DNA of 64,000 nucleotides from Sneathiella aquimaris (lineage in GTDB: Bacteria > Pseudomonadota > Alphaproteobacteria > Sneathiellales > Sneathiellaceae), in the NCBI RefSeq assembly GCF_026409565.1, contig NZ_CP112881.1, positions 1,907,501-1,971,500 on the forward strand, written 5' to 3'. How positions within the stretch are numbered: position 1 is the first letter of the stretch; the number at the start of each line of letters is the position of its first letter. The notes beneath the pieces were generated by a model that had not been told where the DNA came from, made no database searches, and saw only the letters and a program-made list of their open reading frames with translations. Positions 1-64,000 of this stretch are shown one piece after another. The translations under genes were made by a program, and so were the position numbers.

Positions 1-312
1 GCGGTTGCGAACCTGCGCGTCGCCAATTCTGGACGCCAGATCAGCAAGGGCTGGGATTGCATTTTTAACATCGGTTGAGGTTGCAACTTCGGCATGGGTT
101 ACCATGGCACCAATTGATACCTCGCCGCTATTTGCTGAAATCCCTTTCAGCTCGGCAATTCCACCAAGATCGACAAGTTTGTCTACTTGTGCCAGGCGCA
201 GTTTAAGAGTAGGTAGCAAAGATTGCCCCCCTGCGAGGAATTTGTCATCCTCACCTGTCATCCCAGCGGCATCATTAATCCCCGAAGGGCGTTCATAATC
301 GAATGAATACAT
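1..312 (-). CDS. coxM: FAD-binding subunit of a CO-dehydrogenase/xanthine-dehydrogenase-family enzyme (CoxM-like), 3' end cut off by the window
   Basis: Reading the minus strand from the ATG at 312-310 gives an uninterrupted frame to base 1, so the gene runs out of the window. The first 104 residues hold the FAD-binding motif AGGQSLLP near residue 30 and end in IGDAQVRNR, the start of the second conserved flavin motif of the CoxM/CutM family. In these enzymes the medium subunit passes electrons from the [2Fe-2S] clusters to an acceptor through FAD. It starts 15 bases after coxL stops, so it is the third gene of a coxS-coxL-coxM unit. The family is clear; the substrate is not. Confidence 0.88.
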   Translation of the reverse strand, partial: MYSFDYERPSGINDAAGMTGEDDKFLAGGQSLLPTLKLRLAQVDKLVDLGGIAELKGISANSGEVSIGAMVTHAEVATSTDVKNAIPALADLASRIGDAQVRNR

Positions 313-327
313 AATCTATCTCCCTTC

Positions 328-2679
328 TCAGGCGTTTTGTGCGGCGCGCCAGACTTTTTCTGGTGTCGCCGGCATGTCTATCTCTTTACCAAGGGCGTTG
401 GTAATCGCGTTCATCAAGGCTGCAGGCGCTGCAATCGCACCGGCTTCGCCGCACCCTTTTACGCCTAGTGGGTTGCTAGGGCAGGGGGTGTTTGTGGCTT
501 CAACCTTGAAGTTTGGCAAGTCATCGGCCCGTGGCATACAATAATCCATGTAGGATCCGGTCAATAACTGACCACTGTCATCGTCATAAACGACGCCTTC
601 CAGCAATGCCTGACCAATTCCTTGAGCAACACCACCATGCACCTGACCTTCAACGATCATTGGGTTGATGATGTTTCCGAAATCATCCGCAGCGGCCCAG
701 TCGACGACGTCAACGACCCCGGTATTCGGATCAATTTCAACTTCGGCGATATGAGTACCTGCGGGGAAGGTGAAGTTCAACGGATCATAAAACGCATTCT
801 CCGCCAAACCGGGCTCAAGATCTTCAGGATAGTTATGCGGAACGTAGGCTGCGAATGCAATTTCACCAATTGTCAATTGCTTGTCTGTTCCTGCGATTGA
901 AAAGACACCATGCTCGTGCTCAATGTCATCGGCAGATGCTTCCATCAGATGCGCCGCAATTTTCTTCGCTTTGTCGACGATCTTGTCGGCCGCTTTCACA
1001 ATCGCAGAACCGCCAACGGCGAGTGAGCGGGACCCGTAGGTTCCCATACCAAACGGTACTTTTGTTGTGTCACCGTGAACAACTTCAACACTTTCAAAAG
1101 GCACGCCAAGTTTTTCGGCGATCAGCTGCGCGAAGGTCGTTTCATGACCTTGCCCGTGGCTGTGACTGCCTGTGAAGACTGTAACGGAACCTGTTGGATT
1201 AAAACGAACTTCCGCGCTTTCCCAAAGGCCAACTCCAGCACCCAGTGAACCAACCGCAGCAGACGGTGCGATACCGCAGGCCTCAATATAGGCGGCTGAA
1301 CCAATGCCCCGAAGTTTACCATTGGCAGCAGATTGCGCTTTACGGGCTTCAAAGCCGGAATAGTCAATCATGTCCTTGGCGGTTTTCATTGTCAGCGGAT
1401 AATCACCTGAGTCATAGGTCATGATGACAGGCGTTTCATACGGATAGGCATCCGGCTGAATGAAGTTTTTCATCCGCAGTTCTGTAGGATCCATATTCAG
1501 ATCACGGGCGGCGCGTTCCATCATCCGTTCAACCACATATGTGGCTTCAGGACGGCCAGCCCCACGATAGGCATCAACAGGGGTGGTATTGGTAAAACCA
1601 GCCTGAACCTCTGCATAAATACACGGCATCTTATACTGACCGTTCAGCAGGGTGGCATATAGATAGGTTGGAACCGCAGAGGCGAATGTGGACAGATAGG
1701 CGCCCATATTGGCTTTTGTTGCGACCCGGAACCCTAAAATATGGCCATCATTGTCAAACGCCATTTCAGCGTGTGTCGCATGATCACGGCCATGGGCGTC
1801 GGTCAAAAAGGCTTCTGAGCGATCAGAGGTCCATTTGATCGGGCGACCTACTTTTTTAGAGGCCCAAATGGTTGTTGTTTCTTCCGCGTAAACAAAAATC
1901 TTGCTGCCGAAACCACCGCCAACGTCCGGAGCAATTACCCGAAGTTTATTTTCAGGCGCAATCGCGACAAATGCAGACAGGATCAGGCGGGCAACATGAG
2001 GGTTTTGACTGGTGGTGTATAGGGTATATTCGCCCGTTCCCCTGTCAAATTCGCCAAGTGCGGCTCTGGGTTCCATTGGGTTAGGCGCCAACCGATTATT
2101 GATCAGGTCCATTTTCGTGATGTGAGCGGCGTTGGCAAAGGCGGCCTCTACAGCGTCTTTATCTCCAATTTCCCAGTCATAACATTGATTGTTGGGCGCT
2201 TCTTCATGAATTTGCGGTGCCCCCGCGGCGAGTGCTTTTTGAATGTCTGTAACAGGTTGCAATTCTTCGTAATCAACATCAATCAGTTCAGCTGCGTTCT
2301 TTGCCTGCTCAACTGTTTCTGCGACAACAAAGGCCACCTGATCGCCTACATGTTTAACTGTATCGACTGCCAGACATGGGTGAGGAGGGGCAGCATGCGG
2401 GCTACCGTCTTTGTTATTGATGCCCCAGCCACAAATCAGGCCACCAACACCGTCGGCTGCCATATCGGCCCCAACAAATATATCCACAACGCCCGGCGCA
2501 GATTTCGCTTCGGACAGATCGATATTCTTAATTCTTGCAAATGCATGGGGTGAGCGCAGGAAATATCCGTAGGCTTGCCCAGCTTTGTTAATATCGTCAA
2601 GGTAGTTGCCGTTACCGGTGATAAACCGTTGGTCTTCTTTTCTTTTAACGGATACGCCTATTCCATTTTCGACTGACAT
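328..2679 (-). CDS. coxL: Molybdopterin-binding large subunit, form II CoxL-like aerobic CO-dehydrogenase/xanthine-dehydrogenase family
   Basis: 783 residues, the normal length for a molybdenum hydroxylase large subunit. It binds the molybdopterin cofactor and carries the active site. Residues 370-376 read AYRGAGR, the signature of form II CoxL; true high-activity CO dehydrogenases (form I) have an AYXCSFR loop with the copper-binding Cys. The active-site Glu is present in KGCGEAGA near the C-terminus. It is flanked by coxS (3 bases apart) and coxM (15 bases apart). Many form II enzymes oxidise substrates other than CO, so CO should not be assumed. Confidence 0.9.
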
Positions 2680-2682
2680 TGA

Positions 2683-3150
2683 TCACCCTCCCATATTCTC
2701 CGAAGCTGCTTTTACAGATTTGACAATGTTGTGGTAACCGGTACAGCGACAAATGTTGCCTTCCAGTTCCTCGCGGATTGTCTCTTCGCTTGGGTTCGGG
2801 TTCCGATTGACCAGATCAACGGCGCTCATAATCATTCCCGGTGTGCAAAAACCACATTGCAATCCATGATTTTCCTTAAAGGCTTCTTGCATAGGGTGAA
2901 GATTGTCGCCATTGGCAAGCCCTTCGATTGTTGTGACGTCTGCGCCTTCGGCTTGTACGGCCAGCATGGTGCAGGATTTCACGCTGCTGCCATCAACATG
3001 GACAGTACAGGCACCACATTGGCTGGTATCACATCCAACATGGGTTCCTGTCAGCCTTAGATTTTCCCGGATGAATTGTACAAGAAGTGTGTTCGGATCG
3101 ACGTCCGCTGTTACATTCTTGCCGTTCACCGTCATTGTAACGGTTGTCAT
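2683..3150 (-). CDS. coxS: [2Fe-2S] small subunit of molybdenum hydroxylase (CoxS-like)
   Basis: 155 residues with the two-domain plan of the family. The N-terminal plant-type ferredoxin domain has [16 protein letters not shown] plus a further Cys (SVKSCTML). The C-terminal four-helix domain carries CGFCTPGM and CRCTGYHN, which ligate the proximal cluster next to molybdopterin. It relays electrons from CoxL to the FAD of CoxM. It is the first gene of the S-L-M unit; GGGAGGAGA lies just upstream of its ATG. An inverted repeat at 3206-3235 sits about 55 bases upstream. Confidence 0.92.
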
Positions 3151-3205
3151 TTGAATCTCCTCCCTAGCTCAAATTTTCGGCCCAATTTTCTGGGTCATTT
3201 TCTGC

Positions 3206-3235
3206 CGTAGACGGATTTTTTATCCGGTGACTACG
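3206..3235. repeat. Imperfect inverted repeat upstream of coxS
   Basis: Arms CGTAG + CGGAT (3206-3216) and ATCCG + CTACG (3222-3235) can fold with a five-T loop and an unequal internal bulge. It lies between the coxG stop and the coxS start, so it could be a weak terminator after coxG, an attenuator, or an operator for coxSLM. No long T-run follows on the minus strand, which argues against a strong terminator. Confidence 0.4.
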
Positions 3236-3320
3236 ATCGATTTTTTAAGTTTCATATTCTTTGTCTGTTTGGTCAAGAAAAGAAGCATGAATAATCTGTG
3301 ATTGTGATCGCGTCCTGACG

Positions 3321-3983
3321 TTATGCTTTCGTCAAAAAGTATATAACGGCAACGATAGCGATTGCGGCCGGGATCAAAAAGGATGGTTTCATCCATCCCG
3401 GTTTATCAGATGTGTCTGATGCTGACATCGGGGCGGATTGATCCTGAGATAGTGGGCCATCAGATTGCGGTACAGAGGTCTGAGCAGCGGCGTCCGGCTC
3501 CTGTGCCACAGCATCTTCAACCAGTGGAGTTTCCGCTTCTGCAGGCTGGCTCACCAATTCATTGAATTTGGTAAAAAACTCGCCAGCCAGTTTCTTTGCC
3601 GTGCTGTCAATAAGCCGTGATCCGATTTGCGCCATTTTACCCCCAACAGACGCGCGAACGTCATAGGAAAGTAGGGTTCCGCCATCGGTTTCCGTCAATT
3701 TGATATCAGCACCGCCTTTACCAAAGCCCGCAGCGCCCCCTTTTCCTTCGCCTGTAATGGTGTACCCATTGGGGGCATCCATGTTGCTGAGTGTGACCTG
3801 CCCTTTAAAGGTTGCTTTTACCGGACCGACCTTCACTTTTACCTTCGCGGCGAAAGATGTATCGCCATCTTTTACAACCTCTTCACAGCCAGGAATGGCT
3901 TGACGCAAGATTTCCGGATCATTCAAAGCGTCCCATACAACTGTTCTGGGGGCGTTGATCAGTTCTTCGCCGCTCATTTCCAT
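3321..3983 (-). CDS. coxG: CoxG-like SRPBCC protein with C-terminal membrane anchor
   Basis: 220 residues. Residues 1 to about 145 match the CoxG/SRPBCC fold: MEMSGEELINAPRTVVWDAL, then IPGCEEV and a glycine-rich GEGKGGAAGFGKGGADI turn. A low-complexity linker of about 45 residues rich in Ala, Gln, Asp and Ser follows, then a single hydrophobic segment (FLIPAAIAIVAVIYFL) close to the C-terminus. In Oligotropha, CoxG recruits CO dehydrogenase to the membrane, and the tail here fits that role. It is transcribed toward coxS with a 170-base gap, so it may have its own transcript. Confidence 0.85.
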   Translation of the reverse strand: MEMSGEELINAPRTVVWDALNDPEILRQAIPGCEEVVKDGDTSFAAKVKVKVGPVKATFKGQVTLSNMDAPNGYTITGEGKGGAAGFGKGGADIKLTETDGGTLLSYDVRASVGGKMAQIGSRLIDSTAKKLAGEFFTKFNELVSQPAEAETPLVEDAVAQEPDAAAQTSVPQSDGPLSQDQSAPMSASDTSDKPGWMKPSFLIPAAIAIVAVIYFLTKA

Positions 3984-4200
3984 GCGGATACCTCAATTTT
4001 TATAATCTGGATTAATGACTGGATTTCGACTTCTTTAACCTTAACCATGACTGGCATACTCTGCAAGAGGTACAACTAACTGATCGTTCAAAAATGTTAT
4101 TTTTATCATCCGGAATCGAACGGTCAGCTAATCCTGTTAAGGGGCAATTAACCATTAGAAACTATGGTAAGCACGGATTATTTCTAAAAAGGAAACAGTG

Positions 4201-4806
4201 ATGCGTCCAGCGATCCGATCAACATTTGATATTGTTGCCTGGCTTGGTGAAAGAGGAGGGCAGTCAGGTACTGCACTCAAGCCTCCCTTTTTGATGCAAA
4301 TTCTTTATCTTTCACAGGCACTCTATGCCAGCGAACATAATCAGGCGAAATTAATGCCGGCGACATTCCTTGCAACGGATGCCGGGCCGATCGAACCGGA
4401 TCTTTTTCTCGCTCTGGAACAGGGAATATCTGTAGATGCGGCTGTCGCACCTGCGGATCATGTGGAAGAAGTCCTTATCGCGGTTTGGGATGCCTATGGT
4501 CAAAGCGATCAGGAAGAGTTACGCACAGCGCTTGCATCAGATAGCGCCATCAAACTTGCAACCAAGCGTGGACGGAATTCTGAAATACTGATCGACGAAA
4601 TGGCAGCGGCGTATCCGGGGGGGCTTTCCAACTTTAAAGGGCAAAGCCGGGTCAGTCAGTTCCCAGATGGTTCGCCCTATAGCGTAAAACATTCTAATCT
4701 GGATGCTGTTCCTTCTGATAAACAGGAAGTCCGCTTTACCGCCGATGGAAGGTCTGTCACCCGTTGGGTTCCGAAAAAACGGATTAAATCGTCAGATCTT
4801 TCCTAG
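4201..4806 (+). CDS. Conserved hypothetical, Panacea/SocA-like domain
   Basis: 201 residues from the ATG at 4201. A GTG three bases earlier is in frame, but GGAAA at 4191-4195 is better spaced for the ATG. Residues 25-75 (FLMQILYLSQALYASE, then ATFLATDAGPIEPDLF) resemble the Panacea/SocA (DUF4065) core, with its LYxxQ helix and the GP(I/V)xPxLF turn. Panacea proteins are mostly antitoxins or phage-linked proteins, but no toxin gene is adjacent and the C-terminal half is unlike them, so a toxin-antitoxin role is not supported. It converges on and overlaps the downstream minus-strand gene by four bases. Confidence 0.6.
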   Translation: MRPAIRSTFDIVAWLGERGGQSGTALKPPFLMQILYLSQALYASEHNQAKLMPATFLATDAGPIEPDLFLALEQGISVDAAVAPADHVEEVLIAVWDAYGQSDQEELRTALASDSAIKLATKRGRNSEILIDEMAAAYPGGLSNFKGQSRVSQFPDGSPYSVKHSNLDAVPSDKQEVRFTADGRSVTRWVPKKRIKSSDLS

Positions 4807-5669
4807 CTTTTACCAAATCTCTTTTTCAGTGCAGCGCAATGATCCTTAAAAGGCGTTGCATCCGTGATCCACACCAGGTCGTATTCCGGAAACGGATCAC
4901 TTAATGTTGCCTGATCCGTGTCTTCAATAAGGCCTAGAACCTGTATCGATTTGTCTTTTGCTTGCTGCGATAGATAATAGGGAACGCCTCTATCTTTTCG
5001 GACATGTCCATTTCCGGCAATCAGGAAAGCAGTTGTGCCCTTGATATGCTCGGCTAACTGGCGGGCCATTAGTTTATCCCGTGCAATCTGGATATTACTC
5101 ATGGGTTGCAGGGCGTCATCGGGCAACAAATCGCAATGGCTGCTTTTTATATCCGCATTTAATTGCGCCATTTTAGCAGGATCGAGACTGTCAAGAGCAT
5201 CTTTGCGGGCAATCATCTGTTTGCGGATTTCAGATTTGGGGTAATTGCCATAGACCATACGGGCGCCGACTTTTTGAGCCTGTTCAAGCAGAGGACCGTA
5301 AAATGTCCAGTCGGGCCAGCCGGAAGCCTCCCAATTCAAGGCTTCTTTCAAAGCAGAATAAGGCAGGTCACCCGCCATAAATCGATCGATAATCGGTTGC
5401 TGTTCCTGATTGATCATTTCAAAGACGACGACATCGTCTTTTTTGAGCAATTTTTGTAGTAAGGCCAACTGCACATTATGATGGTCGGGATTATCGTGCT
5501 TTTCCCCGATCAGAATAAAATCGGCATCCTGTAAACGGGTTGCAATTTTTCCGTTTTCTAAGGCAACACGGGCATTTGCGACAGTATCACCAGAGGGTGC
5601 AATCATGCGATCACTTGGTGCACAGGCTGCAACAGACAGCAGTAACAGGGGGAGAAGCAGTTCTTTCAT
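4803..5669 (-). CDS. ChaN-family lipoprotein
   Basis: 288 residues from the ATG at 5669, which has AAGG seven bases upstream; the ATG two codons earlier sits one base from that site. The N-terminus is a lipoprotein signal (LLLLSVAAC, lipobox Cys near residue 17). The core motif ILIGEKHDNPDHH and the later AGNGHVRKD match the ChaN/Tiki-like fold, whose best-studied member (Campylobacter ChaN) binds haem. It starts nine bases after the last antiporter gene, so it is probably co-transcribed with it. Binding haem is inference from the family. Confidence 0.8.
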   Translation of the reverse strand: MKELLLPLLLLSVAACAPSDRMIAPSGDTVANARVALENGKIATRLQDADFILIGEKHDNPDHHNVQLALLQKLLKKDDVVVFEMINQEQQPIIDRFMAGDLPYSALKEALNWEASGWPDWTFYGPLLEQAQKVGARMVYGNYPKSEIRKQMIARKDALDSLDPAKMAQLNADIKSSHCDLLPDDALQPMSNIQIARDKLMARQLAEHIKGTTAFLIAGNGHVRKDRGVPYYLSQQAKDKSIQVLGLIEDTDQATLSDPFPEYDLVWITDATPFKDHCAALKKRFGKS

Positions 5670-5678
5670 GGCCATGCC

Positions 5679-7370
5679 TTACAGGTAAGCGACAACGACG
5701 ACAAAGCCGAAGATCGCCAGGATAACAGAGACTGCAACACCGGACGATGTTGTCCGGGAAAGCATAGCGCCATTGCCATGGGTTTGTTGCGCAAAGGTAA
5801 TCACAGACGCGACGATGTTTTTTCCCATTTCAAGGATCCACGCCCAAGCAATGTCGACATTTTTACCCAGCCATAGGAAAAACTGTTTCCCCAGTTTGCG
5901 ATAGAACCAGTCGGTGTCCAGATTTCTGGTATTTGCAACAATCGGGTATACCCCCAATCGAACTGCCAAGGCAAAACCGAGAACAGCAAAAATTATCATT
6001 TGCAACTGGGTCACAACATGGCTTGCCGTATATACTTCATATTCGATTGCATAGGGCAGCAGGCTGAAGAATTTTTCTGGAAACAGTCCGGCGCCGATAG
6101 CGATGCCCCCCAAAATGGCCATCGCAAGGATCATATGCATGGGGGCTTCAGACAGGGATGTGCCGTTGTCTTTGCCAAAAAAGCCAAGAGCTGGAATTTT
6201 AATCCCGACATTGTCAATGACGGCAATTGCAGCAAATAACATGACCAGCCAAAGAAGAACGAGTTTGCCGTCCAACGCGGCAGATAAAATCAGGGATTTG
6301 GATGCAAAGGCGCCCGTCAGGGGCATGGCCACAATGATCATGGCGCCTAATATCGCGAAAAATGTCGTTATTGGCATGGATTTATAAACCGCCCCCAATT
6401 CCGAAATTTTTGCCGTTCCGGCCCGGTAAAGAACCGCACCGGTCGCCATGAATAACAGGCAGGTATAAAGGATGCTGATGACAGCATGGGCGGCGACACC
6501 GTTCAGGGCAAGTTCGCTGCCAATCCCGATCCCGATTACCATGAAGCCCTGTTGACTATTCATGGAATAAGCCAGGGTGCGCCGTAGATCATTTTCAAGC
6601 GTTGCATGAACGATCGGGAAAATGACCATAACCGCGCCGATCCAAAGCAGCAGATCGACACCCGGAAAAGCCCGTGCAAGGGCATAAATGGCAAGCTTGG
6701 TGGTAAAGGCGGACAGAATGACTGTTCCGGTGACTGTGGCCTCAGGATAACTGTCCTGAACCCAATTGTGTAGCAGCGGGAAGGCCGCCTTGATGCCAAA
6801 AGCAATCAGGAAAAACCAACTGGCGGCGCTGCCAAATGTCATTGTTGTGAACGCAACCGTTCCTGTTTCGCCAAAATACAAAACAACGCCGCACAGGAGA
6901 AGAACGCCGGATGTAACCTGGATAATCAGATAACGGATACCGGCATGATAAGAACGCTCAGTACGGCTCGCCCAGATTAAAAAGACACTGGAAATTGCTG
7001 TCAGTTCCCAATAGGAGAAAAGGGTAATCAGATCACCAGCAAACACCGCCGCGATGGCCGAGCCTGCATATATCAGGGTCGCCATCTGTTGTTGAGTATC
7101 TTTGACATGCAGGGAATAGAGCAAGCCTGCAAACGCCGCCACATGAAAAATCAGCCCGAAAATTCGGGAAAGTGGATCAATATGGGTCATGACCAGTTTC
7201 ATGCCCATTATGTCAACTTCGCCCCAGCTGCCAAGCCCCAGACTTACCATTTGTGCAAGACCAAGTACGGGAAGCGCCAGAAGCAGGATATACCGGATGA
7301 AACTGGATGTGAAAGGCACGATAAACGCGCCCAGAATCAGGATCAGTCCCGGATTAAGGCCGTCAATCAT
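5679..7370 (-). CDS. Proton-conducting NuoL/MrpD-type membrane subunit of the antiporter cluster (third copy)
   Basis: 563 residues from the ATG at 7370, which has GGAGGA upstream; the open frame extends 17 codons further without an RBS. It is a multi-spanning Proton_antipo_M protein with the conserved TM5 glutamate (FSYWELTAISS) and the TM7-8 lysine region (GIKAAFPLLHNWVQDSYPEA). The C-terminal part is longer than in plain MrpD, with two more hydrophobic segments, as in NuoL-like or HyfB-like proteins. It overlaps the 77-residue gene by eight bases. It probably supplies a third proton channel to the complex. Confidence 0.85.
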   Translation of the reverse strand: MIDGLNPGLILILGAFIVPFTSSFIRYILLLALPVLGLAQMVSLGLGSWGEVDIMGMKLVMTHIDPLSRIFGLIFHVAAFAGLLYSLHVKDTQQQMATLIYAGSAIAAVFAGDLITLFSYWELTAISSVFLIWASRTERSYHAGIRYLIIQVTSGVLLLCGVVLYFGETGTVAFTTMTFGSAASWFFLIAFGIKAAFPLLHNWVQDSYPEATVTGTVILSAFTTKLAIYALARAFPGVDLLLWIGAVMVIFPIVHATLENDLRRTLAYSMNSQQGFMVIGIGIGSELALNGVAAHAVISILYTCLLFMATGAVLYRAGTAKISELGAVYKSMPITTFFAILGAMIIVAMPLTGAFASKSLILSAALDGKLVLLWLVMLFAAIAVIDNVGIKIPALGFFGKDNGTSLSEAPMHMILAMAILGGIAIGAGLFPEKFFSLLPYAIEYEVYTASHVVTQLQMIIFAVLGFALAVRLGVYPIVANTRNLDTDWFYRKLGKQFFLWLGKNVDIAWAWILEMGKNIVASVITFAQQTHGNGAMLSRTTSSGVAVSVILAIFGFVVVVAYL

Positions 7371-7596
7371 AATAGTCCTCCTTCCGTGCAAGGAAGGTTT
7401 GAACCCCTTTGGCAACCGCAATTAGCAGGAAGAAGACCGTCATGGAGTATAAGCCATAAAAGACAGGGATCTCTTCTACCTCCGTATAGGGATGGGGGTG
7501 ATAAAACAACTCAAACAATGCCAGAATGTCAGGCAAGGCAATCAAGGCAGCCAACCCAAAAAGAACATAAAGAAGTCTGTCTGAAATATGTGTCAT
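7363..7596 (-). CDS. Small two-helix membrane protein in the antiporter operon
   Basis: 77 residues with two hydrophobic stretches (YVLFGLAALIALPDILALFELF and MTVFFLLIAVAKGVQTFLA) joined by a short polar loop containing HPHPYTEVEE. Not recognised by family. It overlaps the next NuoL-like gene by eight bases and lies ten bases after the previous one, so it is translated as part of the antiporter unit and is most likely a small structural subunit. The loop also has EIPVFYGLY. Confidence 0.72.
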   Translation of the reverse strand: MTHISDRLLYVLFGLAALIALPDILALFELFYHPHPYTEVEEIPVFYGLYSMTVFFLLIAVAKGVQTFLARKEDYYD

Positions 7597-7606
7597 GTCT
7601 TTGACC

Positions 7607-9115
7607 TCACGGTTTCAGAATAGGCATGATTGCCTGGTAAATGGGATCGATCAATACGAACAGGGCGATGCAGGCCAGTGCAGTTAATGCAGGGGGAAGC
7701 ACACACAATATCGGGGCCTCCTTGACATTTTCCCAAGACAGGAAAGATCGCTCTTCGCCAATCTTCACGACGGGATCTTTTTGACCCAACGGAGAATAGA
7801 AAAAGCCTCTGACGACAATAGGCATCAAATATCCGATATTCAGCAGCGAGCTGACAAGAAGCACAAATAATATGATCAATTGGTCCGCTTCATACGCGCC
7901 CAGCATGATGTAGAACTTGCTCCAACTTCCGCCCAGCGGAGGAATGCCAATGATACTGAGGGAGCCGATAAAAAAGGCAAGGAAAGTGATGGGCATTTGA
8001 CGGCCCAATCCGCGCATATCCTTGATTTCGGTTCTTTTGGTAGCGGTGTAAATCGCACCCGCACAGAAAAACAAAGTAATTTTACCAAAGGCATGCATCA
8101 CGATTTGCAAGGCACCGCCTGCAACAGCCGCGGGGGTCGCCAGTGATGCCGCTACGACAATATAGGCCAATTGGCTGATTGTAGAGTAGGCAAGCCTGGC
8201 TTTCAGGTTGTCTTTTGTTAAGGCAACGACAGAGGCGGCGATCAGCGTGTATGCGGCGATCCAGGTGAGCCATTCGGCGGTTCCGGTTTCGGTCAGGAAA
8301 TCGATGCCAAAGATATATACAATCACCTTTAAAACCGAAAAAACGCCAGCTTTAACAACGGCCACGGCGTGCAACAGCGCACTGACCGGTGTTGGCGCTA
8401 CCATGGCGGACGGTAACCAGCGATGGATCGGCATCAAGGCCGCCTTGCCAATGCCATACATGAACAGGAACAGCAGAACGCCTGCAATTCCGGCGCTTAC
8501 ATGGCCATCAAGTATACCGCCAAGGGTAAAGTCAGTGGTTCCCGTCAGCGTCCATGTCCAGATAATGGCCGGCAAAAAGAGGCCAATGGAAGTACCCAGC
8601 AGAATACCCAGATAAATGCGACCGCCTTTTAAAGCCGCTGCATTTCCTTTATGGGTGACCAACGGATAGGTCGACAGGCTGAGAACTTCATAAAAGACAA
8701 ATAATGTGAGCAGGTTTCCAGAAAACGCGATCCCCATGGTTGCGGCGATTGCAATGGTAAAGCAAACATAGAACCGGGTTTGTTTTACTTCATTATTACC
8801 GCGCATATATCCGATGGAATACAGCGAATTGATAATCCAGAGCGTGGATGCCACAGCGGCAAATGTCATGCCGAGAGGTTCAACCTTCAACGTTAGTGCG
8901 AGACCCGGTAAGAACTGGATCAGTTCAAATTCCGGTCGTGCGCCGTCCAGAATATGCGGCAGGATGACTAAAATATTCGCAAACAGAATACCGGCGGTTG
9001 CTAAAGTGATTGTATCACGCAAGTTCGGAAGTTTATCAGATAAGGCAACGCCGACACCCCCAATCAGGGGAATGAGCAGGGCGATAAAGATATGGGTTTC
9101 CAGTGTGTAAATCAT
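7607..9115 (-). CDS. MrpD/NuoL-type cation:proton antiporter subunit (second copy)
   Basis: 502 residues, about the length of MrpD, with about 14 hydrophobic segments. Conserved features are the TM5 glutamate (LFVFYEVLSLSTYPL) and the TM7-8 proton-path region (GKAALMPIHRWLPSAMVAP ... HAVAVVKAG). The start ATG overlaps the stop of the preceding subunit gene as ATGA. The family does the ion or proton translocation in Mrp antiporters and complex I. Which of the three NuoL-like copies plays the MrpA and which the MrpD role cannot be decided by eye. Confidence 0.88.
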   Translation of the reverse strand: MIYTLETHIFIALLIPLIGGVGVALSDKLPNLRDTITLATAGILFANILVILPHILDGARPEFELIQFLPGLALTLKVEPLGMTFAAVASTLWIINSLYSIGYMRGNNEVKQTRFYVCFTIAIAATMGIAFSGNLLTLFVFYEVLSLSTYPLVTHKGNAAALKGGRIYLGILLGTSIGLFLPAIIWTWTLTGTTDFTLGGILDGHVSAGIAGVLLFLFMYGIGKAALMPIHRWLPSAMVAPTPVSALLHAVAVVKAGVFSVLKVIVYIFGIDFLTETGTAEWLTWIAAYTLIAASVVALTKDNLKARLAYSTISQLAYIVVAASLATPAAVAGGALQIVMHAFGKITLFFCAGAIYTATKRTEIKDMRGLGRQMPITFLAFFIGSLSIIGIPPLGGSWSKFYIMLGAYEADQLIILFVLLVSSLLNIGYLMPIVVRGFFYSPLGQKDPVVKIGEERSFLSWENVKEAPILCVLPPALTALACIALFVLIDPIYQAIMPILKP

Positions 9116-10611
9116 GGCTGGCCTCCCATCAGGAATTTGGCCGCCTGTTCGGCATAACCAACCGGCATACTCGTTTCAATTCCAAAATAAATCATACCCA
9201 ATACAAACAACCAGATCGGAACAAGCATTGTCCAAGGGGCTTCGCCTGTGGCTGCACCTTCGGGAGAGGGTTTGAAATACATCTGTTCAACAACGCGCCA
9301 GATATAAATGACAGCCAGCAGGGATGAAATGAGCATGCTGATTGCAAGGGCGTATCCCAACAGATCACCCCGTTCAAGGACTGCCTGCAACAAATACCAT
9401 TTACTGATAAAGCCAGGAGTAAGAGGAACCCCGATCAGGGAAAGCCCGCCCAGAACAAACGCCATTGAGGTTAGCGGCATCCGTTGCCCAATTCCGGCAA
9501 GGTCGCTGATCTGCGTGCTTTGCATACGGAAGAACATCGCGCCCACCGCAAGAAACAGTCCTGTCTTCACAATGGCATGGTTGAAAATATGAAGGATACT
9601 GGCTGTCAAACCAGACTCGCTGGCAAGCGCGATAGCAACCGTCATATATCCTAATTGGGCAACACTGGAATAGGCCAACAGACGCTTTAGGTTGTCTTGA
9701 AAAACTGCCACAACAGACATGCTGAGGAATGCTGCAATCCCAAGCGGCATCAACAACTCAGAGAGACTGACAATCTCGAAACTGAAATCCACTCCAAAAA
9801 TCGTGAAAATAAAGCGGATCAGCAAATAGACAGACACCTTGGTTGCGGTTCCGGCGAAAAACGCGGTTACGATATTTGGCGCATAGGCATAGGCGTTTGG
9901 CAGCCAGATATGGAACGGGAACATCGCCAGCTTGATGGCGATACCGATGATCAAAAAGCCAACCGCCGCCCGCACAGGTCGGGTGTCGGCAATCGTATCA
10001 AACTGGGCGGTGATCTCGGCAATATTCAATGTACCGGTCATTAAATACAGCATGCCAACGCCGATCAGAACAAAGGTCGCGCCGATGGTACCAACAATCA
10101 AATACTGAAAGGCGGCTGTCAGGGCGCGACGATCATGCGTAACGCCCATTGCGATCAGGACATAAGAGGAGAGGGAGGTAATCTCGAGAAATACAAAAAT
10201 GTTAAAGGCATCTCCTGTGACCGTTATCCCCATCATTCCTGTTAAGGCAAGCAGATAAGCTGCGAAAAACAGACCAAGATGCTTACTGGAGACTTCTGAC
10301 GCGATGCTCTCTTTTGCATATAAAAGAACGCCAGTACTGATACCACTGATGATCAGCATGACAAATGCGCTAAGCGGATCCGCGACATACTCAATTCCCC
10401 AAGGAGGTGGCCATCCGCCTATATGATAGGAAACAGGTCCAAACTCTGACACATGAAGCAAAAGATCAAAGCTTACATAAAAGGAAAGCCCACTCAAAAT
10501 CAGGGTCAGAAGCCACGGGAATGTCGTACCGCGCATCAATGCACATACTGGCGCACCAAGCAGCGGGATAATAATCGCCAGAACGGGCGCATGGGACATC
10601 AAACCAGTCAT
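9112..10611 (-). CDS. mnhD: MrpD/MnhD-type Na+(K+)/H+ antiporter subunit (first copy)
   Basis: 499 residues from the ATG at 10611, which has AGGAGG upstream; the open frame continues 38 codons into mnhC without support. It is a polytopic Proton_antipo_M protein with the TM5 glutamate in IFVFLEITSLSSYVL, the KLAMFPFHIWLPNAYAYAP loop and a conserved lysine in AGTATKVSVYLL. The start lies one base beyond the mnhC stop, so the two are translationally coupled; the end overlaps the next gene by four bases. The C-D order matches Mrp operons, so this copy is the best candidate for MrpD proper. Confidence 0.88.
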   Translation of the reverse strand: MTGLMSHAPVLAIIIPLLGAPVCALMRGTTFPWLLTLILSGLSFYVSFDLLLHVSEFGPVSYHIGGWPPPWGIEYVADPLSAFVMLIISGISTGVLLYAKESIASEVSSKHLGLFFAAYLLALTGMMGITVTGDAFNIFVFLEITSLSSYVLIAMGVTHDRRALTAAFQYLIVGTIGATFVLIGVGMLYLMTGTLNIAEITAQFDTIADTRPVRAAVGFLIIGIAIKLAMFPFHIWLPNAYAYAPNIVTAFFAGTATKVSVYLLIRFIFTIFGVDFSFEIVSLSELLMPLGIAAFLSMSVVAVFQDNLKRLLAYSSVAQLGYMTVAIALASESGLTASILHIFNHAIVKTGLFLAVGAMFFRMQSTQISDLAGIGQRMPLTSMAFVLGGLSLIGVPLTPGFISKWYLLQAVLERGDLLGYALAISMLISSLLAVIYIWRVVEQMYFKPSPEGAATGEAPWTMLVPIWLFVLGMIYFGIETSMPVGYAEQAAKFLMGGQP

Positions 10612-10612
10612 A

Positions 10613-10969
10613 TTAACGCTTTTCCTCCTGAAGGAGGATTTCGTCCTCGTCAATTGTACCGAAGGTCTCTTTAATCCTGACAACAAGGGACAATCCAAGG
10701 GCTGTGGTTGCAACTCCAACCACAATTGCGGTCAGGATCAGAACGTGGGGCAAGGGGTTTGAGTAGACGATGTCAGGGCGGTCAGCGATCAAGATCGGGG
10801 CTGTTCCCAGATCAATCTTGCCCATTGTGATGTAAAACAGGAAAACCGACACTTGAAAGAGCGAAAGACCGATCATTTTTTTGATCAGGTTGGTACGGCT
10901 CATTACCGTAAAGAGACCGATAACAAACAGGATCACAAATATCCAGTAATTGAAGTTTTCAAATAACAT
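10613..10969 (-). CDS. mnhC: Antiporter subunit C (MnhC/MrpC, NuoK-like)
   Basis: 118 residues with three hydrophobic segments: FNYWIFVILFVIGLFTVMS, MIGLSLFQVSVFLFYITMG and HVLILTAIVVGVATTALGL. This is the NuoK/MrpC layout, including the short DPLPHVLILTAIVVG-type motif (here NPLPHVLILTAIVVG) typical of MnhC. The acidic tail EDEILLQEEK is cytoplasmic. It lies ten bases after mnhB and one base before mnhD. It acts in the membrane arm of the Mrp complex. Confidence 0.92.
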   Translation of the reverse strand: MLFENFNYWIFVILFVIGLFTVMSRTNLIKKMIGLSLFQVSVFLFYITMGKIDLGTAPILIADRPDIVYSNPLPHVLILTAIVVGVATTALGLSLVVRIKETFGTIDEDEILLQEEKR

Positions 10970-10979
10970 TCCGCCGCCC

Positions 10980-12062
10980 CTAATTCACGTCTTCACCGCG
11001 ACCTTCGGCACGCCCGGCAAATCCATAAAAGATTGCCAGCATTGCCGCGGTCACTGTAATGCCGACGCCAAGCTCAACTAATAGAATGCCCAGATGCTGC
11101 CCAGCAACCGGATCAGAGGATAGGACGTTGTAGTCCAGGAAATTTCCGCCGTTCAGCATACTTACAACCCCCACGCCTCCATACAAAAGGACACCCGCAA
11201 CGATGAGATATTCGACCGCGCGCGTCGAGAGGATCTTTTTTGTCAGATGCAGGCCGAAGATAAGGGAATAAAGGATAAACCCGGCGGCCATCATGACACC
11301 GGCCTGAAAGCCACCGCCCGGCCCAAAGTCACCATGAAACTGGACATATAACGCGAAAATCAAAATAAATGGGATTAACAGCTTAGAGACTACATGGGGC
11401 ACCAGATCGTGGGGGCTGCCCAGCTGTTCTTTTGACTCAACCCCAGTGCCATCATCTGCATTTTGTTCGTTTTCAGAAACTGTTTCAGCGTCAGCATCCG
11501 AGCCGTCTTCCAATTCGTCTTCCTTGCGGCGGCGTCTTTGACCCAGAATAATCAAAACGCCGATGCCTGCTGTGAAAACAACCGTTACCTCACCAAAGGT
11601 ATCAAAGCCGCGATAACTTGCCAGAACGGATGTTACAATATTTGGAATACCGATTTCCTGGCCGCTTTTGTTGATAAACCGATCCGTAAGTTTGCTTGTT
11701 TGAACAGGCGTTTCAGCGGATCCGATAATCGGCATTCTGTCATCCAGCGTGGCATAGACAAGAACACCGCCAACAGCCAGCGACAGAAACAGGGGAAGCG
11801 CGCTTTTCTTGAGGGATACTTTTTCCTGTGATCCTACAAGAGCCAATGTTCCCAAATACAAAACCGTACTGATACCGGCGCCAACCGCCGCCTCGGTAAA
11901 GGCTACATCAACGGCATCCAGCGTAACGAAAAGAAGGGCCATGATGAAACTTAAGGCCCCCAGAAGCATCGTCGCCACAAATAGATTGCGCACGTACAAA
12001 ACCGCCAACGCACTTGCCACCAGTAGCAGCATCAGAAAGATATCCGTGAACTCCTGCATCAT
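10980..12062 (-). CDS. mnhB: Fused antiporter subunit: MrpA C-terminal (MbhD/MbhE-like) plus MnhB domain
   Basis: 360 residues, much longer than a plain MnhB (about 140). Residues 5-75 are DUF4040/MbhD-like (LFVATMLLGALSFIMALLFV, then DVAFTEAAVGAGIST). Residues 80-170 resemble MbhE, ending in YRGFDTFGEVTVVFTAGIGV. A charged linker at about 175-215 (DAETVSENEQNADDGTG) leads to the MnhB domain at about 217-350 (LLIPFILIFALYVQFHGDFG, GGGFQAGVMMAAGF). The parts that sit at the C-terminus of MrpA in Bacillus are therefore attached to MnhB here, while the NuoL-like part is encoded separately. Confidence 0.88.
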   Translation of the reverse strand: MMQEFTDIFLMLLLVASALAVLYVRNLFVATMLLGALSFIMALLFVTLDAVDVAFTEAAVGAGISTVLYLGTLALVGSQEKVSLKKSALPLFLSLAVGGVLVYATLDDRMPIIGSAETPVQTSKLTDRFINKSGQEIGIPNIVTSVLASYRGFDTFGEVTVVFTAGIGVLIILGQRRRRKEDELEDGSDADAETVSENEQNADDGTGVESKEQLGSPHDLVPHVVSKLLIPFILIFALYVQFHGDFGPGGGFQAGVMMAAGFILYSLIFGLHLTKKILSTRAVEYLIVAGVLLYGGVGVVSMLNGGNFLDYNVLSSDPVAGQHLGILLVELGVGITVTAAMLAIFYGFAGRAEGRGEDVN

Positions 12063-12400
12063 TCCGACGCCTCGTTTTTATCTGAAGGCAACACAGTTGT
12101 GTCCAGTTTGGGTTTCAGTCCTGCGGTAAACGCCGCCTGAGCCAGGGCGTAAGTGGCCGTTGGGCTGGTGAAAAACAGGAAAACGACAATAAATCCCAAT
12201 TTGACAGTAACCAACGTAAAGCCGCTTTGCAGGGCCAGGCCTGAAAAAATAAGCAAGGTTGCCAGAGTGTCCGCCATACCGCCCGCATGTATACGTGTAT
12301 ACAAGTCAGGAAAACGAATAAGACCCAGACCGGTCATCAGAACAAGAACGCATCCTGCCAGCATCAGAGCCCAGGTCGCGATTTCCACAATCATTTCCAT
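12059..12400 (-). CDS. mnhG: Antiporter subunit G (MnhG/PhaG)
   Basis: 113 residues with three hydrophobic segments and the family motif LGLIRFPDLYTRIHAGGMADT, followed by LATLLIFSGLAL and a C-terminal VKLGFIVVFLFFTSPTATYAL. This is a complete MnhG. Start and stop overlap both neighbours (TGATG with mnhF, ATGA with mnhB), which shows one translationally coupled operon. It is a small membrane subunit needed for antiporter assembly. Confidence 0.93.
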   Translation of the reverse strand: MEMIVEIATWALMLAGCVLVLMTGLGLIRFPDLYTRIHAGGMADTLATLLIFSGLALQSGFTLVTVKLGFIVVFLFFTSPTATYALAQAAFTAGLKPKLDTTVLPSDKNEASE

Positions 12401-12693
12401 CAGCGATCTCCTTTGGGAGTGCCGGACAGACCTCCGCGCAAAGTGCCAAATTTGAAATATTTAAGGACAGCCAAGGTACCAATGAAATTCATGAGCGCAT
12501 AGACAAGAGCCAGATCCAGAAAGTCCGGCCGTCCGTTCATAAACCCGACGACGGCAATCAAAAGAACTGTTTTGGTGCCGATGGCGTTGACTGCAAGAAT
12601 CCGATCATAAGAGGTAGGGCCCATGATGGCCCGGGCGAGGGCCATTGCAACGCTCACTAGAAGCGCAATTGCGGTTACGACAAAAATACTCAT
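12400..12693 (-). CDS. mnhF: Antiporter subunit F (MnhF)
   Basis: 97 residues, three hydrophobic helices. The family motif appears as ARAIMGPTSYDRILAVNAIG, followed by KTVLLIAVVGFMNGRPDFLDLALVYALMNF. It is complete and of normal length. It overlaps mnhE by four bases and mnhG by one. It is a small membrane subunit of the Mrp/Mnh/Pha antiporter. Confidence 0.93.
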   Translation of the reverse strand: MSIFVVTAIALLVSVAMALARAIMGPTSYDRILAVNAIGTKTVLLIAVVGFMNGRPDFLDLALVYALMNFIGTLAVLKYFKFGTLRGGLSGTPKGDR

Positions 12694-13163
12694 TCTTCAC
12701 CCATCAATCGAGTTACCCTGCGATCCATGTCGCCTGATTTAACACCATCCGCGGTCCCTTTGGTGAGGGCGTGAACCATAACGGTGTCATCATGAAGATC
12801 GACTGTCACCGTTCCCGGGGTCAACGTGATGGAGTTTGCGTAAATGACTTTTGCCAAATCGCTTTTCTGTGTGAGTTTACTGCTGAAAAAACTGGGGTTC
12901 AGATATTTTTTCGGAAACAGGACGCATTTTGCAACATCGATGTTGGCTTTAGTAATTTCCAGCCATAGCCACGCCCAATAGGAAAAAATCTGGGGGCCCA
13001 AATGAACAGGATGCCCTTCGCGATCCAGAACATCCATGCGTCTTGCAATAATCGTAACCAGAATACACGACGCGATTCCGAAGCCAATTGTCATCGGTGT
13101 GTAGATCCCTGACAACAATAGCCAGACAGCCATTAGAATTGAAATCAGGCTGATAATTTGCAA
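12690..13163 (-). CDS. mnhE: Antiporter subunit E (MnhE), TTG start
   Basis: 157 residues if translation starts at the TTG at 13163, which has AAGGA seven bases upstream (13171-13175) and gives the usual MnhE length. The frame is open a further 28 codons to an ATG at 13247, but that part is polar and has no RBS. N-terminal hydrophobic hairpin (IISLISILMAVWLLLSGIYT), then a soluble domain with YANSITLTPGTVTVDL, the conserved MnhE core. First gene of the antiporter operon, so the promoter should lie in 13164-13593. Confidence 0.88.
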   Translation of the reverse strand: MQIISLISILMAVWLLLSGIYTPMTIGFGIASCILVTIIARRMDVLDREGHPVHLGPQIFSYWAWLWLEITKANIDVAKCVLFPKKYLNPSFFSSKLTQKSDLAKVIYANSITLTPGTVTVDLHDDTVMVHALTKGTADGVKSGDMDRRVTRLMGEE

Positions 13164-13593
13164 GACATGTTCCTTATCCCTGTCAGGCTTGGGGCCTGTT
13201 TGTTTCGAATTGTATGTTTGTGACCGTGTATGCCATGCGACGGTCAAGGCTGCAAGCGCAATGGCGCGAAACGATCCCTGTTTGTTGCAACAACACCATA
13301 TCTGGTCGGTTGGTCCCCTTTTTGTTCTGATAATAAACTAAACGTAGTCCCGTACTATTCAAGAGGCGGCCCTCTAAAAAAAACCAGAAACACGCTCGAA
13401 CAATGTGGAGATTTAGTTGCCGATTGAACAAAAGGATCCTGAAAGTCTGGATTTTGCCTTTTTTTAACGACTAAAAAGCCGGATTTTCGCGGATTTATCT
13501 TTGTTTAAGGTTAATCAAATGTTGAACTTTAGAGAGTTGTCATGTTAAGCTCGTTGTCTTGTTGGGTGTGTGTGAATAGGGCGGGAGTAATCT
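13164..13593. other. Divergent intergenic region between the antiporter operon and the cold-shock gene
   Basis: 430 bases with no convincing gene. Short open frames here have no RBS or family resemblance. It must hold the promoters for mnhE (leftward) and for the double cold-shock gene (rightward). The right-hand part (13440-13590) is AT-rich and gives the cold-shock gene room for a long 5' leader, as cold-shock mRNAs often have. No clear sigma-70 pair or operator could be fixed by eye. Confidence 0.5.
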
Positions 13594-14166
13594 ATGTCAG
13601 CAAAAGTTGAACCACTAAGAAACGAAGAAGATGTTTCTACTCCAATTGAACCCAAGGAAGAATCGTTTGAATTAAAAGGGCGTGTTAAATGGTTTAATAC
13701 CGTAAAAGGATTTGGCTTTTTAACGCCTGAGAATGAACCTGGGGACATTTTTCTACATCTTTCCTGCTTAAGGGAAGCAGGTCATGAATATGTTGCAGAA
13801 GGTGTGACGGTAAGCTGTGAGGTTGTGCGGAGAAACAAAGGGTTGCAGGCCCTTAAGATACTGGATATCGATACGTCTACCGCTGTCCCATTTCAGCCAA
13901 GACCGGCAGAGCCGAGCAATGTGACGAACCATCCTGCTATTGAGCCGACTGGCGACTTTGTGGAAGCTGAAGTGAAATGGTTTGACCCGGTCAAGGGCTA
14001 TGGCTTTTTGACTCAGGGTGAAGGTACTCAGGATATTTTTATTCACATGGAAACCCTTCGTCGCGAAGGGGCTTTGCCAATTCAGGCCGGTCAGCGCCTT
14101 AAAATTCGAACAGGTGATAGTGATAAAGGGCCGCAAGTTGCTCAGATCGATGTGAATTCGCCTTAA
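13594..14166 (+). CDS. Double cold-shock-domain protein
   Basis: 190 residues with two cold-shock domains. The first (about 28-95) has GRVKWFNTVKGFGFLTPE and DIFLHLSCL; the second (about 127-188) has EAEVKWFDPVKGYGFLTQ and DIFIHMETL. Each keeps the RNP1 (KGFGF/KGYGF) and RNP2 (DIFLH/DIFIH) nucleic-acid-binding motifs. A Ser/Glu/Pro-rich lead and linker separate them. GGGAG lies eight bases before the ATG. Tandem-CSD proteins of about this length are typical of alphaproteobacteria and bind RNA or single-stranded DNA. It stands alone as a transcription unit. Confidence 0.92.
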   Translation: MSAKVEPLRNEEDVSTPIEPKEESFELKGRVKWFNTVKGFGFLTPENEPGDIFLHLSCLREAGHEYVAEGVTVSCEVVRRNKGLQALKILDIDTSTAVPFQPRPAEPSNVTNHPAIEPTGDFVEAEVKWFDPVKGYGFLTQGEGTQDIFIHMETLRREGALPIQAGQRLKIRTGDSDKGPQVAQIDVNSP

Positions 14167-14277
14167 ACTTCCTGTTCGTTCGCGATAGGGGTCGTCTCTC
14201 ATAAAAAATTGAGCCGCCCACCGTTTTCAGGTGGACGACCGCAATATAGTGACGTTGTTTTCGGTATGCTAGGATCT

Positions 14278-15216
14278 TTATTTGATTTCTATAGCATACG
14301 CGTCCACGGGGCCTGCTTTTTTGATCAGGTCAGATTTTACAAGGAATTTTGCGAACCGGTCATACCGGTTGCTATCCAATGCAGCAGGGCGCAGGGCAAA
14401 ACGCGGCAATGTGTCTCTCCAGGCCCGGCGGTTCAGCTCATCATCCAGCTCTTTGTTGTTTTTGATAAACAGTTTCCACGCTTCATCAGAATGATTGATG
14501 ATATATTGCGTGGCTTCTTCCAGACTGGCAATAAACGGCTTGAACCTCGGGTCGTCCAGATTTTCAGAATTTGCAACTACGATTAATTCATCATACGCGG
14601 GTACACCTTCTTCTTCTGGATAAAAGGCTTTGCCCGGATGACCTTCGATATCCATCTGGTTCAATTCGAAATTCCGAAAGGCCCCAATCACAGCATCGAC
14701 TTGCCCTGCAAGAAGGGATGGGGAAAGGCTGAAATTGACGTTGATAAGTTCGATGTCAGAAAGGGAGAGGCCATGTTTGGAGAGCATGGCACTCAAGAGA
14801 GCATCTTCAAAACCGCCAACAGAAAACCCGACTTTCTTCCCTTTAAGATCAGCAAGGCTTTTAATCGGTCCTTTTTCAAGAACGACAAGACTGTTCAAGG
14901 GCGTTGCGACCAGAGTTGCAATCCTTTTAAGAGGAAGACCTTCTGCAACTTGAACATGAAGTTGCGGCTGATAGGAAATTGCGAGGGGTGCTTTTCCGGC
15001 GGCTACCAGTTTCGGTGGATCATTAGGGTCGGCTGGGGCAATTAGTTCCACATCCAGACCGTTTTTCGCGAAAATACCTTTTTCTTTGGCAATAATCAGC
15101 GGAGCGTGATCCGGATTGACAAACCAGTCCAGAAGGACCGTCAGTTTTTCATTTGCTGTTGCTGCTTTCAACGGCACCATAAGGGCCAATAAAACCAGTA
15201 AAAATCTAAATTTCAT
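14278..15216 (-). CDS. thiY: Periplasmic binding protein for a thiamin pyrimidine precursor (ThiY/NMT1-like)
   Basis: 312 residues with a signal peptide (FLLVLLALMVPLKAATA). The mature N-terminus LTVLLDWFVNPDHAPLIIAK is the hallmark of ThiY/NMT1 proteins, which bind formylaminopyrimidine or HMP-type precursors; APLAISYQPQ and GAFRNFELNQMDIEG also match. Last gene of a thiZ-thiX-thiY unit; 25 bases separate it from thiX. A TPP riboswitch in front of thiZ gives independent support for a role in thiamin salvage. It converges with the cold-shock gene. Confidence 0.92.
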   Translation of the reverse strand: MKFRFLLVLLALMVPLKAATANEKLTVLLDWFVNPDHAPLIIAKEKGIFAKNGLDVELIAPADPNDPPKLVAAGKAPLAISYQPQLHVQVAEGLPLKRIATLVATPLNSLVVLEKGPIKSLADLKGKKVGFSVGGFEDALLSAMLSKHGLSLSDIELINVNFSLSPSLLAGQVDAVIGAFRNFELNQMDIEGHPGKAFYPEEEGVPAYDELIVVANSENLDDPRFKPFIASLEEATQYIINHSDEAWKLFIKNNKELDDELNRRAWRDTLPRFALRPAALDSNRYDRFAKFLVKSDLIKKAGPVDAYAIEIK

Positions 15217-15241
15217 AAGGGAAGCTCCAAAGTCTATGGGT

Positions 15242-16009
15242 CTAAGAATTGTCGGGTTGCCACGACAATGCGTGGCGTAAAAGATAATCCATGAGGTAAT
15301 AAAGGCTGATGGCCATCAAGGTCAGGGTGAACAGACTTGCAAAGAGAAGGTCCGTCTGCATTCGGCCATTTGCATGCAGCATCAGATATCCCAGCCCGGA
15401 TGACGAACCAACCCATTCACCAACGACTGCGCCAATGGGCGCAACAGCCGTAGCAATGCGCATCCCGGATGCCAGCGCCGGTAAGGCAAACGGGACGCGA
15501 ATGAAGCGGTACTGCCGATATATTTTGATAAAGCGAAAGGATTTCTGGGACTGCTGCATTAAGTCCGATAGATCCATCCAGGTTGGTGGCGTACGGTTTA
15601 ATCCATCCAGGAAATTGACGGTGACCGGAAAGTAAATAATGAGGGTCGCCATAACGATTTTGGATGACATCCCGTAATCCAGCCAAAGTACCAACAACGG
15701 GGCAATGGCGAAAACCGGGACCGCCTGACTGGCAATTAACACCGGCATGATCCACTGACGGGCCGGGCGGTGCATGGAAATCAGCAATGCAGAGATGATC
15801 CCCAGAGCAATTCCGATGATCAGGCTAAGAATGATCTCGGTGGCTGTGGTGAGGGCATGTTCAAAGATAATGTCATACCGATTTACGAAACTGAAGAAGA
15901 CCTGAACGGGCGTAGGCAAGATAAATTTGGGGAGATCCGTTGCCCAGACGATCAGGCTCCATATTCCTAACAGTCCGCCCAAGGTTATAAGAATTCGGGT
16001 AATCCTCAT
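15242..16009 (-). CDS. thiX: ABC transporter permease of the thiamin-precursor system (ThiX)
   Basis: 255 residues, six predicted membrane segments of the BPD_transp_1 type. The EAA loop reads DLMQQSQKSFRFIKIYRQYR and is followed by FALPALASGMRIATAVAPIGAV; GEWVGSSSGLGYLM is typical of the SsuC/TauC/ThiX permeases. It overlaps thiZ as ATGA, so the two are coupled. It carries the pyrimidine precursor across the inner membrane. Confidence 0.9.
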   Translation of the reverse strand: MRITRILITLGGLLGIWSLIVWATDLPKFILPTPVQVFFSFVNRYDIIFEHALTTATEIILSLIIGIALGIISALLISMHRPARQWIMPVLIASQAVPVFAIAPLLVLWLDYGMSSKIVMATLIIYFPVTVNFLDGLNRTPPTWMDLSDLMQQSQKSFRFIKIYRQYRFIRVPFALPALASGMRIATAVAPIGAVVGEWVGSSSGLGYLMLHANGRMQTDLLFASLFTLTLMAISLYYLMDYLLRHALSWQPDNS

Positions 16010-16839
16010 ATTTGATCCTCTTGGGTCAGGCCCAGCATGCTCAGGATCAAATTTAACCGCTCTCGCTGTTCTTCGGTCGTTGGCAGGCGCGGTGGCTCTC
16101 CGTCCATATGCAATACCGGAGACAGCAGGACGGGATTGCCAGCAAGCACAAAAATATGATGGGACACACGAATGGCTTCCATCGGGTCATGGGTGATCAT
16201 TAAAACGGTTCGGCCTTTTAGAAGTTTGACCAGAAGCGCCTGCAAACGGTGACGGGTGATCGCATCCAATGCTGAAAAAGGCTCGTCCACCAAAACAATA
16301 GGATGATCATTCATAAGGGTGCGGGCCAGCGCAACACGCTGACGCATTCCTCCTGATAGTTGATCGGGCAGGACATGGCCATGATCTTCCAAACCGACAG
16401 CCTTGAGGATTTCCCCGGCGCGCGATACGTCCGGACGTTGGCCATTCAGCCGATTGGAAATTACGACATTGTCCAAAACAGAGGCCCAGGGAAGAAGTAG
16501 ATCCTGTTGCCCCATATAGGCAACCCGACCCCTTAGTGGCTTGTTATCGCTGGCTGATATGTGACCATCCTCCTGAATTGGAAGAAATCCGGCAATACTT
16601 TTAAGCAGGCTGGTTTTTCCAACACCGCTCGGACCCAGTAAACAGGTCGTTTCCCCGCCTGCGAGGGTGAAATCAATGTTTTCAAGAATGGATTGGCCTT
16701 GAAAGGCGATGCGGGCAAGTCCAATATGAAGAGAGGGAGCGGAGGTCGCGTCGATACTCTTACCCCCTTCACGTGACTGAGGGGGCGGCAAATCGGCCGA
16801 TTGGTTTTTCGGCGTGATAGAAGTGTCGTCAACAACCAT
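16006..16839 (-). CDS. thiZ: ABC transporter ATP-binding protein of the thiamin-precursor system (ThiZ)
   Basis: 277 residues with a complete ATPase domain: Walker A GPSGVGKTSLLK, Q-loop MGQQDLLLPW, signature LSGGMRQRVALART, Walker B IVLVDEPFSALD and the switch His in MITHDP. The extra N-terminal 45 residues are polar. It is the first gene after a TPP riboswitch (16843-16927). The putative RBS AGGA lies within the 3' end of that riboswitch, eight bases before the ATG, so TPP should block its translation. Confidence 0.92.
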   Translation of the reverse strand: MVVDDTSITPKNQSADLPPPQSREGGKSIDATSAPSLHIGLARIAFQGQSILENIDFTLAGGETTCLLGPSGVGKTSLLKSIAGFLPIQEDGHISASDNKPLRGRVAYMGQQDLLLPWASVLDNVVISNRLNGQRPDVSRAGEILKAVGLEDHGHVLPDQLSGGMRQRVALARTLMNDHPIVLVDEPFSALDAITRHRLQALLVKLLKGRTVLMITHDPMEAIRVSHHIFVLAGNPVLLSPVLHMDGEPPRLPTTEEQRERLNLILSMLGLTQEDQI

Positions 16840-16842
16840 TAT

Positions 16843-16927
16843 CTCGTTCCTACGCAGGTTCTAGCCTGATCAGGTAAAAGGGGTCGTTCCGACATGGAAC
16901 CTCTCAGCACGATGGCTCCCCCCGAGT
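16843..16927 (-). promoter_or_regulatory. TPP (THI-box) riboswitch controlling thiZXY
   Basis: On the minus strand the segment carries the conserved THI-box parts: the P1 arm CTCGGGGGG, the invariant GTGCTGAGAG, then ACCTGATCAGGCTAGAACC and GCGTAGGAACGAG closing P1. A stem with arms GTTCC/GGAAC forms the variable P3a-type extension. It ends only three bases before the ATG of thiZ and contains its AGGA, which points to control of translation start rather than a downstream terminator. Confidence 0.93.
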
Positions 16928-16949
16928 AGCCGTCATCATAAGGAAGAAC

Positions 16950-17435
16950 ATGCATATGGCAAATGAATATCGAAACAAACTGCATTTTCCATATGTTTCT
17001 TTTGTTTTTCTGATTTTTGGCGTGATCAGTTTCATCGAGCCTGTTTTTGCGGATAAGAAGCGCTTGTTCGTTCAAACATCTACCCGTGCAATAGAAGTTT
17101 CAGTTGATGTCGCCCAAACAGAAGAAGAGCGAAATCGCGGTCTGATGTTTGTTCAGGAAATGTCTGACGATGATGGAATGCTGTTTGTTTTTCATCAAAG
17201 CCGCCCTGTATCCATGTGGATGAAAAACACATTTCTACCTTTGGATATGCTTTTTGCAGATCGGCGCGGTAAAATTATTTATATCCACAGAAATGCACAG
17301 CCTCATGATTTGACGGTGATCACGCCCCCAATGCCCGTATTCGCGGTTTTGGAAGTGGTAAGCGGATTTGCAGATAAACACGGGGTGCAAATTGGTGACC
17401 GGTTGGTTTACAGTCTGTTTAAAAGGAACCTGTGA
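16950..17435 (+). CDS. DUF192-family exported protein
   Basis: 161 residues. AAGGAAG lies just before the ATG at 16950, so this start is preferred to the in-frame ATG at 16956. N-terminal signal (FPYVSFVFLIFGVISF ... VFA, cleavage near residue 35) leads into a complete DUF192 domain: EEERNRGLMF, DGMLFVFHQSRPVSMWMKNT, PLDMLFAD, then VLEVVSGFADKHGVQIGD. The molecular function of DUF192 is unknown. It diverges from the thi operon, with its start only 23 bases from the riboswitch edge, so the two promoters must interleave. Confidence 0.88.
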   Translation: MHMANEYRNKLHFPYVSFVFLIFGVISFIEPVFADKKRLFVQTSTRAIEVSVDVAQTEEERNRGLMFVQEMSDDDGMLFVFHQSRPVSMWMKNTFLPLDMLFADRRGKIIYIHRNAQPHDLTVITPPMPVFAVLEVVSGFADKHGVQIGDRLVYSLFKRNL

Positions 17436-17447
17436 ATTGGATAGAAC

Positions 17448-17897
17448 GTGGAAAAAATAATAAAAAACAAAACTAGAAAGAGTGATCAGGGTATTCCAGA
17501 AGGGTTTACAGAAGTGACCGGCTTTGCTGCCTTTGCGACCAGAAATGGCCCTTATTTCGAAAAAATTGTCGACGACACCACTGTGATACGGGCGTTTCGA
17601 TCAGATGAGAGGCACTTGAACGGCGTTCACTATGTTCACGGAGGGATGTTGATGTCGTTTATGGATTCAGCGCTCGCAAGGACCGTATTTTACAGAACCG
17701 GGAAACGATGTGTCACGATTAAGATGAATTCTGAATTTTTGTCCCCCGTCCGTGAAGGGGATTGGATTGAGGCACATTGTGAACTGGTGCGGGATACCCG
17801 ATCCATAGCGTTTGTGCGGGGTATATTGAAAGTCGGGCGCCGAAAAGTCTTTATGGCAGACGCCCTTTTTCACTATATCAAGCGCGAACACGACTAA
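17448..17897 (+). CDS. PaaI/YdiI-type hotdog-fold thioesterase, GTG start
   Basis: 149 residues from a GTG at 17448, twelve bases after the DUF192 gene and probably in the same transcript. The hotdog core is visible as LNGVHYVHGGMLMSFMDSAL, followed by CVTIKMNSEFLSPVREGDWIEAHCELV. The HGG-M..FMD helix is the catalytic region of acyl-CoA thioesterases of the 4HBT family. The substrate acyl group is unknown. The first 20 residues are Lys-rich and may not all be translated. Confidence 0.83.
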   Translation: MEKIIKNKTRKSDQGIPEGFTEVTGFAAFATRNGPYFEKIVDDTTVIRAFRSDERHLNGVHYVHGGMLMSFMDSALARTVFYRTGKRCVTIKMNSEFLSPVREGDWIEAHCELVRDTRSIAFVRGILKVGRRKVFMADALFHYIKREHD

Positions 17898-17979
17898 GAA
17901 AAATCAAAAAAAATGAAAAAAAGGAAAACTTTTTCTTGCAGGGTCTGTCGCAAAGGTGTAGATCATCGCCACCGACACA

Positions 17980-18056
17980 CGGGGCATAGCACAGCCTGGT
18001 AGTGCGCTCGCTTTGGGAGCGAGAGGTCGCAAGTTCGAATCTTGCTGCCCCGACCA
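17980..18056 (+). tRNA. tRNA-Pro (anticodon TGG)
   Basis: A full cloverleaf of 77 bases including the encoded CCA. The acceptor stem pairs CGGGGCA with TGCCCCG. The anticodon stem CTCGC/GCGAG holds the loop TTTGGGA, giving anticodon TGG (reads CCA and other Pro codons). The T arm is GTTCGAATC. A rho-independent terminator follows directly. Confidence 0.96.
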
Positions 18057-18060
18057 ACAA

Positions 18061-18099
18061 AAAGCCTTTCAGGATCAACGTCTTGAAGGGCTTTTTTGT
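18061..18099 (+). terminator. Rho-independent terminator after tRNA-Pro
   Basis: Inverted arms AAAGCCTTTCA and TTGAAGGGCTTTTTT enclose a loop of about 14 bases (GGATCAACGTC region), ending in a run of six T. Placed five bases after the tRNA 3' end. Confidence 0.8.
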
Positions 18100-18263
18100 G
18101 TTTAAATCGCAGGATAAATCTGCGATTTTTTTGCAGGTGCGAAAGCCCGCTATTTACAATATGTTTCGAAATCCGCTAAAAAATAAAGGGACTGAACAAC
18201 GAACCGGCTTGGTTTGATTGTTTGACAATAAGATCAACAACAAAATTTATTTGGCAGGGTATT

Positions 18264-18455
18264 ATGCATTCAAAAACATCGCTTTTAACGATCCTTTTTC
18301 TTGGTGTTCTTACCATTGGGGTCACTCCATCCCTCTCAGTCGGTGCAAATTCTGCTATGCTTGCGGGAAATATGCAGATTCTTGAGCATGGGACAGGTTC
18401 TCCCTCCGATATTTGTCATAACGAGCGTAAATCAGGAAGTTTTGACTGCCGGTAA
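18264..18455 (+). CDS. Small putative secreted protein, unknown
   Basis: 63 residues from the ATG at 18264 (GCAGGG upstream). The N-terminus looks like a signal peptide (TSLLTILFLGVLTIGVTPSLS, then VGANSA). The mature part is about 38 residues and has two cysteines (SDICHNE and FDCR) that could pair. Not recognised. The coding status rests on the signal-like N-terminus and an RBS only. Confidence 0.4.
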   Translation: MHSKTSLLTILFLGVLTIGVTPSLSVGANSAMLAGNMQILEHGTGSPSDICHNERKSGSFDCR

Positions 18456-18600
18456 TTCGTTAATCAGGCAATATTGATGTTTTTTCGATTAAAAACGGTT
18501 TTTTGGTCGAAAAAACAGGCCATCAGGATAAACGCATCTTTTAATTGCCGTTATTTCTAAATAAATTGTAGGGGTAACATTGAATTGGGTGGGAGACACA

Positions 18601-19203
18601 ATGATCGCAATGTTTGGGAAGTTTGTTAAAGGCGTGGCAATCGGAGTTGGCCTTAGTGTCGCGGCGACCGTTGCACAGGCCGATGTCATAACCGGATTGA
18701 AACCAGCAAGCCCGCAGCCAGCTGCCTCTGCCCTGAAACCGGGGTTGGCCGTTCAATATTATGGTGCGAAACTTAACAGTATTCGGGAATTCATTGAATG
18801 GATGGAATATGACAAGGGCAAAGCCGGTCCGCCAATCCCTCAATTGAACTATCAGGTGGGCCAGGGGCCTGTCCTCACGGCAACTGCGACTGATATGGTT
18901 GGCGCCGATATTACAGGCTTTATCAATTTCGAAAGGTCTGGGCCTTATACCTTTATGGTACATTCCAATGACGGTGTTCGTCTGACCATCGGGGATAAAA
19001 TGATTTACGAGGACCCCGAGGTCCATGCAGATCGTTTTTCTGATGAAATAACGCTTGAGATTTCTGAGCCAGGCTGGTATCCGGTGCGTGTTCTTTATTT
19101 TGAAAAGAAAAACACGTCCACATTGGAACTCTACTGGGATCCTCCGGGACCGGAAGAAGTTGATTATGTGCCAACAAAGGCATTTGCGCATATTGGGAAA
19201 TGA
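18601..19203 (+). CDS. Exported PA14-domain protein
   Basis: 200 residues from the ATG at 18601, which has GGGAG six bases upstream; a TTG seven codons earlier is less likely. Signal peptide at about 5-28 (VKGVAIGVGLSVAATVAQA). After a Pro/Ala-rich stretch the protein has a PA14 fold: GLAVQYYGAKLNS at its start, ITGFINFERSGPYTFMVHSN, DGVRLTIGDKMIYED, PGWYPVRVLYFEKKNTSTLE and LYWDPPGPEE at the end. PA14 domains usually bind carbohydrate in the envelope or outside the cell. Six bases separate it from the next gene. Confidence 0.8.
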   Translation: MIAMFGKFVKGVAIGVGLSVAATVAQADVITGLKPASPQPAASALKPGLAVQYYGAKLNSIREFIEWMEYDKGKAGPPIPQLNYQVGQGPVLTATATDMVGADITGFINFERSGPYTFMVHSNDGVRLTIGDKMIYEDPEVHADRFSDEITLEISEPGWYPVRVLYFEKKNTSTLELYWDPPGPEEVDYVPTKAFAHIGK

Positions 19204-19209
19204 TGTGAC

Positions 19210-19512
19210 ATGAGTCTGAAAGCTAGAATCTATCGACCAGCTAAGAATGCAATGCAGTCTGGTCGCCGCAATATGAAAAAGTGGCGTCTTGATTACACGC
19301 CTGTTTCTGCGCGTCAAAGTGATCCCTTGATGGGGTGGACTGGGTCAGATGATATGGCCTCTCAAGTCAGTCTGAAATTTGATAGCAAAGAAAGCGCCAT
19401 TGCATATTGTGAAGAAAACGGGATCGAATACACGGTGTTTGAACCCAAAGAACGCAAGCTGAATATCAAAACCTATGCGGATAATTTTTCTTTTAGCCGT
19501 GTTCGCGGCTGA
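19210..19512 (+). CDS. NDUFS4-like accessory subunit of NADH dehydrogenase (ETC complex I subunit)
   Basis: 100 residues matching the ETC_C1_NDUFA4/NDUFS4 family: ARIYRPAKNAMQSGRRN at the start, the central WRLDYTP, DPLMGWTGSDDM, and the C-terminal KSYADNFSF-type motif (here KTYADNFSFSRVRG). This accessory subunit of complex I is shared by mitochondria and alphaproteobacteria and supports that phylogenetic placement. It is encoded away from the nuo genes, as is usual, and just upstream of tRNA-Arg. Confidence 0.92.
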   Translation: MSLKARIYRPAKNAMQSGRRNMKKWRLDYTPVSARQSDPLMGWTGSDDMASQVSLKFDSKESAIAYCEENGIEYTVFEPKERKLNIKTYADNFSFSRVRG

Positions 19513-19533
19513 ATTTAGCCTTTAGAAATTCCA

Positions 19534-19610
19534 GGCCCCATAGCTCAGCTGGATAGAGCAACAGACTTCTAATCTGTAGGTCGCACGTTCGAATCGTGCT
19601 GGGGTCGCCA
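19534..19610 (+). tRNA. tRNA-Arg (anticodon TCT)
   Basis: 77 bases including the encoded CCA. Acceptor arms GGCCCCA and TGGGGTC pair with one G-T wobble. Anticodon stem ACAGA/TCTGT with loop CTTCTAA gives TCT, reading AGA. The T loop is GTTCGAATC. Its 3' end faces an integrase remnant 55 bases away, a common arrangement for an island attachment site. Confidence 0.96.
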
Positions 19611-19664
19611 ATTATTGCAAAGGGTTAGCGAGATTTAAGGAAGTCTTGCTAACCCTGTTTTCCA

Positions 19665-20190
19665 TTAAAATTTTCCATCTTTGTTGCTCCGTTGTTCCCA
19701 TTTTAGAATGGCAGCGTCGGCATTTACCCGCTTGTTTGCCTCTTCCGTATAGACCCTGATGCTCGCATCAGATGCATGTCCGATGATGGCCTTTATCTCC
19801 GCTGGCGTGCATCCTGCCTCGGCCAATCTCGTAGCAACGGTTGTGCGCAATCCGTGAATGGTTAGACCTTTCCCGACAAGCCCTTTTTTCAGCGGCTTAT
19901 CTTTTGTCTTGTCAAAGTTCGTGTTCAGTCCACCTGGCGTTAAAGACATGACTTTTTTGCCGGTTACGATGGCGAGCGCCTTTTTCTTTGCTCCATCAAG
20001 GATAGGTTTAAAATCTCTGTGAATCGGAACCCACGCCGGGTCACCGGTTTTCTGCTGGTCGATATTGATGTGACGGCCATTATATGCGCCTCAAAGCATG
20101 GCAGCCAACTCTGACCTTCTAACACTGCAATATCCAGCTAGCGTAACAGCAAGCCTTGGATCCATCAGGCATAGGGGCACGACCACACTT
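19665..20190 (-). pseudogene. Decayed tyrosine-recombinase (integrase) C-terminal fragment
   Basis: The intact 3' part translates to an integrase C-terminus with the HxxR motif (THGLRTTVATRLAEAG), the GHAS box and the presumed nucleophile Tyr in RVYTEEANKR. Further upstream on the same frame, QQKTGDPAWVPIHRDFKP and the catalytic-Arg region VRRSELAAML can be read, but a TGA stands where the family has a residue between AAML and GAYNG. Upstream of about 20200 stops appear and the N-terminal half is missing. It is a dead gene beside tRNA-Arg. Confidence 0.82.
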
Positions 20191-20730
20191 GCTGGCCATA
20201 TTTTAAATACTCGTTTTCAAGGCTGCATGCAGAATAGGTTTGGCGTTTTAAGGGACCGGATGCCTGCAAAGGATAACGGTTTTCCTTTTAACGAAATTGA
20301 ATGCAGGAAAAAGATTTTTGGGTTTCCTTTGATATTAAGTAGCGGACTTCGTTCTTTCTGTCTGAGGGAAGCTTAAGTCCGTTCTTTATCAAAGTAGGCG
20401 GTCTGGGCGATACAATAGGATTGGATACGGCGGGAAGGTGATGGTCTTCTGACCCTATATCGATCCGATGCCATGGTTCGGTGACACTTGAGAAACCCCC
20501 ACAATTTATCCAAAAAACGTTGCTCTTCTTTGGACGGGTTAATTTTGTTCCATATAAGACGGTCGGACACTGGATTATTGGGTTTTAATCCTGCCTTAAG
20601 CGTGTGACTAAATCGCCGAAATCAAAAGAGTTGTAGAAGCCTCTTTCGTTTACCAAAAAATTTTTCATGAGGCCTTTGGGTACGTAATCCGCCTTTATTC
20701 GGCGGATAAACAACATTATAGAATTGTGCT
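20191..20730. other. Non-coding or decayed region downstream of the FkbM gene
   Basis: 540 bases with only short open frames (for example 20373-20570 minus) that show no family resemblance and no RBS. A short perfect inverted repeat (ATCCGCC at 20687-20693, GGCGGAT at 20701-20707) lies 24 bases after the FkbM stop, without a T-run. The stretch probably holds remains of the element that carried the integrase. Confidence 0.45.
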
Positions 20731-21519
20731 TTATTTTGGCAAAAAGATGAAATTGAACAGGTAGTCGCCGCGGTTATCCACATGGTTCCCTTTGTAGTGG
20801 GGGGTGAATTTGGTCAATACATCGCCGTCGAGAAAAAAGCCTTCATAACCATAGCTTTCCACCTCATTCACCAGATCATTTAGTGTCCGCTTGGTATGCA
20901 ACTCCTCCATCTCGATGATCAGGATGGGGTGGCAACGGGCGAGGGTTTCTTTCGCTCCCTCAAGAACGGACATTTCAAACCCTTCCACATCGATTTTAAT
21001 AAAGCCGATATTTTCGAATTCATAGTCGTCCAGTTTACGGGTTTCGACATTGATTTCCTGATGGTCCTTTTCGGCAATGACGGTAGAGAGCGAAGCCCCC
21101 TGATTGGAGTAGCTGCCATTGGACCGCTTCGGGATATACATTTTGCTGGTGCCCGTTTCGTTGGACAACGCGACGGGATGGGTTTCAACGTTATCAGGGG
21201 CACAATGCGCCAGAACTGCGTACATTTTCGGGTTGGGTTCGAACGCATGAACTTTTGGACAAAGTTTGGATAGTTGAAAGCTCCATACCCCTTTATTAGC
21301 ACCGATATCCAAAGCAATACTATTTTGACGAACCAGAAATGGTAGCATCGCAATTTCTTTTTCACCGCGCCGCAATTCCTTCCATGTTTTATATCTGATA
21401 TAAAGTGAGGCAGGTACAAGCCATTTCTTCAATTGTTCTTCGAAGGAAAGAGGCGGTGTCCAAATTTCTGTATTGTTGGTCATATAATTTTCGCTTGTAG
21501 GAAAGTTGGTGGGGATCAT
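20731..21519 (-). CDS. FkbM-family methyltransferase
   Basis: 262 residues. SAM-binding motif I is ALDIGANKGVWSFQLSKL; the acidic ribose-binding residue follows in VHAFEPNPKMY; the FkbM signature GFIKIDVEGFEMSVLEGA and PILIIEMEE are present. FkbM enzymes O-methylate sugars, lipids or polyketides. There is no glycosyltransferase cluster around it, so the substrate is open. The start is uncertain: the ATG at 21519 has an RBS that is too close, and the ATG at 21483 has only a weak one. Confidence 0.85.
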   Translation of the reverse strand: MIPTNFPTSENYMTNNTEIWTPPLSFEEQLKKWLVPASLYIRYKTWKELRRGEKEIAMLPFLVRQNSIALDIGANKGVWSFQLSKLCPKVHAFEPNPKMYAVLAHCAPDNVETHPVALSNETGTSKMYIPKRSNGSYSNQGASLSTVIAEKDHQEINVETRKLDDYEFENIGFIKIDVEGFEMSVLEGAKETLARCHPILIIEMEELHTKRTLNDLVNEVESYGYEGFFLDGDVLTKFTPHYKGNHVDNRGDYLFNFIFLPK

Positions 21520-21634
21520 ACCCTACAATGACGGCAAGAAGTACCTGAAATTAATGATTTCTTCTGTTGTCTGTATTCAAGCGCTTGCAAGCCTTTCATA
21601 ACAAGATTGTCCTTTGTAAAAAAGGGGAAACCCA

Positions 21635-22369
21635 ATGACAGAACAGCCTGGTACAATGTTCGATTACTTCAAAGTAATCGTCGAGAATTTTTCGATTTGG
21701 CCGTTATTGGCCATTGCAGCCCTTATCTGGATAGGGCGACATCCAGAGTTTCTGGAACGCCTTAGTCGTTTTAAACTAGGCGGTTTGGAGGTGGAACTGG
21801 AAAAACTGCAAAATGAAGTCCGGGAAAGTCGGGAAGAAATTGCGGTTTTGGAAAATGAACTCTCCCAACAGGAGAAACGGGTTAGGGCGATCCTCAATAA
21901 TTTCGACGAACATGTCCCGGTCCCCGAACTTGAAGAGACACGGCAGGCCTTAAAAGCCGAGGCTCGAAATCTGGACGATATGGATGTCGTCAAGCACTGG
22001 CTGAGAGACGGGGCGACATCTGCCGAAATTTATGCCGCTGCGGTGGCGCTGCGTGAAAGGCCAATGCCTTCGTTATTTCCAGATACGATCAATTGCCTGA
22101 AACGATTGGCGGAGGATGACAATTTACTGGGGGTCCGACTGCATTTTGTTTGGACGCTGACCAGTGCCGTGCATAAAATCCTGATTACAGATATGAAACA
22201 TTCCGCAGAATCTTCGATTTCTAAAAAACACCTGAACGACGCGAAGGAAATCCTGCTGGTCCTTGAGAAAAACCCACGCGTTCAGGAAGATCGGCCAGAT
22301 GCACCCAAAGCGGGGATTCGGGGTCCTTTGGGACATGCGCTGACCTGGATCGAAAAGGGACTCAAATAG
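21635..22369 (+). CDS. Membrane-anchored coiled-coil protein, unknown
   Basis: 244 residues, with GGGGAAA just before the ATG. One N-terminal membrane segment (IWPLLAIAALIWIG, about 22-36), then a strongly heptad-like, charged helix at about 45-90 (LEVELEKLQNEVRESREEI, LENELSQQEKRVRAIL). The C-terminal 150 residues are helical and contain WLRDGATSAEIYAAAVALRE. Not recognised. The layout suggests an inner-membrane anchor with a cytoplasmic oligomerising arm. It converges on the Cys-motif gene with a 9-base gap. Confidence 0.65.
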   Translation: MTEQPGTMFDYFKVIVENFSIWPLLAIAALIWIGRHPEFLERLSRFKLGGLEVELEKLQNEVRESREEIAVLENELSQQEKRVRAILNNFDEHVPVPELEETRQALKAEARNLDDMDVVKHWLRDGATSAEIYAAAVALRERPMPSLFPDTINCLKRLAEDDNLLGVRLHFVWTLTSAVHKILITDMKHSAESSISKKHLNDAKEILLVLEKNPRVQEDRPDAPKAGIRGPLGHALTWIEKGLK

Positions 22370-22378
22370 ACCAACCGG

Positions 22379-22903
22379 TTAATGAAAGATCGGGTTTGCC
22401 GAATATGCTGCCCGGGTGTCTTCTGAACGGTTGCTGGCCTTTGCAAAATTCTTACGCACGACTTCAAGTGCTTGTTTTCGAATTGGCAGCCAATGCGCGG
22501 CAGCTGCGAGTGCCGCGGACCATTGACGTATAACGGGAAGGGCAAGACGGGTGCTTGTTGGCTCTAAAAAGGAAGAGAGGAGTGGGGCGATCTCGTATTT
22601 CTTGCCAACTTGCGCCAATCCCAATGATTGCAATATGCGCCATTCATCAGCGGAAATACCCTCGCAGCATAGGCAGCGAATATCGACGGTGCGACAATTT
22701 CCGGTAATGAGAAGGGTCATGAAATTATCCAGACTGATCATACCATCCTCAACTTTTGCAAGGCGATAGGCATCCTTCAGAATGTTGGAAGCAGGGTCTT
22801 GTTCCCGATACCTGTCCGCCCAATACCGGACACTCCAAAGGGTAAGTTGCTCGGCAAAGCAGAGGGAATTCAGGGAATTTGGAAGGTCAGTTTCGCGTTG
22901 CAT
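22379..22903 (-). CDS. Unknown protein with a Cys-x-Cys-Cys motif under a strong Fur-type site
   Basis: 174 residues, soluble. Helical N-terminus (LCFAEQLTLWSVRYWADRYRE), then NCRTVDIRCLCCEGISADE with four cysteines in about 16 residues, then ADEWRILQSLGLAQ and a final Ala/Arg-rich helical part. No family recognised. A tandem GATAAT array matching 17 of 19 bases of the classical Fur consensus lies 40-75 bases upstream of the start, and two bacterioferritin genes are next in the same direction. An iron-linked role is inferred from this context only. Confidence 0.65.
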   Translation of the reverse strand: MQRETDLPNSLNSLCFAEQLTLWSVRYWADRYREQDPASNILKDAYRLAKVEDGMISLDNFMTLLITGNCRTVDIRCLCCEGISADEWRILQSLGLAQVGKKYEIAPLLSSFLEPTSTRLALPVIRQWSAALAAAAHWLPIRKQALEVVRKNFAKASNRSEDTRAAYSANPIFH

Positions 22904-22944
22904 GACAAGCCCGTTGATAAAGTCAGATGATTATAGCTTCGAGT

Positions 22945-22980
22945 GATAATTTAATGATAATGATAATGATAATCATTCGC
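22945..22980 (-). promoter_or_regulatory. Fur-box array upstream of the Cys-motif gene
   Basis: Three contiguous GATAAT hexamers (22956-22973) followed by CATT, with a fourth GATAAT at 22945-22950. The stretch 22962-22980 agrees with the classical 19-base Fur consensus at 17 positions. Overlapping hexamers allow more than one Fur dimer to bind. It lies between the end of the bfr pair and the start at 22903, so it most likely controls that gene. Confidence 0.8.
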
Positions 22981-23106
22981 AAATAAGTCAAGCCATTATC
23001 TGTCTTTCAAATACATGCGGCCTTAACGGGGGTGTCGATCAGGGAATAACCACGGGCCAGTTCACTAACAGCTGGGTGCCCAAAGGCTTTGAAGAAAAAG
23101 AGCCTG

Positions 23107-23158
23107 AAAGCCGGAGGTGGCCGCATTCGCGCAAGCGGGAAAGGGCGGCACCGGCTTT
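23107..23158 (-). terminator. Possible terminator after the bacterioferritin pair
   Basis: Outer arms AAAGCCGG (23107-23114) and CCGGCTTT (23151-23158) are perfect complements with a long GC-rich interior that can pair in part (GGTGGCC, GGCGGCACC). On the minus strand the hairpin is followed by a T-rich CTCTTTTTCTTC. It lies 12 bases after the stop of the second bfr gene. Confidence 0.4.
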
Positions 23159-23169
23159 TGGAGAGCTTA

Positions 23170-23649
23170 TCAGGTGTTGGAAGACGCCTTGGACTGGATG
23201 TAGTTTTCCAATCCCATTTTTTCGATCAGGCCCAATTGCTTTTCAAGCCAATAGGTGTGATCTTCTTCCGTATCTTCCAGAAGGCTGACTAGAATTTCAC
23301 GGGATTGATAGTCCTGCTCTTCTTCACAAATCCTGATGGCTTTTTTCAAGGCTGCAACCACTGACAATTCAGACTTCAAATCATTTTGAAGCATGGTTGG
23401 AACATCTGTTCCGATCAATAATGGATCGCGGGCGCCTACTTGCGGAACACCTTCCAAAAAAAGGATCCGTTCGATCAGTTTCTTGGCGTGTTCAAGTTCT
23501 TCTTCAAACTCGTGGTGCAGACGTTCATACAGGTCGCCCAGACCCCAGTCGTTATACATTTCAGAATGGACAAAATATTGGTCCGCGGCGGTCAGTTCTC
23601 CTTTTAACAACTCATTGAGCTGGTCGAGAACCTTTTTGCTTCCTTTCAT
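23170..23649 (-). CDS. bfr: Bacterioferritin subunit with ferroxidase centre but no haem-ligand Met
   Basis: 159 residues, full-length four-helix bacterioferritin. By E. coli numbering the ferroxidase residues E18, E51, H54 and E94 are present, and an ExxH pair (E128/H131, after a one-residue insertion) replaces E127/H130. Position 52, the Met that ligates haem, is Leu (EEELEHAK). The protein should oxidise Fe(II) but not bind haem by itself. It lies 11 bases after a second bfr gene with the reverse set of changes, so the two probably assemble into one mixed 24-mer shell. Confidence 0.92.
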   Translation of the reverse strand: MKGSKKVLDQLNELLKGELTAADQYFVHSEMYNDWGLGDLYERLHHEFEEELEHAKKLIERILFLEGVPQVGARDPLLIGTDVPTMLQNDLKSELSVVAALKKAIRICEEEQDYQSREILVSLLEDTEEDHTYWLEKQLGLIEKMGLENYIQSKASSNT

Positions 23650-23660
23650 TTGTCTACTCC

Positions 23661-24128
23661 TCAGGATGCTTGAGTTTGAATGTAATTTTGAAGGCCCATG
23701 GTTTTTATCAAGCCAAGTTGAATATCAAGCCAGTCCATATGCGCTTCCTGCTTGGTCTGGATTTCTTCCAGCATGTCTCTGGTTACATAATCCTGGCATG
23801 TTTCACACAGAGCGATTGTGGCCTTTTGCGCTTCATGCGCGCGGGTGTCCATTTTCAGATCGCTGGAGAGGATTTCGCCGACGTCTTCACCGATCATAAG
23901 CTTTCCCAGATCCTGTAAATTGGGTAATCCTTCCAGAAACAGAATTCGTTTTATGACCTTGTCGGCCATCTTCATTTTCACGATCGACTCTTTGTATTCT
24001 GCTTCCTCCAGCTCTTCCAATCCCCAATCTCCCAGCATCCGAGAATGCAAGAAGTACTGATTTATTGCAGTCAGTTCATTCTTTAAAACAAGATTCAACT
24101 GCCGAATAACTTTCATATCGCCCTTCAT
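23661..24128 (-). CDS. bfr: Bacterioferritin subunit with haem-ligand Met but a lost ferroxidase centre
   Basis: 155 residues. M52, the haem ligand, is present ([10 protein letters not shown]), but the di-iron residues are changed: E51 to Lys, H54 to Met, E94 to Asp and E127 to Gln; only E18 and H130 remain. The fold-defining parts ([32 protein letters not shown]) are normal. Known two-gene systems in Neisseria and Magnetospirillum pair a haem-type and a ferroxidase-type subunit in the same way. First gene of the pair, with GGGAGG before the ATG. Confidence 0.92.
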
Positions 24129-24148
24129 TAGTGCCTCCCAAACAGTCT

Positions 24149-24192
24149 GGATTTTACTTTAGGTTTTTTTGCATTTAAAGTAAATAAAATCC
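24149..24192. repeat. Imperfect inverted repeat in the leader of the bacterioferritin operon
   Basis: Arms GGATTTTACTTTA (24149-24161) and TAAAGTAAATAAAATCC (24176-24192) pair over 13 bases, with a four-base bulge in the second arm, around a T-rich loop. It starts 20 bases upstream of the first bfr ATG. It could be an operator for an iron regulator or an RNA stem in the 5' leader. It does not match the Fur consensus. Confidence 0.45.
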
Positions 24193-24936
24193 TTTAAAAA
24201 CAACATGTTGATAGTGGTTTTGAGAAGCATTAGTAAGATTGCACATGCCCCGTGTTTCGCCTGATTTATTCAGTGTTTCGCTGTTTTCCAAGTTATAGTC
24301 GGTCTTCAGGGTAGAGGGTACCCGGAATGTGGCGGGGGAAGAATTTAAACAGTTGTTTTCTATATTCATGTGGCGGAATGCAGGCTGCAAATTTGACCAC
24401 TGGTTATACTGTTTTGTTGGAGCCGATATCGGACAGGGAATTCTGCACTTAAAAAGGCTGGTTGCTGTGACGGCGACCCTTGCTTCAAATCCGAACCGAT
24501 ACAAAAAAGCAGATCAGTTTCCGAATGGTCCGCCCTTGTTTTAAAGACAGCGTCGGGTGGATACGATTTAGGCAACAAAAGGTTCTTTGTGCCAAATCAA
24601 TGAAGAAAAGAGAAAATTTATCAGAATTGGCCGAAGATTTCTTTTTATATAACCGGTATGATTTCAGCGTTTACGGCTTGACGCAGGGTTTGCTTTAAAA
24701 AATTTGATTCCATTTTTAACGCGTGTCGCAGCTTAAGATTTGTTTTTGTACCTATAACTGCAGTCGAAATATGACAAAAAGATTATGCCGAAGGATGTGG
24801 TTTTTCACCTAAACGTATTTTCTGGCAAACTATTGTAATAAAATGATAATTTTATCCTAGATTAACTTAACATTTCTGTAATTGACTGATATTTTTTGTT
24901 CTGTTGAGGTAAAAAAATTATAAGAAAGTTCTCCTG
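24193..24936. other. AT-rich intergenic region with no supported gene
   Basis: 744 bases between the divergent bfr pair and the LuxR-type regulator. Open frames on both strands are short, overlap each other and lack RBS and family features (the longest are about 109 codons). The last 150 bases before 24937 are strongly AT-rich and should carry the promoter of the regulator. A small RNA cannot be excluded by eye. Confidence 0.5.
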
Positions 24937-25587
24937 ATGCGTGCTTTGATAGTTGATAATTCTGAAATCTGTAGGCGGGGCTATAAGGTAGCTCTGGAAG
25001 AGAAGTTTGACGGATGCACAATTTGTGAAGCAAGTAACCTGCGTGAAGCGTATCAGTGTATCGATGATCACGGGGTCGACATTGTTTTGCTGGGACTGCA
25101 GGATGGCATGACGTTTTCAGATGTGGATATGGTGCGCCTGAAGGAATATGCTTGCAACACACCAGTTCTGATCGTTGGAAATGCAGTATGCCTGAAAATG
25201 GTCCGTGAGGTTTTTGAGAATAATGTAAAAGGCTTTCTCGATCGTTCCGCATCGTCCAATGTAACAATGGCCACCATTGACCTTGTATTGGCTGGTGGGC
25301 AGTATTTCCCGCCCGAGGTTTTTAGTGGCCTTCAGGAGGTCGATAAAGAAACCTCAATCGAACAGTCAACACTGCCGCATCCTATCATGGAGTTGTTAAC
25401 ACCACGCCAGGTCCAAATCCTTCAAGCCATATCAGAGGGCAAATCGAATAAGGACATAGCACAATATCTGGGGATTTCAGCAGGTACAGTGAAAGTTCAT
25501 GTTTCAAATCTGATGAAAAAATTGAACGCAAAAAATCGTACTCAGGCGGTTATGATGGCAAGTGACCTTTATTCGGTGCAACAGTAA
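24937..25587 (+). CDS. NarL/FixJ-type LuxR regulator with a degenerate receiver
   Basis: 216 residues. Residues 1-120 have the receiver fold (RALIVDNSEICRRGYKVALE, VLIVGN, VKGFLDRSA), but the phosphoacceptor position reads VLLGLQDGM, with Gly53 where Asp is expected, and the conserved Thr/Ser of strand 4 is Gly. Residues 150-212 are a full LuxR HTH (LTPRQVQILQAISEGKSNKD, GTVKVHVSNLMKKLNAKNRT). It is therefore likely to respond to something other than phosphorylation. No kinase gene is next to it. Confidence 0.88.
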   Translation: MRALIVDNSEICRRGYKVALEEKFDGCTICEASNLREAYQCIDDHGVDIVLLGLQDGMTFSDVDMVRLKEYACNTPVLIVGNAVCLKMVREVFENNVKGFLDRSASSNVTMATIDLVLAGGQYFPPEVFSGLQEVDKETSIEQSTLPHPIMELLTPRQVQILQAISEGKSNKDIAQYLGISAGTVKVHVSNLMKKLNAKNRTQAVMMASDLYSVQQ

Positions 25588-25626
25588 TTTTTGTACTGCA
25601 AGAACAAAGTTCAATTGAGTCGGACC

Positions 25627-26070
25627 TTAAGCCGAGTTTTCTGCTGCAAAGGGTAGAATATGGCTTTCTGGCAGGCTTTGATCCGCTACCAGCTTTATAA
25701 AACCAATGACAACCTTTTCTATTTCATGATGTCCACAAATGTAAATGGGCTCAGGGGTTAATAGTTGGTGGCCCTGACTTAAATTGATTTCGATACTATA
25801 GGTGACTTTCTTTCTGTCTGATGGGGCCGCGATTGTAAAATGCCAGCCGATATGTTGTTGGTCCAACGCAGATGTGCAGATGGGCAAGGTAATGATATCG
25901 GTTGGGCCGCTTATGTTGTTGCCGATCATGAGAGTACCCTGAAACGTGCCGGAACAGTCATGGGATGTTATCTGGTAGGTGCTGGGATAATCTGTTTTAA
26001 GATTTAAAGACAGGCAAACGGGCTCACTGAGTGGATCGAAACAAACCTCTCGAATTTCTCTATTTGGCAT
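25627..26070 (-). CDS. Hypothetical protein between two regulators
   Basis: 147 residues, no signal peptide or membrane segment. It looks beta-rich, with alternating hydrophobic residues (GTLMIGNNISGPTDIITLP, WHFTIAAP, VTYSIEINLS) and a C-terminal YICGHHEIEKVVIGFIKLV. Four cysteines are spread along it. Not recognised. No good RBS precedes the ATG. Being placed among three regulators suggests a signalling partner, but nothing in the sequence proves it. Confidence 0.5.
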   Translation of the reverse strand: MPNREIREVCFDPLSEPVCLSLNLKTDYPSTYQITSHDCSGTFQGTLMIGNNISGPTDIITLPICTSALDQQHIGWHFTIAAPSDRKKVTYSIEINLSQGHQLLTPEPIYICGHHEIEKVVIGFIKLVADQSLPESHILPFAAENSA

Positions 26071-26256
26071 GTTGCTTCACTTTGGTGTCATTGATCGTGT
26101 TTTTCTGCGCCCATTTACAATTCAACACTAATTTAAATAAATGTCATGATCCAATTGGCTTAATGGCCGCCTTTAAGGTTGTTTTTTTTATGGTTGATAC
26201 TAACATCTACTGCTTAGGTCCATTGGTATGCCGTTTGTTGCAAGAGATGAGAGTGA

Positions 26257-28230
26257 ATGTCGTCACGCCTTTATTTATTAGGACATTTCAGATGGGAGCC
26301 CGTTGAGGGTGAGCCGTCACCGCAGTTGCGTCAGAAAACAATGGCTATTCTGGCGATGCTTGCGCTTTCACCCAGTGGTGTACTCAGACGGCAAAAAATT
26401 GCGGATGTCCTTTGGGAGACAGGTAAAGACCCCAAGGCAAGTTTGCGGCAGGCCGTCAAAGAAATTCGCGAAATTGAGCAAAGCGTGGGGAGTTCAATTT
26501 TTACAGCGGACAAGCACTATTTAAAACTGGACCTGAACACCTTATGGGTGGACGCGCGCCTCGCCAGTTATTGCGCCAAACAATTTGACCCCTCTCTGGC
26601 TGACCAGATTCTTCAATGCGATTTTGGAGAATTGCTGATGGATTGCGCTGTTGAGGGTGACGCTTTTGAGGAATGGTTGTTAATTGAACGATCCCGGACA
26701 GAACGCGATTTGTTTCGGTCGTTTGAGCTGTATCTGGACTATACCCGCGAACATGCGGCTTCCTCCCATAAGAGCCGTCATATTGCATCGGCATTATTAC
26801 GCATAAATCCGTCAGACGAGCAGGCCCATCACGCGCTTATTCAAAGTTATCTGTCTGATAATAATCGGTCTGCGGCTGTCCAGCAGTTTGACCGTTATAA
26901 AAACGATCTGATGACAAATTTTGGTGAGGAACCTTCTGCCGAGATCTGTGCCTTATTGGATAAGGTTGATATCGGGCAAAAACTTGCGGTCGCCAGTACA
27001 GAAGTTTTGCGGAGTGAAAATACGGGGCCAGAGAGCAGCCTGTTGCGTCCGGTTATCGAAATTTGCCAGTTTCAAACAAACTCCATTGAGACAGATGTTG
27101 AGTATTTTTCTCAAGTATTCCGAGCGGATCTTTGCCAGCAGATTTCCTGCAATCGGCGTTATTCCATCCGGGATGGCGCTTTTCTGACGGATGGTTTTTC
27201 CAGCGGTATTTCTAATAAGTCGGAACAACCGCCTGTCAGCTATATTGTGCGGGCAACAGTTGTGACTGACGCTCAGAATATTTCTATTCTGGTTCAACTT
27301 CTGGAAGGAAGCAGTACTGATATTTTGTGGATGAAACGGGTCGTTTGTAAAAAATGGGAAGCTTTACAACAGTTGCAGGGTGAGGCTATTCAGGCAGCGA
27401 TTGAGCTGATCCGGTTTGTCGAATTGCAAGAACTGGAACGGGCAAACCACACTGAGGAAGTCCGGCTTACGGCGCGTCAGTGTGTCAGTAGAGCGCGACT
27501 GACAATGTTCAAATTTACGCCAGACGCTGTGCAGACTGCGGAAAAATACCTGTTGCGGGCGCTATTGATTGAACCCAAATATGCCGAAGCCATGGCGTGG
27601 CTCGCGTTTCTGCGATCTATCGAAATCGGGCAGGGATACCGATCAGACAATTTTTCGGTTGATGAAGAAATCCGCGCCCTGATGCAACGGGCAAACGAGC
27701 TAAGCCCCAATGATGACAATGTGTTATCGATCTTTGGTCATCTGGAAGCTTTTGTTCATCACGATTTTAAAGGGGCAATTGAATATTTTGACCGGGCGAT
27801 GAAGTCAAACCCGAACTGTGCCTATGCATGGGGCTTTAAGGCGATTACATTATGTTATCTGGGGCAGTCCGATGATGCATTGGCAAAGCTTGAAAGATGC
27901 CGTCAAGTAATGCCGTTTGATCCCCATCCATATTATTTCGATACAGCGCGGTGCATTGCGAGCATGTTGTCCGGGCATTTTGAAGAGGCGGTTCGGCTGG
28001 GTAAACAGGTATTACGGAATAGTCCGAACTTTCACGCTAATTATCGTCCGCTCATTTCAAGCCTGGGTCATTTGAACCGACATAAAGAAGCGGAACAACT
28101 CATTAGTAAATTTAAAGAATACCAACCGGATTTCTCCGTTGGATGGCATCTTAAAAATTATCCTCCCCTGACCGAAGACAAGAACGATCTTTACATTACC
28201 GGCCTGCGCAAGGCAGGGGTGGGTGAATAA
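26257..28230 (+). CDS. SARP/AfsR-like transcriptional activator: winged helix, BTAD and TPR repeats
   Basis: 657 residues. Residues 1-95 form an OmpR-type winged helix (RQKTMAILAMLALSPSGVLR, DVLWETGKDPKASLRQAVKE). Residues 95-235 are a BTAD-like helical domain (FEEWLLIERSRTERDLFRSF, ALLRINPSDEQAHHALIQSY). The middle (about 265-400) resembles the TolB-N-like sensor part of related regulators. Residues 430-640 are TPR-like (AEKYLLRALLIEPKYAEAMA, AIEYFDRAMKSNPNCAYAW). No NB-ARC ATPase is present. It is a likely DNA-binding activator with an unknown signal. Confidence 0.82.
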   Translation: MSSRLYLLGHFRWEPVEGEPSPQLRQKTMAILAMLALSPSGVLRRQKIADVLWETGKDPKASLRQAVKEIREIEQSVGSSIFTADKHYLKLDLNTLWVDARLASYCAKQFDPSLADQILQCDFGELLMDCAVEGDAFEEWLLIERSRTERDLFRSFELYLDYTREHAASSHKSRHIASALLRINPSDEQAHHALIQSYLSDNNRSAAVQQFDRYKNDLMTNFGEEPSAEICALLDKVDIGQKLAVASTEVLRSENTGPESSLLRPVIEICQFQTNSIETDVEYFSQVFRADLCQQISCNRRYSIRDGAFLTDGFSSGISNKSEQPPVSYIVRATVVTDAQNISILVQLLEGSSTDILWMKRVVCKKWEALQQLQGEAIQAAIELIRFVELQELERANHTEEVRLTARQCVSRARLTMFKFTPDAVQTAEKYLLRALLIEPKYAEAMAWLAFLRSIEIGQGYRSDNFSVDEEIRALMQRANELSPNDDNVLSIFGHLEAFVHHDFKGAIEYFDRAMKSNPNCAYAWGFKAITLCYLGQSDDALAKLERCRQVMPFDPHPYYFDTARCIASMLSGHFEEAVRLGKQVLRNSPNFHANYRPLISSLGHLNRHKEAEQLISKFKEYQPDFSVGWHLKNYPPLTEDKNDLYITGLRKAGVGE

Positions 28231-28313
28231 CACGCTTATTTTCCATTCACGATTCAATTCGCTGCTTTTCCTATAGTAAGTGAGTTGATGTGTTTTAGTG
28301 GAGGAATCTACTC

Positions 28314-29099
28314 GTGACCGATTTAGGTTTTGATTTATTTGTACGCGGTTCTAATCGTTCCAGTGAAAAGAATGATCTGGAAAGATCCTATGAATTGGAT
28401 GTTAAATCTAAAGGGATTGGATCCCCTTTACGGAAGAATAGGCAAGCGGATAATCAGCGGAGGAAGGCTCCTCAAAATAAATCTTCAAACGGATTTTACG
28501 ATACCGCGCTTGGTATTTTATATACCCTGACCCCTGCAATTCTTATTCTGGATGGTCATCGACGGTTGGTTTTCGCTAATCGGGATGCCGAAAAATTGCT
28601 GGAGTGGGGGGACGTTATCGCACTGGACCCAAAAGGGAAGGTGTATTGTACCGACGAAGTCGCACAACAATTTCTTATGCAATATCTGATGAGTTATAAG
28701 AAAAGCGAAACAAGTTCCGGCGCAATTGATGACGGTTCGTTTGTGATCCCTAAAGCAGATGGCTGGCCAATGATTGCGATGGTCGGTCATGATCAACTTG
28801 AATCATTGGTATCAACCGAATTTGACACGGATACCAGTGATTATATTACTTTACTTATCCGTGATCCTAATGGTCGTCACCCGGCACAAACCCAGAAACT
28901 AATGGAGTATTTTGGGTTAAGCCAGGCAGAAACCTGTGTCGTGGAACAGTTGGTAAATGGTGAGAGCACGGACAAAATTGCGAGAAACAGGGGTGTCAGT
29001 GTTGTTACAATCCGCAATCAATTGAAGTCTGCTCAGAGTAAATTGGGGGTAGCAAGGCAATCTGAACTTGTTTCAATGCTTCTGAGATATTTCTCCTGA
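28314..29099 (+). CDS. LuxR-family regulator with a PAS-like N-terminal domain, GTG start
   Basis: 261 residues from a GTG at 28314 with GGAGGA upstream. After a basic, polar lead of about 65 residues a PAS-like domain follows (TPAILILDGHRRLVFANRDAE, KLLEWGDVIAL). The C-terminus (about 195-258) is a LuxR HTH: FGLSQAETCVVEQLVNGES, TDKIARNRGVSVVTIRNQLK, SAQSKLGVARQSEL. It lies 83 bases after the SARP-like gene in the same direction and may share its transcript. A strong terminator follows. Confidence 0.85.
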   Translation: MTDLGFDLFVRGSNRSSEKNDLERSYELDVKSKGIGSPLRKNRQADNQRRKAPQNKSSNGFYDTALGILYTLTPAILILDGHRRLVFANRDAEKLLEWGDVIALDPKGKVYCTDEVAQQFLMQYLMSYKKSETSSGAIDDGSFVIPKADGWPMIAMVGHDQLESLVSTEFDTDTSDYITLLIRDPNGRHPAQTQKLMEYFGLSQAETCVVEQLVNGESTDKIARNRGVSVVTIRNQLKSAQSKLGVARQSELVSMLLRYFS

Positions 29100-29135
29100 T
29101 GTGAATAAACATAGCTGGTATTATTTTCATCGATC

Positions 29136-29165
29136 GGGCCTGCAGGAATGCAGGCCCTTTTTTTT
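29136..29165 (+). terminator. Strong rho-independent terminator
   Basis: A perfect nine-base-pair stem, GGGCCTGCA and TGCAGGCCC, with a four-base GGAA loop and a following run of eight T. It closes the regulator transcription unit before the GMC oxidoreductase gene. Confidence 0.95.
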
Positions 29166-29240
29166 GTTTGGCGCACGGGATAAAAAAAGATCGACTTGTC
29201 CTCGGGCAAGCCATTAAAGTTCTGTTCGCGGAGGAATAAA

Positions 29241-30860
29241 ATGATTGATAAGCAGGACTTGGGTATTTTCGACTATATTGTAATTGGAGCCGGTTCTGCT
29301 GGCTGCGTGCTGGCTAATCGATTATCTGCCGACCCGAAAAACAAAGTATTGTTGCTTGAAGCGGGGGGGCGGGATACCTATCCGTGGATCCATATTCCCA
29401 TTGGATATCTGTTCTGTATGGGGAACCCGAAAACAGACTGGATGATGAACACAGAACCGGATAAAGGTCTGAACGGTCGTGCCCTCAGTTATCCAAGAGG
29501 CAAGGTTCTGGGTGGGTGTTCCTCGATAAATGGTATGATTTATATGCGCGGCCAGGCCCGCGATTATGACCAGTGGCGACAATTGGGGAATACCGGGTGG
29601 GCATGGGATGATGTTCTTCCGTATTTTACACGTTCTGAAAATCATCATAAGGGCGAAAACGACCTGCATGGTACAGACGGTGAATGGCGGGTAGAGCCGC
29701 AACGTCTGTCTTGGGAAATACTGGATTCATTTTGCGATGCGGCCGAGGAAATCGGGATCCCGAAAACGGACGATTTCAACAGGGGAACCAATGAAGGGGC
29801 TGGATATTTTGAAGTAAATCAGAAAGCAGGTGTCCGTTGGAGCACTGCAAAAGCGTTTTTAAAGCCAGCCGAAAAACGGACTAATCTAACGGTCCTGACC
29901 CATGCACTGACAGAAAAGCTTGTGATTGAAGAGGGACGGATTTCAGGTGTGCAATTTACCCTGAGCGGCAAACCCAGTATTGCACGGGCGGGCCGGGAAG
30001 TTATTTTGTCGGCGGGCGCGGTCAATTCGCCTAAAATACTGGAACTATCCGGTATTGGTCAAAAAAGTCTGTTGGATCAATTCGGGATTGAAACAGAGCT
30101 TGACCTTCCCGGAGTGGGAGAGAACCTGCAAGATCATTTGCAGATCCGCACTGTTTTTAAGCTTAAGAATGCCAAGACGCTGAATGAACAGGCGAATAGT
30201 CTGTTTGGAAAAGCAAAAATGGGTTTGCAGTATCTGGTAAATCAGTCCGGGCCATTGTCTATGGCGCCAAGCCAGATGGGTATTTTCGCCAAGAGCGATC
30301 CATCTTTGGAAACACCTGATCTGGAATATCACATCCAGCCACTCAGCACTGACAAACTGGGGGAACCTCTTCATCCTTTCCCGGCCGTTACAGCTTCTGT
30401 TTGTAATTTGCGGCCTCAAAGCCGAGGAAGCATTCATCTGAAATCTGTCGATCCGGAACAGCAACCAGCCATTGTTCCAAATTATTTATCAGACGAAGCA
30501 GATAAACGGCTTGCGTCGAAAAGTATTCGTTTGACCCGTAAACTGATGAGCGCAAAGGCTATCGCAAAATATGAACCCGAAGAGTTTCTGCCCGGAGCGT
30601 CCATTGAAAGTGATGAAGAGCTTGCGGTTGAAGCTGGAAATATCGCGACGACAATTTTTCATCCTGTGGGAACCTGTAAAATGGGACAGGATCCGATGGC
30701 GGTCGTGGATGATCGTCTAAGGCTCCGCGGTCTTTCTGGTTTGCGCATTGTGGATGCCTCCATCATGCCAACGATTGTGTCAGGAAACACCAATTCCCCG
30801 GTTATCATGATTGCTGAAAAAGCATCCAAGATGATTTTAGAGGATAATAAGAAGCCTTAG
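29241..30860 (+). CDS. GMC-family FAD-dependent alcohol/choline dehydrogenase
   Basis: 539 residues from the ATG at 29241, preceded by GGAGGA. FAD-binding GXGXXG motif in [20 protein letters not shown] signature 1 around [20 protein letters not shown]; signature 2 [15 protein letters not shown]; and the C-terminal catalytic HPVGTCKMG with [14 protein letters not shown] supplying the His and Asn. Of choline-dehydrogenase type by length, but no betaine aldehyde dehydrogenase is adjacent, so a general alcohol substrate is as likely. Monocistronic to judge by its surroundings. Confidence 0.9.
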
Positions 30861-30892
30861 CAGGTGCTATTAAGAATAATTCGCAATTATAA

Positions 30893-30925
30893 TTGACAGA
30901 CGCTTTCGCAATTGATAATCATTCC
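30893..30925 (+). promoter_or_regulatory. Fur-type promoter of the haem uptake operon
   Basis: A -35-like TTGACA (30893-30898) and a -10-like GATAAT (30914-30919), 15 bases apart, stand upstream of hemP. The -10 lies inside TTGATAATCATT, which carries the ten central bases (GATAATCATT) of the Fur consensus; agreement over 19 positions is about 13. Iron-loaded Fur binding here would cover the promoter. The spacing is two bases short of ideal, so the exact -10 is uncertain. Confidence 0.65.
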
Positions 30926-30950
30926 TAAATTAACCCGCTGTTAAGAATGA

Positions 30951-31127
30951 ATGATGAAACACGAACAATCACAAGAAAGCACAGCCAGGATCGCCCAGGA
31001 TCTAAGGTGCGGTAAAATCCGAACAGAGGATCTGTTCGGTAATTCCAGTGAATTGATCATTCTGCACGAACAGCAGGAATATCGCATGAGGATCACTGGA
31101 AACGGGAAACTCATATTAACAAAATAG
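30951..31127 (+). CDS. hemP: Hemin uptake protein HemP/HmuP
   Basis: 58 residues from the ATG at 30951 (a second ATG follows at once). The second half carries the HemP signature: TEDLFGNSSELIILHEQQ followed by YRMRITGNGKLILTK at the C-terminus, matching the family pattern LFG-x-E-x-I-x-H ... Y-x-LR-x-T-x-x-GKLILTK. HmuP-type proteins act as activators of haem receptor expression in rhizobia and Burkholderia. It opens the haem operon, 81 bases before the receptor gene. Confidence 0.92.
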   Translation: MMKHEQSQESTARIAQDLRCGKIRTEDLFGNSSELIILHEQQEYRMRITGNGKLILTK

Positions 31128-31208
31128 GCTTATTGCAGCCACCCAGCCAAGCAAACGAGTAGCCAGGCAGCCAGCGATAAGAGCCAATACGTACAAAGGA
31201 AACTTTTT

Positions 31209-33221
31209 ATGCGTGGTTCTTTGCGTGTGGTCATTAAGGCTGCATTATTATCGACGACCATTCTAACCCCTGCAATGGCAGAGGAAGTACAGCCAAATAC
31301 CGAGTTGGACGCGGTGACAGTATATGCAACCCGTAGTCCTCAATCCACATTTAATGTCCCTTCCATGGTGGGGACGGTGGATTTGGAGGACGCTGGAAAC
31401 GCGACTTCCGGAAACCTGAATGACATTTTAAAACATCAGGTTGGCGTTGAAGTTGGTGGTGGTCCGCGCTCTTCCAGTCAGACTGTTCGTATCCGCGGAT
31501 ATTCTGATGATGCCGTTATTACGTTAATCGATGGACGGCGTCAGCAATTTCAGTCCGGCCACGATGGTCGGCAGTTTATCGATGGTTCCCTGTTGAAATC
31601 TGTTGAAATCGTAAGGGGGTCTTCTTCTTCGATTTACGGCGGGGGCGGTATCGGGGGTGTTATTGCTTTTAAAACAAAAGAAGCTGCTGACCTCTTGTCG
31701 CCTGGTGAGAATTTTGGTGTATCCAATTCCATTCTTTTCAGGACGGCCAATAATAATTTTACTCCGAACGTTACGGCCTATGGACGCACCGAGATGCTCG
31801 ACGTGGTTGGCAGTTTATCCTATCGCCGGTCTGGTGATGTGGAACTTGGAACAGGTGAAGAGCTTGCAACGAAAGAACGCATTTTAAACGGATTACTTAA
31901 GGCAGGCCTGACGTTTGCGGATTATCATACGGTGAATTTAGAAGGTGTTTACTTCAAAAATGACGGCGAAGAGCCAAATAATTCCAACTCCACCGGTGTG
32001 GCCGTCAAGAAGGATATCAGCGACTATCAGTTTAGCCTGAAATATGCGTTCGAAGATCCTGCCAATGACCTTGTGAACCCAAAGCTTCATCTATATTTCA
32101 ATCGGACACAAACTGACGAAGAGGATATCACGGGAGCCAATGCCGGGCGCGTCCGTTCAAGAGACTTTAGAACTTTAGCGTTCACGGCGGATAATCAAAG
32201 CAGGCTTTCGGTAAGTAAAAATCAGACACATACCTTTTCTTATGGCGCAGAATTTTACCGCGATACTCTTGATCCCTCCAGCACGACGGGGACCTTTGAC
32301 GGGGTTCCCGATGCATCCTCCAGGACATATGGGGTTTATATTCAGGATGAGATTTCTTTCGACACGGACGCAGGTAAGTTTCTGATCATTCCGGCCCTGC
32401 GTTATGATCACTATAGTAGTGATGATGCAAACGGGAACAGCCAAAGTGAAGGGGCTTTTTCGCCCAAATTAGCGGTGAGTTATCGGCCGATACCATCCTT
32501 CATGGTGTTCTCCAGTCTGGCCCGTGCGTTTAGAGCGCCCAATCTTACGGAAACTTATGCAACCGGTCTACACTTTCCGGGCGGGGGACCCATACCAAAT
32601 AACTTCTTTGTTCCTAACCCGGATTTGAAGCCTGAAGTGGTCACCACGTTTGAAATTGGGGCAGGAATTGATCTTCAGAACGTGCTGTCTGAGACAGACA
32701 AATTGCAAATCAAAGGCTCCGCTTATCAAAGCTGGGGGAAAGATTTTATTGCGCTGAATGTGGATGCTTTTGGCGGTACAACCGAAAACACCAATATTCC
32801 AGATGCCGTTCTGTTTGGCTGGGAAGTGGAAACGGCCTACCAGTCGGGACCACTGGGCGCGAAAGTAGGACTGTCCTATATCGAGGCTGAAAATGACAAT
32901 ACGGGCGAATATCTGGGGAATTCCACACCCATCACATTGATTACGGATTTGAACTATACCGCAACGTCCCTTGATAGCGTCTTTGGTTGGAGAGGTCGTT
33001 TTTCCGATGCCAATGACAAGGTGGGCAATAATGATACGCCGACAGACGGATATGCTGTGCACGATCTTTATTATCGCTGGGCGCCAACAGACGGGCAGTT
33101 TCAGGATGTAATGGTGGATTTCAGTATCTCCAATCTTTTTGATGCTGAATATAAACGGATCGGTAGCTCAGTTGAAGAAGAGGGGCGAAGCTTCAACGCG
33201 AAGGTTACCTATAAATGGTAA
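31209..33221 (+). CDS. hmuR: TonB-dependent haem/haemoglobin receptor
   Basis: 670 residues. Signal peptide at 1-24 (AALLSTTILTPAMA). A TonB-box-like stretch LDAVTVYATR precedes the plug domain (VGVEVGGGPRSSSQTVRIRG, YSDDAVITLIDGRRQ). The barrel has the FRAP and NPDL motifs of haem receptors (LARAFRAPNLTETYATG ... FFVPNPDLKPEVVTTFE) and ends in FNAKVTYKW with the terminal aromatic residue used for outer-membrane assembly. A His in GLHFPGG between FRAP and NPDL could be the haem ligand. It overlaps tonB by seven bases. Confidence 0.92.
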   Translation: MRGSLRVVIKAALLSTTILTPAMAEEVQPNTELDAVTVYATRSPQSTFNVPSMVGTVDLEDAGNATSGNLNDILKHQVGVEVGGGPRSSSQTVRIRGYSDDAVITLIDGRRQQFQSGHDGRQFIDGSLLKSVEIVRGSSSSIYGGGGIGGVIAFKTKEAADLLSPGENFGVSNSILFRTANNNFTPNVTAYGRTEMLDVVGSLSYRRSGDVELGTGEELATKERILNGLLKAGLTFADYHTVNLEGVYFKNDGEEPNNSNSTGVAVKKDISDYQFSLKYAFEDPANDLVNPKLHLYFNRTQTDEEDITGANAGRVRSRDFRTLAFTADNQSRLSVSKNQTHTFSYGAEFYRDTLDPSSTTGTFDGVPDASSRTYGVYIQDEISFDTDAGKFLIIPALRYDHYSSDDANGNSQSEGAFSPKLAVSYRPIPSFMVFSSLARAFRAPNLTETYATGLHFPGGGPIPNNFFVPNPDLKPEVVTTFEIGAGIDLQNVLSETDKLQIKGSAYQSWGKDFIALNVDAFGGTTENTNIPDAVLFGWEVETAYQSGPLGAKVGLSYIEAENDNTGEYLGNSTPITLITDLNYTATSLDSVFGWRGRFSDANDKVGNNDTPTDGYAVHDLYYRWAPTDGQFQDVMVDFSISNLFDAEYKRIGSSVEEEGRSFNAKVTYKW

Positions 33222-34195
33222 CGATGGTTGCAGAACAGACAGATACGAAGAGCAGGTGGCTTTGCTACCTGTTCCTCTCTGTCGTGCTCAATCTAGGATT
33301 AATCCGTGTGGTGGATTTCTCAGTTAAATCACCGGTTCTGGAGATCGCGAAACCGTTCCAGATTACGTTCAGCAGCCGGGCCCGGACTATAGACGCTGTG
33401 TCGTCACTATCGGTCCCACGGAGCGACGCCAAAAAAACAAAAGTGCCAGTGCCAGCGCCAGTGCCAGCGCCAGTGCCGGTGGACCCGGAGACTACCAGGC
33501 CACCCTCAGGTGCCAAGGCCGTTCAAACAAAACCGGTCCTGGATGTTGTGATGCAAAAAGCCGCACAGAAAACGATCTCCATAAACAAAAAACCGGGAGT
33601 GATCAAGGAAGCGTCTTTGCCGGCCAGAAAAGAGACACGTTCTTTTCCTGAACCGACGGATCCGGGTGTGCGTCCTTTCAAGAACGCGTCCGTTCATGCG
33701 GTTCCTATGCCCCGTCGGCGCCCAACATTAATTGAAACATCCCAGGCAATTCAAACAGAACCCGTTGAAAAGACAGTTCCGGAACAGACTGTAAATAAAC
33801 AGAAATTTGCGCCTGTTAAAACGGCTGCGTTGGTAGAAAAGTTAGCTGGACTTGCACCATCAAAGATCGGACACACTCGGCAAGAGGCAAAAGCTGGAGA
33901 TCAAGGCGACGCGGATGCCAGTATTATCGGCACCGCTAATTATCGGCGTAAAACCCCTTTGCGATATCCAAAGCGCGCCCTTGATCTTGGTCAGCAGGGC
34001 ACGGTGAAACTTCACGTGCGCATCACCCCGGATGGAACACCAACCGAGTTAAAGGTTGCCCGATCCTCTGGTTATCGGTTGTTGGATAAAGCAGCGTTGG
34101 CTGCAGTACAGAAATGGGAGTTTGTTCCCCGCAAACAGGGGGCAACAACGGTCGCCAGTTGGGTCAGTGTACCTGTGGACTTTGTTATTCGATAA
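33215..34195 (+). CDS. tonB: TonB energy transducer dedicated to haem uptake
   Basis: 326 residues from the ATG at 33215, overlapping the receptor gene; a second ATG at 33224 is possible. One N-terminal membrane anchor (WLCYLFLSVVLNLGLIRVV). A long periplasmic region holds a short repeat (VPAPVPAPVPV, coded by a near-perfect 12-base DNA repeat at 33442-33480) and basic, Pro-rich stretches. The C-terminal TonB domain reads YPKRALDLGQQGTVKLHVRI, SSGYRLLDKAALAAVQKWEF and PVDFVIR. It couples the ExbB-ExbD proton motor to the receptor. Confidence 0.92.
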   Translation: MVTMVAEQTDTKSRWLCYLFLSVVLNLGLIRVVDFSVKSPVLEIAKPFQITFSSRARTIDAVSSLSVPRSDAKKTKVPVPAPVPAPVPVDPETTRPPSGAKAVQTKPVLDVVMQKAAQKTISINKKPGVIKEASLPARKETRSFPEPTDPGVRPFKNASVHAVPMPRRRPTLIETSQAIQTEPVEKTVPEQTVNKQKFAPVKTAALVEKLAGLAPSKIGHTRQEAKAGDQGDADASIIGTANYRRKTPLRYPKRALDLGQQGTVKLHVRITPDGTPTELKVARSSGYRLLDKAALAAVQKWEFVPRKQGATTVASWVSVPVDFVIR

Positions 34196-34227
34196 ATGGC
34201 TATCAAAGCATTTTAAAGGAACTAAAG

Positions 34228-35292
34228 ATGAATGCAGAACAGATTAAAAACGCGTTGGTAACAGTGCGCGAGGAAAACCCCGGGATCAGGGCGCGTGATG
34301 CTGCACAGAAAATTGGTGTTTCAGAAGCAGAGCTTCTTGCCGCGCAAGTTGGACACTTGGTTGTTCGGCTGAATAATGAGCCAATTGACATTCTGAAAGC
34401 GTTGGAGGCTGTTGGTGAGGTGATGGCGCTTTCTCGAAATGAACACTGTGTTCATGAACGCAAAGGGGTTTACAAAGACCTTAAAGTGTTTGGAAAAGGG
34501 GCTGCGCAGCATGTTTTAATGATCAACCCGGACATTGATCTTCGGATTTTTATTTCCAACTGGGCCTTCGTTTTCGCTGTGTTGCAAGACGGGGATACCG
34601 GACCGCGGAGCAGTCTGCAGTTCTTTGACAAAGAAGGGGCGGCAATTCACAAAGTTTATCTGACAGAAGCGTCTAACACAGAGGCATTCGCTTCTATTGT
34701 CAAGATATTCACAGCCGACGATCAGACAATTCCACTCGACATACAGGCCTATGAAAAAACGGCGCCGCAACAAGAAGACGGTGACGTTAATTGGCCGAAA
34801 TTTCGCGAACATTGGGAAAAAATGCAAGATGTACATGAGTTTTTTCCTTTGCTTCGTAAATTCAAAATCTCCCGATTGCAGGGGCATCGCCATATCGGTG
34901 AAGATTTTGCGCGCAAGGTGCCGAACTCTTCGGCGCAGACCGTTTTGGAACTCGCCGCGTCCAACGATTTTGAAGTAATGGTTTTTGTTGGCAATCGGGG
35001 CATTGTTCAAATTCATACAGGCCAGATCAACACGTTAAAGGAATATGGGGCCTGGTATAATATTTTGGACCCCAAGTTTAATTTGCATCTCGATCAAAGT
35101 GGAATTGCTGAAACTTGGATCACTCGTAAGCCAACGAAAGATGGCCTGATCAGTTCAATGGAGGTTTTCGACAAAAATGGCGACCTGATCGTAACCTTTT
35201 TCGGCAAGCGTCAGGAAGGCAACCCAGAGCAGGCATTGTGGCGGGAAATCCTCGAAGAAATCACTGACAAAGAGGCGCAAAATGCCGCTTGA
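34228..35292 (+). CDS. hmuS: Haem-degrading/haem-transfer factor HemS/HmuS
   Basis: 354 residues from the ATG at 34228 (AAAGGAAC upstream). Two tandem HemS repeats of about 165 residues: the first with MALSRNEHCVHERKGVYKDL and LDLRIFISNWAFVFAV-type motif (here IDLRIFISNWAFVFAV), the second with IVQIHTGQINTLKEYGAWYN and LDPKFNLHLD. HemS/HmuS/ChuS-type cytoplasmic proteins bind incoming haem and pass it on or break it down. Its stop overlaps exbB by 11 bases. Confidence 0.92.
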   Translation: MNAEQIKNALVTVREENPGIRARDAAQKIGVSEAELLAAQVGHLVVRLNNEPIDILKALEAVGEVMALSRNEHCVHERKGVYKDLKVFGKGAAQHVLMINPDIDLRIFISNWAFVFAVLQDGDTGPRSSLQFFDKEGAAIHKVYLTEASNTEAFASIVKIFTADDQTIPLDIQAYEKTAPQQEDGDVNWPKFREHWEKMQDVHEFFPLLRKFKISRLQGHRHIGEDFARKVPNSSAQTVLELAASNDFEVMVFVGNRGIVQIHTGQINTLKEYGAWYNILDPKFNLHLDQSGIAETWITRKPTKDGLISSMEVFDKNGDLIVTFFGKRQEGNPEQALWREILEEITDKEAQNAA

Positions 35293-35872
35293 TGGGTTTG
35301 AAAAGCTTGGGCCAATGGGAATTCCGTTGGTCCTATGCTCTGTTCTTGCTGCGATGGTTGTTCTGGAGCGCCTTGTTTACAGCCTTAAATTCGGGCGGCA
35401 GAAGAAAAAGGTTCTGTCTCGCTTGAACAAACTTCTTTCTGACCATGCTGATTGCAGCAAACCCTTGCGGGATGAAATTGTCAGTGATGCTCTGGAAAAA
35501 CTGAGGGTTCAGTCACAGTCCGGAATTCGGTTTTTACGGATCATTGCGACCCTCAGTCCCCTTATCGGATTACTGGGGACGATTTTGGGCATAGTCACTG
35601 CGTTTAAGGTGATCGCCAGTCAAACAGGACCTGTCTCACCAAACCTGATTGCAGACGGATTGTGGGAGGCCATGTTGACAACGGGCTTTGGATTATTCAT
35701 CGCACTTCCGTCGATTTTTCTGGCCTATCTTTTTCAGTATTTTTCCGAGCAAAGACTGGCAGCCTTGGCGAGTGCGTTAAACGCTGCCTCGTTGGAACAG
35801 GAAGTCATGAAGGAGCGGGCGGCAATGTCGGCTGGTAGTGGCGTGCCTACGCCGCGGGACCAGGCCGCATGA
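35282..35872 (+). CDS. exbB: ExbB-type proton channel subunit
   Basis: 196 residues, MotA/TolQ/ExbB family, three membrane segments: GIPLVLCSVLAAMVVLERLV, then a cytoplasmic loop, then LRIIATLSPLIGLLGTILGI and LWEAMLTTGFGLFIALPSIF. The conserved TLSPLIGLLGT and LWEA(M/L)xTTxxGL motifs are complete. Shorter than E. coli ExbB at the N-terminus, which is common for systems encoded inside an uptake operon. Overlaps both neighbours. Confidence 0.93.
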   Translation: MPLDGFEKLGPMGIPLVLCSVLAAMVVLERLVYSLKFGRQKKKVLSRLNKLLSDHADCSKPLRDEIVSDALEKLRVQSQSGIRFLRIIATLSPLIGLLGTILGIVTAFKVIASQTGPVSPNLIADGLWEAMLTTGFGLFIALPSIFLAYLFQYFSEQRLAALASALNAASLEQEVMKERAAMSAGSGVPTPRDQAA

Positions 35873-36300
35873 TCCAGCTTCGCACAGAACAGGAGCATGG
35901 TGCGGGTCTTGTCGATCTTGCGCCGGATCTTACGCCCATGCTTGATATATTGTTTATCCTGCTGGTGTTTTTCATGCTCACCGCAGGAACGGTGCTTCAA
36001 TCCTTTGAAGTCACCTTGCCAGAAGATGTGACGGATGAGATGCCAACGCTAAAAGTATCGAAACCGATCATAATTGAAATTAAAAAAGACGTTTATATCG
36101 TTGATAAAAAACAAATAAATGAATTTAAAAATTTGAAAATATCTGTTCTGGAACTCGTCAAGCGCAATCCCGATCAGGAACTGGTGATTGCGGGAGACAA
36201 GGATGTCTCCATCGATCGCCTCTTGGGCCTTCTTACCTACCTTCAAACCCAAAATATCAAAACCGCCAATATCTTAATGACACGAGGAACGGGTCAATGA
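35869..36300 (+). CDS. exbD: ExbD-type proton channel subunit
   Basis: 143 residues with one membrane segment (LDILFILLVFFMLTAGTVL) preceded by DLAPDLTPMLD; the Asp in PMLDILF is the proton-carrying residue of ExbD/TolR. The periplasmic part has the ExbD pattern KPIIIEIKKD, LVIAGDKDVSIDRLLGLLTYL. ATGA overlaps with exbB and hmuT show tight coupling. With ExbB and TonB it energises the haem receptor. Confidence 0.93.
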   Translation: MIQLRTEQEHGAGLVDLAPDLTPMLDILFILLVFFMLTAGTVLQSFEVTLPEDVTDEMPTLKVSKPIIIEIKKDVYIVDKKQINEFKNLKISVLELVKRNPDQELVIAGDKDVSIDRLLGLLTYLQTQNIKTANILMTRGTGQ

Positions 36301-37139
36301 AACTGTTAAATCTAACATGCCAATCCATTCTGGCCCTGTTCATGATGGGCGGCATGGTAACGGCAGAGGCTCCCGAAAAGTTGGTGACTGTAGGGGGCGC
36401 AATCACTGAAATTGTGTACGCTCTCGGTTCGGGGCATCAGGTGGTTGGGAATGATACAACCAGCTATTACCCGCCAGAGGCCGCACGCCAGCCTAAAGTC
36501 GGATACCAAAGAGCCTTGTCGGCTGAGGGGATTATCTCACTTGCCCCGGACCTTTTATTGCTCTCCAGTGATGCAGGGCCCGCCCCGGTATTAAAACAGC
36601 TTTCCGCCATTGGTTTGGGACAGATTGTTATACCGGCCGCCCATACTCTGGAACAGACCTTTCTGAATATCGCCGACATTGGAAAAGTGTTGAAGCGTGA
36701 AAAGGAAAGTGCCCATCTATTGAAAGCGCTGCGGCTGTCACTTGAAGATTTAAAAGTAAAAAAACAAACCAATGCGGGCAGGCCGAAAATCTTGTTCATG
36801 ATGAAGCATGGCGGGGGCCCGATGATGGTTGCGGGTCAGGAAACAGCGGCGGAAGGCATTATTTCTTTGGCGGGCGGTGAAAATGCTGTGTCAGAATATT
36901 CTGGATTTCGGCCCTTAACCGCCGAGGCGATTATTCAGCAGGCGCCTGATTTTATTTTGACCACGCATTCGGCCCTGCAAGGCGCCGGTGGGATTGATGG
37001 TCTTCTAAAAGCACCGGGTGTGTCCCTCACACCGGCGGGGCGTTCAAGGCAGGTGATTGGCATGGATGCGTTGTTACTATTGGGGTTTGGACCCAGAACC
37101 ATCAGTGCGGCGCACACTTTATTTGACAAAATTCACTAG
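36297..37139 (+). CDS. hmuT: Periplasmic haem-binding protein HmuT
   Basis: 280 residues with a short signal (LTCQSILALFMMGGMVTA). Class III periplasmic binding fold: VTVGGAITEIVYALGSGHQV, DTTSYYPPEA, KVGYQRALSAEGIISLAPDL and MMKHGGGPMMVAGQETAAEG. The DTTSYYP tyrosine pair fits the haem-ligating position of HmuT/ShuT. It hands haem to HmuUV. It overlaps exbD by four bases and precedes hmuU by 11. Confidence 0.92.
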   Translation: MKLLNLTCQSILALFMMGGMVTAEAPEKLVTVGGAITEIVYALGSGHQVVGNDTTSYYPPEAARQPKVGYQRALSAEGIISLAPDLLLLSSDAGPAPVLKQLSAIGLGQIVIPAAHTLEQTFLNIADIGKVLKREKESAHLLKALRLSLEDLKVKKQTNAGRPKILFMMKHGGGPMMVAGQETAAEGIISLAGGENAVSEYSGFRPLTAEAIIQQAPDFILTTHSALQGAGGIDGLLKAPGVSLTPAGRSRQVIGMDALLLLGFGPRTISAAHTLFDKIH

Positions 37140-37150
37140 GCCTAAACGTT

Positions 37151-38188
37151 ATGACCCCATTAAGTCCTTCTGTTGCTGTGGCCAATGATAAAACTCAGAA
37201 ACGATTTGTTTTGATCCTGTTTGCAGGGCTGTGCCTTTCTCTTATCGTAGCCGCGACCATTGGGGCCGTATCGATCCCAGTTGCAGATCTGGTCGTTTGG
37301 TCCTTAAGCGATTTGCAGGAAAATGTTCTGTCTAATATACGGGCACCCAGGCTGGTTTTGGCAGCATTGGTTGGGGCGGCCCTTTCGATTTCTGGCGCCG
37401 CCCTGCAAGGCCTGTTTCGGAATGCCCTCGCGGACCCGGGCTTGATCGGTGTTTCCAGTGGCGCCCATCTGTCGGTAGCGATTGTTATTGTGTTCGCCGG
37501 ATCAATCGGGGGAATTGGGGGGTTGTATGCGTTAAGCCTCGCTGCTTTTCTTGGAAGCCTGCTTGCATGTTTCGTGATTTTTCAGTTCGCCAGAATGAGC
37601 GGTACTCTATCTGTGACGTTCATGTTGTTGACCGGGGTTGCGATAAATGCGTTGGCAATGGCGGGCGTGGGGTTTCTTAGTTTTATCAGCGATGATCAGC
37701 AGCTTCGTGCCATCAGTCTTTGGTCAATGGGTAGTGTTGGCGGGGCGCTTTGGCCGTCGGTTCTGGTTTGCGGCTCGGTTGTTGTTCCTGCGGTTTTTTT
37801 TCTTCTGCGCAATGCTTCGGCAATGAACATTCTTTTATTGGGCGAAGAAGAAGCCCAATATTTGGGCGTGGATAGCAACCGGGTAAAACGGAACATTATT
37901 ATTTGTACGGCCTTATGCGTCGGGGCGTCCGTTGCCTTGACAGGCTTGATCGGCTTCGTTGGTTTGGTGGTGCCGCATCTTGTCCGCCTTGTGATCGGTC
38001 CTGATCATCGCTGGCTTATTCCAGCTTCAGCATTGCTTGGCGGTATCTTGCTGACAATTGCGGATACCATCGCCAGAACGCTTGTCGCACCAACAGAAAT
38101 GCCCGTGGGTATTCTGACCAGCTTAATTGGCGGCCCCTTTTTCCTTTGGTTGCTGATGCGCCAATTCACCGGACGGTTTGGACTATGA
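37151..38188 (+). CDS. hmuU: Haem ABC transporter permease HmuU
   Basis: 345 residues, FecCD family, about ten membrane segments. Typical motifs are NIRAPRLVLAALVGAALSIS, GAALQGLFRNALADPGLIGV, SSGAHLSVAIVIVFAG, then GFVGLVVPHLVRLVIGPDHR and the terminal GILTSLIGGPFFLWLLMRQ. It forms the inner-membrane channel for haem. Its stop overlaps the hmuV ATG as ATGA. Confidence 0.93.
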   Translation: MTPLSPSVAVANDKTQKRFVLILFAGLCLSLIVAATIGAVSIPVADLVVWSLSDLQENVLSNIRAPRLVLAALVGAALSISGAALQGLFRNALADPGLIGVSSGAHLSVAIVIVFAGSIGGIGGLYALSLAAFLGSLLACFVIFQFARMSGTLSVTFMLLTGVAINALAMAGVGFLSFISDDQQLRAISLWSMGSVGGALWPSVLVCGSVVVPAVFFLLRNASAMNILLLGEEEAQYLGVDSNRVKRNIIICTALCVGASVALTGLIGFVGLVVPHLVRLVIGPDHRWLIPASALLGGILLTIADTIARTLVAPTEMPVGILTSLIGGPFFLWLLMRQFTGRFGL

Positions 38189-38985
38189 TTGACATCTCAC
38201 ACCTTTCCCTTGACCAACAGGGAAACAGTATCCTGAGCGATATCTCGACGCAAATTCCAACCGGCAGGATTACCGCAATCCTTGGGCCAAATGGTGCAGG
38301 AAAATCCAGTTTGTTGAAATGCCTCACGGGGGCGACGAAAAATTACACAGGAAATATTCAGTATGACGGCCGGGACCTCAGATCCTATAAACTGGCTGAT
38401 CTTGCTAAGAAACGCGCCGTTCTATCGCAGCATCTCACTGTCGGTTTTCCATTCTCCGTGAGTGAAATCGTTCTCATGGGCCGTAACCCTTATTCAAAAA
38501 CCGGATCCGACCGGGAGGATGTCCACATTGTAGATCAGGTGCTGGCATTGGTGGATGCCCGGCATCTTAAAAATCGGCTCTTTCCCTCTTTATCCGGGGG
38601 AGAACAACAACGTGTGCAATTGGCGCGCATACTGGCTCAATTGTGGCGACAAACGGGGGCTTGTCTTTTTCTCGATGAGCCAACCTCTGCACTTGACCTG
38701 AAACATCAATTCGCCGTGCTGTCGCTTATCCAGAAACTGAGTTTTGACCAGTCATTTACAGTTATTTGCGTATTGCATGATCTTAATATGGCAAAGATTT
38801 TCTGTGACCATGCGATCTTGTTGAAGGGTGGGGGATTGCATGCGGTAGGGGAGGCAAAACAGATTATTAATCCGGAGACGATCAACGACGTATATCAGGT
38901 TTCAATGGCGGAAGTATCGGATGGATCTTCAGGACAGAAACATCTTATCTATCAGCTTCCTATTGCGCGGCGTCCGATATCTTAA
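38185..38985 (+). CDS. hmuV: Haem ABC transporter ATP-binding protein HmuV
   Basis: 266 residues from the ATG at 38185 that overlaps the hmuU stop; an upstream in-frame start inside hmuU is unlikely. Walker A GPNGAGKSSLLKCL, Q-loop LSQHLTVGFPFSVSEIVLMG, signature LSGGEQQRVQLARI, Walker B CLFLDEPTSALD, switch His VLHDLNMA. The LAQLWRQTGACLFLDEPTSA stretch between signature and Walker B is characteristic of HmuV. Last gene of the operon; no clear terminator follows. Confidence 0.93.
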   Translation: MIDISHLSLDQQGNSILSDISTQIPTGRITAILGPNGAGKSSLLKCLTGATKNYTGNIQYDGRDLRSYKLADLAKKRAVLSQHLTVGFPFSVSEIVLMGRNPYSKTGSDREDVHIVDQVLALVDARHLKNRLFPSLSGGEQQRVQLARILAQLWRQTGACLFLDEPTSALDLKHQFAVLSLIQKLSFDQSFTVICVLHDLNMAKIFCDHAILLKGGGLHAVGEAKQIINPETINDVYQVSMAEVSDGSSGQKHLIYQLPIARRPIS

Positions 38986-39074
38986 CGATAATATATTGTA
39001 TACGGACATTGCGTTTTGTGAAAGAATTACAAATATTAATGTTTCTGTTTTCCATTAAAAAAGGCAGGTAAGCA

Positions 39075-39455
39075 ATGTCCGAAAATGACCATGTCCCACT
39101 GGGGGACATTGCTTTTCTCGATCATATCGCGACCAATGCCAGCCCCGCCGCTGCGCGCGCACTTCTGGAAAGCGTCCCGGGGGCAATCTTCGAAGAACTT
39201 GAAAAAATCAGCAACGCGCTTGTTGCAAAAGATAGTGTCGCCTTGAAGTCTGCGTGTCACAGTCTGCGGGGCGCCTGTTATTCCATACAGGCAACGCGGT
39301 TGGCTGAAACGGCACGCCAAATGGAAGAGATAGCGACGGATTTGACGCTCGCACAGGACTATCTTGACTATCTGCAGAATGTGGGAGCCGAAACTGTCGA
39401 CTGGTGGACAGAATTTCTGGATGGGGGACGGTATCTTGAGGCTTCTGAGCCCTAG
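39075..39455 (+). CDS. Stand-alone HPt (histidine phosphotransfer) protein
   Basis: 126 residues forming a single HPt four-helix domain. The phosphoryl-accepting site is His62 in ALKSACHSLRGACYSIQATR, matching the HPt pattern AH-x-LKG, followed by RLAETARQMEE. No receiver, kinase or other domain. AGGCAGG precedes the ATG. No histidine kinase gene is adjacent, so its partner is elsewhere, possibly one of the signalling proteins encoded at 47-63 kb. Confidence 0.82.
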   Translation: MSENDHVPLGDIAFLDHIATNASPAAARALLESVPGAIFEELEKISNALVAKDSVALKSACHSLRGACYSIQATRLAETARQMEEIATDLTLAQDYLDYLQNVGAETVDWWTEFLDGGRYLEASEP

Positions 39456-39547
39456 TGGATTATTTTCAAATCGCGCTGTAAATAATTGTTTTCGCTAGCC
39501 ATATTCCTTCAGGTTGATATGCTGGGTCATCATTTTCCGGGGGGGCT

Positions 39548-42241
39548 ATGGAAGATTTTTTTCTGCTTTTTATAATACTCGTACCCTTTGCGTTGGTCGG
39601 TCTCTTGATCTGGCTGGTTTTAAAGGTCCGATCATTGGAACGCAAATTTGCGTATCTTGTAAAACAGCAATCTGTTTGGTCCCGCACCGATGAGGTTAAG
39701 GGCCGGCCTGTATCGGCACAGACTGAGGTAGTTAAGGATCCGGCGCAGGCTGAACAAGAAAAAGAAAGCCCTACAAAAGATCAGCCACTTTCCCCTCATA
39801 CAGAACAATCTGTGAGTGTAAAAATCAACGCGGACGCTCATCCAGCAGAGCCCGGTATTCAAGAAACTTTCCGGACTGAAAGTGACACTGAAAGTAATAT
39901 TGCCGGGGCGCCGAAGGTAAGCCTGCTGGACCGTCTGACGGATATCCGCATACTGATTTGGATCGGTGGATCCGCCCTCGCGTTAGGCGGGGTCTTCGTC
40001 GTAAAATACTCTTTTGAGCATGAATTGTTAGGTCCCTGGGGTCGGGTGTTGGCCGGTGGGTTGCTGGGGCTGGTAATGCTGGCGGCGTCTGAATGGTTGC
40101 GGCGTCAGGAAGATCTTGGATCGACCCGTCAACACTGGTCCTATTTACCGCTTATTGTCTCGGCGGCGGGTTTTGTAACCCTGTATGGCGCTATCTTCGC
40201 TGGATATGCCCTCTATCAACTGTTTTCGCCTCTGATTGCCCTTTTGTTGATGGCGGTCGTGGCCGCTTCGGGATTGGTTTATTCCTTGTTATTGGGACCT
40301 CCCATTGCTTTGCTGGCAGTGATTGGCGCGTATCTTGTCCCTCTATTGGTATCAACAGAAAACCCTTCTACCGAGATGTTGTATCTGTATCTTGGGGGTG
40401 TCATGGCCGGCAGTTTTCTATTCCTAAGATATCGGCAATGGCCTTTCATCGCCGGCGTCAATCTGCTGTTTGCTGTTCTGTGGTTCTTGATGTGGCTGGT
40501 CTTCTCGTCGGTTAAAACGGCAGAAATCATGGTTTTGACGATCTATGGCTGTATGGTCTTGGGCTTGTACCTGTATCAATTTGCAGGGCCTGTTAGCGGG
40601 CCACGGGAAAATGGCTGGCGAACCCTTTACCGTCATCCAGAAAAATGGGCGGTTGCAGCGGTCGCATTCGTCGGATTTATTGGTCTGGCGCTCGCCTTTT
40701 TTTCAAACTATCTGCCAGCCAGCCTAGCACTGCCGTTCTTGTTGTTGCCGATAACAGCGTGGGCCTCTTCCCGAAACGGGTTTTTGGAGACATCCGTTTG
40801 GATCGGACAGGCGTCTTTGCTTATCTATATTGGTTTATGGCCGGAGGGATCCTATCAAAACGGTGTCTTGCAACCGGACCTTGCCGTCATCATCTGGTCT
40901 GCGCTTGGCGGCGCGTTTTATGTTTTGATGGCCGGCTGGCGTCTGAAGTCAGGGATATCGGCCTTTAACGGGATTTTATATGCCGTCTATATGCCACTTC
41001 TCATTTTCTGCCTGTTGTTCTGGAAATATAACGGGTTCGGAACCTCCCTTGAATGGAGTGTTATTGCGTTGGTTCTGGCTGGTGGATATGTGGGGGCCGC
41101 AAGTACAATTCGTCAGAAAATGTCTGAAGAAGCAGGGCGGTTACTGGTGGGCCTGCTGGCGGCGGGTGGCACTGGTGGTCTATCGCTGGCACTTGCGGCC
41201 GCTTTGGAAGCAGAATGGCTGACAATTGCCTTTGCTCTTCAGGTCTTGGCCTTGGGGTGGATCCATCGCCATATCCCGATCAGAATATTCCGACCTATCG
41301 CATCCTTGCTGGCCATCATTGTTATTGTACGGCTCGAAATGGATAGTGAACTCTTTCGTTTTCTGTTTGATGCTTCTCTTTCTGTGGATTGGTATCTCTA
41401 TGGGCTTGGTGTACCGCTTGTTGCTTTTCTTGTTTCCAGGCATATTTTTGGAAAAGAAAAACAGGACTATCTGACGGGTTTGCTGGAAAGTGGCGCGGTG
41501 CTGTTTTGGGTAAGTTTGATTGCGTTGACAGTTCGTCAGTGGATGTCCGGTAGTGACGTCGGATTTCTGGGTTTGAGTTTTGCAGAAGCCAGCATTCATG
41601 TTGTCAGTTGGCTCTTGAATGCCCTTGGGCTGTATTGGTTGGCCAGTCGGCGGTCAAATCCGGTGCGAGAGTGGGCCTGGAAAATCCTGGGAGCCTTCGG
41701 ACTTGGGGTGCTCGTGTTCGGAACGATGCTTCTGTTAAATCCGATGATTAGCCGGTCAGGGGAAGTAGGAAGCTGGTATCTGATCAATTGGCTTTCGTTT
41801 GGGTATATCGGCACTGCGGTCATCCTGCTCATGGGTACACGGGTGTTGAGATCAGATCATCTGAAATATGGACCCTATATTGTAGGCCTCGCTGGATTGC
41901 TGGGGTTTTGGTATCTGAATACAGAAATACGGCACTTCTTTAATGGTCCTGACATGTTGCTGGGATCGGTAGGAGAGACCGAAATGTATGCCTATTCTGT
42001 AGGCTGGTTATGTTATGCGGGCGCTGGCATGGGGTTAGGTATTGCACGGGACAGGCATCGTATCCTTCAGGCGGCGTTATTATTATTACTGCTGACCGCA
42101 GTGAAGGTTTTCTTTTTTGATATGTCCGCCTTGGAAGGCTTGTTACGAGCTGCGTCGTTTCTGGGGTTGGGCATTGTATTGATCGGGCTGGCGTTTCTGT
42201 ATCAACGATTTGGAAAAAAGAATGTCCATAATAATCCTTGA
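39548..42241 (+). CDS. DUF2339 polytopic membrane protein
   Basis: 897 residues. One N-terminal membrane helix (FLLFIILVPFALVGLLIWLV), a polar, acidic region of about 110 residues, then more than 20 hydrophobic segments starting at RLTDIRILIWIGGSALALGG, the DUF2339 entry motif, followed by KYSFEHELLGPWGRVLAGGL. The function of DUF2339 is unknown. It lies 92 bases after the HPt gene. Length and layout are normal for the family. Confidence 0.85.
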   Translation: MEDFFLLFIILVPFALVGLLIWLVLKVRSLERKFAYLVKQQSVWSRTDEVKGRPVSAQTEVVKDPAQAEQEKESPTKDQPLSPHTEQSVSVKINADAHPAEPGIQETFRTESDTESNIAGAPKVSLLDRLTDIRILIWIGGSALALGGVFVVKYSFEHELLGPWGRVLAGGLLGLVMLAASEWLRRQEDLGSTRQHWSYLPLIVSAAGFVTLYGAIFAGYALYQLFSPLIALLLMAVVAASGLVYSLLLGPPIALLAVIGAYLVPLLVSTENPSTEMLYLYLGGVMAGSFLFLRYRQWPFIAGVNLLFAVLWFLMWLVFSSVKTAEIMVLTIYGCMVLGLYLYQFAGPVSGPRENGWRTLYRHPEKWAVAAVAFVGFIGLALAFFSNYLPASLALPFLLLPITAWASSRNGFLETSVWIGQASLLIYIGLWPEGSYQNGVLQPDLAVIIWSALGGAFYVLMAGWRLKSGISAFNGILYAVYMPLLIFCLLFWKYNGFGTSLEWSVIALVLAGGYVGAASTIRQKMSEEAGRLLVGLLAAGGTGGLSLALAAALEAEWLTIAFALQVLALGWIHRHIPIRIFRPIASLLAIIVIVRLEMDSELFRFLFDASLSVDWYLYGLGVPLVAFLVSRHIFGKEKQDYLTGLLESGAVLFWVSLIALTVRQWMSGSDVGFLGLSFAEASIHVVSWLLNALGLYWLASRRSNPVREWAWKILGAFGLGVLVFGTMLLLNPMISRSGEVGSWYLINWLSFGYIGTAVILLMGTRVLRSDHLKYGPYIVGLAGLLGFWYLNTEIRHFFNGPDMLLGSVGETEMYAYSVGWLCYAGAGMGLGIARDRHRILQAALLLLLLTAVKVFFFDMSALEGLLRAASFLGLGIVLIGLAFLYQRFGKKNVHNNP

Positions 42242-42299
42242 TATAGTTACATATGAAACTATTATTAGCACCATGAGCTATTGCTGAAGGGAACAGAGA

Positions 42300-42857
42300 A
42301 TGAAAATTCAGAAAATTCATCATGTGGCGTACCGGTGCAGGGATGCGAAGGAAACTGTCGATTGGTATGTAAAATACCTGAATATGGATTTTGTTCTGGC
42401 GATTGCCGAAAATGAAGTTCCTTCGACGAAGGCGCCTGATCCATACATGCATGTATTTCTGGATGCTGGGAATGGAAACATCCTGGCATTTTTTGAGCTG
42501 CCGAATTCCCCTGATATGGGGAAGGACCCCAATACGCCTGAATGGGTTCAGCATCTTGCGTTAAAAGTTGGAAGTATGGACGAGCTCCTCGCAGCGAAAG
42601 AGCGGTTTGAAGCCGACGGCATTGATGTGCTTGGTCCGGTCAACCACACTTTGTTTCAGTCCATCTATTTTTTCGACCCAAATGGTCATCGGATCGAACT
42701 TGCCGCAAATACTGATACGGCGGAAATGAACGCCAAACTGGACCATGTAAAGTGGGAAATGCTGGAAGAATGGAGCCGGACAAAACGGGCCCCCCAACAT
42801 GCACGGTGGATGCATGACGGCAGTGTAGAGCCGGATTTTGCGAAAACGGAAAAGTAA
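42300..42857 (+). CDS. VOC-superfamily (glyoxalase/extradiol dioxygenase-like) protein
   Basis: 185 residues with two beta-alpha-beta-beta-beta units. Metal-binding candidates are His7/His8 (IQKIHHVAYRC), the His of EWVQHLALKVG and the Glu in FDPNGHRIELAA. A charged C-terminal extension (WEMLEEWSRTKRAPQHARWM) goes beyond the domain. It overlaps nothing and ends one base before the FAH-family gene, so the two are one unit. A ring-cleavage or isomerase role in aromatic breakdown is plausible from this pairing but unproven. Confidence 0.83.
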   Translation: MKIQKIHHVAYRCRDAKETVDWYVKYLNMDFVLAIAENEVPSTKAPDPYMHVFLDAGNGNILAFFELPNSPDMGKDPNTPEWVQHLALKVGSMDELLAAKERFEADGIDVLGPVNHTLFQSIYFFDPNGHRIELAANTDTAEMNAKLDHVKWEMLEEWSRTKRAPQHARWMHDGSVEPDFAKTEK

Positions 42858-42858
42858 T

Positions 42859-43872
42859 ATGAAATTTGCCTCTTTAAAAAATGAAACGCGGGACGGGCAG
42901 CTTGTTGTCGTTAGCCGCGACCTGACAGAGTGTCTTGCTGTGACTGACATTGCCCCAACGCTGCAATACGCCTTGGATCATTGGGAAGATGTAAAAGGTG
43001 CGTTGGAAGAGGCTTATATTCGGCTAAATAAAGGAACTGCAGAGAAACGGACTGTTTTTGATCAGCAGCAGGCATTGTCGCCGCTTCCCAGAGCATATCA
43101 ATGGGCGGATGGATCCGCCTATGTTAATCATGTTGAACTGGTGCGCAAAGCCCGTGGGGCCGAGATGCCCCCCAGCTTTTGGACCGATCCCCTGATGTAT
43201 CAGGGCGGATCGGATACTTTCCTTGCACCGACCGAAGACATTCCTCTGGTGGAGGACGCCTGGGGACTGGATTTTGAAGGAGAACTCGCCATCGTAACGG
43301 ACGATGTTCCCATGGGCATCCAAAAGAAAGAGGCGTCCGATAAAATTCGACTGGTCATGATGGTAAATGATATTTCCTTGCGCGGATTAATCCCGCCTGA
43401 GTTAGGAAAAGGCTTTGGGTTTTTCCATTCCAAACCTTCCAGTGCGTTTGCGCCTGTGGCGGTGACCCCCGATGAGCTGGGTTCTGACTGGAAAGACGGC
43501 AAGCTTCACCGTCCTTTAGAGGTTACCTATAACGGGACCCTGTTTGGCTGCCCGGATGCTGGAACTGATATGACCTTTGATTTTTTGGATCTTATTCAGC
43601 ACGCGGCAAAAAGCAGAAAACTTGGGGCTGGGGCGATTATCGGATCGGGAACCGTGTCTAATAAACTGGACGGAGGGCCCGGAAAAACTGTCGCTGAAGG
43701 GGGCAGAGGATTTACCTGCCTTGCAGAAATTCGGATGATTGAAACCATCGAAAATGGTCAGCCATCAACGCCCTTCATGAAAACCGGGGATCGTGTTGTG
43801 ATGGAGATGCTGGATCCGTCAGGTCACTCAATCTTCGGGCGGATCGATCAGAAAGTAGTCAAAACTTCCTGA
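42859..43872 (+). CDS. Fumarylacetoacetate hydrolase-family protein
   Basis: 337 residues from the ATG at 42859, one base after the VOC stop. Metal-binding acidic residues are visible in WGLDFEGELAIVTDDVPM and the core carries MMVNDISLRGLIP, GKGFGFFHSKPSSAFAPVAV, then GAGAIIGSGTVSNKL. The N-terminal domain of about 75 residues is of the kind found in longer FAH proteins. Likely hydrolase or decarboxylase in aromatic or tyrosine breakdown. Its 3' end overlaps the end of the facing nagA by 25 bases. Confidence 0.87.
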   Translation: MKFASLKNETRDGQLVVVSRDLTECLAVTDIAPTLQYALDHWEDVKGALEEAYIRLNKGTAEKRTVFDQQQALSPLPRAYQWADGSAYVNHVELVRKARGAEMPPSFWTDPLMYQGGSDTFLAPTEDIPLVEDAWGLDFEGELAIVTDDVPMGIQKKEASDKIRLVMMVNDISLRGLIPPELGKGFGFFHSKPSSAFAPVAVTPDELGSDWKDGKLHRPLEVTYNGTLFGCPDAGTDMTFDFLDLIQHAAKSRKLGAGAIIGSGTVSNKLDGGPGKTVAEGGRGFTCLAEIRMIETIENGQPSTPFMKTGDRVVMEMLDPSGHSIFGRIDQKVVKTS

Positions 43873-45029
43873 ACCTGCCCCGCCTGATCCATAAAGACCA
43901 GGTCGGCCTGCCGGTCTGGTTTCAAAAGGCCAATTTTGTGATCCAGACCCATAAATCGAGCCGGGGTTTCACTGGCCATTTTAACGCTGTCCTCTAACGT
44001 CTGCCCTAATAGGTTGATGCTCCGCATTACGGCATCTTCCATCGAGATAGCCGACCCAGCAAGAACCCCTTCTGAAGTCGTGCAGCGACCCTGTTTGACG
44101 GTTATTTTCTCCCCCTGAAGGATAAAGTCTGGATTTTTACTGCCTACACAGGGCATGGCATCTGTAATCAGGATCGTGTGATCAGGTGTTTTGCTGGCGA
44201 TTGCATTTTTCAAGACCGCAGGATGCACATGATCTCCATCGGCAATAATGCTGCAATAACTGGACGGGGCTTGAAATGCGGCCCCGATGACCCCCGGTGC
44301 CCGGGATAGCATAGGGGGCATGGCATTGTATAAATGTGTAAAACCGGTCAGTCCGGCATTCACGGCATCCATTGTCTGCTCGTAAGTGGCGTCTGTATGG
44401 CCAGCCGCGACAATAACGCCGGCCTGAACCAGCGCCTGAATGAAATCAGATGAAACTTTTTCCGGGGCGAGAGTGATTAAAACATGATCAAGCCCAAACT
44501 CATCCAGTAGATCGAGAAATTTGTCTTCAAAATTGCGAATGAAGCGTTCGTTATGAACCCCTTTTTTGACAGGATTTAAATACGGGCCTTCAAAATGCAG
44601 CCCTTTAATAGAGAGGGGATATGCAGATTGAATATCACAATAGGCCCCTGCAAATCGGCGCATGATGTCAAATTCATCAGTGATCAGGGTGGGCAGCATT
44701 GACGTCGTCCCAAACGGCAAGTGGGCTCGCGCCACCTTTTCCAGACCACTCATTGTAGGGGCATCATTCAGTAGAATGCCGCCGCCGCCATTGACTTGAA
44801 TGTCGAAAAAGCCGGGGACAAGAAAACCCGATCCCAAATCCCTTATTTTGGCATCCTCCGGGACTCTGTCTCTGGATAACACCGATTTGATTTTGCCTGC
44901 GGTAACATGCAGAAGGTGATCGGTCGCCCACTCACCATCAATCAGCAGAAAACCTGCCGTGATGTAATCAAAATCAGAAAGGGTGGATATGTTACCAGAC
45001 GCCAAAATAGATCCCCCGCTCTTTTGCAT
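43848..45029 (-). CDS. nagA: N-acetylglucosamine-6-phosphate deacetylase
   Basis: 393 residues from the ATG at 45029 (an ATG at 45047 is also possible); the start lies inside the 3' end of the sulfatase gene. NagA motifs: DIQVNGGGGILLND, GLHFEGPYLNPVKKGVHNER with the catalytic Glu, VAAGHTDATYEQ and GFTHLYNAMPP with the metal His residues, IIADGDHVHP, and ILITDAMPCVG with the catalytic Asp. It removes acetyl from GlcNAc-6-P. nagB is not in the window. Together with the sulfatase it hints at use of sulfated amino sugars. Confidence 0.92.
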   Translation of the reverse strand: MQKSGGSILASGNISTLSDFDYITAGFLLIDGEWATDHLLHVTAGKIKSVLSRDRVPEDAKIRDLGSGFLVPGFFDIQVNGGGGILLNDAPTMSGLEKVARAHLPFGTTSMLPTLITDEFDIMRRFAGAYCDIQSAYPLSIKGLHFEGPYLNPVKKGVHNERFIRNFEDKFLDLLDEFGLDHVLITLAPEKVSSDFIQALVQAGVIVAAGHTDATYEQTMDAVNAGLTGFTHLYNAMPPMLSRAPGVIGAAFQAPSSYCSIIADGDHVHPAVLKNAIASKTPDHTILITDAMPCVGSKNPDFILQGEKITVKQGRCTTSEGVLAGSAISMEDAVMRSINLLGQTLEDSVKMASETPARFMGLDHKIGLLKPDRQADLVFMDQAGQVQEVLTTF

Positions 45030-46566
45030 TATCCGTTTTTTCCTCAATGGTGTCGTGCGCCACGGTAAAGCGTGTCTTTCGGGCTCTTATCCATTGATTG
45101 ATCCGATTTTCGAAGGACTGGCAGCGTTCAGCCTGAGACGGATCACGGGCGAGGTCGTTCTGTTCCTTAGGATCATTTACCAAATCAAAAAGCTGAGGAT
45201 CAAAACCATCGAAAGAAACGTATTTCCATTCTTTGGTGCGTATCATATAGCCGCGTGTTTGGTCCGGGGCCAATCCTAATGAAAGGCGCGCGTTTCGCCA
45301 TGCATAATCGACTTCACTAAAGACAGCATCCCGCCAGACAACAGAAGTGTCCTGTTTTATCAGGGGCGATAAAGAACGGCCTTCCAGAAGATGCGGTTTT
45401 TCACGGCCGCCCAGGGCATCTATGAAGGTAGGGATCAGGTCAATTGCTTCGACAAGGTTTTCGTCTGTGTGACCGCGGCTTACATCGGCTGTTGGATCCG
45501 GATCAACGACGATCAATGGTATCCTGACACTTTCTTCATGAAATAACTCTTTTTCACCCAGCCAGTGATCCCCCAAATAGTCTCCGTGATCGCTGGTGAA
45601 AACTATGAGAGTATCTTCAAGGCGGCCCTGTTCTTCAAGAAAACCCATAAGTCGGCCAATATTGTCATCTATTTCCGAAATGAGCCCCATATAGGCGGGT
45701 ATGACGTGTTTTCGTTTGGTTTCATCCGAAAAATTGACACTCTCCTCATGTTTCATGAATGCGTCTACAACAGGGTGCGGATGCTCCTTTTCCTGTTCAT
45801 TGCGATTGGCCGGAAGAACGTCTTCTGGTCCGTACATATTGTGGTAGGGGGACGGCGCGATATAGGGCCAATGTGGCTTGATAAAACTAAGATGCAGGCA
45901 CCAGGGCTGATCCCCCAGCTCTGATATTTTTGCCATGGCTTTATCTGTCATATAGGCGGTTTCAGAATGTTCGGCCCGGACCTCTGCTTTTAAATGAGCG
46001 TTCCTTAGAAACCAGCCGCTTTGTAACGCGCCCGTGTCGTCCCGGCCTGAATTTGCGGCTGTATGCCACGGATTGTCACCTTCATATCCCATGTCTCGCA
46101 GGTAGGTATTGTAGGCAAGGTTGGGGTCGGTCAATTGATCGGGGTGCAATCCGTCATCGCGCTCCCACGGCTCAAAGCCACATTGGGCGGCAAGAACCCC
46201 GTTTTTTGAAAGCGGATCAATTCCAAGACGATCCATATTGGCCCGATCAGCACTCATATGTGTTTTCCCCAGAAGGCCGGTTTGCACCCCCAGTTCCCGC
46301 ATATGATCCCCAAGCGTTGGCTGCGCGATATTCAGGGGAACACCGTTATATGTGGCACCATGGCTGAACATATAGCGACCCGTGTAAAAACACATGCGTG
46401 AAGACCCGCAAACAGGGGCTTGTACATAGGCCCTTGAGAAGTTAACCCCGCGGGCCGCCAATTGGTCGATGTTCGGCGTTTTGATTGTCGGATGACCGTT
46501 ACAAGCGAGATAATCCGCTCGCAACTGATCACACATGATAAACAGTATATTTCGGGTTTTAGACAT
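44992..46566 (-). CDS. Sulfatase/phosphonate-monoester-hydrolase-type enzyme
   Basis: 524 residues from the ATG at 46566, which overlaps the upstream hydrolase gene by eight bases. Alkaline-phosphatase-fold motifs: ILFIMCDQLRADYLACNGHP (metal Asp), KTPNIDQLAARGVNFSRAYV, LLGKTHMS, LSFIKPHWPY and IVFTSDHGDYLGDHWLGEKE. The nucleophile region reads APVCGSSRMCFYTGRY: the Cys that becomes formylglycine is present, with Ser in place of the usual Pro at +2. Cytoplasmic (no signal peptide), like phosphonate monoester hydrolases and choline sulfatases. Confidence 0.88.
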   Translation of the reverse strand: MSKTRNILFIMCDQLRADYLACNGHPTIKTPNIDQLAARGVNFSRAYVQAPVCGSSRMCFYTGRYMFSHGATYNGVPLNIAQPTLGDHMRELGVQTGLLGKTHMSADRANMDRLGIDPLSKNGVLAAQCGFEPWERDDGLHPDQLTDPNLAYNTYLRDMGYEGDNPWHTAANSGRDDTGALQSGWFLRNAHLKAEVRAEHSETAYMTDKAMAKISELGDQPWCLHLSFIKPHWPYIAPSPYHNMYGPEDVLPANRNEQEKEHPHPVVDAFMKHEESVNFSDETKRKHVIPAYMGLISEIDDNIGRLMGFLEEQGRLEDTLIVFTSDHGDYLGDHWLGEKELFHEESVRIPLIVVDPDPTADVSRGHTDENLVEAIDLIPTFIDALGGREKPHLLEGRSLSPLIKQDTSVVWRDAVFSEVDYAWRNARLSLGLAPDQTRGYMIRTKEWKYVSFDGFDPQLFDLVNDPKEQNDLARDPSQAERCQSFENRINQWIRARKTRFTVAHDTIEEKTDNAKERGIYFGVW

Positions 46567-47407
46567 GAGTTTCTTTTGAGTAGGGAGTTCCATTGAGAAA
46601 ACTGAAGATTTCCTGCCAGGCAACCGGGTTTTCTTTCATAAATAAATGACCGCCTTCATAAACCCGCAAGGTTGCCCCGGGAATAGCCTCTGCAATGGCT
46701 TCTGAATTATGGACAGGTGTAATGCCATCATCCTGTCCACAGGCGACCAAGGTAGGGCAGGAGATCTGTGGTAACTGATCATAGATATCATGATCCCTTC
46801 GGGCTTTCATCTGGGCCTTCATGGCAGCTTTTTTTACAGGATCATTAAGGGTGGCGGATGCACTTTGGAAATGATACGCAAAAATTTCTTCAGCCTCTTT
46901 GGGATTGGCCCGTTGCCACTCATCATGGTGTTTTAAATTCAATAATTTCATGAAGGCTTGCGCATACTCGTTGGCGGTTAACTCCTGAAGTTCCTGAAGC
47001 GGATAGGACGACCCGCCAGCACCGCCGCTGCTTGTGCAACACAGGACAAGACGGGTTACTCTTTCTGGATGATGTACGGCAAAATGCTGGGCGATCATAC
47101 CACCAAAACTAATGCCAACGATATGGGCTTTTTCCCAGCCCAGGTGAACCATAAGATGGGCAACGTCATCCGCGTAAGCACCCATGTCCGGTGCTTGTTG
47201 AGGAGAAGAGGATTGCCCCATGCCACGGTTATCAAAACTCAGGATGGTAAATTTTTCAGAGCCAGGAACATCAAAGATATTCGGTTTATGCCGGGTGTCT
47301 GAATTGGTTCCCGAAATCAAGATCGTTTTCGGGCCTTCTCCTGATATTTTATAAAAAAGAGAATGGTCGCCTAAATTAAAAAATCCGCGTTGATATTTTT
47401 GGCTCAT
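46559..47407 (-). CDS. Alpha/beta-hydrolase
   Basis: 282 residues. Nucleophile elbow HIVGISFGGMIAQHFAVHHP, oxyanion region ILISGTN, acid in VACGQDDGITP and the catalytic His in VYEGGHLFMKEN. FTILSFDNRGMGQSS is typical of the RsbQ/3-oxoadipate enol-lactonase-like group. It overlaps the sulfatase by eight bases, so hydrolase-sulfatase-nagA form one coupled unit. Substrate unknown. Confidence 0.88.
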   Translation of the reverse strand: MSQKYQRGFFNLGDHSLFYKISGEGPKTILISGTNSDTRHKPNIFDVPGSEKFTILSFDNRGMGQSSSPQQAPDMGAYADDVAHLMVHLGWEKAHIVGISFGGMIAQHFAVHHPERVTRLVLCCTSSGGAGGSSYPLQELQELTANEYAQAFMKLLNLKHHDEWQRANPKEAEEIFAYHFQSASATLNDPVKKAAMKAQMKARRDHDIYDQLPQISCPTLVACGQDDGITPVHNSEAIAEAIPGATLRVYEGGHLFMKENPVAWQEIFSFLNGTPYSKETHV

Positions 47408-47484
47408 TCAGGGATCCGGCAAAGTGAAATAGAAGTTCGCCAGTGTCGCAGTGGTAAGCAGATTTTGCAAGCAGGGAACAGCCG

Positions 47485-50088
47485 TTAATCTTGAGTTGTT
47501 TGAGAACCTGGTTTCGGAGTGAAATCGGCGTTTGCAAACTCATGAAGTTTTTCGATGGCTTCATCACATTTTTGCAGCAATTCGGGGATGCGTTTGAACG
47601 CCTTATCATATTTGTTTTCTTTGCAAAGCGTATCGATTTGGATGGCGACACTCGATGCAGACATAAGTCCAAATTGGCCAAAGATGCTTTTCAACATATG
47701 AACCTCTCGGCGCAGCCTTTCAGTGTCCTTCTTATGATGTGCGGTTGTTATCTCCCTGTACCGGATTTCATACTGATCGAACATTTTTCGAACGAGGTTA
47801 TGAACTATCTTCGTTCCGAGTACGTCGGTAAGTTCATTAATGAAGTGCGGATCGAGAATAACGCTCGGGCGCGATTTTTTATGAGCTTTGGGTTGAATTT
47901 CCGGTATGCAATGTCCGGTTGCGTCTTTTTGCGCCGCGGTGGTGTTGGTTGTTCCGTATGGTTGCGTGGTGTGCTTAAACAGACAAAGAACCAGTCCGTT
48001 TTGCGAAAAATGGGTAATCTGGAGTGAGACGATATCAGGACCCAGTTGAACGTCAGGAACAGTTTGGGCCCGGGGTTTTGCGTTTGGGCTCTCCGCATGG
48101 CTGGTGAGATGGAAGATCAAGTCCCGGTTTCGATCAAGGTCGATCTTCAGGAAACGGATTAAATCAGTGTAGTGCGATCCTTCTTTGAACGTTTTACGAT
48201 TGAGATCGAGCATTTCGAATAAATCGGTGTTGCAGGAGACAAGAATGTGCTGATCGTCAAAAATGCAAATACCGGCGGGAATACCGGCCAGCATATCCTT
48301 TAGAATGGACTGATTGTTCAAAATCGATGTTTCCGACGGCTGAAAACCAGCCGTATCAGTCCAAATTTCGATACTACCGGATGACGGTAATCGGATTTCA
48401 CAGAATTGCAATATCCTGCCGTCGGACCATTTCTGCAAGATCCAGTCATGCCCCTGTTTATGTTCTTTAAGACGCCGTTGTATCCAGTGTTGCTCCGATC
48501 CCACTGCGTCAGTAACTTTACCGCTATAGGCTGACGCCGTAAGCAACTCGACAAATTCCAGACCGGGCTCAATTATCCCTTTAAATTGATTGTTAAACCT
48601 AACAAACCTGTCATTGAAAAGGATCAACCGGTCGTGTTGATCAAAGGTTGCAATTCCTGCGGGGAGTTTCTCCAGAAGTTCCAGAACGAGAGTTTCCTGA
48701 TCAGCAATGCTTTGGGTGTGGGAAACTCGAACGTAAAGGCCCGCGAGTAGCTCGGTGATTGATTTGGAAATATCCAGAAACAGCGTATCCAGCGGTGCCG
48801 GTTTTGTTCTGAAAAATTCAAGGATAGCTACGGTTTTGTTATCAACGATAACCGGCAGACCAAAACCGGATTTTAATCCTGATGCTCTAAAGGCATCCAG
48901 TCGTCTGAAGTCAGTATTGTCTGACACGTCTGTCAGACAGGATAGCTGGCAGGTTTCCCATATCGTCCCAGTGAACCCTTGCCCATATTCAATCTCCTTA
49001 TCAATCGTCGCTTTCTGAAACGCGGCAAAACGTTCGGGCGTGTCAGAAAACCAATGATGTTTAAACGCGTCTGTTTCCGGGTTAATGACAAGCGCATGAC
49101 CCAGATCCCATTGTCCAAATCGCGTGAGAATTTTGACATTTTTGTACAGGGCATCTGTAAAGCTTGTTGAAGCAGTCGCAATGGAGGTCCCCTTGTTCAG
49201 AATATCAATTGCAACAGTCTGTCGGTTAGCGATTGCCGAGAGTGATTTTTCCTTCTGCAAGATCCTGAGAGACCGGGCCAGAAGTCCGGCAAACAAAAAC
49301 AGATATCCGAGAGTTCGGCTGAGTTCCTGCCCGATAGTATCAAAAAGAAGACTGTGTCCTTGTTTACCGAAAATCCAAAGCGTTGGAAAAAGGAGCGAAA
49401 GCACCATCAAAAAAAGCCAGAAGTCTGCACGGTACGGGGACAGGTGCTTTCTGGTGGCAAAGATGAGTGCGGCTCCGCTTTGGATACCCAGAAGGCCGAG
49501 CAGGATGGGTATTAAATGGTCTGCAAAAAATTCTGAAATAGGGATGACTTCGCCAAACAGACTTATTCCTGAAGTAATCAGGAAGAATATACTGAACAAC
49601 AGATAGACACTTTTTGAAGAAAAGGGCGTGTTGATAAAACGGGTTCGGTGAAGCGCTATAACACCGGACATCACGGTTAGAAACAGTACAATAAAGAACG
49701 AATAGTAGGACAAGGCGGTCTTGGAATAATCAAAAGTCCGCATAGGATTAAAATGAGGGAGGGAGGCAAAACGTTCACCTTCAAAAAAGACGGCACCGCC
49801 CAACAACAGGATAAGAAGAAGAGAAAAACGGGTAGGGTTTCTATAATGAAATATGAAGATCGATATAAAAAGGATGCCACTCAAGAGAATATTGGCGGAT
49901 TGCATGGAAAGACTGAATTCCGCTGTTTGTTTGGCTCCTAGCCACAGTGTTGCCAGGAGCGGGGGTAAGACGATGGTTAGGATTAATCCCATAGTAAGAT
50001 AATCCGGGTTCCCTAATGATCGTCGCCTGATATCCGGGATTACCCGGGCGCGCTTTCGGTCCTGATGGCTATCACTGAAGAAGGCCAT
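47485..50088 (-). CDS. Membrane sensor with GAF, two PAS and a C-terminal HPt domain, no kinase
   Basis: 867 residues. About eight membrane helices in residues 30-285, a GAF-like domain at about 295-460 (TRFGQWDLGHALVINPE, SGFGLPVIVDNKTVAILEFF), PAS 1 at about 485-600 (LEKLPAGIATFDQHDRLILF), PAS 2 at about 625-735 (LAGIPAGICIFDDQHILVSC), and a C-terminal HPt with His797 in RLRREVHMLKSIFGQFGLMS. No HisKA, HATPase, GGDEF or receiver is present, so it cannot phosphorylate itself in the usual way. Its start overlaps the HATPase gene by 17 bases. Probably the last gene of the chemosensory block. Confidence 0.82.
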   Translation of the reverse strand: MAFFSDSHQDRKRARVIPDIRRRSLGNPDYLTMGLILTIVLPPLLATLWLGAKQTAEFSLSMQSANILLSGILFISIFIFHYRNPTRFSLLLILLLGGAVFFEGERFASLPHFNPMRTFDYSKTALSYYSFFIVLFLTVMSGVIALHRTRFINTPFSSKSVYLLFSIFFLITSGISLFGEVIPISEFFADHLIPILLGLLGIQSGAALIFATRKHLSPYRADFWLFLMVLSLLFPTLWIFGKQGHSLLFDTIGQELSRTLGYLFLFAGLLARSLRILQKEKSLSAIANRQTVAIDILNKGTSIATASTSFTDALYKNVKILTRFGQWDLGHALVINPETDAFKHHWFSDTPERFAAFQKATIDKEIEYGQGFTGTIWETCQLSCLTDVSDNTDFRRLDAFRASGLKSGFGLPVIVDNKTVAILEFFRTKPAPLDTLFLDISKSITELLAGLYVRVSHTQSIADQETLVLELLEKLPAGIATFDQHDRLILFNDRFVRFNNQFKGIIEPGLEFVELLTASAYSGKVTDAVGSEQHWIQRRLKEHKQGHDWILQKWSDGRILQFCEIRLPSSGSIEIWTDTAGFQPSETSILNNQSILKDMLAGIPAGICIFDDQHILVSCNTDLFEMLDLNRKTFKEGSHYTDLIRFLKIDLDRNRDLIFHLTSHAESPNAKPRAQTVPDVQLGPDIVSLQITHFSQNGLVLCLFKHTTQPYGTTNTTAAQKDATGHCIPEIQPKAHKKSRPSVILDPHFINELTDVLGTKIVHNLVRKMFDQYEIRYREITTAHHKKDTERLRREVHMLKSIFGQFGLMSASSVAIQIDTLCKENKYDKAFKRIPELLQKCDEAIEKLHEFANADFTPKPGSQTTQD

Positions 50089-51010
50089 TATCAGCCTGAC
50101 GTAATATGCTCACTTTGACCTGATTGCCGCGTCCCAGATATTCCAGATCGTCGAAACAGATTTGTTTCGCCACCTGAATACCTCGTCCATGAAAGCTGGT
50201 AAAATTATCCAAAGACATTCTTTTGGGTTTTTGGGGCAAGGCATCCAGATATTCTGACACGTTAAAGCCCGGTCCTTCATCGGAGATCGTGAAACTTATT
50301 CCGTCTGGTGTTTGTACAAATTCAATTGTTGCGGACCGTTTTCCAAGGTCTGGATCAAGAAGTCGTTTCAAAATCTCGGACTGCCATCTTCCAGCATTAA
50401 GTAACTGTCCCTTTTCTTCAAAAGAAATTTCAAGATTTCCGTGCTCAATACTGTTGATCATAAGTTCAAGCAATCCAACCGCAGCGTCACTGCTGTTCGG
50501 GCAGATCAGGGAAAGAAGTTGGGAGAGTGATTTTGCTTCTGAAAGTGTCCGGTAGGTAAAAGATCCTTTTGTCATTGCTTTCAACGAATGAACAACGGAA
50601 TTCAGGTCCTCACTTAACGCCTTTTTCTGCTGATAATGACGATGGTAATCGGTCACAGTGTTTCTAACCGCATCCACGTCGATAGGGAGCGGAAGGATCT
50701 CCGAAGCTTGTGCCAGTAAGCCGGGTACCATGGTTTCAATATCGTCCGGATTGAGAAGCAGAACCAGTGAAACATCCGTGAAGCGGGAATCTCCCAAGGT
50801 ATCTGCTAGTCGGTTATTAAGTGTTGGGGAGCACTGGGTGAGATCGACCACAATGACCCGTGGATCTTCAGCAATCATGTGAGGGGTTTCAACAAACGCA
50901 TTGGCCGATAAAATGGAAAAGTTGGATCCCGTTTCAGTCAAATGGTCAAATGCAGGAGGTTGTTGTTCCGTTGAATAGAGAAGCAAGGCTTGCTCGGCGT
51001 TAGACGACAT
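50072..51010 (-). CDS. Receiver-like plus HATPase_c protein (RsbW-like anti-sigma/switch kinase)
   Basis: 312 residues from the ATG at 51010 (one at 51025 is possible); both overlap the phosphatase gene. Residues 1-130 resemble a receiver (DPRVIVVDLTQCSPTLNN, ILPLPIDVDAVRNTV) without its normal acidic pair. Residues about 150-310 are an HATPase_c domain: N box LLELMINSIEHGNLEIS, G1 box SDEGPGFNVSEYL, G2 region FHGRGIQVAKQICFDDLEYL. The layout fits a switch protein that binds a STAS antagonist. Its target (sigma factor or other) is not visible here. Confidence 0.8.
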   Translation of the reverse strand: MSSNAEQALLLYSTEQQPPAFDHLTETGSNFSILSANAFVETPHMIAEDPRVIVVDLTQCSPTLNNRLADTLGDSRFTDVSLVLLLNPDDIETMVPGLLAQASEILPLPIDVDAVRNTVTDYHRHYQQKKALSEDLNSVVHSLKAMTKGSFTYRTLSEAKSLSQLLSLICPNSSDAAVGLLELMINSIEHGNLEISFEEKGQLLNAGRWQSEILKRLLDPDLGKRSATIEFVQTPDGISFTISDEGPGFNVSEYLDALPQKPKRMSLDNFTSFHGRGIQVAKQICFDDLEYLGRGNQVKVSILRQADNGLLQ

Positions 51011-52253
51011 TGGCGTGCCCCTCATTTTTAATATGTATAATGGTTAGATCATCGTCAGCATGGGACCCTACGCGTTGATGGAAACGGTCGATCAGTTCTG
51101 AAAGCGATTTGGAGGGGGAATGTTCGTGGTACGCCTTCCAAATTTCATTTACTTCCTGTTCAAGCCCTTTTTCCCCGAGAAATCCCCCGTCCATGAGATC
51201 AACTTCAACCAATGCATCACTATATAAAATCAATTGCGCACCGATTGGAAAGTCTACAATGTTCACCGCATAATCCCAGTCAGGCCTTAATCCCAGTGGC
51301 ATTCCTTTTGACTCAAGAAGTGAAAAAGAATCGAAAGGGGCGCTGCTTTGTTTTAATAACGGCGGCTGTGTTCCCGCCGCTGAATATTCAAGGACATTGT
51401 TTGTCAGATCGAGACACCCAAACAGCATGGTTGCATAGGATCCTCTGGGCAAACTCTGATACAGAAACTGATTAAGTGCCTTCAGAAGCAGATCTGGTTG
51501 GTCATATAAACTGGTCGATGAACTAAGCCAGGTCTGCATCCTGAATGTATTGAGTGCGGCCGCCACACCATGACCTGAGAAATCTGCGATATAAAAAGCG
51601 ATCCGGTTTTCGTCGATGGGGTAAATGCCACCGATATCACCGCCCAATTCGGAGGAAGGCTCATAATGCCAGCCAATTCGTAATCCATAAAGAGAGTGAA
51701 ATGATATAAGTTCTTCTTCTGATGGGCAAATATCCAATTGCAATTGACGCGCCTGTTCAAGTTCGCTAGCCACCCGATCATGAAAGTCGGTCAGCTTTTC
51801 AACAAAAAATCGGTGTTCCAGATGGACTTTTGTACGCGCCAGGATTTCAAACTTTTTGATGGGCTTTACGATCATATCGGTGGCCCCTAGATCAAAGGCC
51901 CGCGTGATGTCTGCCGCAGTGTCGCGGCCGCTCTGAATTAAGATAGGAATACTGGCTGTTGACTGACGGGACCGAAGTTCTTTGCATAGTTCGAAGCCAT
52001 CCATGATGGGCATTTCAAGATCAAGGATTATAAGATCCGGAACTTGAAGTTCGATCACCTCTAACGCATCCTGTCCGTTTTCCGCATAACTGATGTTGAA
52101 ATACCCATCGGTCATTAGGCATGCACAGATTAATTCTCTGATTAGGTCAGAGTCATCAACAACCAGGATACGGGCATTCTTAATTTTCACATCATGGCGT
52201 GTTTTCAGTAGTTCGATAGTCGATTGGGTTTCACTGGCAGCAGAAGACATCAT
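51000..52253 (-). CDS. Receiver-PP2C (RsbU/SpoIIE-type) phosphatase response regulator
   Basis: 417 residues. Receiver at about 25-145 with the acidic pair VVDDSD, phosphoacceptor Asp78 in LIILDLEMPIMDGFE and Lys in DMIVKPIKKFE. A short coiled linker (DRVASELEQARQLQLDICP) leads to a PP2C domain: SSELGGDIGGIYPIDENRIA, ADFSGHGVAAALNTF, FGCLDLTNNVLEYSAAGTQP, LILYSDALVEV and ADDDLTIIHIK; the metal-binding Asp residues are kept. It should dephosphorylate the STAS antagonist encoded directly upstream (52264-52572) when its receiver is phosphorylated. Confidence 0.9.
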   Translation of the reverse strand: MMSSAASETQSTIELLKTRHDVKIKNARILVVDDSDLIRELICACLMTDGYFNISYAENGQDALEVIELQVPDLIILDLEMPIMDGFELCKELRSRQSTASIPILIQSGRDTAADITRAFDLGATDMIVKPIKKFEILARTKVHLEHRFFVEKLTDFHDRVASELEQARQLQLDICPSEEELISFHSLYGLRIGWHYEPSSELGGDIGGIYPIDENRIAFYIADFSGHGVAAALNTFRMQTWLSSSTSLYDQPDLLLKALNQFLYQSLPRGSYATMLFGCLDLTNNVLEYSAAGTQPPLLKQSSAPFDSFSLLESKGMPLGLRPDWDYAVNIVDFPIGAQLILYSDALVEVDLMDGGFLGEKGLEQEVNEIWKAYHEHSPSKSLSELIDRFHQRVGSHADDDLTIIHIKNEGHANVV

Positions 52254-52263
52254 CAGAACCTGT

Positions 52264-52572
52264 TCAGTCGTGCGTAATAGTCATTACTCGGTCAAATTGG
52301 GAAATTTCCAGCAATCGCTTAACCTGACCGGTTGGGGAACGGATCTCAAATCCAACTCCTTCTTTTTCGGCAGTTTCAAAGGCGATCATTAGCATCCCGA
52401 GGCCTGCGCTATCGATACTTTCAAGATGTTTTAGATCTATCTGACACTGACTTTGCTGATCTTTGTTTACCATCTTTAGAAGTTCACGAAATTTGTTGTG
52501 ATCTTCAAATGTTAGTTTTTCAGAGATTACTATCTCCAAAGTGCCATCAGACTTGTTTACCTGTTCTTTCAT
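52264..52572 (-). CDS. STAS-domain anti-sigma-factor antagonist (RsbV-like)
   Basis: 102 residues from the ATG at 52572, seven bases after GGAG; the ATG two codons earlier sits too close to it. Full STAS domain: EIVISEKLTFEDHNKFRELL, CQIDLKHLESIDSAGLGMLM and EIRSPTGQVKRLLEISQFD. The phosphorylatable Ser is the one in SIDSAGLGML (residue 55). It lies 10 bases before the PP2C gene and 15 bases after the soluble MCP gene. The STAS/HATPase/PP2C trio is the classical partner-switching set. Confidence 0.9.
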   Translation of the reverse strand: MKEQVNKSDGTLEIVISEKLTFEDHNKFRELLKMVNKDQQSQCQIDLKHLESIDSAGLGMLMIAFETAEKEGVGFEIRSPTGQVKRLLEISQFDRVMTITHD

Positions 52573-52587
52573 AAACATACTCCAATG

Positions 52588-53874
52588 TTAAAAGAGTTCG
52601 ATGTTGTCATCGTCATCGTCATCGCCATCGTCGCCAACGTCGCCATGACCGCTGTTGCTCGATTTTTGGTCGTTGCCGGTTTGGTCAAAAAGTCCATCAG
52701 TGTGGCCCCCTTCGGTCGGTTCTGGTGTTTGCGTTCCATGGACTGCGACATGGAACCGATCCCTCATTTCAGCCAATTTGACGGCCGCTACAATCTCGTT
52801 GATCCATTCCTGTTCGCTCAAGTCTGTTTCAAGCGGACCAGCATGCTGTGCCGTTAGTTCTTCGCAGGATTGCAGCGTTTGCATCGAAATTTGAGCAATG
52901 GAACACAGATTTTCCAGATGCTGGGTCGCGCGATCCTGGAATTGGAGCTGCGTGATAACGCCTGCTATATCCTGTGATATATCCTTTGATATTTCTTCAG
53001 ACGATTTCAGGGCATCGGTATAATTATTGTTTTGCAGGACAATGCAATCCATCAGGTCCTTGATGGTGTCCTTGACCAATATGTTTTCCGATAGATCAAT
53101 ATTGGTAACTTCCTTAATTTGGGTATGTCCATCTCGAACGCCCGTCGCGACTTTAGAGACTTCCTGGCGCATGGTTGCCGCGAGTGAGTTAACGGATTTC
53201 GCCAGATCCTGAACTTCATGAGCAACAACCGCAAACCCTTTTCCAGCGTCGCCTGCACGGGCCGCTTCAATGCGGGCATTCAGGGCCAATAGATTTGTCT
53301 GTTTGTTAATGCCTTCAATGCCATCAATAAGCTTTTCAACCCGGACAACATCCTCTGCGACATCATCAAGCGCGTAAACAACCTTTACCCCATGTTTTGA
53401 TGTCTCGACGATTTTGTTGACCATTTCGGAAAGGTGTTTGTCGATATTTGCCACCACTTCCGAAAGGTCAATTGGCTTACCCCGATATTCAACATGTTTC
53501 GCCGCGCCCGCGAGATCACTTACCTTGCGGCCCTGTTCGCTGGTATGAAGCGCGAGGTCGCGAAAGGTTGAGGAAATTTTTGAAATGTTTGTTTCAACAA
53601 GGTCCGAAATGCCAGTCATTTCGTCCATCATAAAATACAGGATTTTTCGCTGCCCCTGAGAAAGAGACGCCCATTTATTTAAAAGTGCGGCTGGCTCATA
53701 GGATGGCTCTTCCGTGGGCAAACTAATTTCATCAGGTTCGTTCATGAGCATCGGTGTTTCATCTGCTGTCGTAATTGGCTCAGAGAGATCGGCAGTAATT
53801 GTGTTGTCTTCCGGTTCCGTATTCATGCTGTGTGCATTCATAAGTTTGTCCTGGCTATGCATGTACGCCGCCAT
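52588..53874 (-). CDS. Soluble methyl-accepting chemotaxis-type protein with acidic tail
   Basis: 428 residues, no membrane segment. AAGGAG lies seven bases before the ATG. The signalling hairpin reads [32 protein letters not shown], with the usual Glu/Gln-flanked tip. N-terminal Glu/Pro-rich lead of about 60 residues. The C-terminus runs into an Asp-rich string (VGDDGDDDDDDNIELF) coded by a trinucleotide-like repeat at 52607-52645. No CheR-docking Trp pentapeptide. It sits between cheB and the partner-switch genes, so it may link the two halves. Confidence 0.88.
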   Translation of the reverse strand: MAAYMHSQDKLMNAHSMNTEPEDNTITADLSEPITTADETPMLMNEPDEISLPTEEPSYEPAALLNKWASLSQGQRKILYFMMDEMTGISDLVETNISKISSTFRDLALHTSEQGRKVSDLAGAAKHVEYRGKPIDLSEVVANIDKHLSEMVNKIVETSKHGVKVVYALDDVAEDVVRVEKLIDGIEGINKQTNLLALNARIEAARAGDAGKGFAVVAHEVQDLAKSVNSLAATMRQEVSKVATGVRDGHTQIKEVTNIDLSENILVKDTIKDLMDCIVLQNNNYTDALKSSEEISKDISQDIAGVITQLQFQDRATQHLENLCSIAQISMQTLQSCEELTAQHAGPLETDLSEQEWINEIVAAVKLAEMRDRFHVAVHGTQTPEPTEGGHTDGLFDQTGNDQKSSNSGHGDVGDDGDDDDDDNIELF

Positions 53875-53916
53875 AGTTTTCTCCTTTTGTGCAAAGCACA
53901 GACAAGATGATGGTGA

Positions 53917-54981
53917 TCATATTCGGATTGCCTTTGTGTCGTAGCCTTCGAGGCAGTTGAAAATTTCAGAGGCAATTTTACTGAGGGGATACTGTGTTTC
54001 GACGGCACCGCATTCAAACGCGACTTTCGGCATGCCATACACGATACTGGAGGCCTCATCCTGTCCAATGGTGTGGGCACCTGACTTTCTTAAGTTCAAA
54101 AGACCGGACGCGCCATCTCGTCCCATTCCGGTTAGGATGACACCGACCGCGTTGGCGCCCGCCGTTTTCGCTCCGGAATTAAACAGGGTATCCACAGAAG
54201 GTTTGTGTCCGCTAACCAACGGGCCATCATGCAATCGGCAGATATAGTTCGCCCCTGATCGTGCCAGCTCCATATGTTTGCCGCCGGGCGCAATATATAC
54301 ATGACCGGGCAGAACACGTTGCCCGGCGCTCGCTTCGCAGACAGTCACTTTTGAAACCTGATTGAGGCGCTGTGCAAATGACGTTGTAAAGGTCGCAGGC
54401 ATATGTTGGGTCACCATCACAGCCGGACTGTTGGGCGGAAGGACGGTGATAATTTCCTTGAGCGCTTCAACACCTCCCGTCGAGGCACCGATTAAAATGA
54501 TCTGTTCTGTTGATTTGTAACGGCTGTAGGTAAGGGGGGACTTGGAAACAGGTGACTTGGTTTTGGAGAATATCCGGGCACGAGAGGCCGTTTTTACTTT
54601 CGTGATGATTTCCGCTGTCTTTTTCTCCAGCCCATGTTGCAGGTCACTGGTGGGTTTCGCGACATAATCAACTGCGCCTAATTCAAGCGCTTGTAAAGCC
54701 ACGTCCGCGCCTTCCTGAGTGAGGGAGGAAATCATGACTACGGGCATGGGGCGCAAGGTGATTATTTTTTCCAGAAAGGCCAGTCCATCCATTTTCGGCA
54801 TTTCAATATCGAGGGTTAGAACATCAGGGTTCAATCGCTTGATCATCTCGCGGGCTGTAATCGGATCTGGGGCTGTACCCAAAACAGTTATATTCGGATC
54901 AGACTCCAGCATTTTTGTAAGCATCTGACGGATTAACGCAGAGTCATCTACAATAAGAACTGTTATTTTTTTTTGGCTCAT
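53917..54981 (-). CDS. cheB: Chemotaxis methylesterase/deamidase CheB
   Basis: 354 residues. Receiver at 1-125 with VDDSALIRQML and phosphoacceptor Asp58 in LTLDIEMPKMDGLAF. A linker of about 40 residues leads to the methylesterase domain with the catalytic triad: Ser in LIGASTGGVEALKEI, His in VTQHMPATFTTSFA and Asp in ILTGMGRDGASGLL. It removes methyl groups from MCPs. It lies nine bases after cheD in the order cheR-cheD-cheB. Confidence 0.95.
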   Translation of the reverse strand: MSQKKITVLIVDDSALIRQMLTKMLESDPNITVLGTAPDPITAREMIKRLNPDVLTLDIEMPKMDGLAFLEKIITLRPMPVVMISSLTQEGADVALQALELGAVDYVAKPTSDLQHGLEKKTAEIITKVKTASRARIFSKTKSPVSKSPLTYSRYKSTEQIILIGASTGGVEALKEIITVLPPNSPAVMVTQHMPATFTTSFAQRLNQVSKVTVCEASAGQRVLPGHVYIAPGGKHMELARSGANYICRLHDGPLVSGHKPSVDTLFNSGAKTAGANAVGVILTGMGRDGASGLLNLRKSGAHTIGQDEASSIVYGMPKVAFECGAVETQYPLSKIASEIFNCLEGYDTKAIRI

Positions 54982-54990
54982 TGGATATTC

Positions 54991-55638
54991 CTAAAACAGA
55001 TCAACTTCACCACCGGCATCGATGGCATCAGGCAGACGTACACGATATTCGTTTTCTTCTTTGAGATAGACGGCATCATCTGAACGTTTGAGAAGCAGGC
55101 GGTCGACCTTACCGGTTTCCGGAAAATAGTGGATGCGCCGAGCATGAGGACCACCAAGGTCATGAGCCAATGGTGCCAAGCCTTCAAATTTCAAGTAATT
55201 AAGGGCGAACTGACCGTTATTGTCGCCCACCTTCACAATCCCCGGAGTGACGTTGCCACCACCAAAAAGTTTGATTTCCAGTCTCTCTTTCGGGCAACCG
55301 GTTTTGAGGATGGCGTTGATCAATGTTTCCATTGCGAAGTTTCCATATCGCATTGTGGCACTTACTGCTCCCCAGTTTCCGGTACTGCTTTCTGGCAACA
55401 TAAAATGGTTCATTCCGCCAATACCGGTCTCAGGATCCCGGATGCAGGCTGCAACGCACGATCCCAGAATGGTTACAATCATTTCATTTCGGTGCGTACT
55501 GACATAGTGATCGCCCGGTAAAACCCGAACAACGTTCTTGTCATGCTTTGGATCGTAATAGCTGCGCCGACCGCTTTGCATCGCGGTTAGGATTTTTTCT
55601 GGCTGCCTACGATCAGCCTGCTTTATGGGGGAGGGCAT
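54991..55638 (-). CDS. cheD: Chemoreceptor glutamine deamidase CheD
   Basis: 215 residues. Catalytic Cys in TILGSCVAACIRD, His in GIGGMNHFMLPE and Thr region in KLFGGGNVTPGIVKVGDNN. The N-terminal 45 residues and the C-terminal acidic tail (DAIDAGGEVDLF) go beyond the core. It lies four bases after cheR and nine before cheB. Its presence together with CheB and CheR indicates a full adaptation system. Confidence 0.94.
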   Translation of the reverse strand: MPSPIKQADRRQPEKILTAMQSGRRSYYDPKHDKNVVRVLPGDHYVSTHRNEMIVTILGSCVAACIRDPETGIGGMNHFMLPESSTGNWGAVSATMRYGNFAMETLINAILKTGCPKERLEIKLFGGGNVTPGIVKVGDNNGQFALNYLKFEGLAPLAHDLGGPHARRIHYFPETGKVDRLLLKRSDDAVYLKEENEYRVRLPDAIDAGGEVDLF

Positions 55639-55642
55639 GTTT

Positions 55643-56506
55643 TTACTCCTCCTTCTGGTAGGCGGTTCGACCGATAAGGGTCAATCCTTTGATCTTGGTT
55701 TGCAGGGATTCAGAGTGACCGAGAAATAACATACCGCCCGGGCGTAACAGATCAGTATAGCGCTTGACCAACATGTGTTTTGTTTCTGCGTCAAAATAGA
55801 TAAGAACATTTCGGCAAAATATAGCGTCATATTTCTGTTTCATCGGCCACGGGTGCAATAGATTGAGTTGCTTGAAATGAACCAATGCTTTTGTGCGGTC
55901 CCGTATGTATATTTTGTCGCCTTTTTTTGTCGTGTTGTCGTTGAATACACGGCGGTATTCTGACGGAATGTCTTTGATTGCATTCACGGAATATTGACCC
56001 GCTTTTCCGGTATCCAGCATATTTGTATCTAGATCTGTCGCCAGGATTTTAACATCCCACTGGGCTAGGGACGGAAACCGGGTCAGAACAGTCGAGGCAA
56101 TAGAATAGGGCTCTTCGCCCGACGAACAGCCAGCAGACCAGAAAAATACTTTTTTGTCGCCGGACCGTCTGGCGGTGTCTGATTGAATGCGACCGATATG
56201 GTCCGTTAGAAAATCAAAATGGTGGCTTTCACGGTAAAATTTAGTCAGGTTTGTGGTAATAGCGTTGACCAGAAAACCTGTTTCCTGGTTTGCATTTTGG
56301 CTATCCAGCAGGGCGCAGTATTGGGCAAATGACTGCATGCCCAACTTTCTCAGACGACGCGCCAATCGGCCGTAAACCATTTCTTTCTTATGATCACCCA
56401 GTACAATACCCGTAAGTTCCCTTACAATACCGGTCAGTCTTTTAAACTCGGTATCAGTAAAAGCAAACTCACTCTCACTGGATGTAGTCTGGCCGTTTGG
56501 GTTCAT
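55643..56506 (-). CDS. cheR: Chemotaxis methyltransferase CheR
   Basis: 287 residues. N-terminal helical CheR-N (KRLTGIVRELTGIVLGDHKK, YGRLARRLRKLGMQSF), then the SAM-binding domain with FFWSAGCSSGEEPYSIA, KILATDLDTNML, IFCRNVLIYFDAET and GGMLFLGHSESL. It methylates MCP glutamates. A perfect hairpin stands between the upstream mcp and this gene. The partner MCP ends in a DWSEF pentapeptide of the CheR-docking type. Confidence 0.95.
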   Translation of the reverse strand: MNPNGQTTSSESEFAFTDTEFKRLTGIVRELTGIVLGDHKKEMVYGRLARRLRKLGMQSFAQYCALLDSQNANQETGFLVNAITTNLTKFYRESHHFDFLTDHIGRIQSDTARRSGDKKVFFWSAGCSSGEEPYSIASTVLTRFPSLAQWDVKILATDLDTNMLDTGKAGQYSVNAIKDIPSEYRRVFNDNTTKKGDKIYIRDRTKALVHFKQLNLLHPWPMKQKYDAIFCRNVLIYFDAETKHMLVKRYTDLLRPGGMLFLGHSESLQTKIKGLTLIGRTAYQKEE

Positions 56507-56523
56507 TTTTTTCTTTCCGGATA

Positions 56524-56550
56524 CCCCTCCTGTCAGCGTTACAGGAGGGG
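56524..56550. repeat. Perfect intercistronic hairpin between mcp and cheR
   Basis: Arms CCCCTCCTGT (56524-56533) and ACAGGAGGGG (56541-56550) form a ten-base-pair stem around a seven-base loop. It fills the 57-base gap between the mcp stop and the cheR start. No T-run follows on the minus strand, so it looks like an mRNA-stabilising or partial attenuation element that lowers expression of cheR onward, rather than a full terminator. Confidence 0.75.
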
Positions 56551-56563
56551 ATTAAAGGTGGAC

Positions 56564-59500
56564 TTAAAACTCGCTCCAGTCCTCGGCGGCTGATGAGCCG
56601 TTTGCACCAGCGGATTTCGCCATCGGCATAGACGAGGGCGTTGGTGCGGACTGATACGCCGGGGCCGGGGCGTCAGCGCGGGCCTGGACTTTTTTCCGTT
56701 TTGGACGCGCACCTTGCGTTTTTTCAAGCTGGAAGAAAGAAACCCTGTCGCGCATCCCTTCGGACTGTTCCTGCAAGGTGCGGGACGCTGCGGCATTTTG
56801 CTCAACCAATGCAGAGTTTTGCTGTGTCATCTCGTCCATTTGAGAAACAGAGCGATTAATCTCTTCAATGCTTGTTGATTGTTCATTGCTGGCTGCCGCA
56901 ATTTCAGAGACAATATCGCTTAGGCGGCGAATTGAATCGACGATTTCAGTCAGGGATTCACCTGCGTTTCCGACAAGTTGGACACCGTCTTTTACTTGCG
57001 ATCCACTGTCATTGATTAGGCCTTTGATATCTTTCGCGGCCTGGGACGAGCGTTGGGCGAGGGTGCCGACTTCAGCAGCAACCACAGCAAAGCCTTTACC
57101 AGCGTCTCCGGCACGGGCCGCTTCCACCGCAGCGTTTAACGCCAGCAGGTTTGTCTGGAAGGCAATTTCATCAATAACACCAATGATGTCAGAGATTTTT
57201 TGTGACGAGTCTTCAATGCGTGACATGGCATCAACTACTTCGCCGACAACTTCACCACCTTTTGTCGCAACATCACGCGCCGAAATCGAAAGCTGGTTTG
57301 CCTGTTGGGCGTTTTCAGCATTCTGTTTAACAGTAGAGGCCATTTCTTCCATGGCTGCGGCTGTTTCTTCAAGGTTAGAGGCTTGCTGTTCCGTTCTTTG
57401 GGACAGGTCCATTGTGCCGGTGTTGATCTCTTGTGCGGCGCTTGCCACCTCAGAGGATGCGGCCGTAATATCGCTGACGATCTCTGAAAGTTGATCCGCT
57501 GTATTATTGGCATTCGTTTTCAGGGCATCGAACAAGCCAGCATATTCTTTTTCAATGCGCCGGGTCAGATTGCCGTCTGAAAGAGCAGAGAGCGACTGTC
57601 CCACATCTTCCATCGCGTCAGATACTGTGTTTGACAGAGAATTGATGGCTTCGGATAATTTAAGCATAAAGCCTTCTTTACCCTCCAGCTCGAGTTTGGT
57701 TGAGAAATCGCCACTGACAGCGGCCGTAACAACTTTGTCGATCTCAACTTCGATGCTCCGTTCAGCCGTAATATCGGCCCATTCAACAACAGTCCCAATG
57801 CGTTCACCATCGTCATTCGTAACCGGACTTGCGATCAGATTATAATGGCGCCCCCCAATTTCGATATCCGTATTAAAGGCACTTGTTAACCGATCGAGCA
57901 TGCCCCGTTGGTGGGCCGGGTTTTTGTGGAAAATATCAATATTTGCACCGACAATTTTTCGAGCATCGAATTGAGGCAGATCTTTTTTCATATCTGCATC
58001 GTTGCGGGTAAGCATCTCGTCCATAGTTGTGTTGATATAGACGATATTATAATCCGCATCGGCGACCATCATATTGGTCGTGCAATTGTTCAGCGCAGAT
58101 TTGATGCGAGAATTTTCATTCGCAACACGTTGCTCGTCACGTTCTCTTGCAAGTTTTTCGGTAACATCAGCCCACTCAACAACCGTACCAATACGGTGAC
58201 CGGCGTCGTCGATGATAGGGGATACGACCAGATCAAAATCCAGTCCACCAACCTGAAGAGAGGCTTCCATAGTGTTGCGAAGCCCGTCCAGCATCTGGCG
58301 TTGATGAGCCGGATTTTTATGAAAGGTATCAATATTGGTTCCGATGATGCCTGCGGCATTAAATTTTGGTAGATCCTTTCGGAGGTCGCTTTCATTGCTG
58401 TGAAGCATATCAATCATGGTTTGGTTGACGTAAACAATGTTGTAGTCGGTATCAGCGACCATTACATTGGTCCGACAACTGTCGAGTGCTGTTTTGGTTC
58501 TAAGATTTTCTTCCGACTGTGCCACAATCATTTCAAGTGAACGACTGACGGCGGCGATCTCGTCTTCCTTCTGGGGATCGGGGAGGACCGCCCTTTTGCC
58601 TTGAGCAATATTACTAACGCCTTCTACAAGCTGTTTTAAAGGCCCCGCAATGGCGCGAGACGTAAAGAATGCGATCGCGGTAGAGCAGATGATTCCGATG
58701 GCCAATAGCGACCAAAGAAGGGTTACCAAAGAGTCGGATTGATTGGTTACCGTGGTCATGTTGGTTTCCAGGGTTGCCCGTTCTCCAGACACTAAACCTG
58801 CTGACTGAGTTCCATCGGCCTGTTTATGGCCCCTTAGAATTGTCAGGAGAGATTCTGCTTTTGGGGTTGCATCTGTTTCCAGATAATGGGCGGCAAGGTC
58901 CCATTTATTAGACTGACGAATTGCAACAATCTTAGATGAAAAACTGTTGAATTTATTTATGAAATCAATGTTCTGGTCGAGAATGCGAGCCTGTCCCCGG
59001 TTGACCAGATTGCGATTTTCCTCCAAACGTTGAAGCTGAACTGCGAGGGTTTCAGCCGCTTTATTAAAAGCGCTCAATGCAACAGTGCTTCCGTTCAACA
59101 GATAGGAGTTAAGCAGGCTGCCACTTTTTAGAAGTGTGGCTTCTACATTGACAATATCAACGAGCATCGTGCGGTTATCCTGAAGCGTATTTTCCGGATT
59201 CAGGTTTTTGGCCAACGTCGCCAGCATCGCTGCCATTTGGTCAATGAGCGGTAGCATCGTCGTGTTGAATTCCGTTACATCCGGACGCTGATCGGCACTG
59301 TGAGCAATATCCTCAACGCGTTTCTGGGCTGTCTTGAAATCTGCTAGAGTTGCCATAAAGCGCTGCCATTCAGCCTGCTTCTCGGCTGGCCACTTCGATG
59401 ACAGGGCTGTGAGCGCCGAAACGCTTTTGTCCATGGCTTGCATCGTGGCCTGTCGGTCGTTTTTATAAGCCGGGTTGCCAGATGCCATCCATCCATGCAG

Positions 59501-59764
59501 GTCAGCCTGTGTCCGAACAATTTCTCTTTCGATATCAGCAGCCGTAAAAGCAATAGGGACTGTGACCTCTTTTGCAAGATGGATTGTGTCTTGCTGTTTT
59601 CTGGCATCCAGAACCGTTATACCGACGGCAATCGCTAAAACCGCGGTGACCACAGTAAAGCCTGCAATCAGTTTTGATTTAATGGTCAAATTGGGAATAA
59701 AAGATTTTTTCTTGGTAGCTTCGTTGAGGTCTGACCCGCCAGAAGTTGTTATTGTATTCGTCAT
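56564..59764 (-). CDS. Membrane methyl-accepting chemotaxis protein with tandem PAS domains
   Basis: 1066 residues from the ATG at 59764 (AAGGA nine bases upstream); the frame is open further upstream without support. TM1 near 30-50 ([20 protein letters not shown]), a long helical periplasmic sensor, TM2 near 360 ([20 protein letters not shown]), HAMP, two near-identical PAS domains of about 115 residues ([20 protein letters not shown] and [20 protein letters not shown]), a second HAMP-like part and the MCP signalling hairpin ([20 protein letters not shown]). C-terminal EDWSEF is an xWxxF docking site for CheR/CheB. Confidence 0.92.
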
Positions 59765-59789
59765 GTTTTCTATCCTTATGCAAAGTCCA

Positions 59790-60347
59790 CTACGCTGACA
59801 GGTCTTCAGCAGTTTCGACTGTTTGTTCAATAATCTCGGATTTAAACAGGCTCGCTGTGTCCAGCAGGGCGACCATGCGCTCTTCTGCGGTAACGAGCCC
59901 GATGATATGTTCCCCTTCCTCGCGGTCATCGATATCCGGAACGGGCCTGATTTCACTGCTGTCCACTGTTAGTATGTCAGACACGCGATCAACCAGAATT
60001 CCGATAATCCGGTCTCCCACGGCAATAATCACCACGACATGAATGTTCGTGGCGTTTGTTTTGCCTTGGTTGAACCGAGATCGAAGATCAAAAATTGGTA
60101 CGATAATGCCACGCAGATTCAAAACACCGCGCATGTAGGAGGGTTGGTTCGGTAGAATAGTGACCTCCGTCCAGGCTTGAATTTCCCGCACCTGCATAAT
60201 GTCGACTGCATATTCCTCGCTGCCGATTGCAAAGGTGACGAATTGCTGGGTTCCGACCCTTTCATGGTTATTCTCACCAGCCTTATCACCCTCGACCGGG
60301 CGATTGATCATTTGGGCTTGCATTTGCTCGTTTTGCGCAGCTTCCAT
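59790..60347 (-). CDS. cheW: Chemotaxis coupling protein CheW
   Basis: 185 residues. A polar lead of about 30 residues precedes one CheW domain: [55 protein letters not shown]-type motif (here [15 protein letters not shown]) and [17 protein letters not shown]. It couples the MCPs to CheA. It lies four bases after cheA and 25 before the mcp. Confidence 0.95.
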
Positions 60348-60351
60348 GTGC

Positions 60352-62547
60352 TTATCCTATAGGTGAAGTTTGAAGGGGGGCGGCGTCTGACGGAAGAATT
60401 GACGTTTCATCCATCTCAAGAGGTGAAAAAGTCTCACTTGATCTTTCGATGTAACCCTCCTGATCGTAGGAACCATTTTTGATCATTTTTTGGGAGAGGC
60501 TGTAGAGGGCCTCTATATCAAGGATCGGAGCGACTTTTCCGTTGCCCAGAATTGTGGCCGCTGAAATTCCGGAAACCGGCTTGTAATTGGATTCAAGGCT
60601 TTTAATGACGACCTGCTGTTGACCAATAAGCTGATCTACCACAATGCCGATTGTGCCAAATTCTTCGCTTTCGACGAGAACAACCAGCGCTTTGGCCGGA
60701 TCCTGCGTTGCATTCTCAATTTTAAAAATATGGCTCAGCGGGCATAACGGAATATATTCTCCGCGAATACGCACAAGCGCCTGACCATTTGGCAGTTTTT
60801 TCAAGGCATCGCGTGGGGGGCGAAAACTTTCGACGATGTTTGGAATGGGGATGACATATTTTGAAAGTCCAACCTCTACAATCATGCCATCCATGACAGC
60901 AAGTGTTAGCGGCAACGTCATCGTAAAGCGCGAGCCTTTACCGGGCGCAGAATGAATAGACACACGACCGCCAAGCGCCTGAATATTGCGGCGAACCACA
61001 TCCATACCCACACCTCTACCAGACACGTCAGTCACTGTTTCCGCTGTGGAAAAACCTGGCGCAAAAATCATGTTATCGATTTCATCATCCGGTGGTGTCG
61101 CATTTTCGGCGATCAGACCCCGATCCCGGGCGCGTTTCAAAACAGCCTGACGGTTGATACCACGGCCATCATCTGAAATCGTGATCACGATCCGTCCACC
61201 TCTATGTTCGGCAGAAAGCGTTACAGATCCTTCTTCAGGTTTTCCTGCGGCCAACCGTTCTTCAGCGGTTTCCAGACCGTGATCGAGCGAATTTCGGATC
61301 ATATGGGTAATTGGGTCGCTGATTTCTTCGATAACAGTTTTATCGACCTCTGTGTTTTCGCCGATCGTTACCAGTTTTACTTTCTTGTTTAATTTCACGG
61401 AAAGTTCCCGAACCAGACGGGGCATTCTGGAAAATACCGATTTCACTGGCTGCATCCGGATCGCCATAACGCTTTCCTGTAATTCTCGGGTGTGAAGGGC
61501 CAGTTCCTCCAGACCACGCGACATATTTGGAAATTGGTCGCTGGGTAGTTCATTGGTTTGCTGGGATAACATGGACTGTGTAATGACCAACTCACCAACC
61601 ATATTCACCAAGCGGTCAATGCGGTCTAGGTCAACCCGTATTGATGTAACTTTTGACGCTGCCGGAGGACTGTTTGCCGGGTGTGGACTGTTTGGTTTTT
61701 CCGCGGATTTTTTGGCGTTGGATTGAGCATCATCAGGCACATTTTCTGACTGGTTTTCAGCGGGCGCAGGCTTGTTTGGATTATCCTCGAGAACGGAAAT
61801 GTTGAGCGTGCAATCTTCGGTGACAAACTCAAAAACCTCTTCGACATCTTCCAAAGAGGCGCTTGTTTCAAGGAGAAATTCCCATGAGATATAGGCTTCT
61901 TCAGCATCCATCTTTGTAATTAGGGGTAGGTTGTCCAGATTTGGTATGGCCTTTAGTGTACCCAAAGCTTTCATTTCGCGGACCAAAAGAAGAGGCTCAT
62001 TAGCATGCTTGAACAACTCTGACTTTGGGGCAAATGAAATTGAATAGGTTTGGGTGGTTGTATCCGCAGGACTCTCAGGATCTGCATTCGACGCATCGGA
62101 TGAAGGACTATCCTGTGTTTCAGACGAGGCCGTTGATTTGTTGTCGGTTTTCTCAGGGTCTTTTCCATGAACAGTGCTTGAAATCTCGTCGAGGATTTGT
62201 TTGCCAAAATCCGAAGAAAGCTCTTGCTCATGTTCAGCGGCTTCTATCATCGCGGACAGGATGTCGGACGCGCGAAAAAGGAGGTCGATCCCTTCGTTCG
62301 TGACAGCGATGCGCCCATCCCGCATTCGATCCAGAAGGGCTTCATATTCATGAGAGAATTCCGCTAGACTCGTAAATTTGAAAGCACCTGCCCCTGCTTT
62401 GATGGAATGGACCGCCCGGAAGATTGCATGCAATATTTCAGGATCGTCTGATCCAGAACTCAATGAGGAGAGTTGAATTTCAACATCTCCCAAGAGTTCT
62501 GCGCATTCGGCGAAATAGGTTATTTTGAATTGTGCAAAATCATCCAT
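60352..62547 (-). CDS. cheA: Chemotaxis histidine kinase CheA
   Basis: 731 residues. P1/HPt with His47 in AIFRAVHSIKAGAGAFKFTS; a Ser/Asp-rich linker; a P2-like domain at about 165-260 (SISFAPKSELFKHANEPLLL); P3 dimerisation with VNMVGELVITQSMLSQQ; P4 kinase with N box HMIRNSLDHGLETAEERLAA, G boxes SDDGRGINRQAV and GRGVGMDVVRRNI; and a CheW-like P5 ending near LGNGKVAPILDIEALY. All catalytic parts are intact. It should feed CheY, CheB and perhaps the receiver-PP2C protein. Confidence 0.95.
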   Translation of the reverse strand: MDDFAQFKITYFAECAELLGDVEIQLSSLSSGSDDPEILHAIFRAVHSIKAGAGAFKFTSLAEFSHEYEALLDRMRDGRIAVTNEGIDLLFRASDILSAMIEAAEHEQELSSDFGKQILDEISSTVHGKDPEKTDNKSTASSETQDSPSSDASNADPESPADTTTQTYSISFAPKSELFKHANEPLLLVREMKALGTLKAIPNLDNLPLITKMDAEEAYISWEFLLETSASLEDVEEVFEFVTEDCTLNISVLEDNPNKPAPAENQSENVPDDAQSNAKKSAEKPNSPHPANSPPAASKVTSIRVDLDRIDRLVNMVGELVITQSMLSQQTNELPSDQFPNMSRGLEELALHTRELQESVMAIRMQPVKSVFSRMPRLVRELSVKLNKKVKLVTIGENTEVDKTVIEEISDPITHMIRNSLDHGLETAEERLAAGKPEEGSVTLSAEHRGGRIVITISDDGRGINRQAVLKRARDRGLIAENATPPDDEIDNMIFAPGFSTAETVTDVSGRGVGMDVVRRNIQALGGRVSIHSAPGKGSRFTMTLPLTLAVMDGMIVEVGLSKYVIPIPNIVESFRPPRDALKKLPNGQALVRIRGEYIPLCPLSHIFKIENATQDPAKALVVLVESEEFGTIGIVVDQLIGQQQVVIKSLESNYKPVSGISAATILGNGKVAPILDIEALYSLSQKMIKNGSYDQEGYIERSSETFSPLEMDETSILPSDAAPLQTSPIG

Positions 62548-62576
62548 GGTCCATATGTCCGATCAAGAGTTTTGGT

Positions 62577-62942
62577 TTAACTGCAAACTTTTTGAACGAC
62601 TTTCAGGAGCTTCTCTGGTTCAAACGGTTTGACGATCCAACCGGTTGCTCCGGCGGCGCGACCTTCATCTTTTTTAGAGCTGTCGCTTTCAGTCGTAAGA
62701 ACGAGAATAGGGGTAGAACTATGGACCGGGTTTTGACGAAGTGCTTTGACCAGACCGATCCCATCCATGTTTGGCATGTTGATGTCGGTGATAACCAAAT
62801 CGACAGCGTTGTTTCCGATCGCATCCAGAGCGAGCAATCCGTCTTCCGCTTCAACCACGTCGTAACCGGCGCCCTTGAGGGTAAAGCTGACCATGTCTCG
62901 CATCGTTTTTGAGTCATCGACGGCAAGGATCTTTTTTGACAT
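62577..62942 (-). CDS. cheY: Response regulator CheY
   Basis: 121 residues, single receiver domain. Acidic pair ILAVDDSKTMR, phosphoacceptor Asp53 in LVITDINMPNMDGIGL, Thr in ILVLTTESDS and Lys in GWIVKPFEPEKL. All key residues are present. The start overlaps the STAS gene stop by one base (TAATG). It lies 29 bases before cheA. Confidence 0.95.
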   Translation of the reverse strand: MSKKILAVDDSKTMRDMVSFTLKGAGYDVVEAEDGLLALDAIGNNAVDLVITDINMPNMDGIGLVKALRQNPVHSSTPILVLTTESDSSKKDEGRAAGATGWIVKPFEPEKLLKVVQKVCS

Positions 62943-63244
62943 TATTTGTCACTCCATTTTTGATAGATATCCATTAGACCCAAATCATCAAAGGCCTGAA
63001 TGAAGGGTGTGCTTGGGCTCAGAATGGTGAAAGTATCGCCGTTTTTCTCCATGGTTTTCCCGGCTGAAATGATGACCTGCAAACAGGGTGTCGTCAGATT
63101 AGTGACGTCTGATGCATTACAAACAAGACTGGAATGCGCTACTAATGAGTGTGTGAATTTTTCTTTTAACTCTTCGGCGGCAGCTAGGTTCAATACTGGC
63201 GGGAAGTGTAAGACAGTATCTTCCAAGCAATTTTTTTCAACCAT
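62942..63244 (-). CDS. STAS-domain protein at the head of the chemosensory operon
   Basis: 100 residues. STAS fold: LHFPPVLNLAAAEELKEKFT, LVCNASDVTNLTTPCLQVII, FTILSPSTPFIQAFDDLGLM. At the position of the phosphorylated Ser of RsbV-type proteins it has LTTPCLQ, so phosphorylation may be on Thr or be lost. Small STAS proteins upstream of cheY-cheA are known in other chemosensory operons. First gene of the block. Confidence 0.85.
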   Translation of the reverse strand: MVEKNCLEDTVLHFPPVLNLAAAEELKEKFTHSLVAHSSLVCNASDVTNLTTPCLQVIISAGKTMEKNGDTFTILSPSTPFIQAFDDLGLMDIYQKWSDK

Positions 63245-63694
63245 GGTGTTGGAGCCCTTTTAACACGGAAGTCTCAGATTTTAGTTCTTTGGATGTGGCG
63301 ATGAACTAATACTAACTGTGTATATAAGATGTTAATTAGTGGTTAAAAAAATTAACGATAGGATGTTTTGCGAGTATTTTATTTATGTTTATACGTGTCG
63401 AAACAAAAAAGGTTGTTTGTATCAGAAAAATATTGTCTTGTGAGTACATCGCCTTTTCATTAAAAAAAATTATTTTAAATCAATTAGTTAATGTTTGTTT
63501 ATGAAGTGTTTTTACGATTCACTTATCCAAAGTTGGATTGTTTTAATGAGTTGGTTTGGTTTTTGTAAATTTAGAAAAGTAGTGATAATATGATATGATA
63601 ATTTAATAAACTTAGTTGATTCTAATAATAAAACAAAGGTAGTAGATCGCGTGAATTTTTAAAACATGTTCAAATAGACGTATTGGAAACTGTC
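63245..63694. other. AT-rich divergent promoter region
   Basis: 450 very AT-rich bases with no open frame of note, between the leftward STAS-che operon and the rightward partial gene. It must carry promoters for both. Poly-T and poly-A tracts and several TTGTTT/AATTAA-type stretches are present, but no single sigma-factor pair stands out by eye. Bases 63660-63690 contain GGAAA shortly before the ATG at 63695. Confidence 0.5.
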
Positions 63695-64000
63695 ATGGCG
63701 AATTCGATACCAAAGATCAGGAACAAATTAATTTCTATTTTAATCGTTCAAGATGAAAAGGGTGAGTGCAACAAAATTAAATTAGGTGTTGAAAATAGTC
63801 TTTTTACGAGTGTTCGGATAATGGCATTTGAGGCAGTCCGCGAGACCCTTAAAAAAGATCGTCGCCCGGCTCTGGTGATACTGGATGCGACGGCCTTTGA
63901 TGATAGGGTTTTAGAACGTGTGCCTGAGCTTATCAGTATGCACGAGTTGCCGGACATATCTCTTCTGTATATTGTTGATCGAAAAATGATGGGACGAGGC
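63695..64000 (+). CDS. Receiver-like signalling protein, N-terminal part only
   Basis: 102 residues are visible from the ATG at 63695 to the window edge, in an unbroken frame. The alternating pattern resembles a receiver: a first strand LISILIVQDEKGE, a helix AFEAVRETLKK, a third strand ending in the candidate phosphoacceptor Asp (RPALVILDATAFDD), then ISLLYIVDRKM. The N-terminal acidic pair is only partly kept (QDE). It diverges from the chemosensory operon. The output domain is outside the window. Confidence 0.55.
   Translation, partial: MANSIPKIRNKLISILIVQDEKGECNKIKLGVENSLFTSVRIMAFEAVRETLKKDRRPALVILDATAFDDRVLERVPELISMHELPDISLLYIVDRKMMGRG

Follow-up and report, generated by a model that had tools for sequence, protein, structure and literature searches.

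What does a chemosensory gene cluster control when it continues, almost without interruption, into genes for a partner switch? The question is raised by the window analyzed here, a stretch of 64,000 nucleotides from Sneathiella aquimaris (contig NZ_CP112881.1). Between positions 63244 and 47485, gene coordinates and Pfam domains delineate 13 minus-strand genes, arranged almost gaplessly in the order STAS1-cheY-cheA-cheW-mcp-cheR-cheD-cheB-soluble mcp-STAS2-REC/PP2C-pseudoreceiver/HATPase-sensor/Hpt. The genes, strand, and domains named in a sequence-only reading of this DNA were all recovered, as follows:

62942..63244, minus strand: STAS1, the first STAS protein (Pfam STAS_2/STAS)
62577..62942, minus strand: CheY, a single receiver (Pfam Response_reg; Asp/Lys kept in relatives)
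60352..62547, minus strand: CheA, F7-type (Pfam; groups with the Vibrio F7 and E. coli proteins, support 1.0)
59790..60347, minus strand: CheW (Pfam CheW)
56564..59776, minus strand: McpM, with 4HB_MCP (weak), HAMP, PAS, PAS, HAMP, and MCP domains and a DWSEF tether at its end (Pfam, Aer2 model, tail)
55643..56506, minus strand: CheR (Pfam)
54991..55638, minus strand: CheD, C terminus EVDLF (Pfam; tail)
53917..54981, minus strand: CheB (Pfam)
52588..53874, minus strand: McpS, a McpA-like soluble MCP with the CheZ-like motif Q311-F312-x-D314-xxx-Q318 and a NIELF tail, lacking the methylation-site consensus
52264..52578, minus strand: STAS2, anti-sigma-antagonist type, with a DSAGLGM site (Pfam; Asp-Ser conserved)
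51000..52253, minus strand: REC-PP2C phosphatase of the SpoIIE/RsbU type (Pfam; receiver and PP2C residues kept)
50072..51025, minus strand: degenerate receiver plus HATPase_c_2, an RsbW-like kinase (Pfam HATPase_c_2; N and G boxes)
47485..50088, minus strand: GAF-PAS-PAS-Hpt protein, a hybrid-kinase homologue without HisKA-HATPase-REC (Pfam; genus homologues)

STAS1 and cheY overlap by 1 base, and the gaps that follow are 29 bases (cheY-cheA), 4 (cheA-cheW), 13 (cheW-mcp, with the mcp start set at 59776), 57 (mcp-cheR), 4 (cheR-cheD), 9 (cheD-cheB), 42 (cheB-soluble mcp), 9 (soluble mcp-STAS2), and 10 (STAS2-PP2C). The PP2C and HATPase genes overlap by 26 bases (11 with the HATPase start at the ATG at 51010) and the HATPase and Hpt genes by 17. 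Gaps of about 40 bases or less, as originally described, hold at most junctions; mcp-cheR and cheB-soluble mcp slightly exceed that figure. A consensus scan of positions 47000 to 64000 gave 19 promoter-like and 22 terminator-like sites; shuffled sequences gave 22.6 (SD, 4.2) and 18.6 (SD, 4.3), respectively. In that scan, the minus-strand site closest to the soluble mcp-STAS2 junction was a weak 5-pair stem (52612-52599). No Rfam family was found at its gathering score in positions 44000 to 64000.

The locus belongs with the F7 chemosensory operons of stage 1, here in an alphaproteobacterium, and its gene order is of an already described kind. In the cited passages of Ortega 2020 (PMC7184735), stage 1 is known from gamma- and betaproteobacteria, for example Vibrio cholerae and Methylomicrobium alcaliphilum, with the order anti-sigma antagonist-cheY-cheA-cheW-aer2-cheR-cheD-cheB-mcpA-anti-sigma antagonist-serine phosphatase. 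The Sneathiella operon shares the gene order, the CheA clade, and the tether on the main receptor. It differs from the clusters in those passages in belonging to an alphaproteobacterium, in having one cheW rather than two, in giving the HATPase kinase its own gene, where it is joined to a degenerate receiver, in its additional Hpt protein, and in a main receptor that matches the Aer2 model only in part. The CheA clade holds 47 of 77 tips, including the Sneathiella operon, Vibrio F7, and E. coli proteins (support, 1.0); hybrid CheA and the second CheA of the Sneathiella genome fall outside it, in a tree that holds few other classes. The CheA of E. coli chemotaxis falls in the same clade as F7 CheA. 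The phospho-acceptor Asp and the Lys of CheY are present in 66/66 relatives. For McpM, the Aer2 family model covered residues 550 to 1070 and gave 611 bits over the whole protein, below its cutoff of 1200; the Pfam 4HB_MCP_1 match (23.8 bits) lies under the cutoff of 27, and the terminal DWSEF fits the tether pattern -x-[HFYW]-x(2)-[HFYW]. Of 52 CheD proteins, 43 carry an EVDLF-like peptide in their last 12 residues.

A search for the same gene order, suggested by the sequence-only reading, found it in relatives and in other alphaproteobacterial families, and this conservation excludes a chance arrangement. The cassette genes (soluble mcp, STAS2, and REC-PP2C, in this order) are consecutive in 21 of 29 loci from an alphaproteobacterial and Vibrio set and in 35/60 phylum-wide regions, where the next gene is defined as the next frame matching one of 12 profiles; the related genomes in these counts are not independent, and duplicate loci (L006 and L007) were removed beforehand. 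Of 67 further places other than the operon's own, 61 were taken in, leaving out G344, G352, G391, G443, G469, and the second place of G320. The cassette occurs with two distant CheA types, F7-type and hybrid. For the hybrid-CheA count, a CheA frame of >1050 amino acids was required; four loci with the same cassette layout, whose CheA frame is truncated, below that length, or absent (L271, L280, L303, and L323), were added for tree comparison. Cassette trees split where the CheA, CheB, and CheR trees split, with no more than one locus out of place in each. Cassette order and codivergence with CheA bear out the claim that chemosensory and partner-switch genes are conserved together as a single unit. 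In a plasmid search with CheA and McpS queries, a Vibrio stretch carried the full order; stretches from Sinorhizobium, Leisingera, and Sphingomonas held related che clusters in which the STAS2-PP2C cassette was absent.

The residues for partner switching are widely retained. In all 50 REC-PP2C proteins, the receiver keeps its Asp pair, Asp, Thr/Ser, and Lys, and the PP2C domain keeps its aspartates; the PP2C His is found in 49. The Sneathiella protein is the sole SpoIIE-domain match in its genome. STAS2 has Asp-Ser in 61/61 sequences, so that a phosphorylatable Ser is present. STAS1 has no conserved Ser at the phosphorylation position (mostly T/D and then T/A), and a nearby Gln is invariant (27/27). 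The separate HATPase proteins all (15/15) carry the N-box Glu and Asn and the G boxes. The description of this protein as receiver-like/HATPase holds for HATPase_c_2; the receiver part gave no Pfam match at an E value of 0.1 and, in the alignment of the 15 proteins, lacks the conserved acidic pair and lysine. Phylum-wide, 34 of 35 cassettes encode the HATPase as a fusion with REC-PP2C, and Pfam confirmed the fusion in two alphaproteobacterial proteins and the Vibrio one. The combination of REC-PP2C, HATPase, and STAS is shared with CrsR-CrsA and HsbR-HsbA as described in the cited passages of PMC9855816 and PMC6482189, the former placing CrsR and CrsA in the Shewanella F7 (Che1) locus; relative to CrsR and HsbR in these passages, Sneathiella spreads the domains over two genes.

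We propose that REC-PP2C, opposing the HATPase kinase on STAS2, lets chemosensing set the state of the partner switch. McpM, together with CheW, would set the activity of CheA, which would phosphorylate CheY, CheB, and presumably the REC-PP2C receiver; phosphorylated REC-PP2C would then dephosphorylate the STAS2 serine against the RsbW-like kinase, and the switch would free or bind a target. We infer all of these phosphate transfers. Were the genes just cotranscribed, with the partner switch untouched by CheA, one would find, as is the case, that no cited passage of the literature reports CheA-PP2C phosphotransfer. This reading is nevertheless highly improbable given the complete receiver residues in 50/50 proteins and a cassette kept with, and codiverging with, two distant CheA types.

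The last gene bears on a different source of phosphate. It resembles hybrid kinases and retains the Hpt domain (24.3 bits, just below the Pfam cutoff of 24.6; E value, 3.7e-5), and the HisKA-HATPase core is absent, so the PP2C receiver could have another source of phosphate besides CheA, via the Hpt protein. Its seven genus homologues span 1037 to 1313 amino acids, the shortest being truncated at a contig end, and the three that were scanned have the HisKA-HATPase core. An adjacent Hpt phosphorelay might accordingly feed the PP2C receiver in place of CheA, as HptB passes phosphate to HsbR in Pseudomonas aeruginosa (cited passages of PMC6482189). Hybrid kinases with a terminal Hpt lie 3' of the cassette in loci G041, G168, and L147 (the last with another sensor), and L159 and L160 have an Hpt on its own after PP2C. 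We consider this replacement unlikely: a downstream Hpt was found in only 9 of 50 REC-PP2C loci, with a narrow model built from 8 of those 9, and the Sneathiella Hpt protein lacks the kinase core.

To the route from CheA to REC-PP2C, McpS may add an off switch. Its MCP signaling tip is clear (MCPsignal; E value, 4.3e-25), and behind the tip lies the QFxDxxxQ motif, with D and Q in 89 of 94 McpS homologues. The five without them are second tandem copies, which also lack the tail; a [IV][ED][LMF]F tail ends 88 of the 94 (strict [IV]ELF, 81). Across 29 homologues (L158 being cut at 420 residues, with its tail missing), the motif is the best-conserved 15-residue stretch outside the MCP tip, and among the 19 MCPs of the genome only McpS has it behind the tip. 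These homologues were gathered with motif-containing profiles, so relatives without the motif may be missed. E. coli CheZ has FxDxxxQ (FQDLTGQ) on its C-terminal helix too, followed, as in McpS, by a linker and, at the very C terminus, a peptide with many acidic and hydrophobic residues; McpS differs in having an MCP tip, no Pfam CheZ match, and similarity mostly within the motif. Measured around or after the motif, D and Q point 125 to 180 degrees away from the hydrophobic side, making coiled-coil packing an unlikely reason for the motif; with the segment before it, the angles are smaller (D, 29 to 73; Q, 69 to 125) and not supportive.

Aligning McpS with CheZ by hhalign gave a probability of 63.9 and a score of 37.6 (three control profiles, 0.3 to 2.0 and 14.6 to 20.8). 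The values rose to 87.1 and 40.7 when 88 sequences were used, where 200 column shuffles reached no more than 17.1. Once the motif columns were taken out or masked, the score dropped to 20.0 to 21.4, level with the best shuffles (21.4 at most), so the two families may have converged on a short motif. A single-sequence scan of Sneathiella McpS gave no match to Pfam CheZ (PF04344), CheZ was not among the 25 listed of 77 Pfam families over 15 homologues (E values up to 10), and a PDB search with the McpS profile returned MCP structures and chance matches, with no CheZ among 30 matches. A cheZ profile (a narrow model of 11 sequences, from E. coli and 10 of the genus) had one match in the operon regions, itself MCP-like. 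We do not file McpS as CheZ, the similarity being one between profiles and mainly through the motif. What we propose is an array-docked, CheZ-like phosphatase: McpS would not be a methylated receptor, its tip would dock it in the array, and the surface DxxxQ of the C-terminal helix, with the flexible [IV]ELF-type tail, would take phosphate off CheY, the REC-PP2C receiver, or both, in the manner of CheZ acting on CheY. Three separate CheZ-like proteins elsewhere in the genome count against this activity. Titles and abstract starts in the literature, with subscription journals mostly outside, mention no CheZ-like site in McpA-like receptors, and neither the motif and tail nor the kinase-core-less Hpt gene appears in the cited passages.

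The conserved glutamines might instead serve CheD/CheR deamidation and methylation. Q311 and Q318 are seven residues apart, 114 and 121 behind the tip, which is about where E. coli Tar has its second methylation helix (tip Asn at 379, sites around 490 and 500). With what we took to be the methylation-site consensus, zero-mismatch sites occurred in 3 of 89 McpS homologues and in 21/21 McpM proteins. Allowing one mismatch raised the McpS count to 28/89; Sneathiella McpS still had none, and each of the other 18 MCPs of the genome had 1 to 7. The scan makes methylation or deamidation an unlikely reason for the motif, the invariant Asp would be left unexplained, and we give this reading hardly any credence.

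A stronger contender, possible though doubtful, keeps the F7 operon and partner switch and makes McpS a nonenzymatic bridge, its motif and tail binding a partner (CheD, CheB, CheY, or the PP2C receiver) and linking F7 to the swimming array. McpS resembles, by description, the McpA-like PA0180/CttP, VCA1088, and Shewanella McpA in cluster position, lack of a CheR tether, and conserved C terminus. In the cited passages of PMC9855816, Shewanella McpA requires CheA3/CheW3 for polar clustering and clusters with the F6 swimming-system CheA, not with that of F7; the latter point also counts against our proposal. According to the cited passages of PMC7184735, the F7 arrays of V. cholerae and P. aeruginosa do not require McpA-like receptors, whose conserved C terminus has an unclear role. 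Since CheD has a similar tail, the tail may be a general docking peptide. A bridge leaves unexplained the CheZ-like spacing and flanks of the invariant surface residues (FxDxxxQ). The cited text of PMC7534058 holds that McpA-like genes always neighbor the F7 cluster; we also found McpS-like genes beside hybrid CheA outside the F7 clade.

Gene regulation, not swimming, is the probable output of the operon. A second CheA is encoded in the genome some 17 kb away from fliG, and across genus Sneathiella the PP2C gene is present in 10 of 24 genomes and FliG in 22, which makes the suggested output other than swimming plausible. The target of the partner switch in Shewanella and Pseudomonas is RpoS in the cited passages (PMC9855816, PMC6482189). 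Of eight Sigma70_r2 matches in the Sneathiella genome, none was linked to the operon, and for the four examined with NCBIfam no match named RpoS was among the 25 best listed. Two Sigma70_r2 proteins, of 300 and 304 amino acids, look RpoH-like by eye. In other families, the 10 proteins encoded 3' of the cassette in nine loci shared no common target: Lon-like protease, metallo-lactamase, DnaB, P-type ATPase, PAS, Hpt, FapA, HATPase, sulfatase, and one without a family.

Taken as a whole, an F7 stage 1 operon in which CheA would drive a REC-PP2C partner switch and McpS would act as an array-docked CheZ-like phosphatase is, in our estimate from sequence comparison, evenly poised between right and wrong. 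With the order kept in alphaproteobacteria, the link between F7 and a partner switch reaches beyond gamma- and betaproteobacteria. A little short of even, we extend the proposal to McpA-like "receptors" across Pseudomonadota: they may be receptor-shaped phosphatases, with a CheZ-type site placed in the array by the MCP tip, an off switch for clusters without cheZ that is tied to the adjacent partner-switch phosphatase. The cited passages of Ortega 2020 (PMC7184735) leave open the role of McpA-like receptors and their C-terminal conservation and, for organisms that carry stage 1 or 2 of F7, confine cheZ to the F6 clusters. If true, the presence of a CheZ-like site in McpA would speak to both points.

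The sequence-only reading described a chemosensory gene set continued, in one direction, by an Rsb-type partner-switch set (STAS1-cheY-cheA-cheW-mcpM-cheR-cheD-cheB-mcpS-STAS2-REC-PP2C-HATPase-Hpt protein), and this 13-gene operon is real. The features concerned, together with two further loci of the window, are as follows:

63244-47485, minus strand: the 13-gene operon
54991-55638, minus strand: CheD
52588-53874, minus strand: McpS, an McpA-like soluble MCP
47485-50088, minus strand: the last gene, encoding the Hpt protein
31209-38985, one direction: genes for a TonB-dependent receptor, TonB, an ExbB-like protein and an ABC transporter, assigned by eye, which we take to be an iron/heme uptake locus
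5679-13247: presumably a multisubunit Na+/H+ antiporter (Mrp-type) operon, assigned by eye

The operon's coordinates and domains stood as claimed. Gaps had been put at about 40 bases or less, from which two depart (57 and 42 bases), and the final junctions are overlaps. In a promoter and terminator search of the operon region, the numbers of consensus matches stayed within the range obtained from shuffled sequence.

Conservation of the gene order in relatives, which the same reading had put forward for checking, was found for the cassette McpS > STAS2 > REC-PP2C. A class-wide search of 289 genomes, including that of the window, retrieved McpS relatives from 21 (E <= 1e-25), and the cassette was in line in 21 of 29 regions, comprising those from the 21 class genomes, other genus loci, the window and Vibrio. 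Across the phylum, McpS relatives are encoded in 68 of 398 genomes (that of the window among them; E <= 1e-40), and 35 of the 60 regions fetched carry the cassette in line. A CheA-receiver hybrid frame of >1050 aa accompanies 21 of these 35 cassettes; among the other 14, L271, L280, L303 and L323 share the hybrid layout, with the CheA frame shorter, cut or missing. In 34 of the 35, and at two alphaproteobacterial loci, one gene encodes REC-PP2C and HATPase together; in the window the HATPase has a gene of its own. A second cluster type, that with the hybrid layout (CheA-receiver hybrid, cheW, mcpS, STAS2, REC-PP2C-HATPase, cheB, cheR and mostly two cheY) was observed at L277-L279, L283, L285, L287, L290-L297, L301, L306, L309, L322 and L324-L326. 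The two cluster types separate in the trees of CheA, CheB, CheR, REC-PP2C, STAS2 and McpS, with 0 or 1 locus misplaced in each, the pattern expected of a cassette that has long functioned together with its own CheA.

The partner switch looks active, with STAS2 as its probable substrate, based on residue conservation. All 50 REC-PP2C proteins share the aspartates, Thr/Ser and Lys of the receiver, as well as the aspartates of the PP2C domain; Asp-Ser is present in all 61 STAS2 proteins; and the separate HATPase proteins keep the N and G boxes (15/15). At the phosphorylation position of STAS1, a conserved Ser was not found in the aligned relatives. The N-terminal receiver-like part of the 15 HATPase proteins has neither the conserved acidic pair nor the Lys.

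McpS has an MCP tip by Pfam. In its family, 3 of 89 proteins carry an exact methylation-site match, and 28 of 89 do so if a single mismatch is tolerated, against 21 of 21 both ways for McpM, the main receptor. With one mismatch allowed, the window McpS gave 0 consensus matches, while the other 18 MCPs of the genome gave 1 to 7 each, and the CheR tether is absent from its tail. About 117 residues behind the tip lies a Q-F-x-D-x-x-x-Q block; among 29 aligned homologues, nothing but the tip itself is better conserved. Its D and Q are kept in 89 of 94 McpS proteins, the other five being second tandem copies that also lack the tail (L310, L314, L316, L317 and L319). D and Q are placed on the polar face by the segment around or after the motif, but not clearly by the segment before it.

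This block resembles the CheZ motif (FQDLTGQ in E. coli, FQDITGQ in the genus's own CheZ). In hhalign, the C-terminal half of McpS matched CheZ with a probability of 63.9, the motifs being aligned, and of 87.1 with 88 sequences; the controls gave 2.0 (McpM), 1.1 (other own MCPs) and 0.3 (McpS N-terminal helix). The score exceeded all column shuffles (200 each). Against this, it fell to 20, the top of the shuffle range, once the motif columns were taken out, and a match to the Pfam CheZ model was reported neither for the window McpS nor, among the 25 families listed of 77, for 15 homologues. Weighing motif conservation and profile similarity against this motif dependence, we propose that McpS works like CheZ, though it is not classed as CheZ. 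Candidate substrates are CheY-P and the REC-PP2C receiver, given that the next profiled gene after McpS is cheY-like in 12 of 60 regions (four being frames of 612-620 aa) and STAS2 in 36. A Shewanella McpS homologue is reported to sit in the swimming array (PMC9855816). By analogy, McpS may do so too, which would fit a phosphatase but also a mere bridge.

The McpS C-terminus is NIELF in the window, and [IV][ED][LMF]F closes 88 of 94 McpS proteins; that of L304 has the motif without the tail. With a looser pattern, 43 of 52 CheD proteins from the same clusters show a similar peptide at the C-terminus or close to it, and in the window both CheD and McpS terminate in an [IV][ED]LF-type peptide. 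The McpA C-terminus has been described as strikingly conserved, with a valine in place of the aromatic residue that a CheR tether requires, and with its role unclear (PMC7184735). We infer a docking peptide for CheY or CheB, common to McpS and CheD. In L142 and L223, McpS has an IELF-like peptide in its N-terminal part too, as if the docking motif were repeated.

In 7 other genus genomes, the open frames homologous to the last gene span 1037 to 1313 aa, the shortest being truncated at a contig end. Pfam identifies the three that were scanned as hybrid kinases: all have HisKA and HATPase, and the two complete ones have REC and Hpt, one Hpt match falling just below the cut-off. The window protein (867 aa) has a sensor part to residue 723 and Hpt from 729, where the homologue from genome G289 has ~414 residues in between; the window copy is thus without HisKA-HATPase-REC. 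Lacking a kinase core, it cannot start a relay. An Hpt match lies downstream of REC-PP2C at 9 of 50 loci. Lone Hpt frames overlapping the end of the REC-PP2C frame were also seen (L159, 12404-12814; L160, 3062-3487). In P. aeruginosa, HsbR is fed by HptB (PMC6482189), and by analogy the window Hpt protein may feed phosphate to the PP2C receiver, or drain it.

The window genome (3.94 Mb, one contig) encodes two CheA, 19 MCP, one SpoIIE domain, three CheZ-like proteins and FliG, the last ~17 kb from the second CheA at 3.020 Mb. The closest REC-PP2C relative is from an alphaproteobacterial MAG (74%); named relatives are those of Sneathiella sp. NORP203, at 66%, and S. glossodoripedis, at 63%. FliG occurs in 22 of 24 genus genomes (both others are incomplete assemblies, 56% and 66% complete) and the operon-type PP2C in 10 of 24; having flagella therefore does not require the operon.

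The operon matches the order described for F7 stage 1, namely anti-sigma antagonist, cheY, cheA, two cheW, aer2, cheR, cheD, cheB, mcpA, anti-sigma antagonist and serine phosphatase, except that it has one cheW (PMC7184735). That account treats alphaproteobacterial F7 as one clade and, for the last five clades (gamma- and betaproteobacteria), sets out the gene orders. The Shewanella Che1 (F7) locus includes the CrsR-CrsA partner switch, which controls RpoS (PMC9855816). In a 77-tip tree, the window CheA belongs to a clade of 47 tips (support 1.0) that includes Vibrio F7 and E. coli CheA; the genome's second CheA and the hybrid CheA fall outside it. The window operon is a member of the known F7 type, within which a putatively CheZ-like receptor and a predicted kinase-less Hpt protein set it apart.
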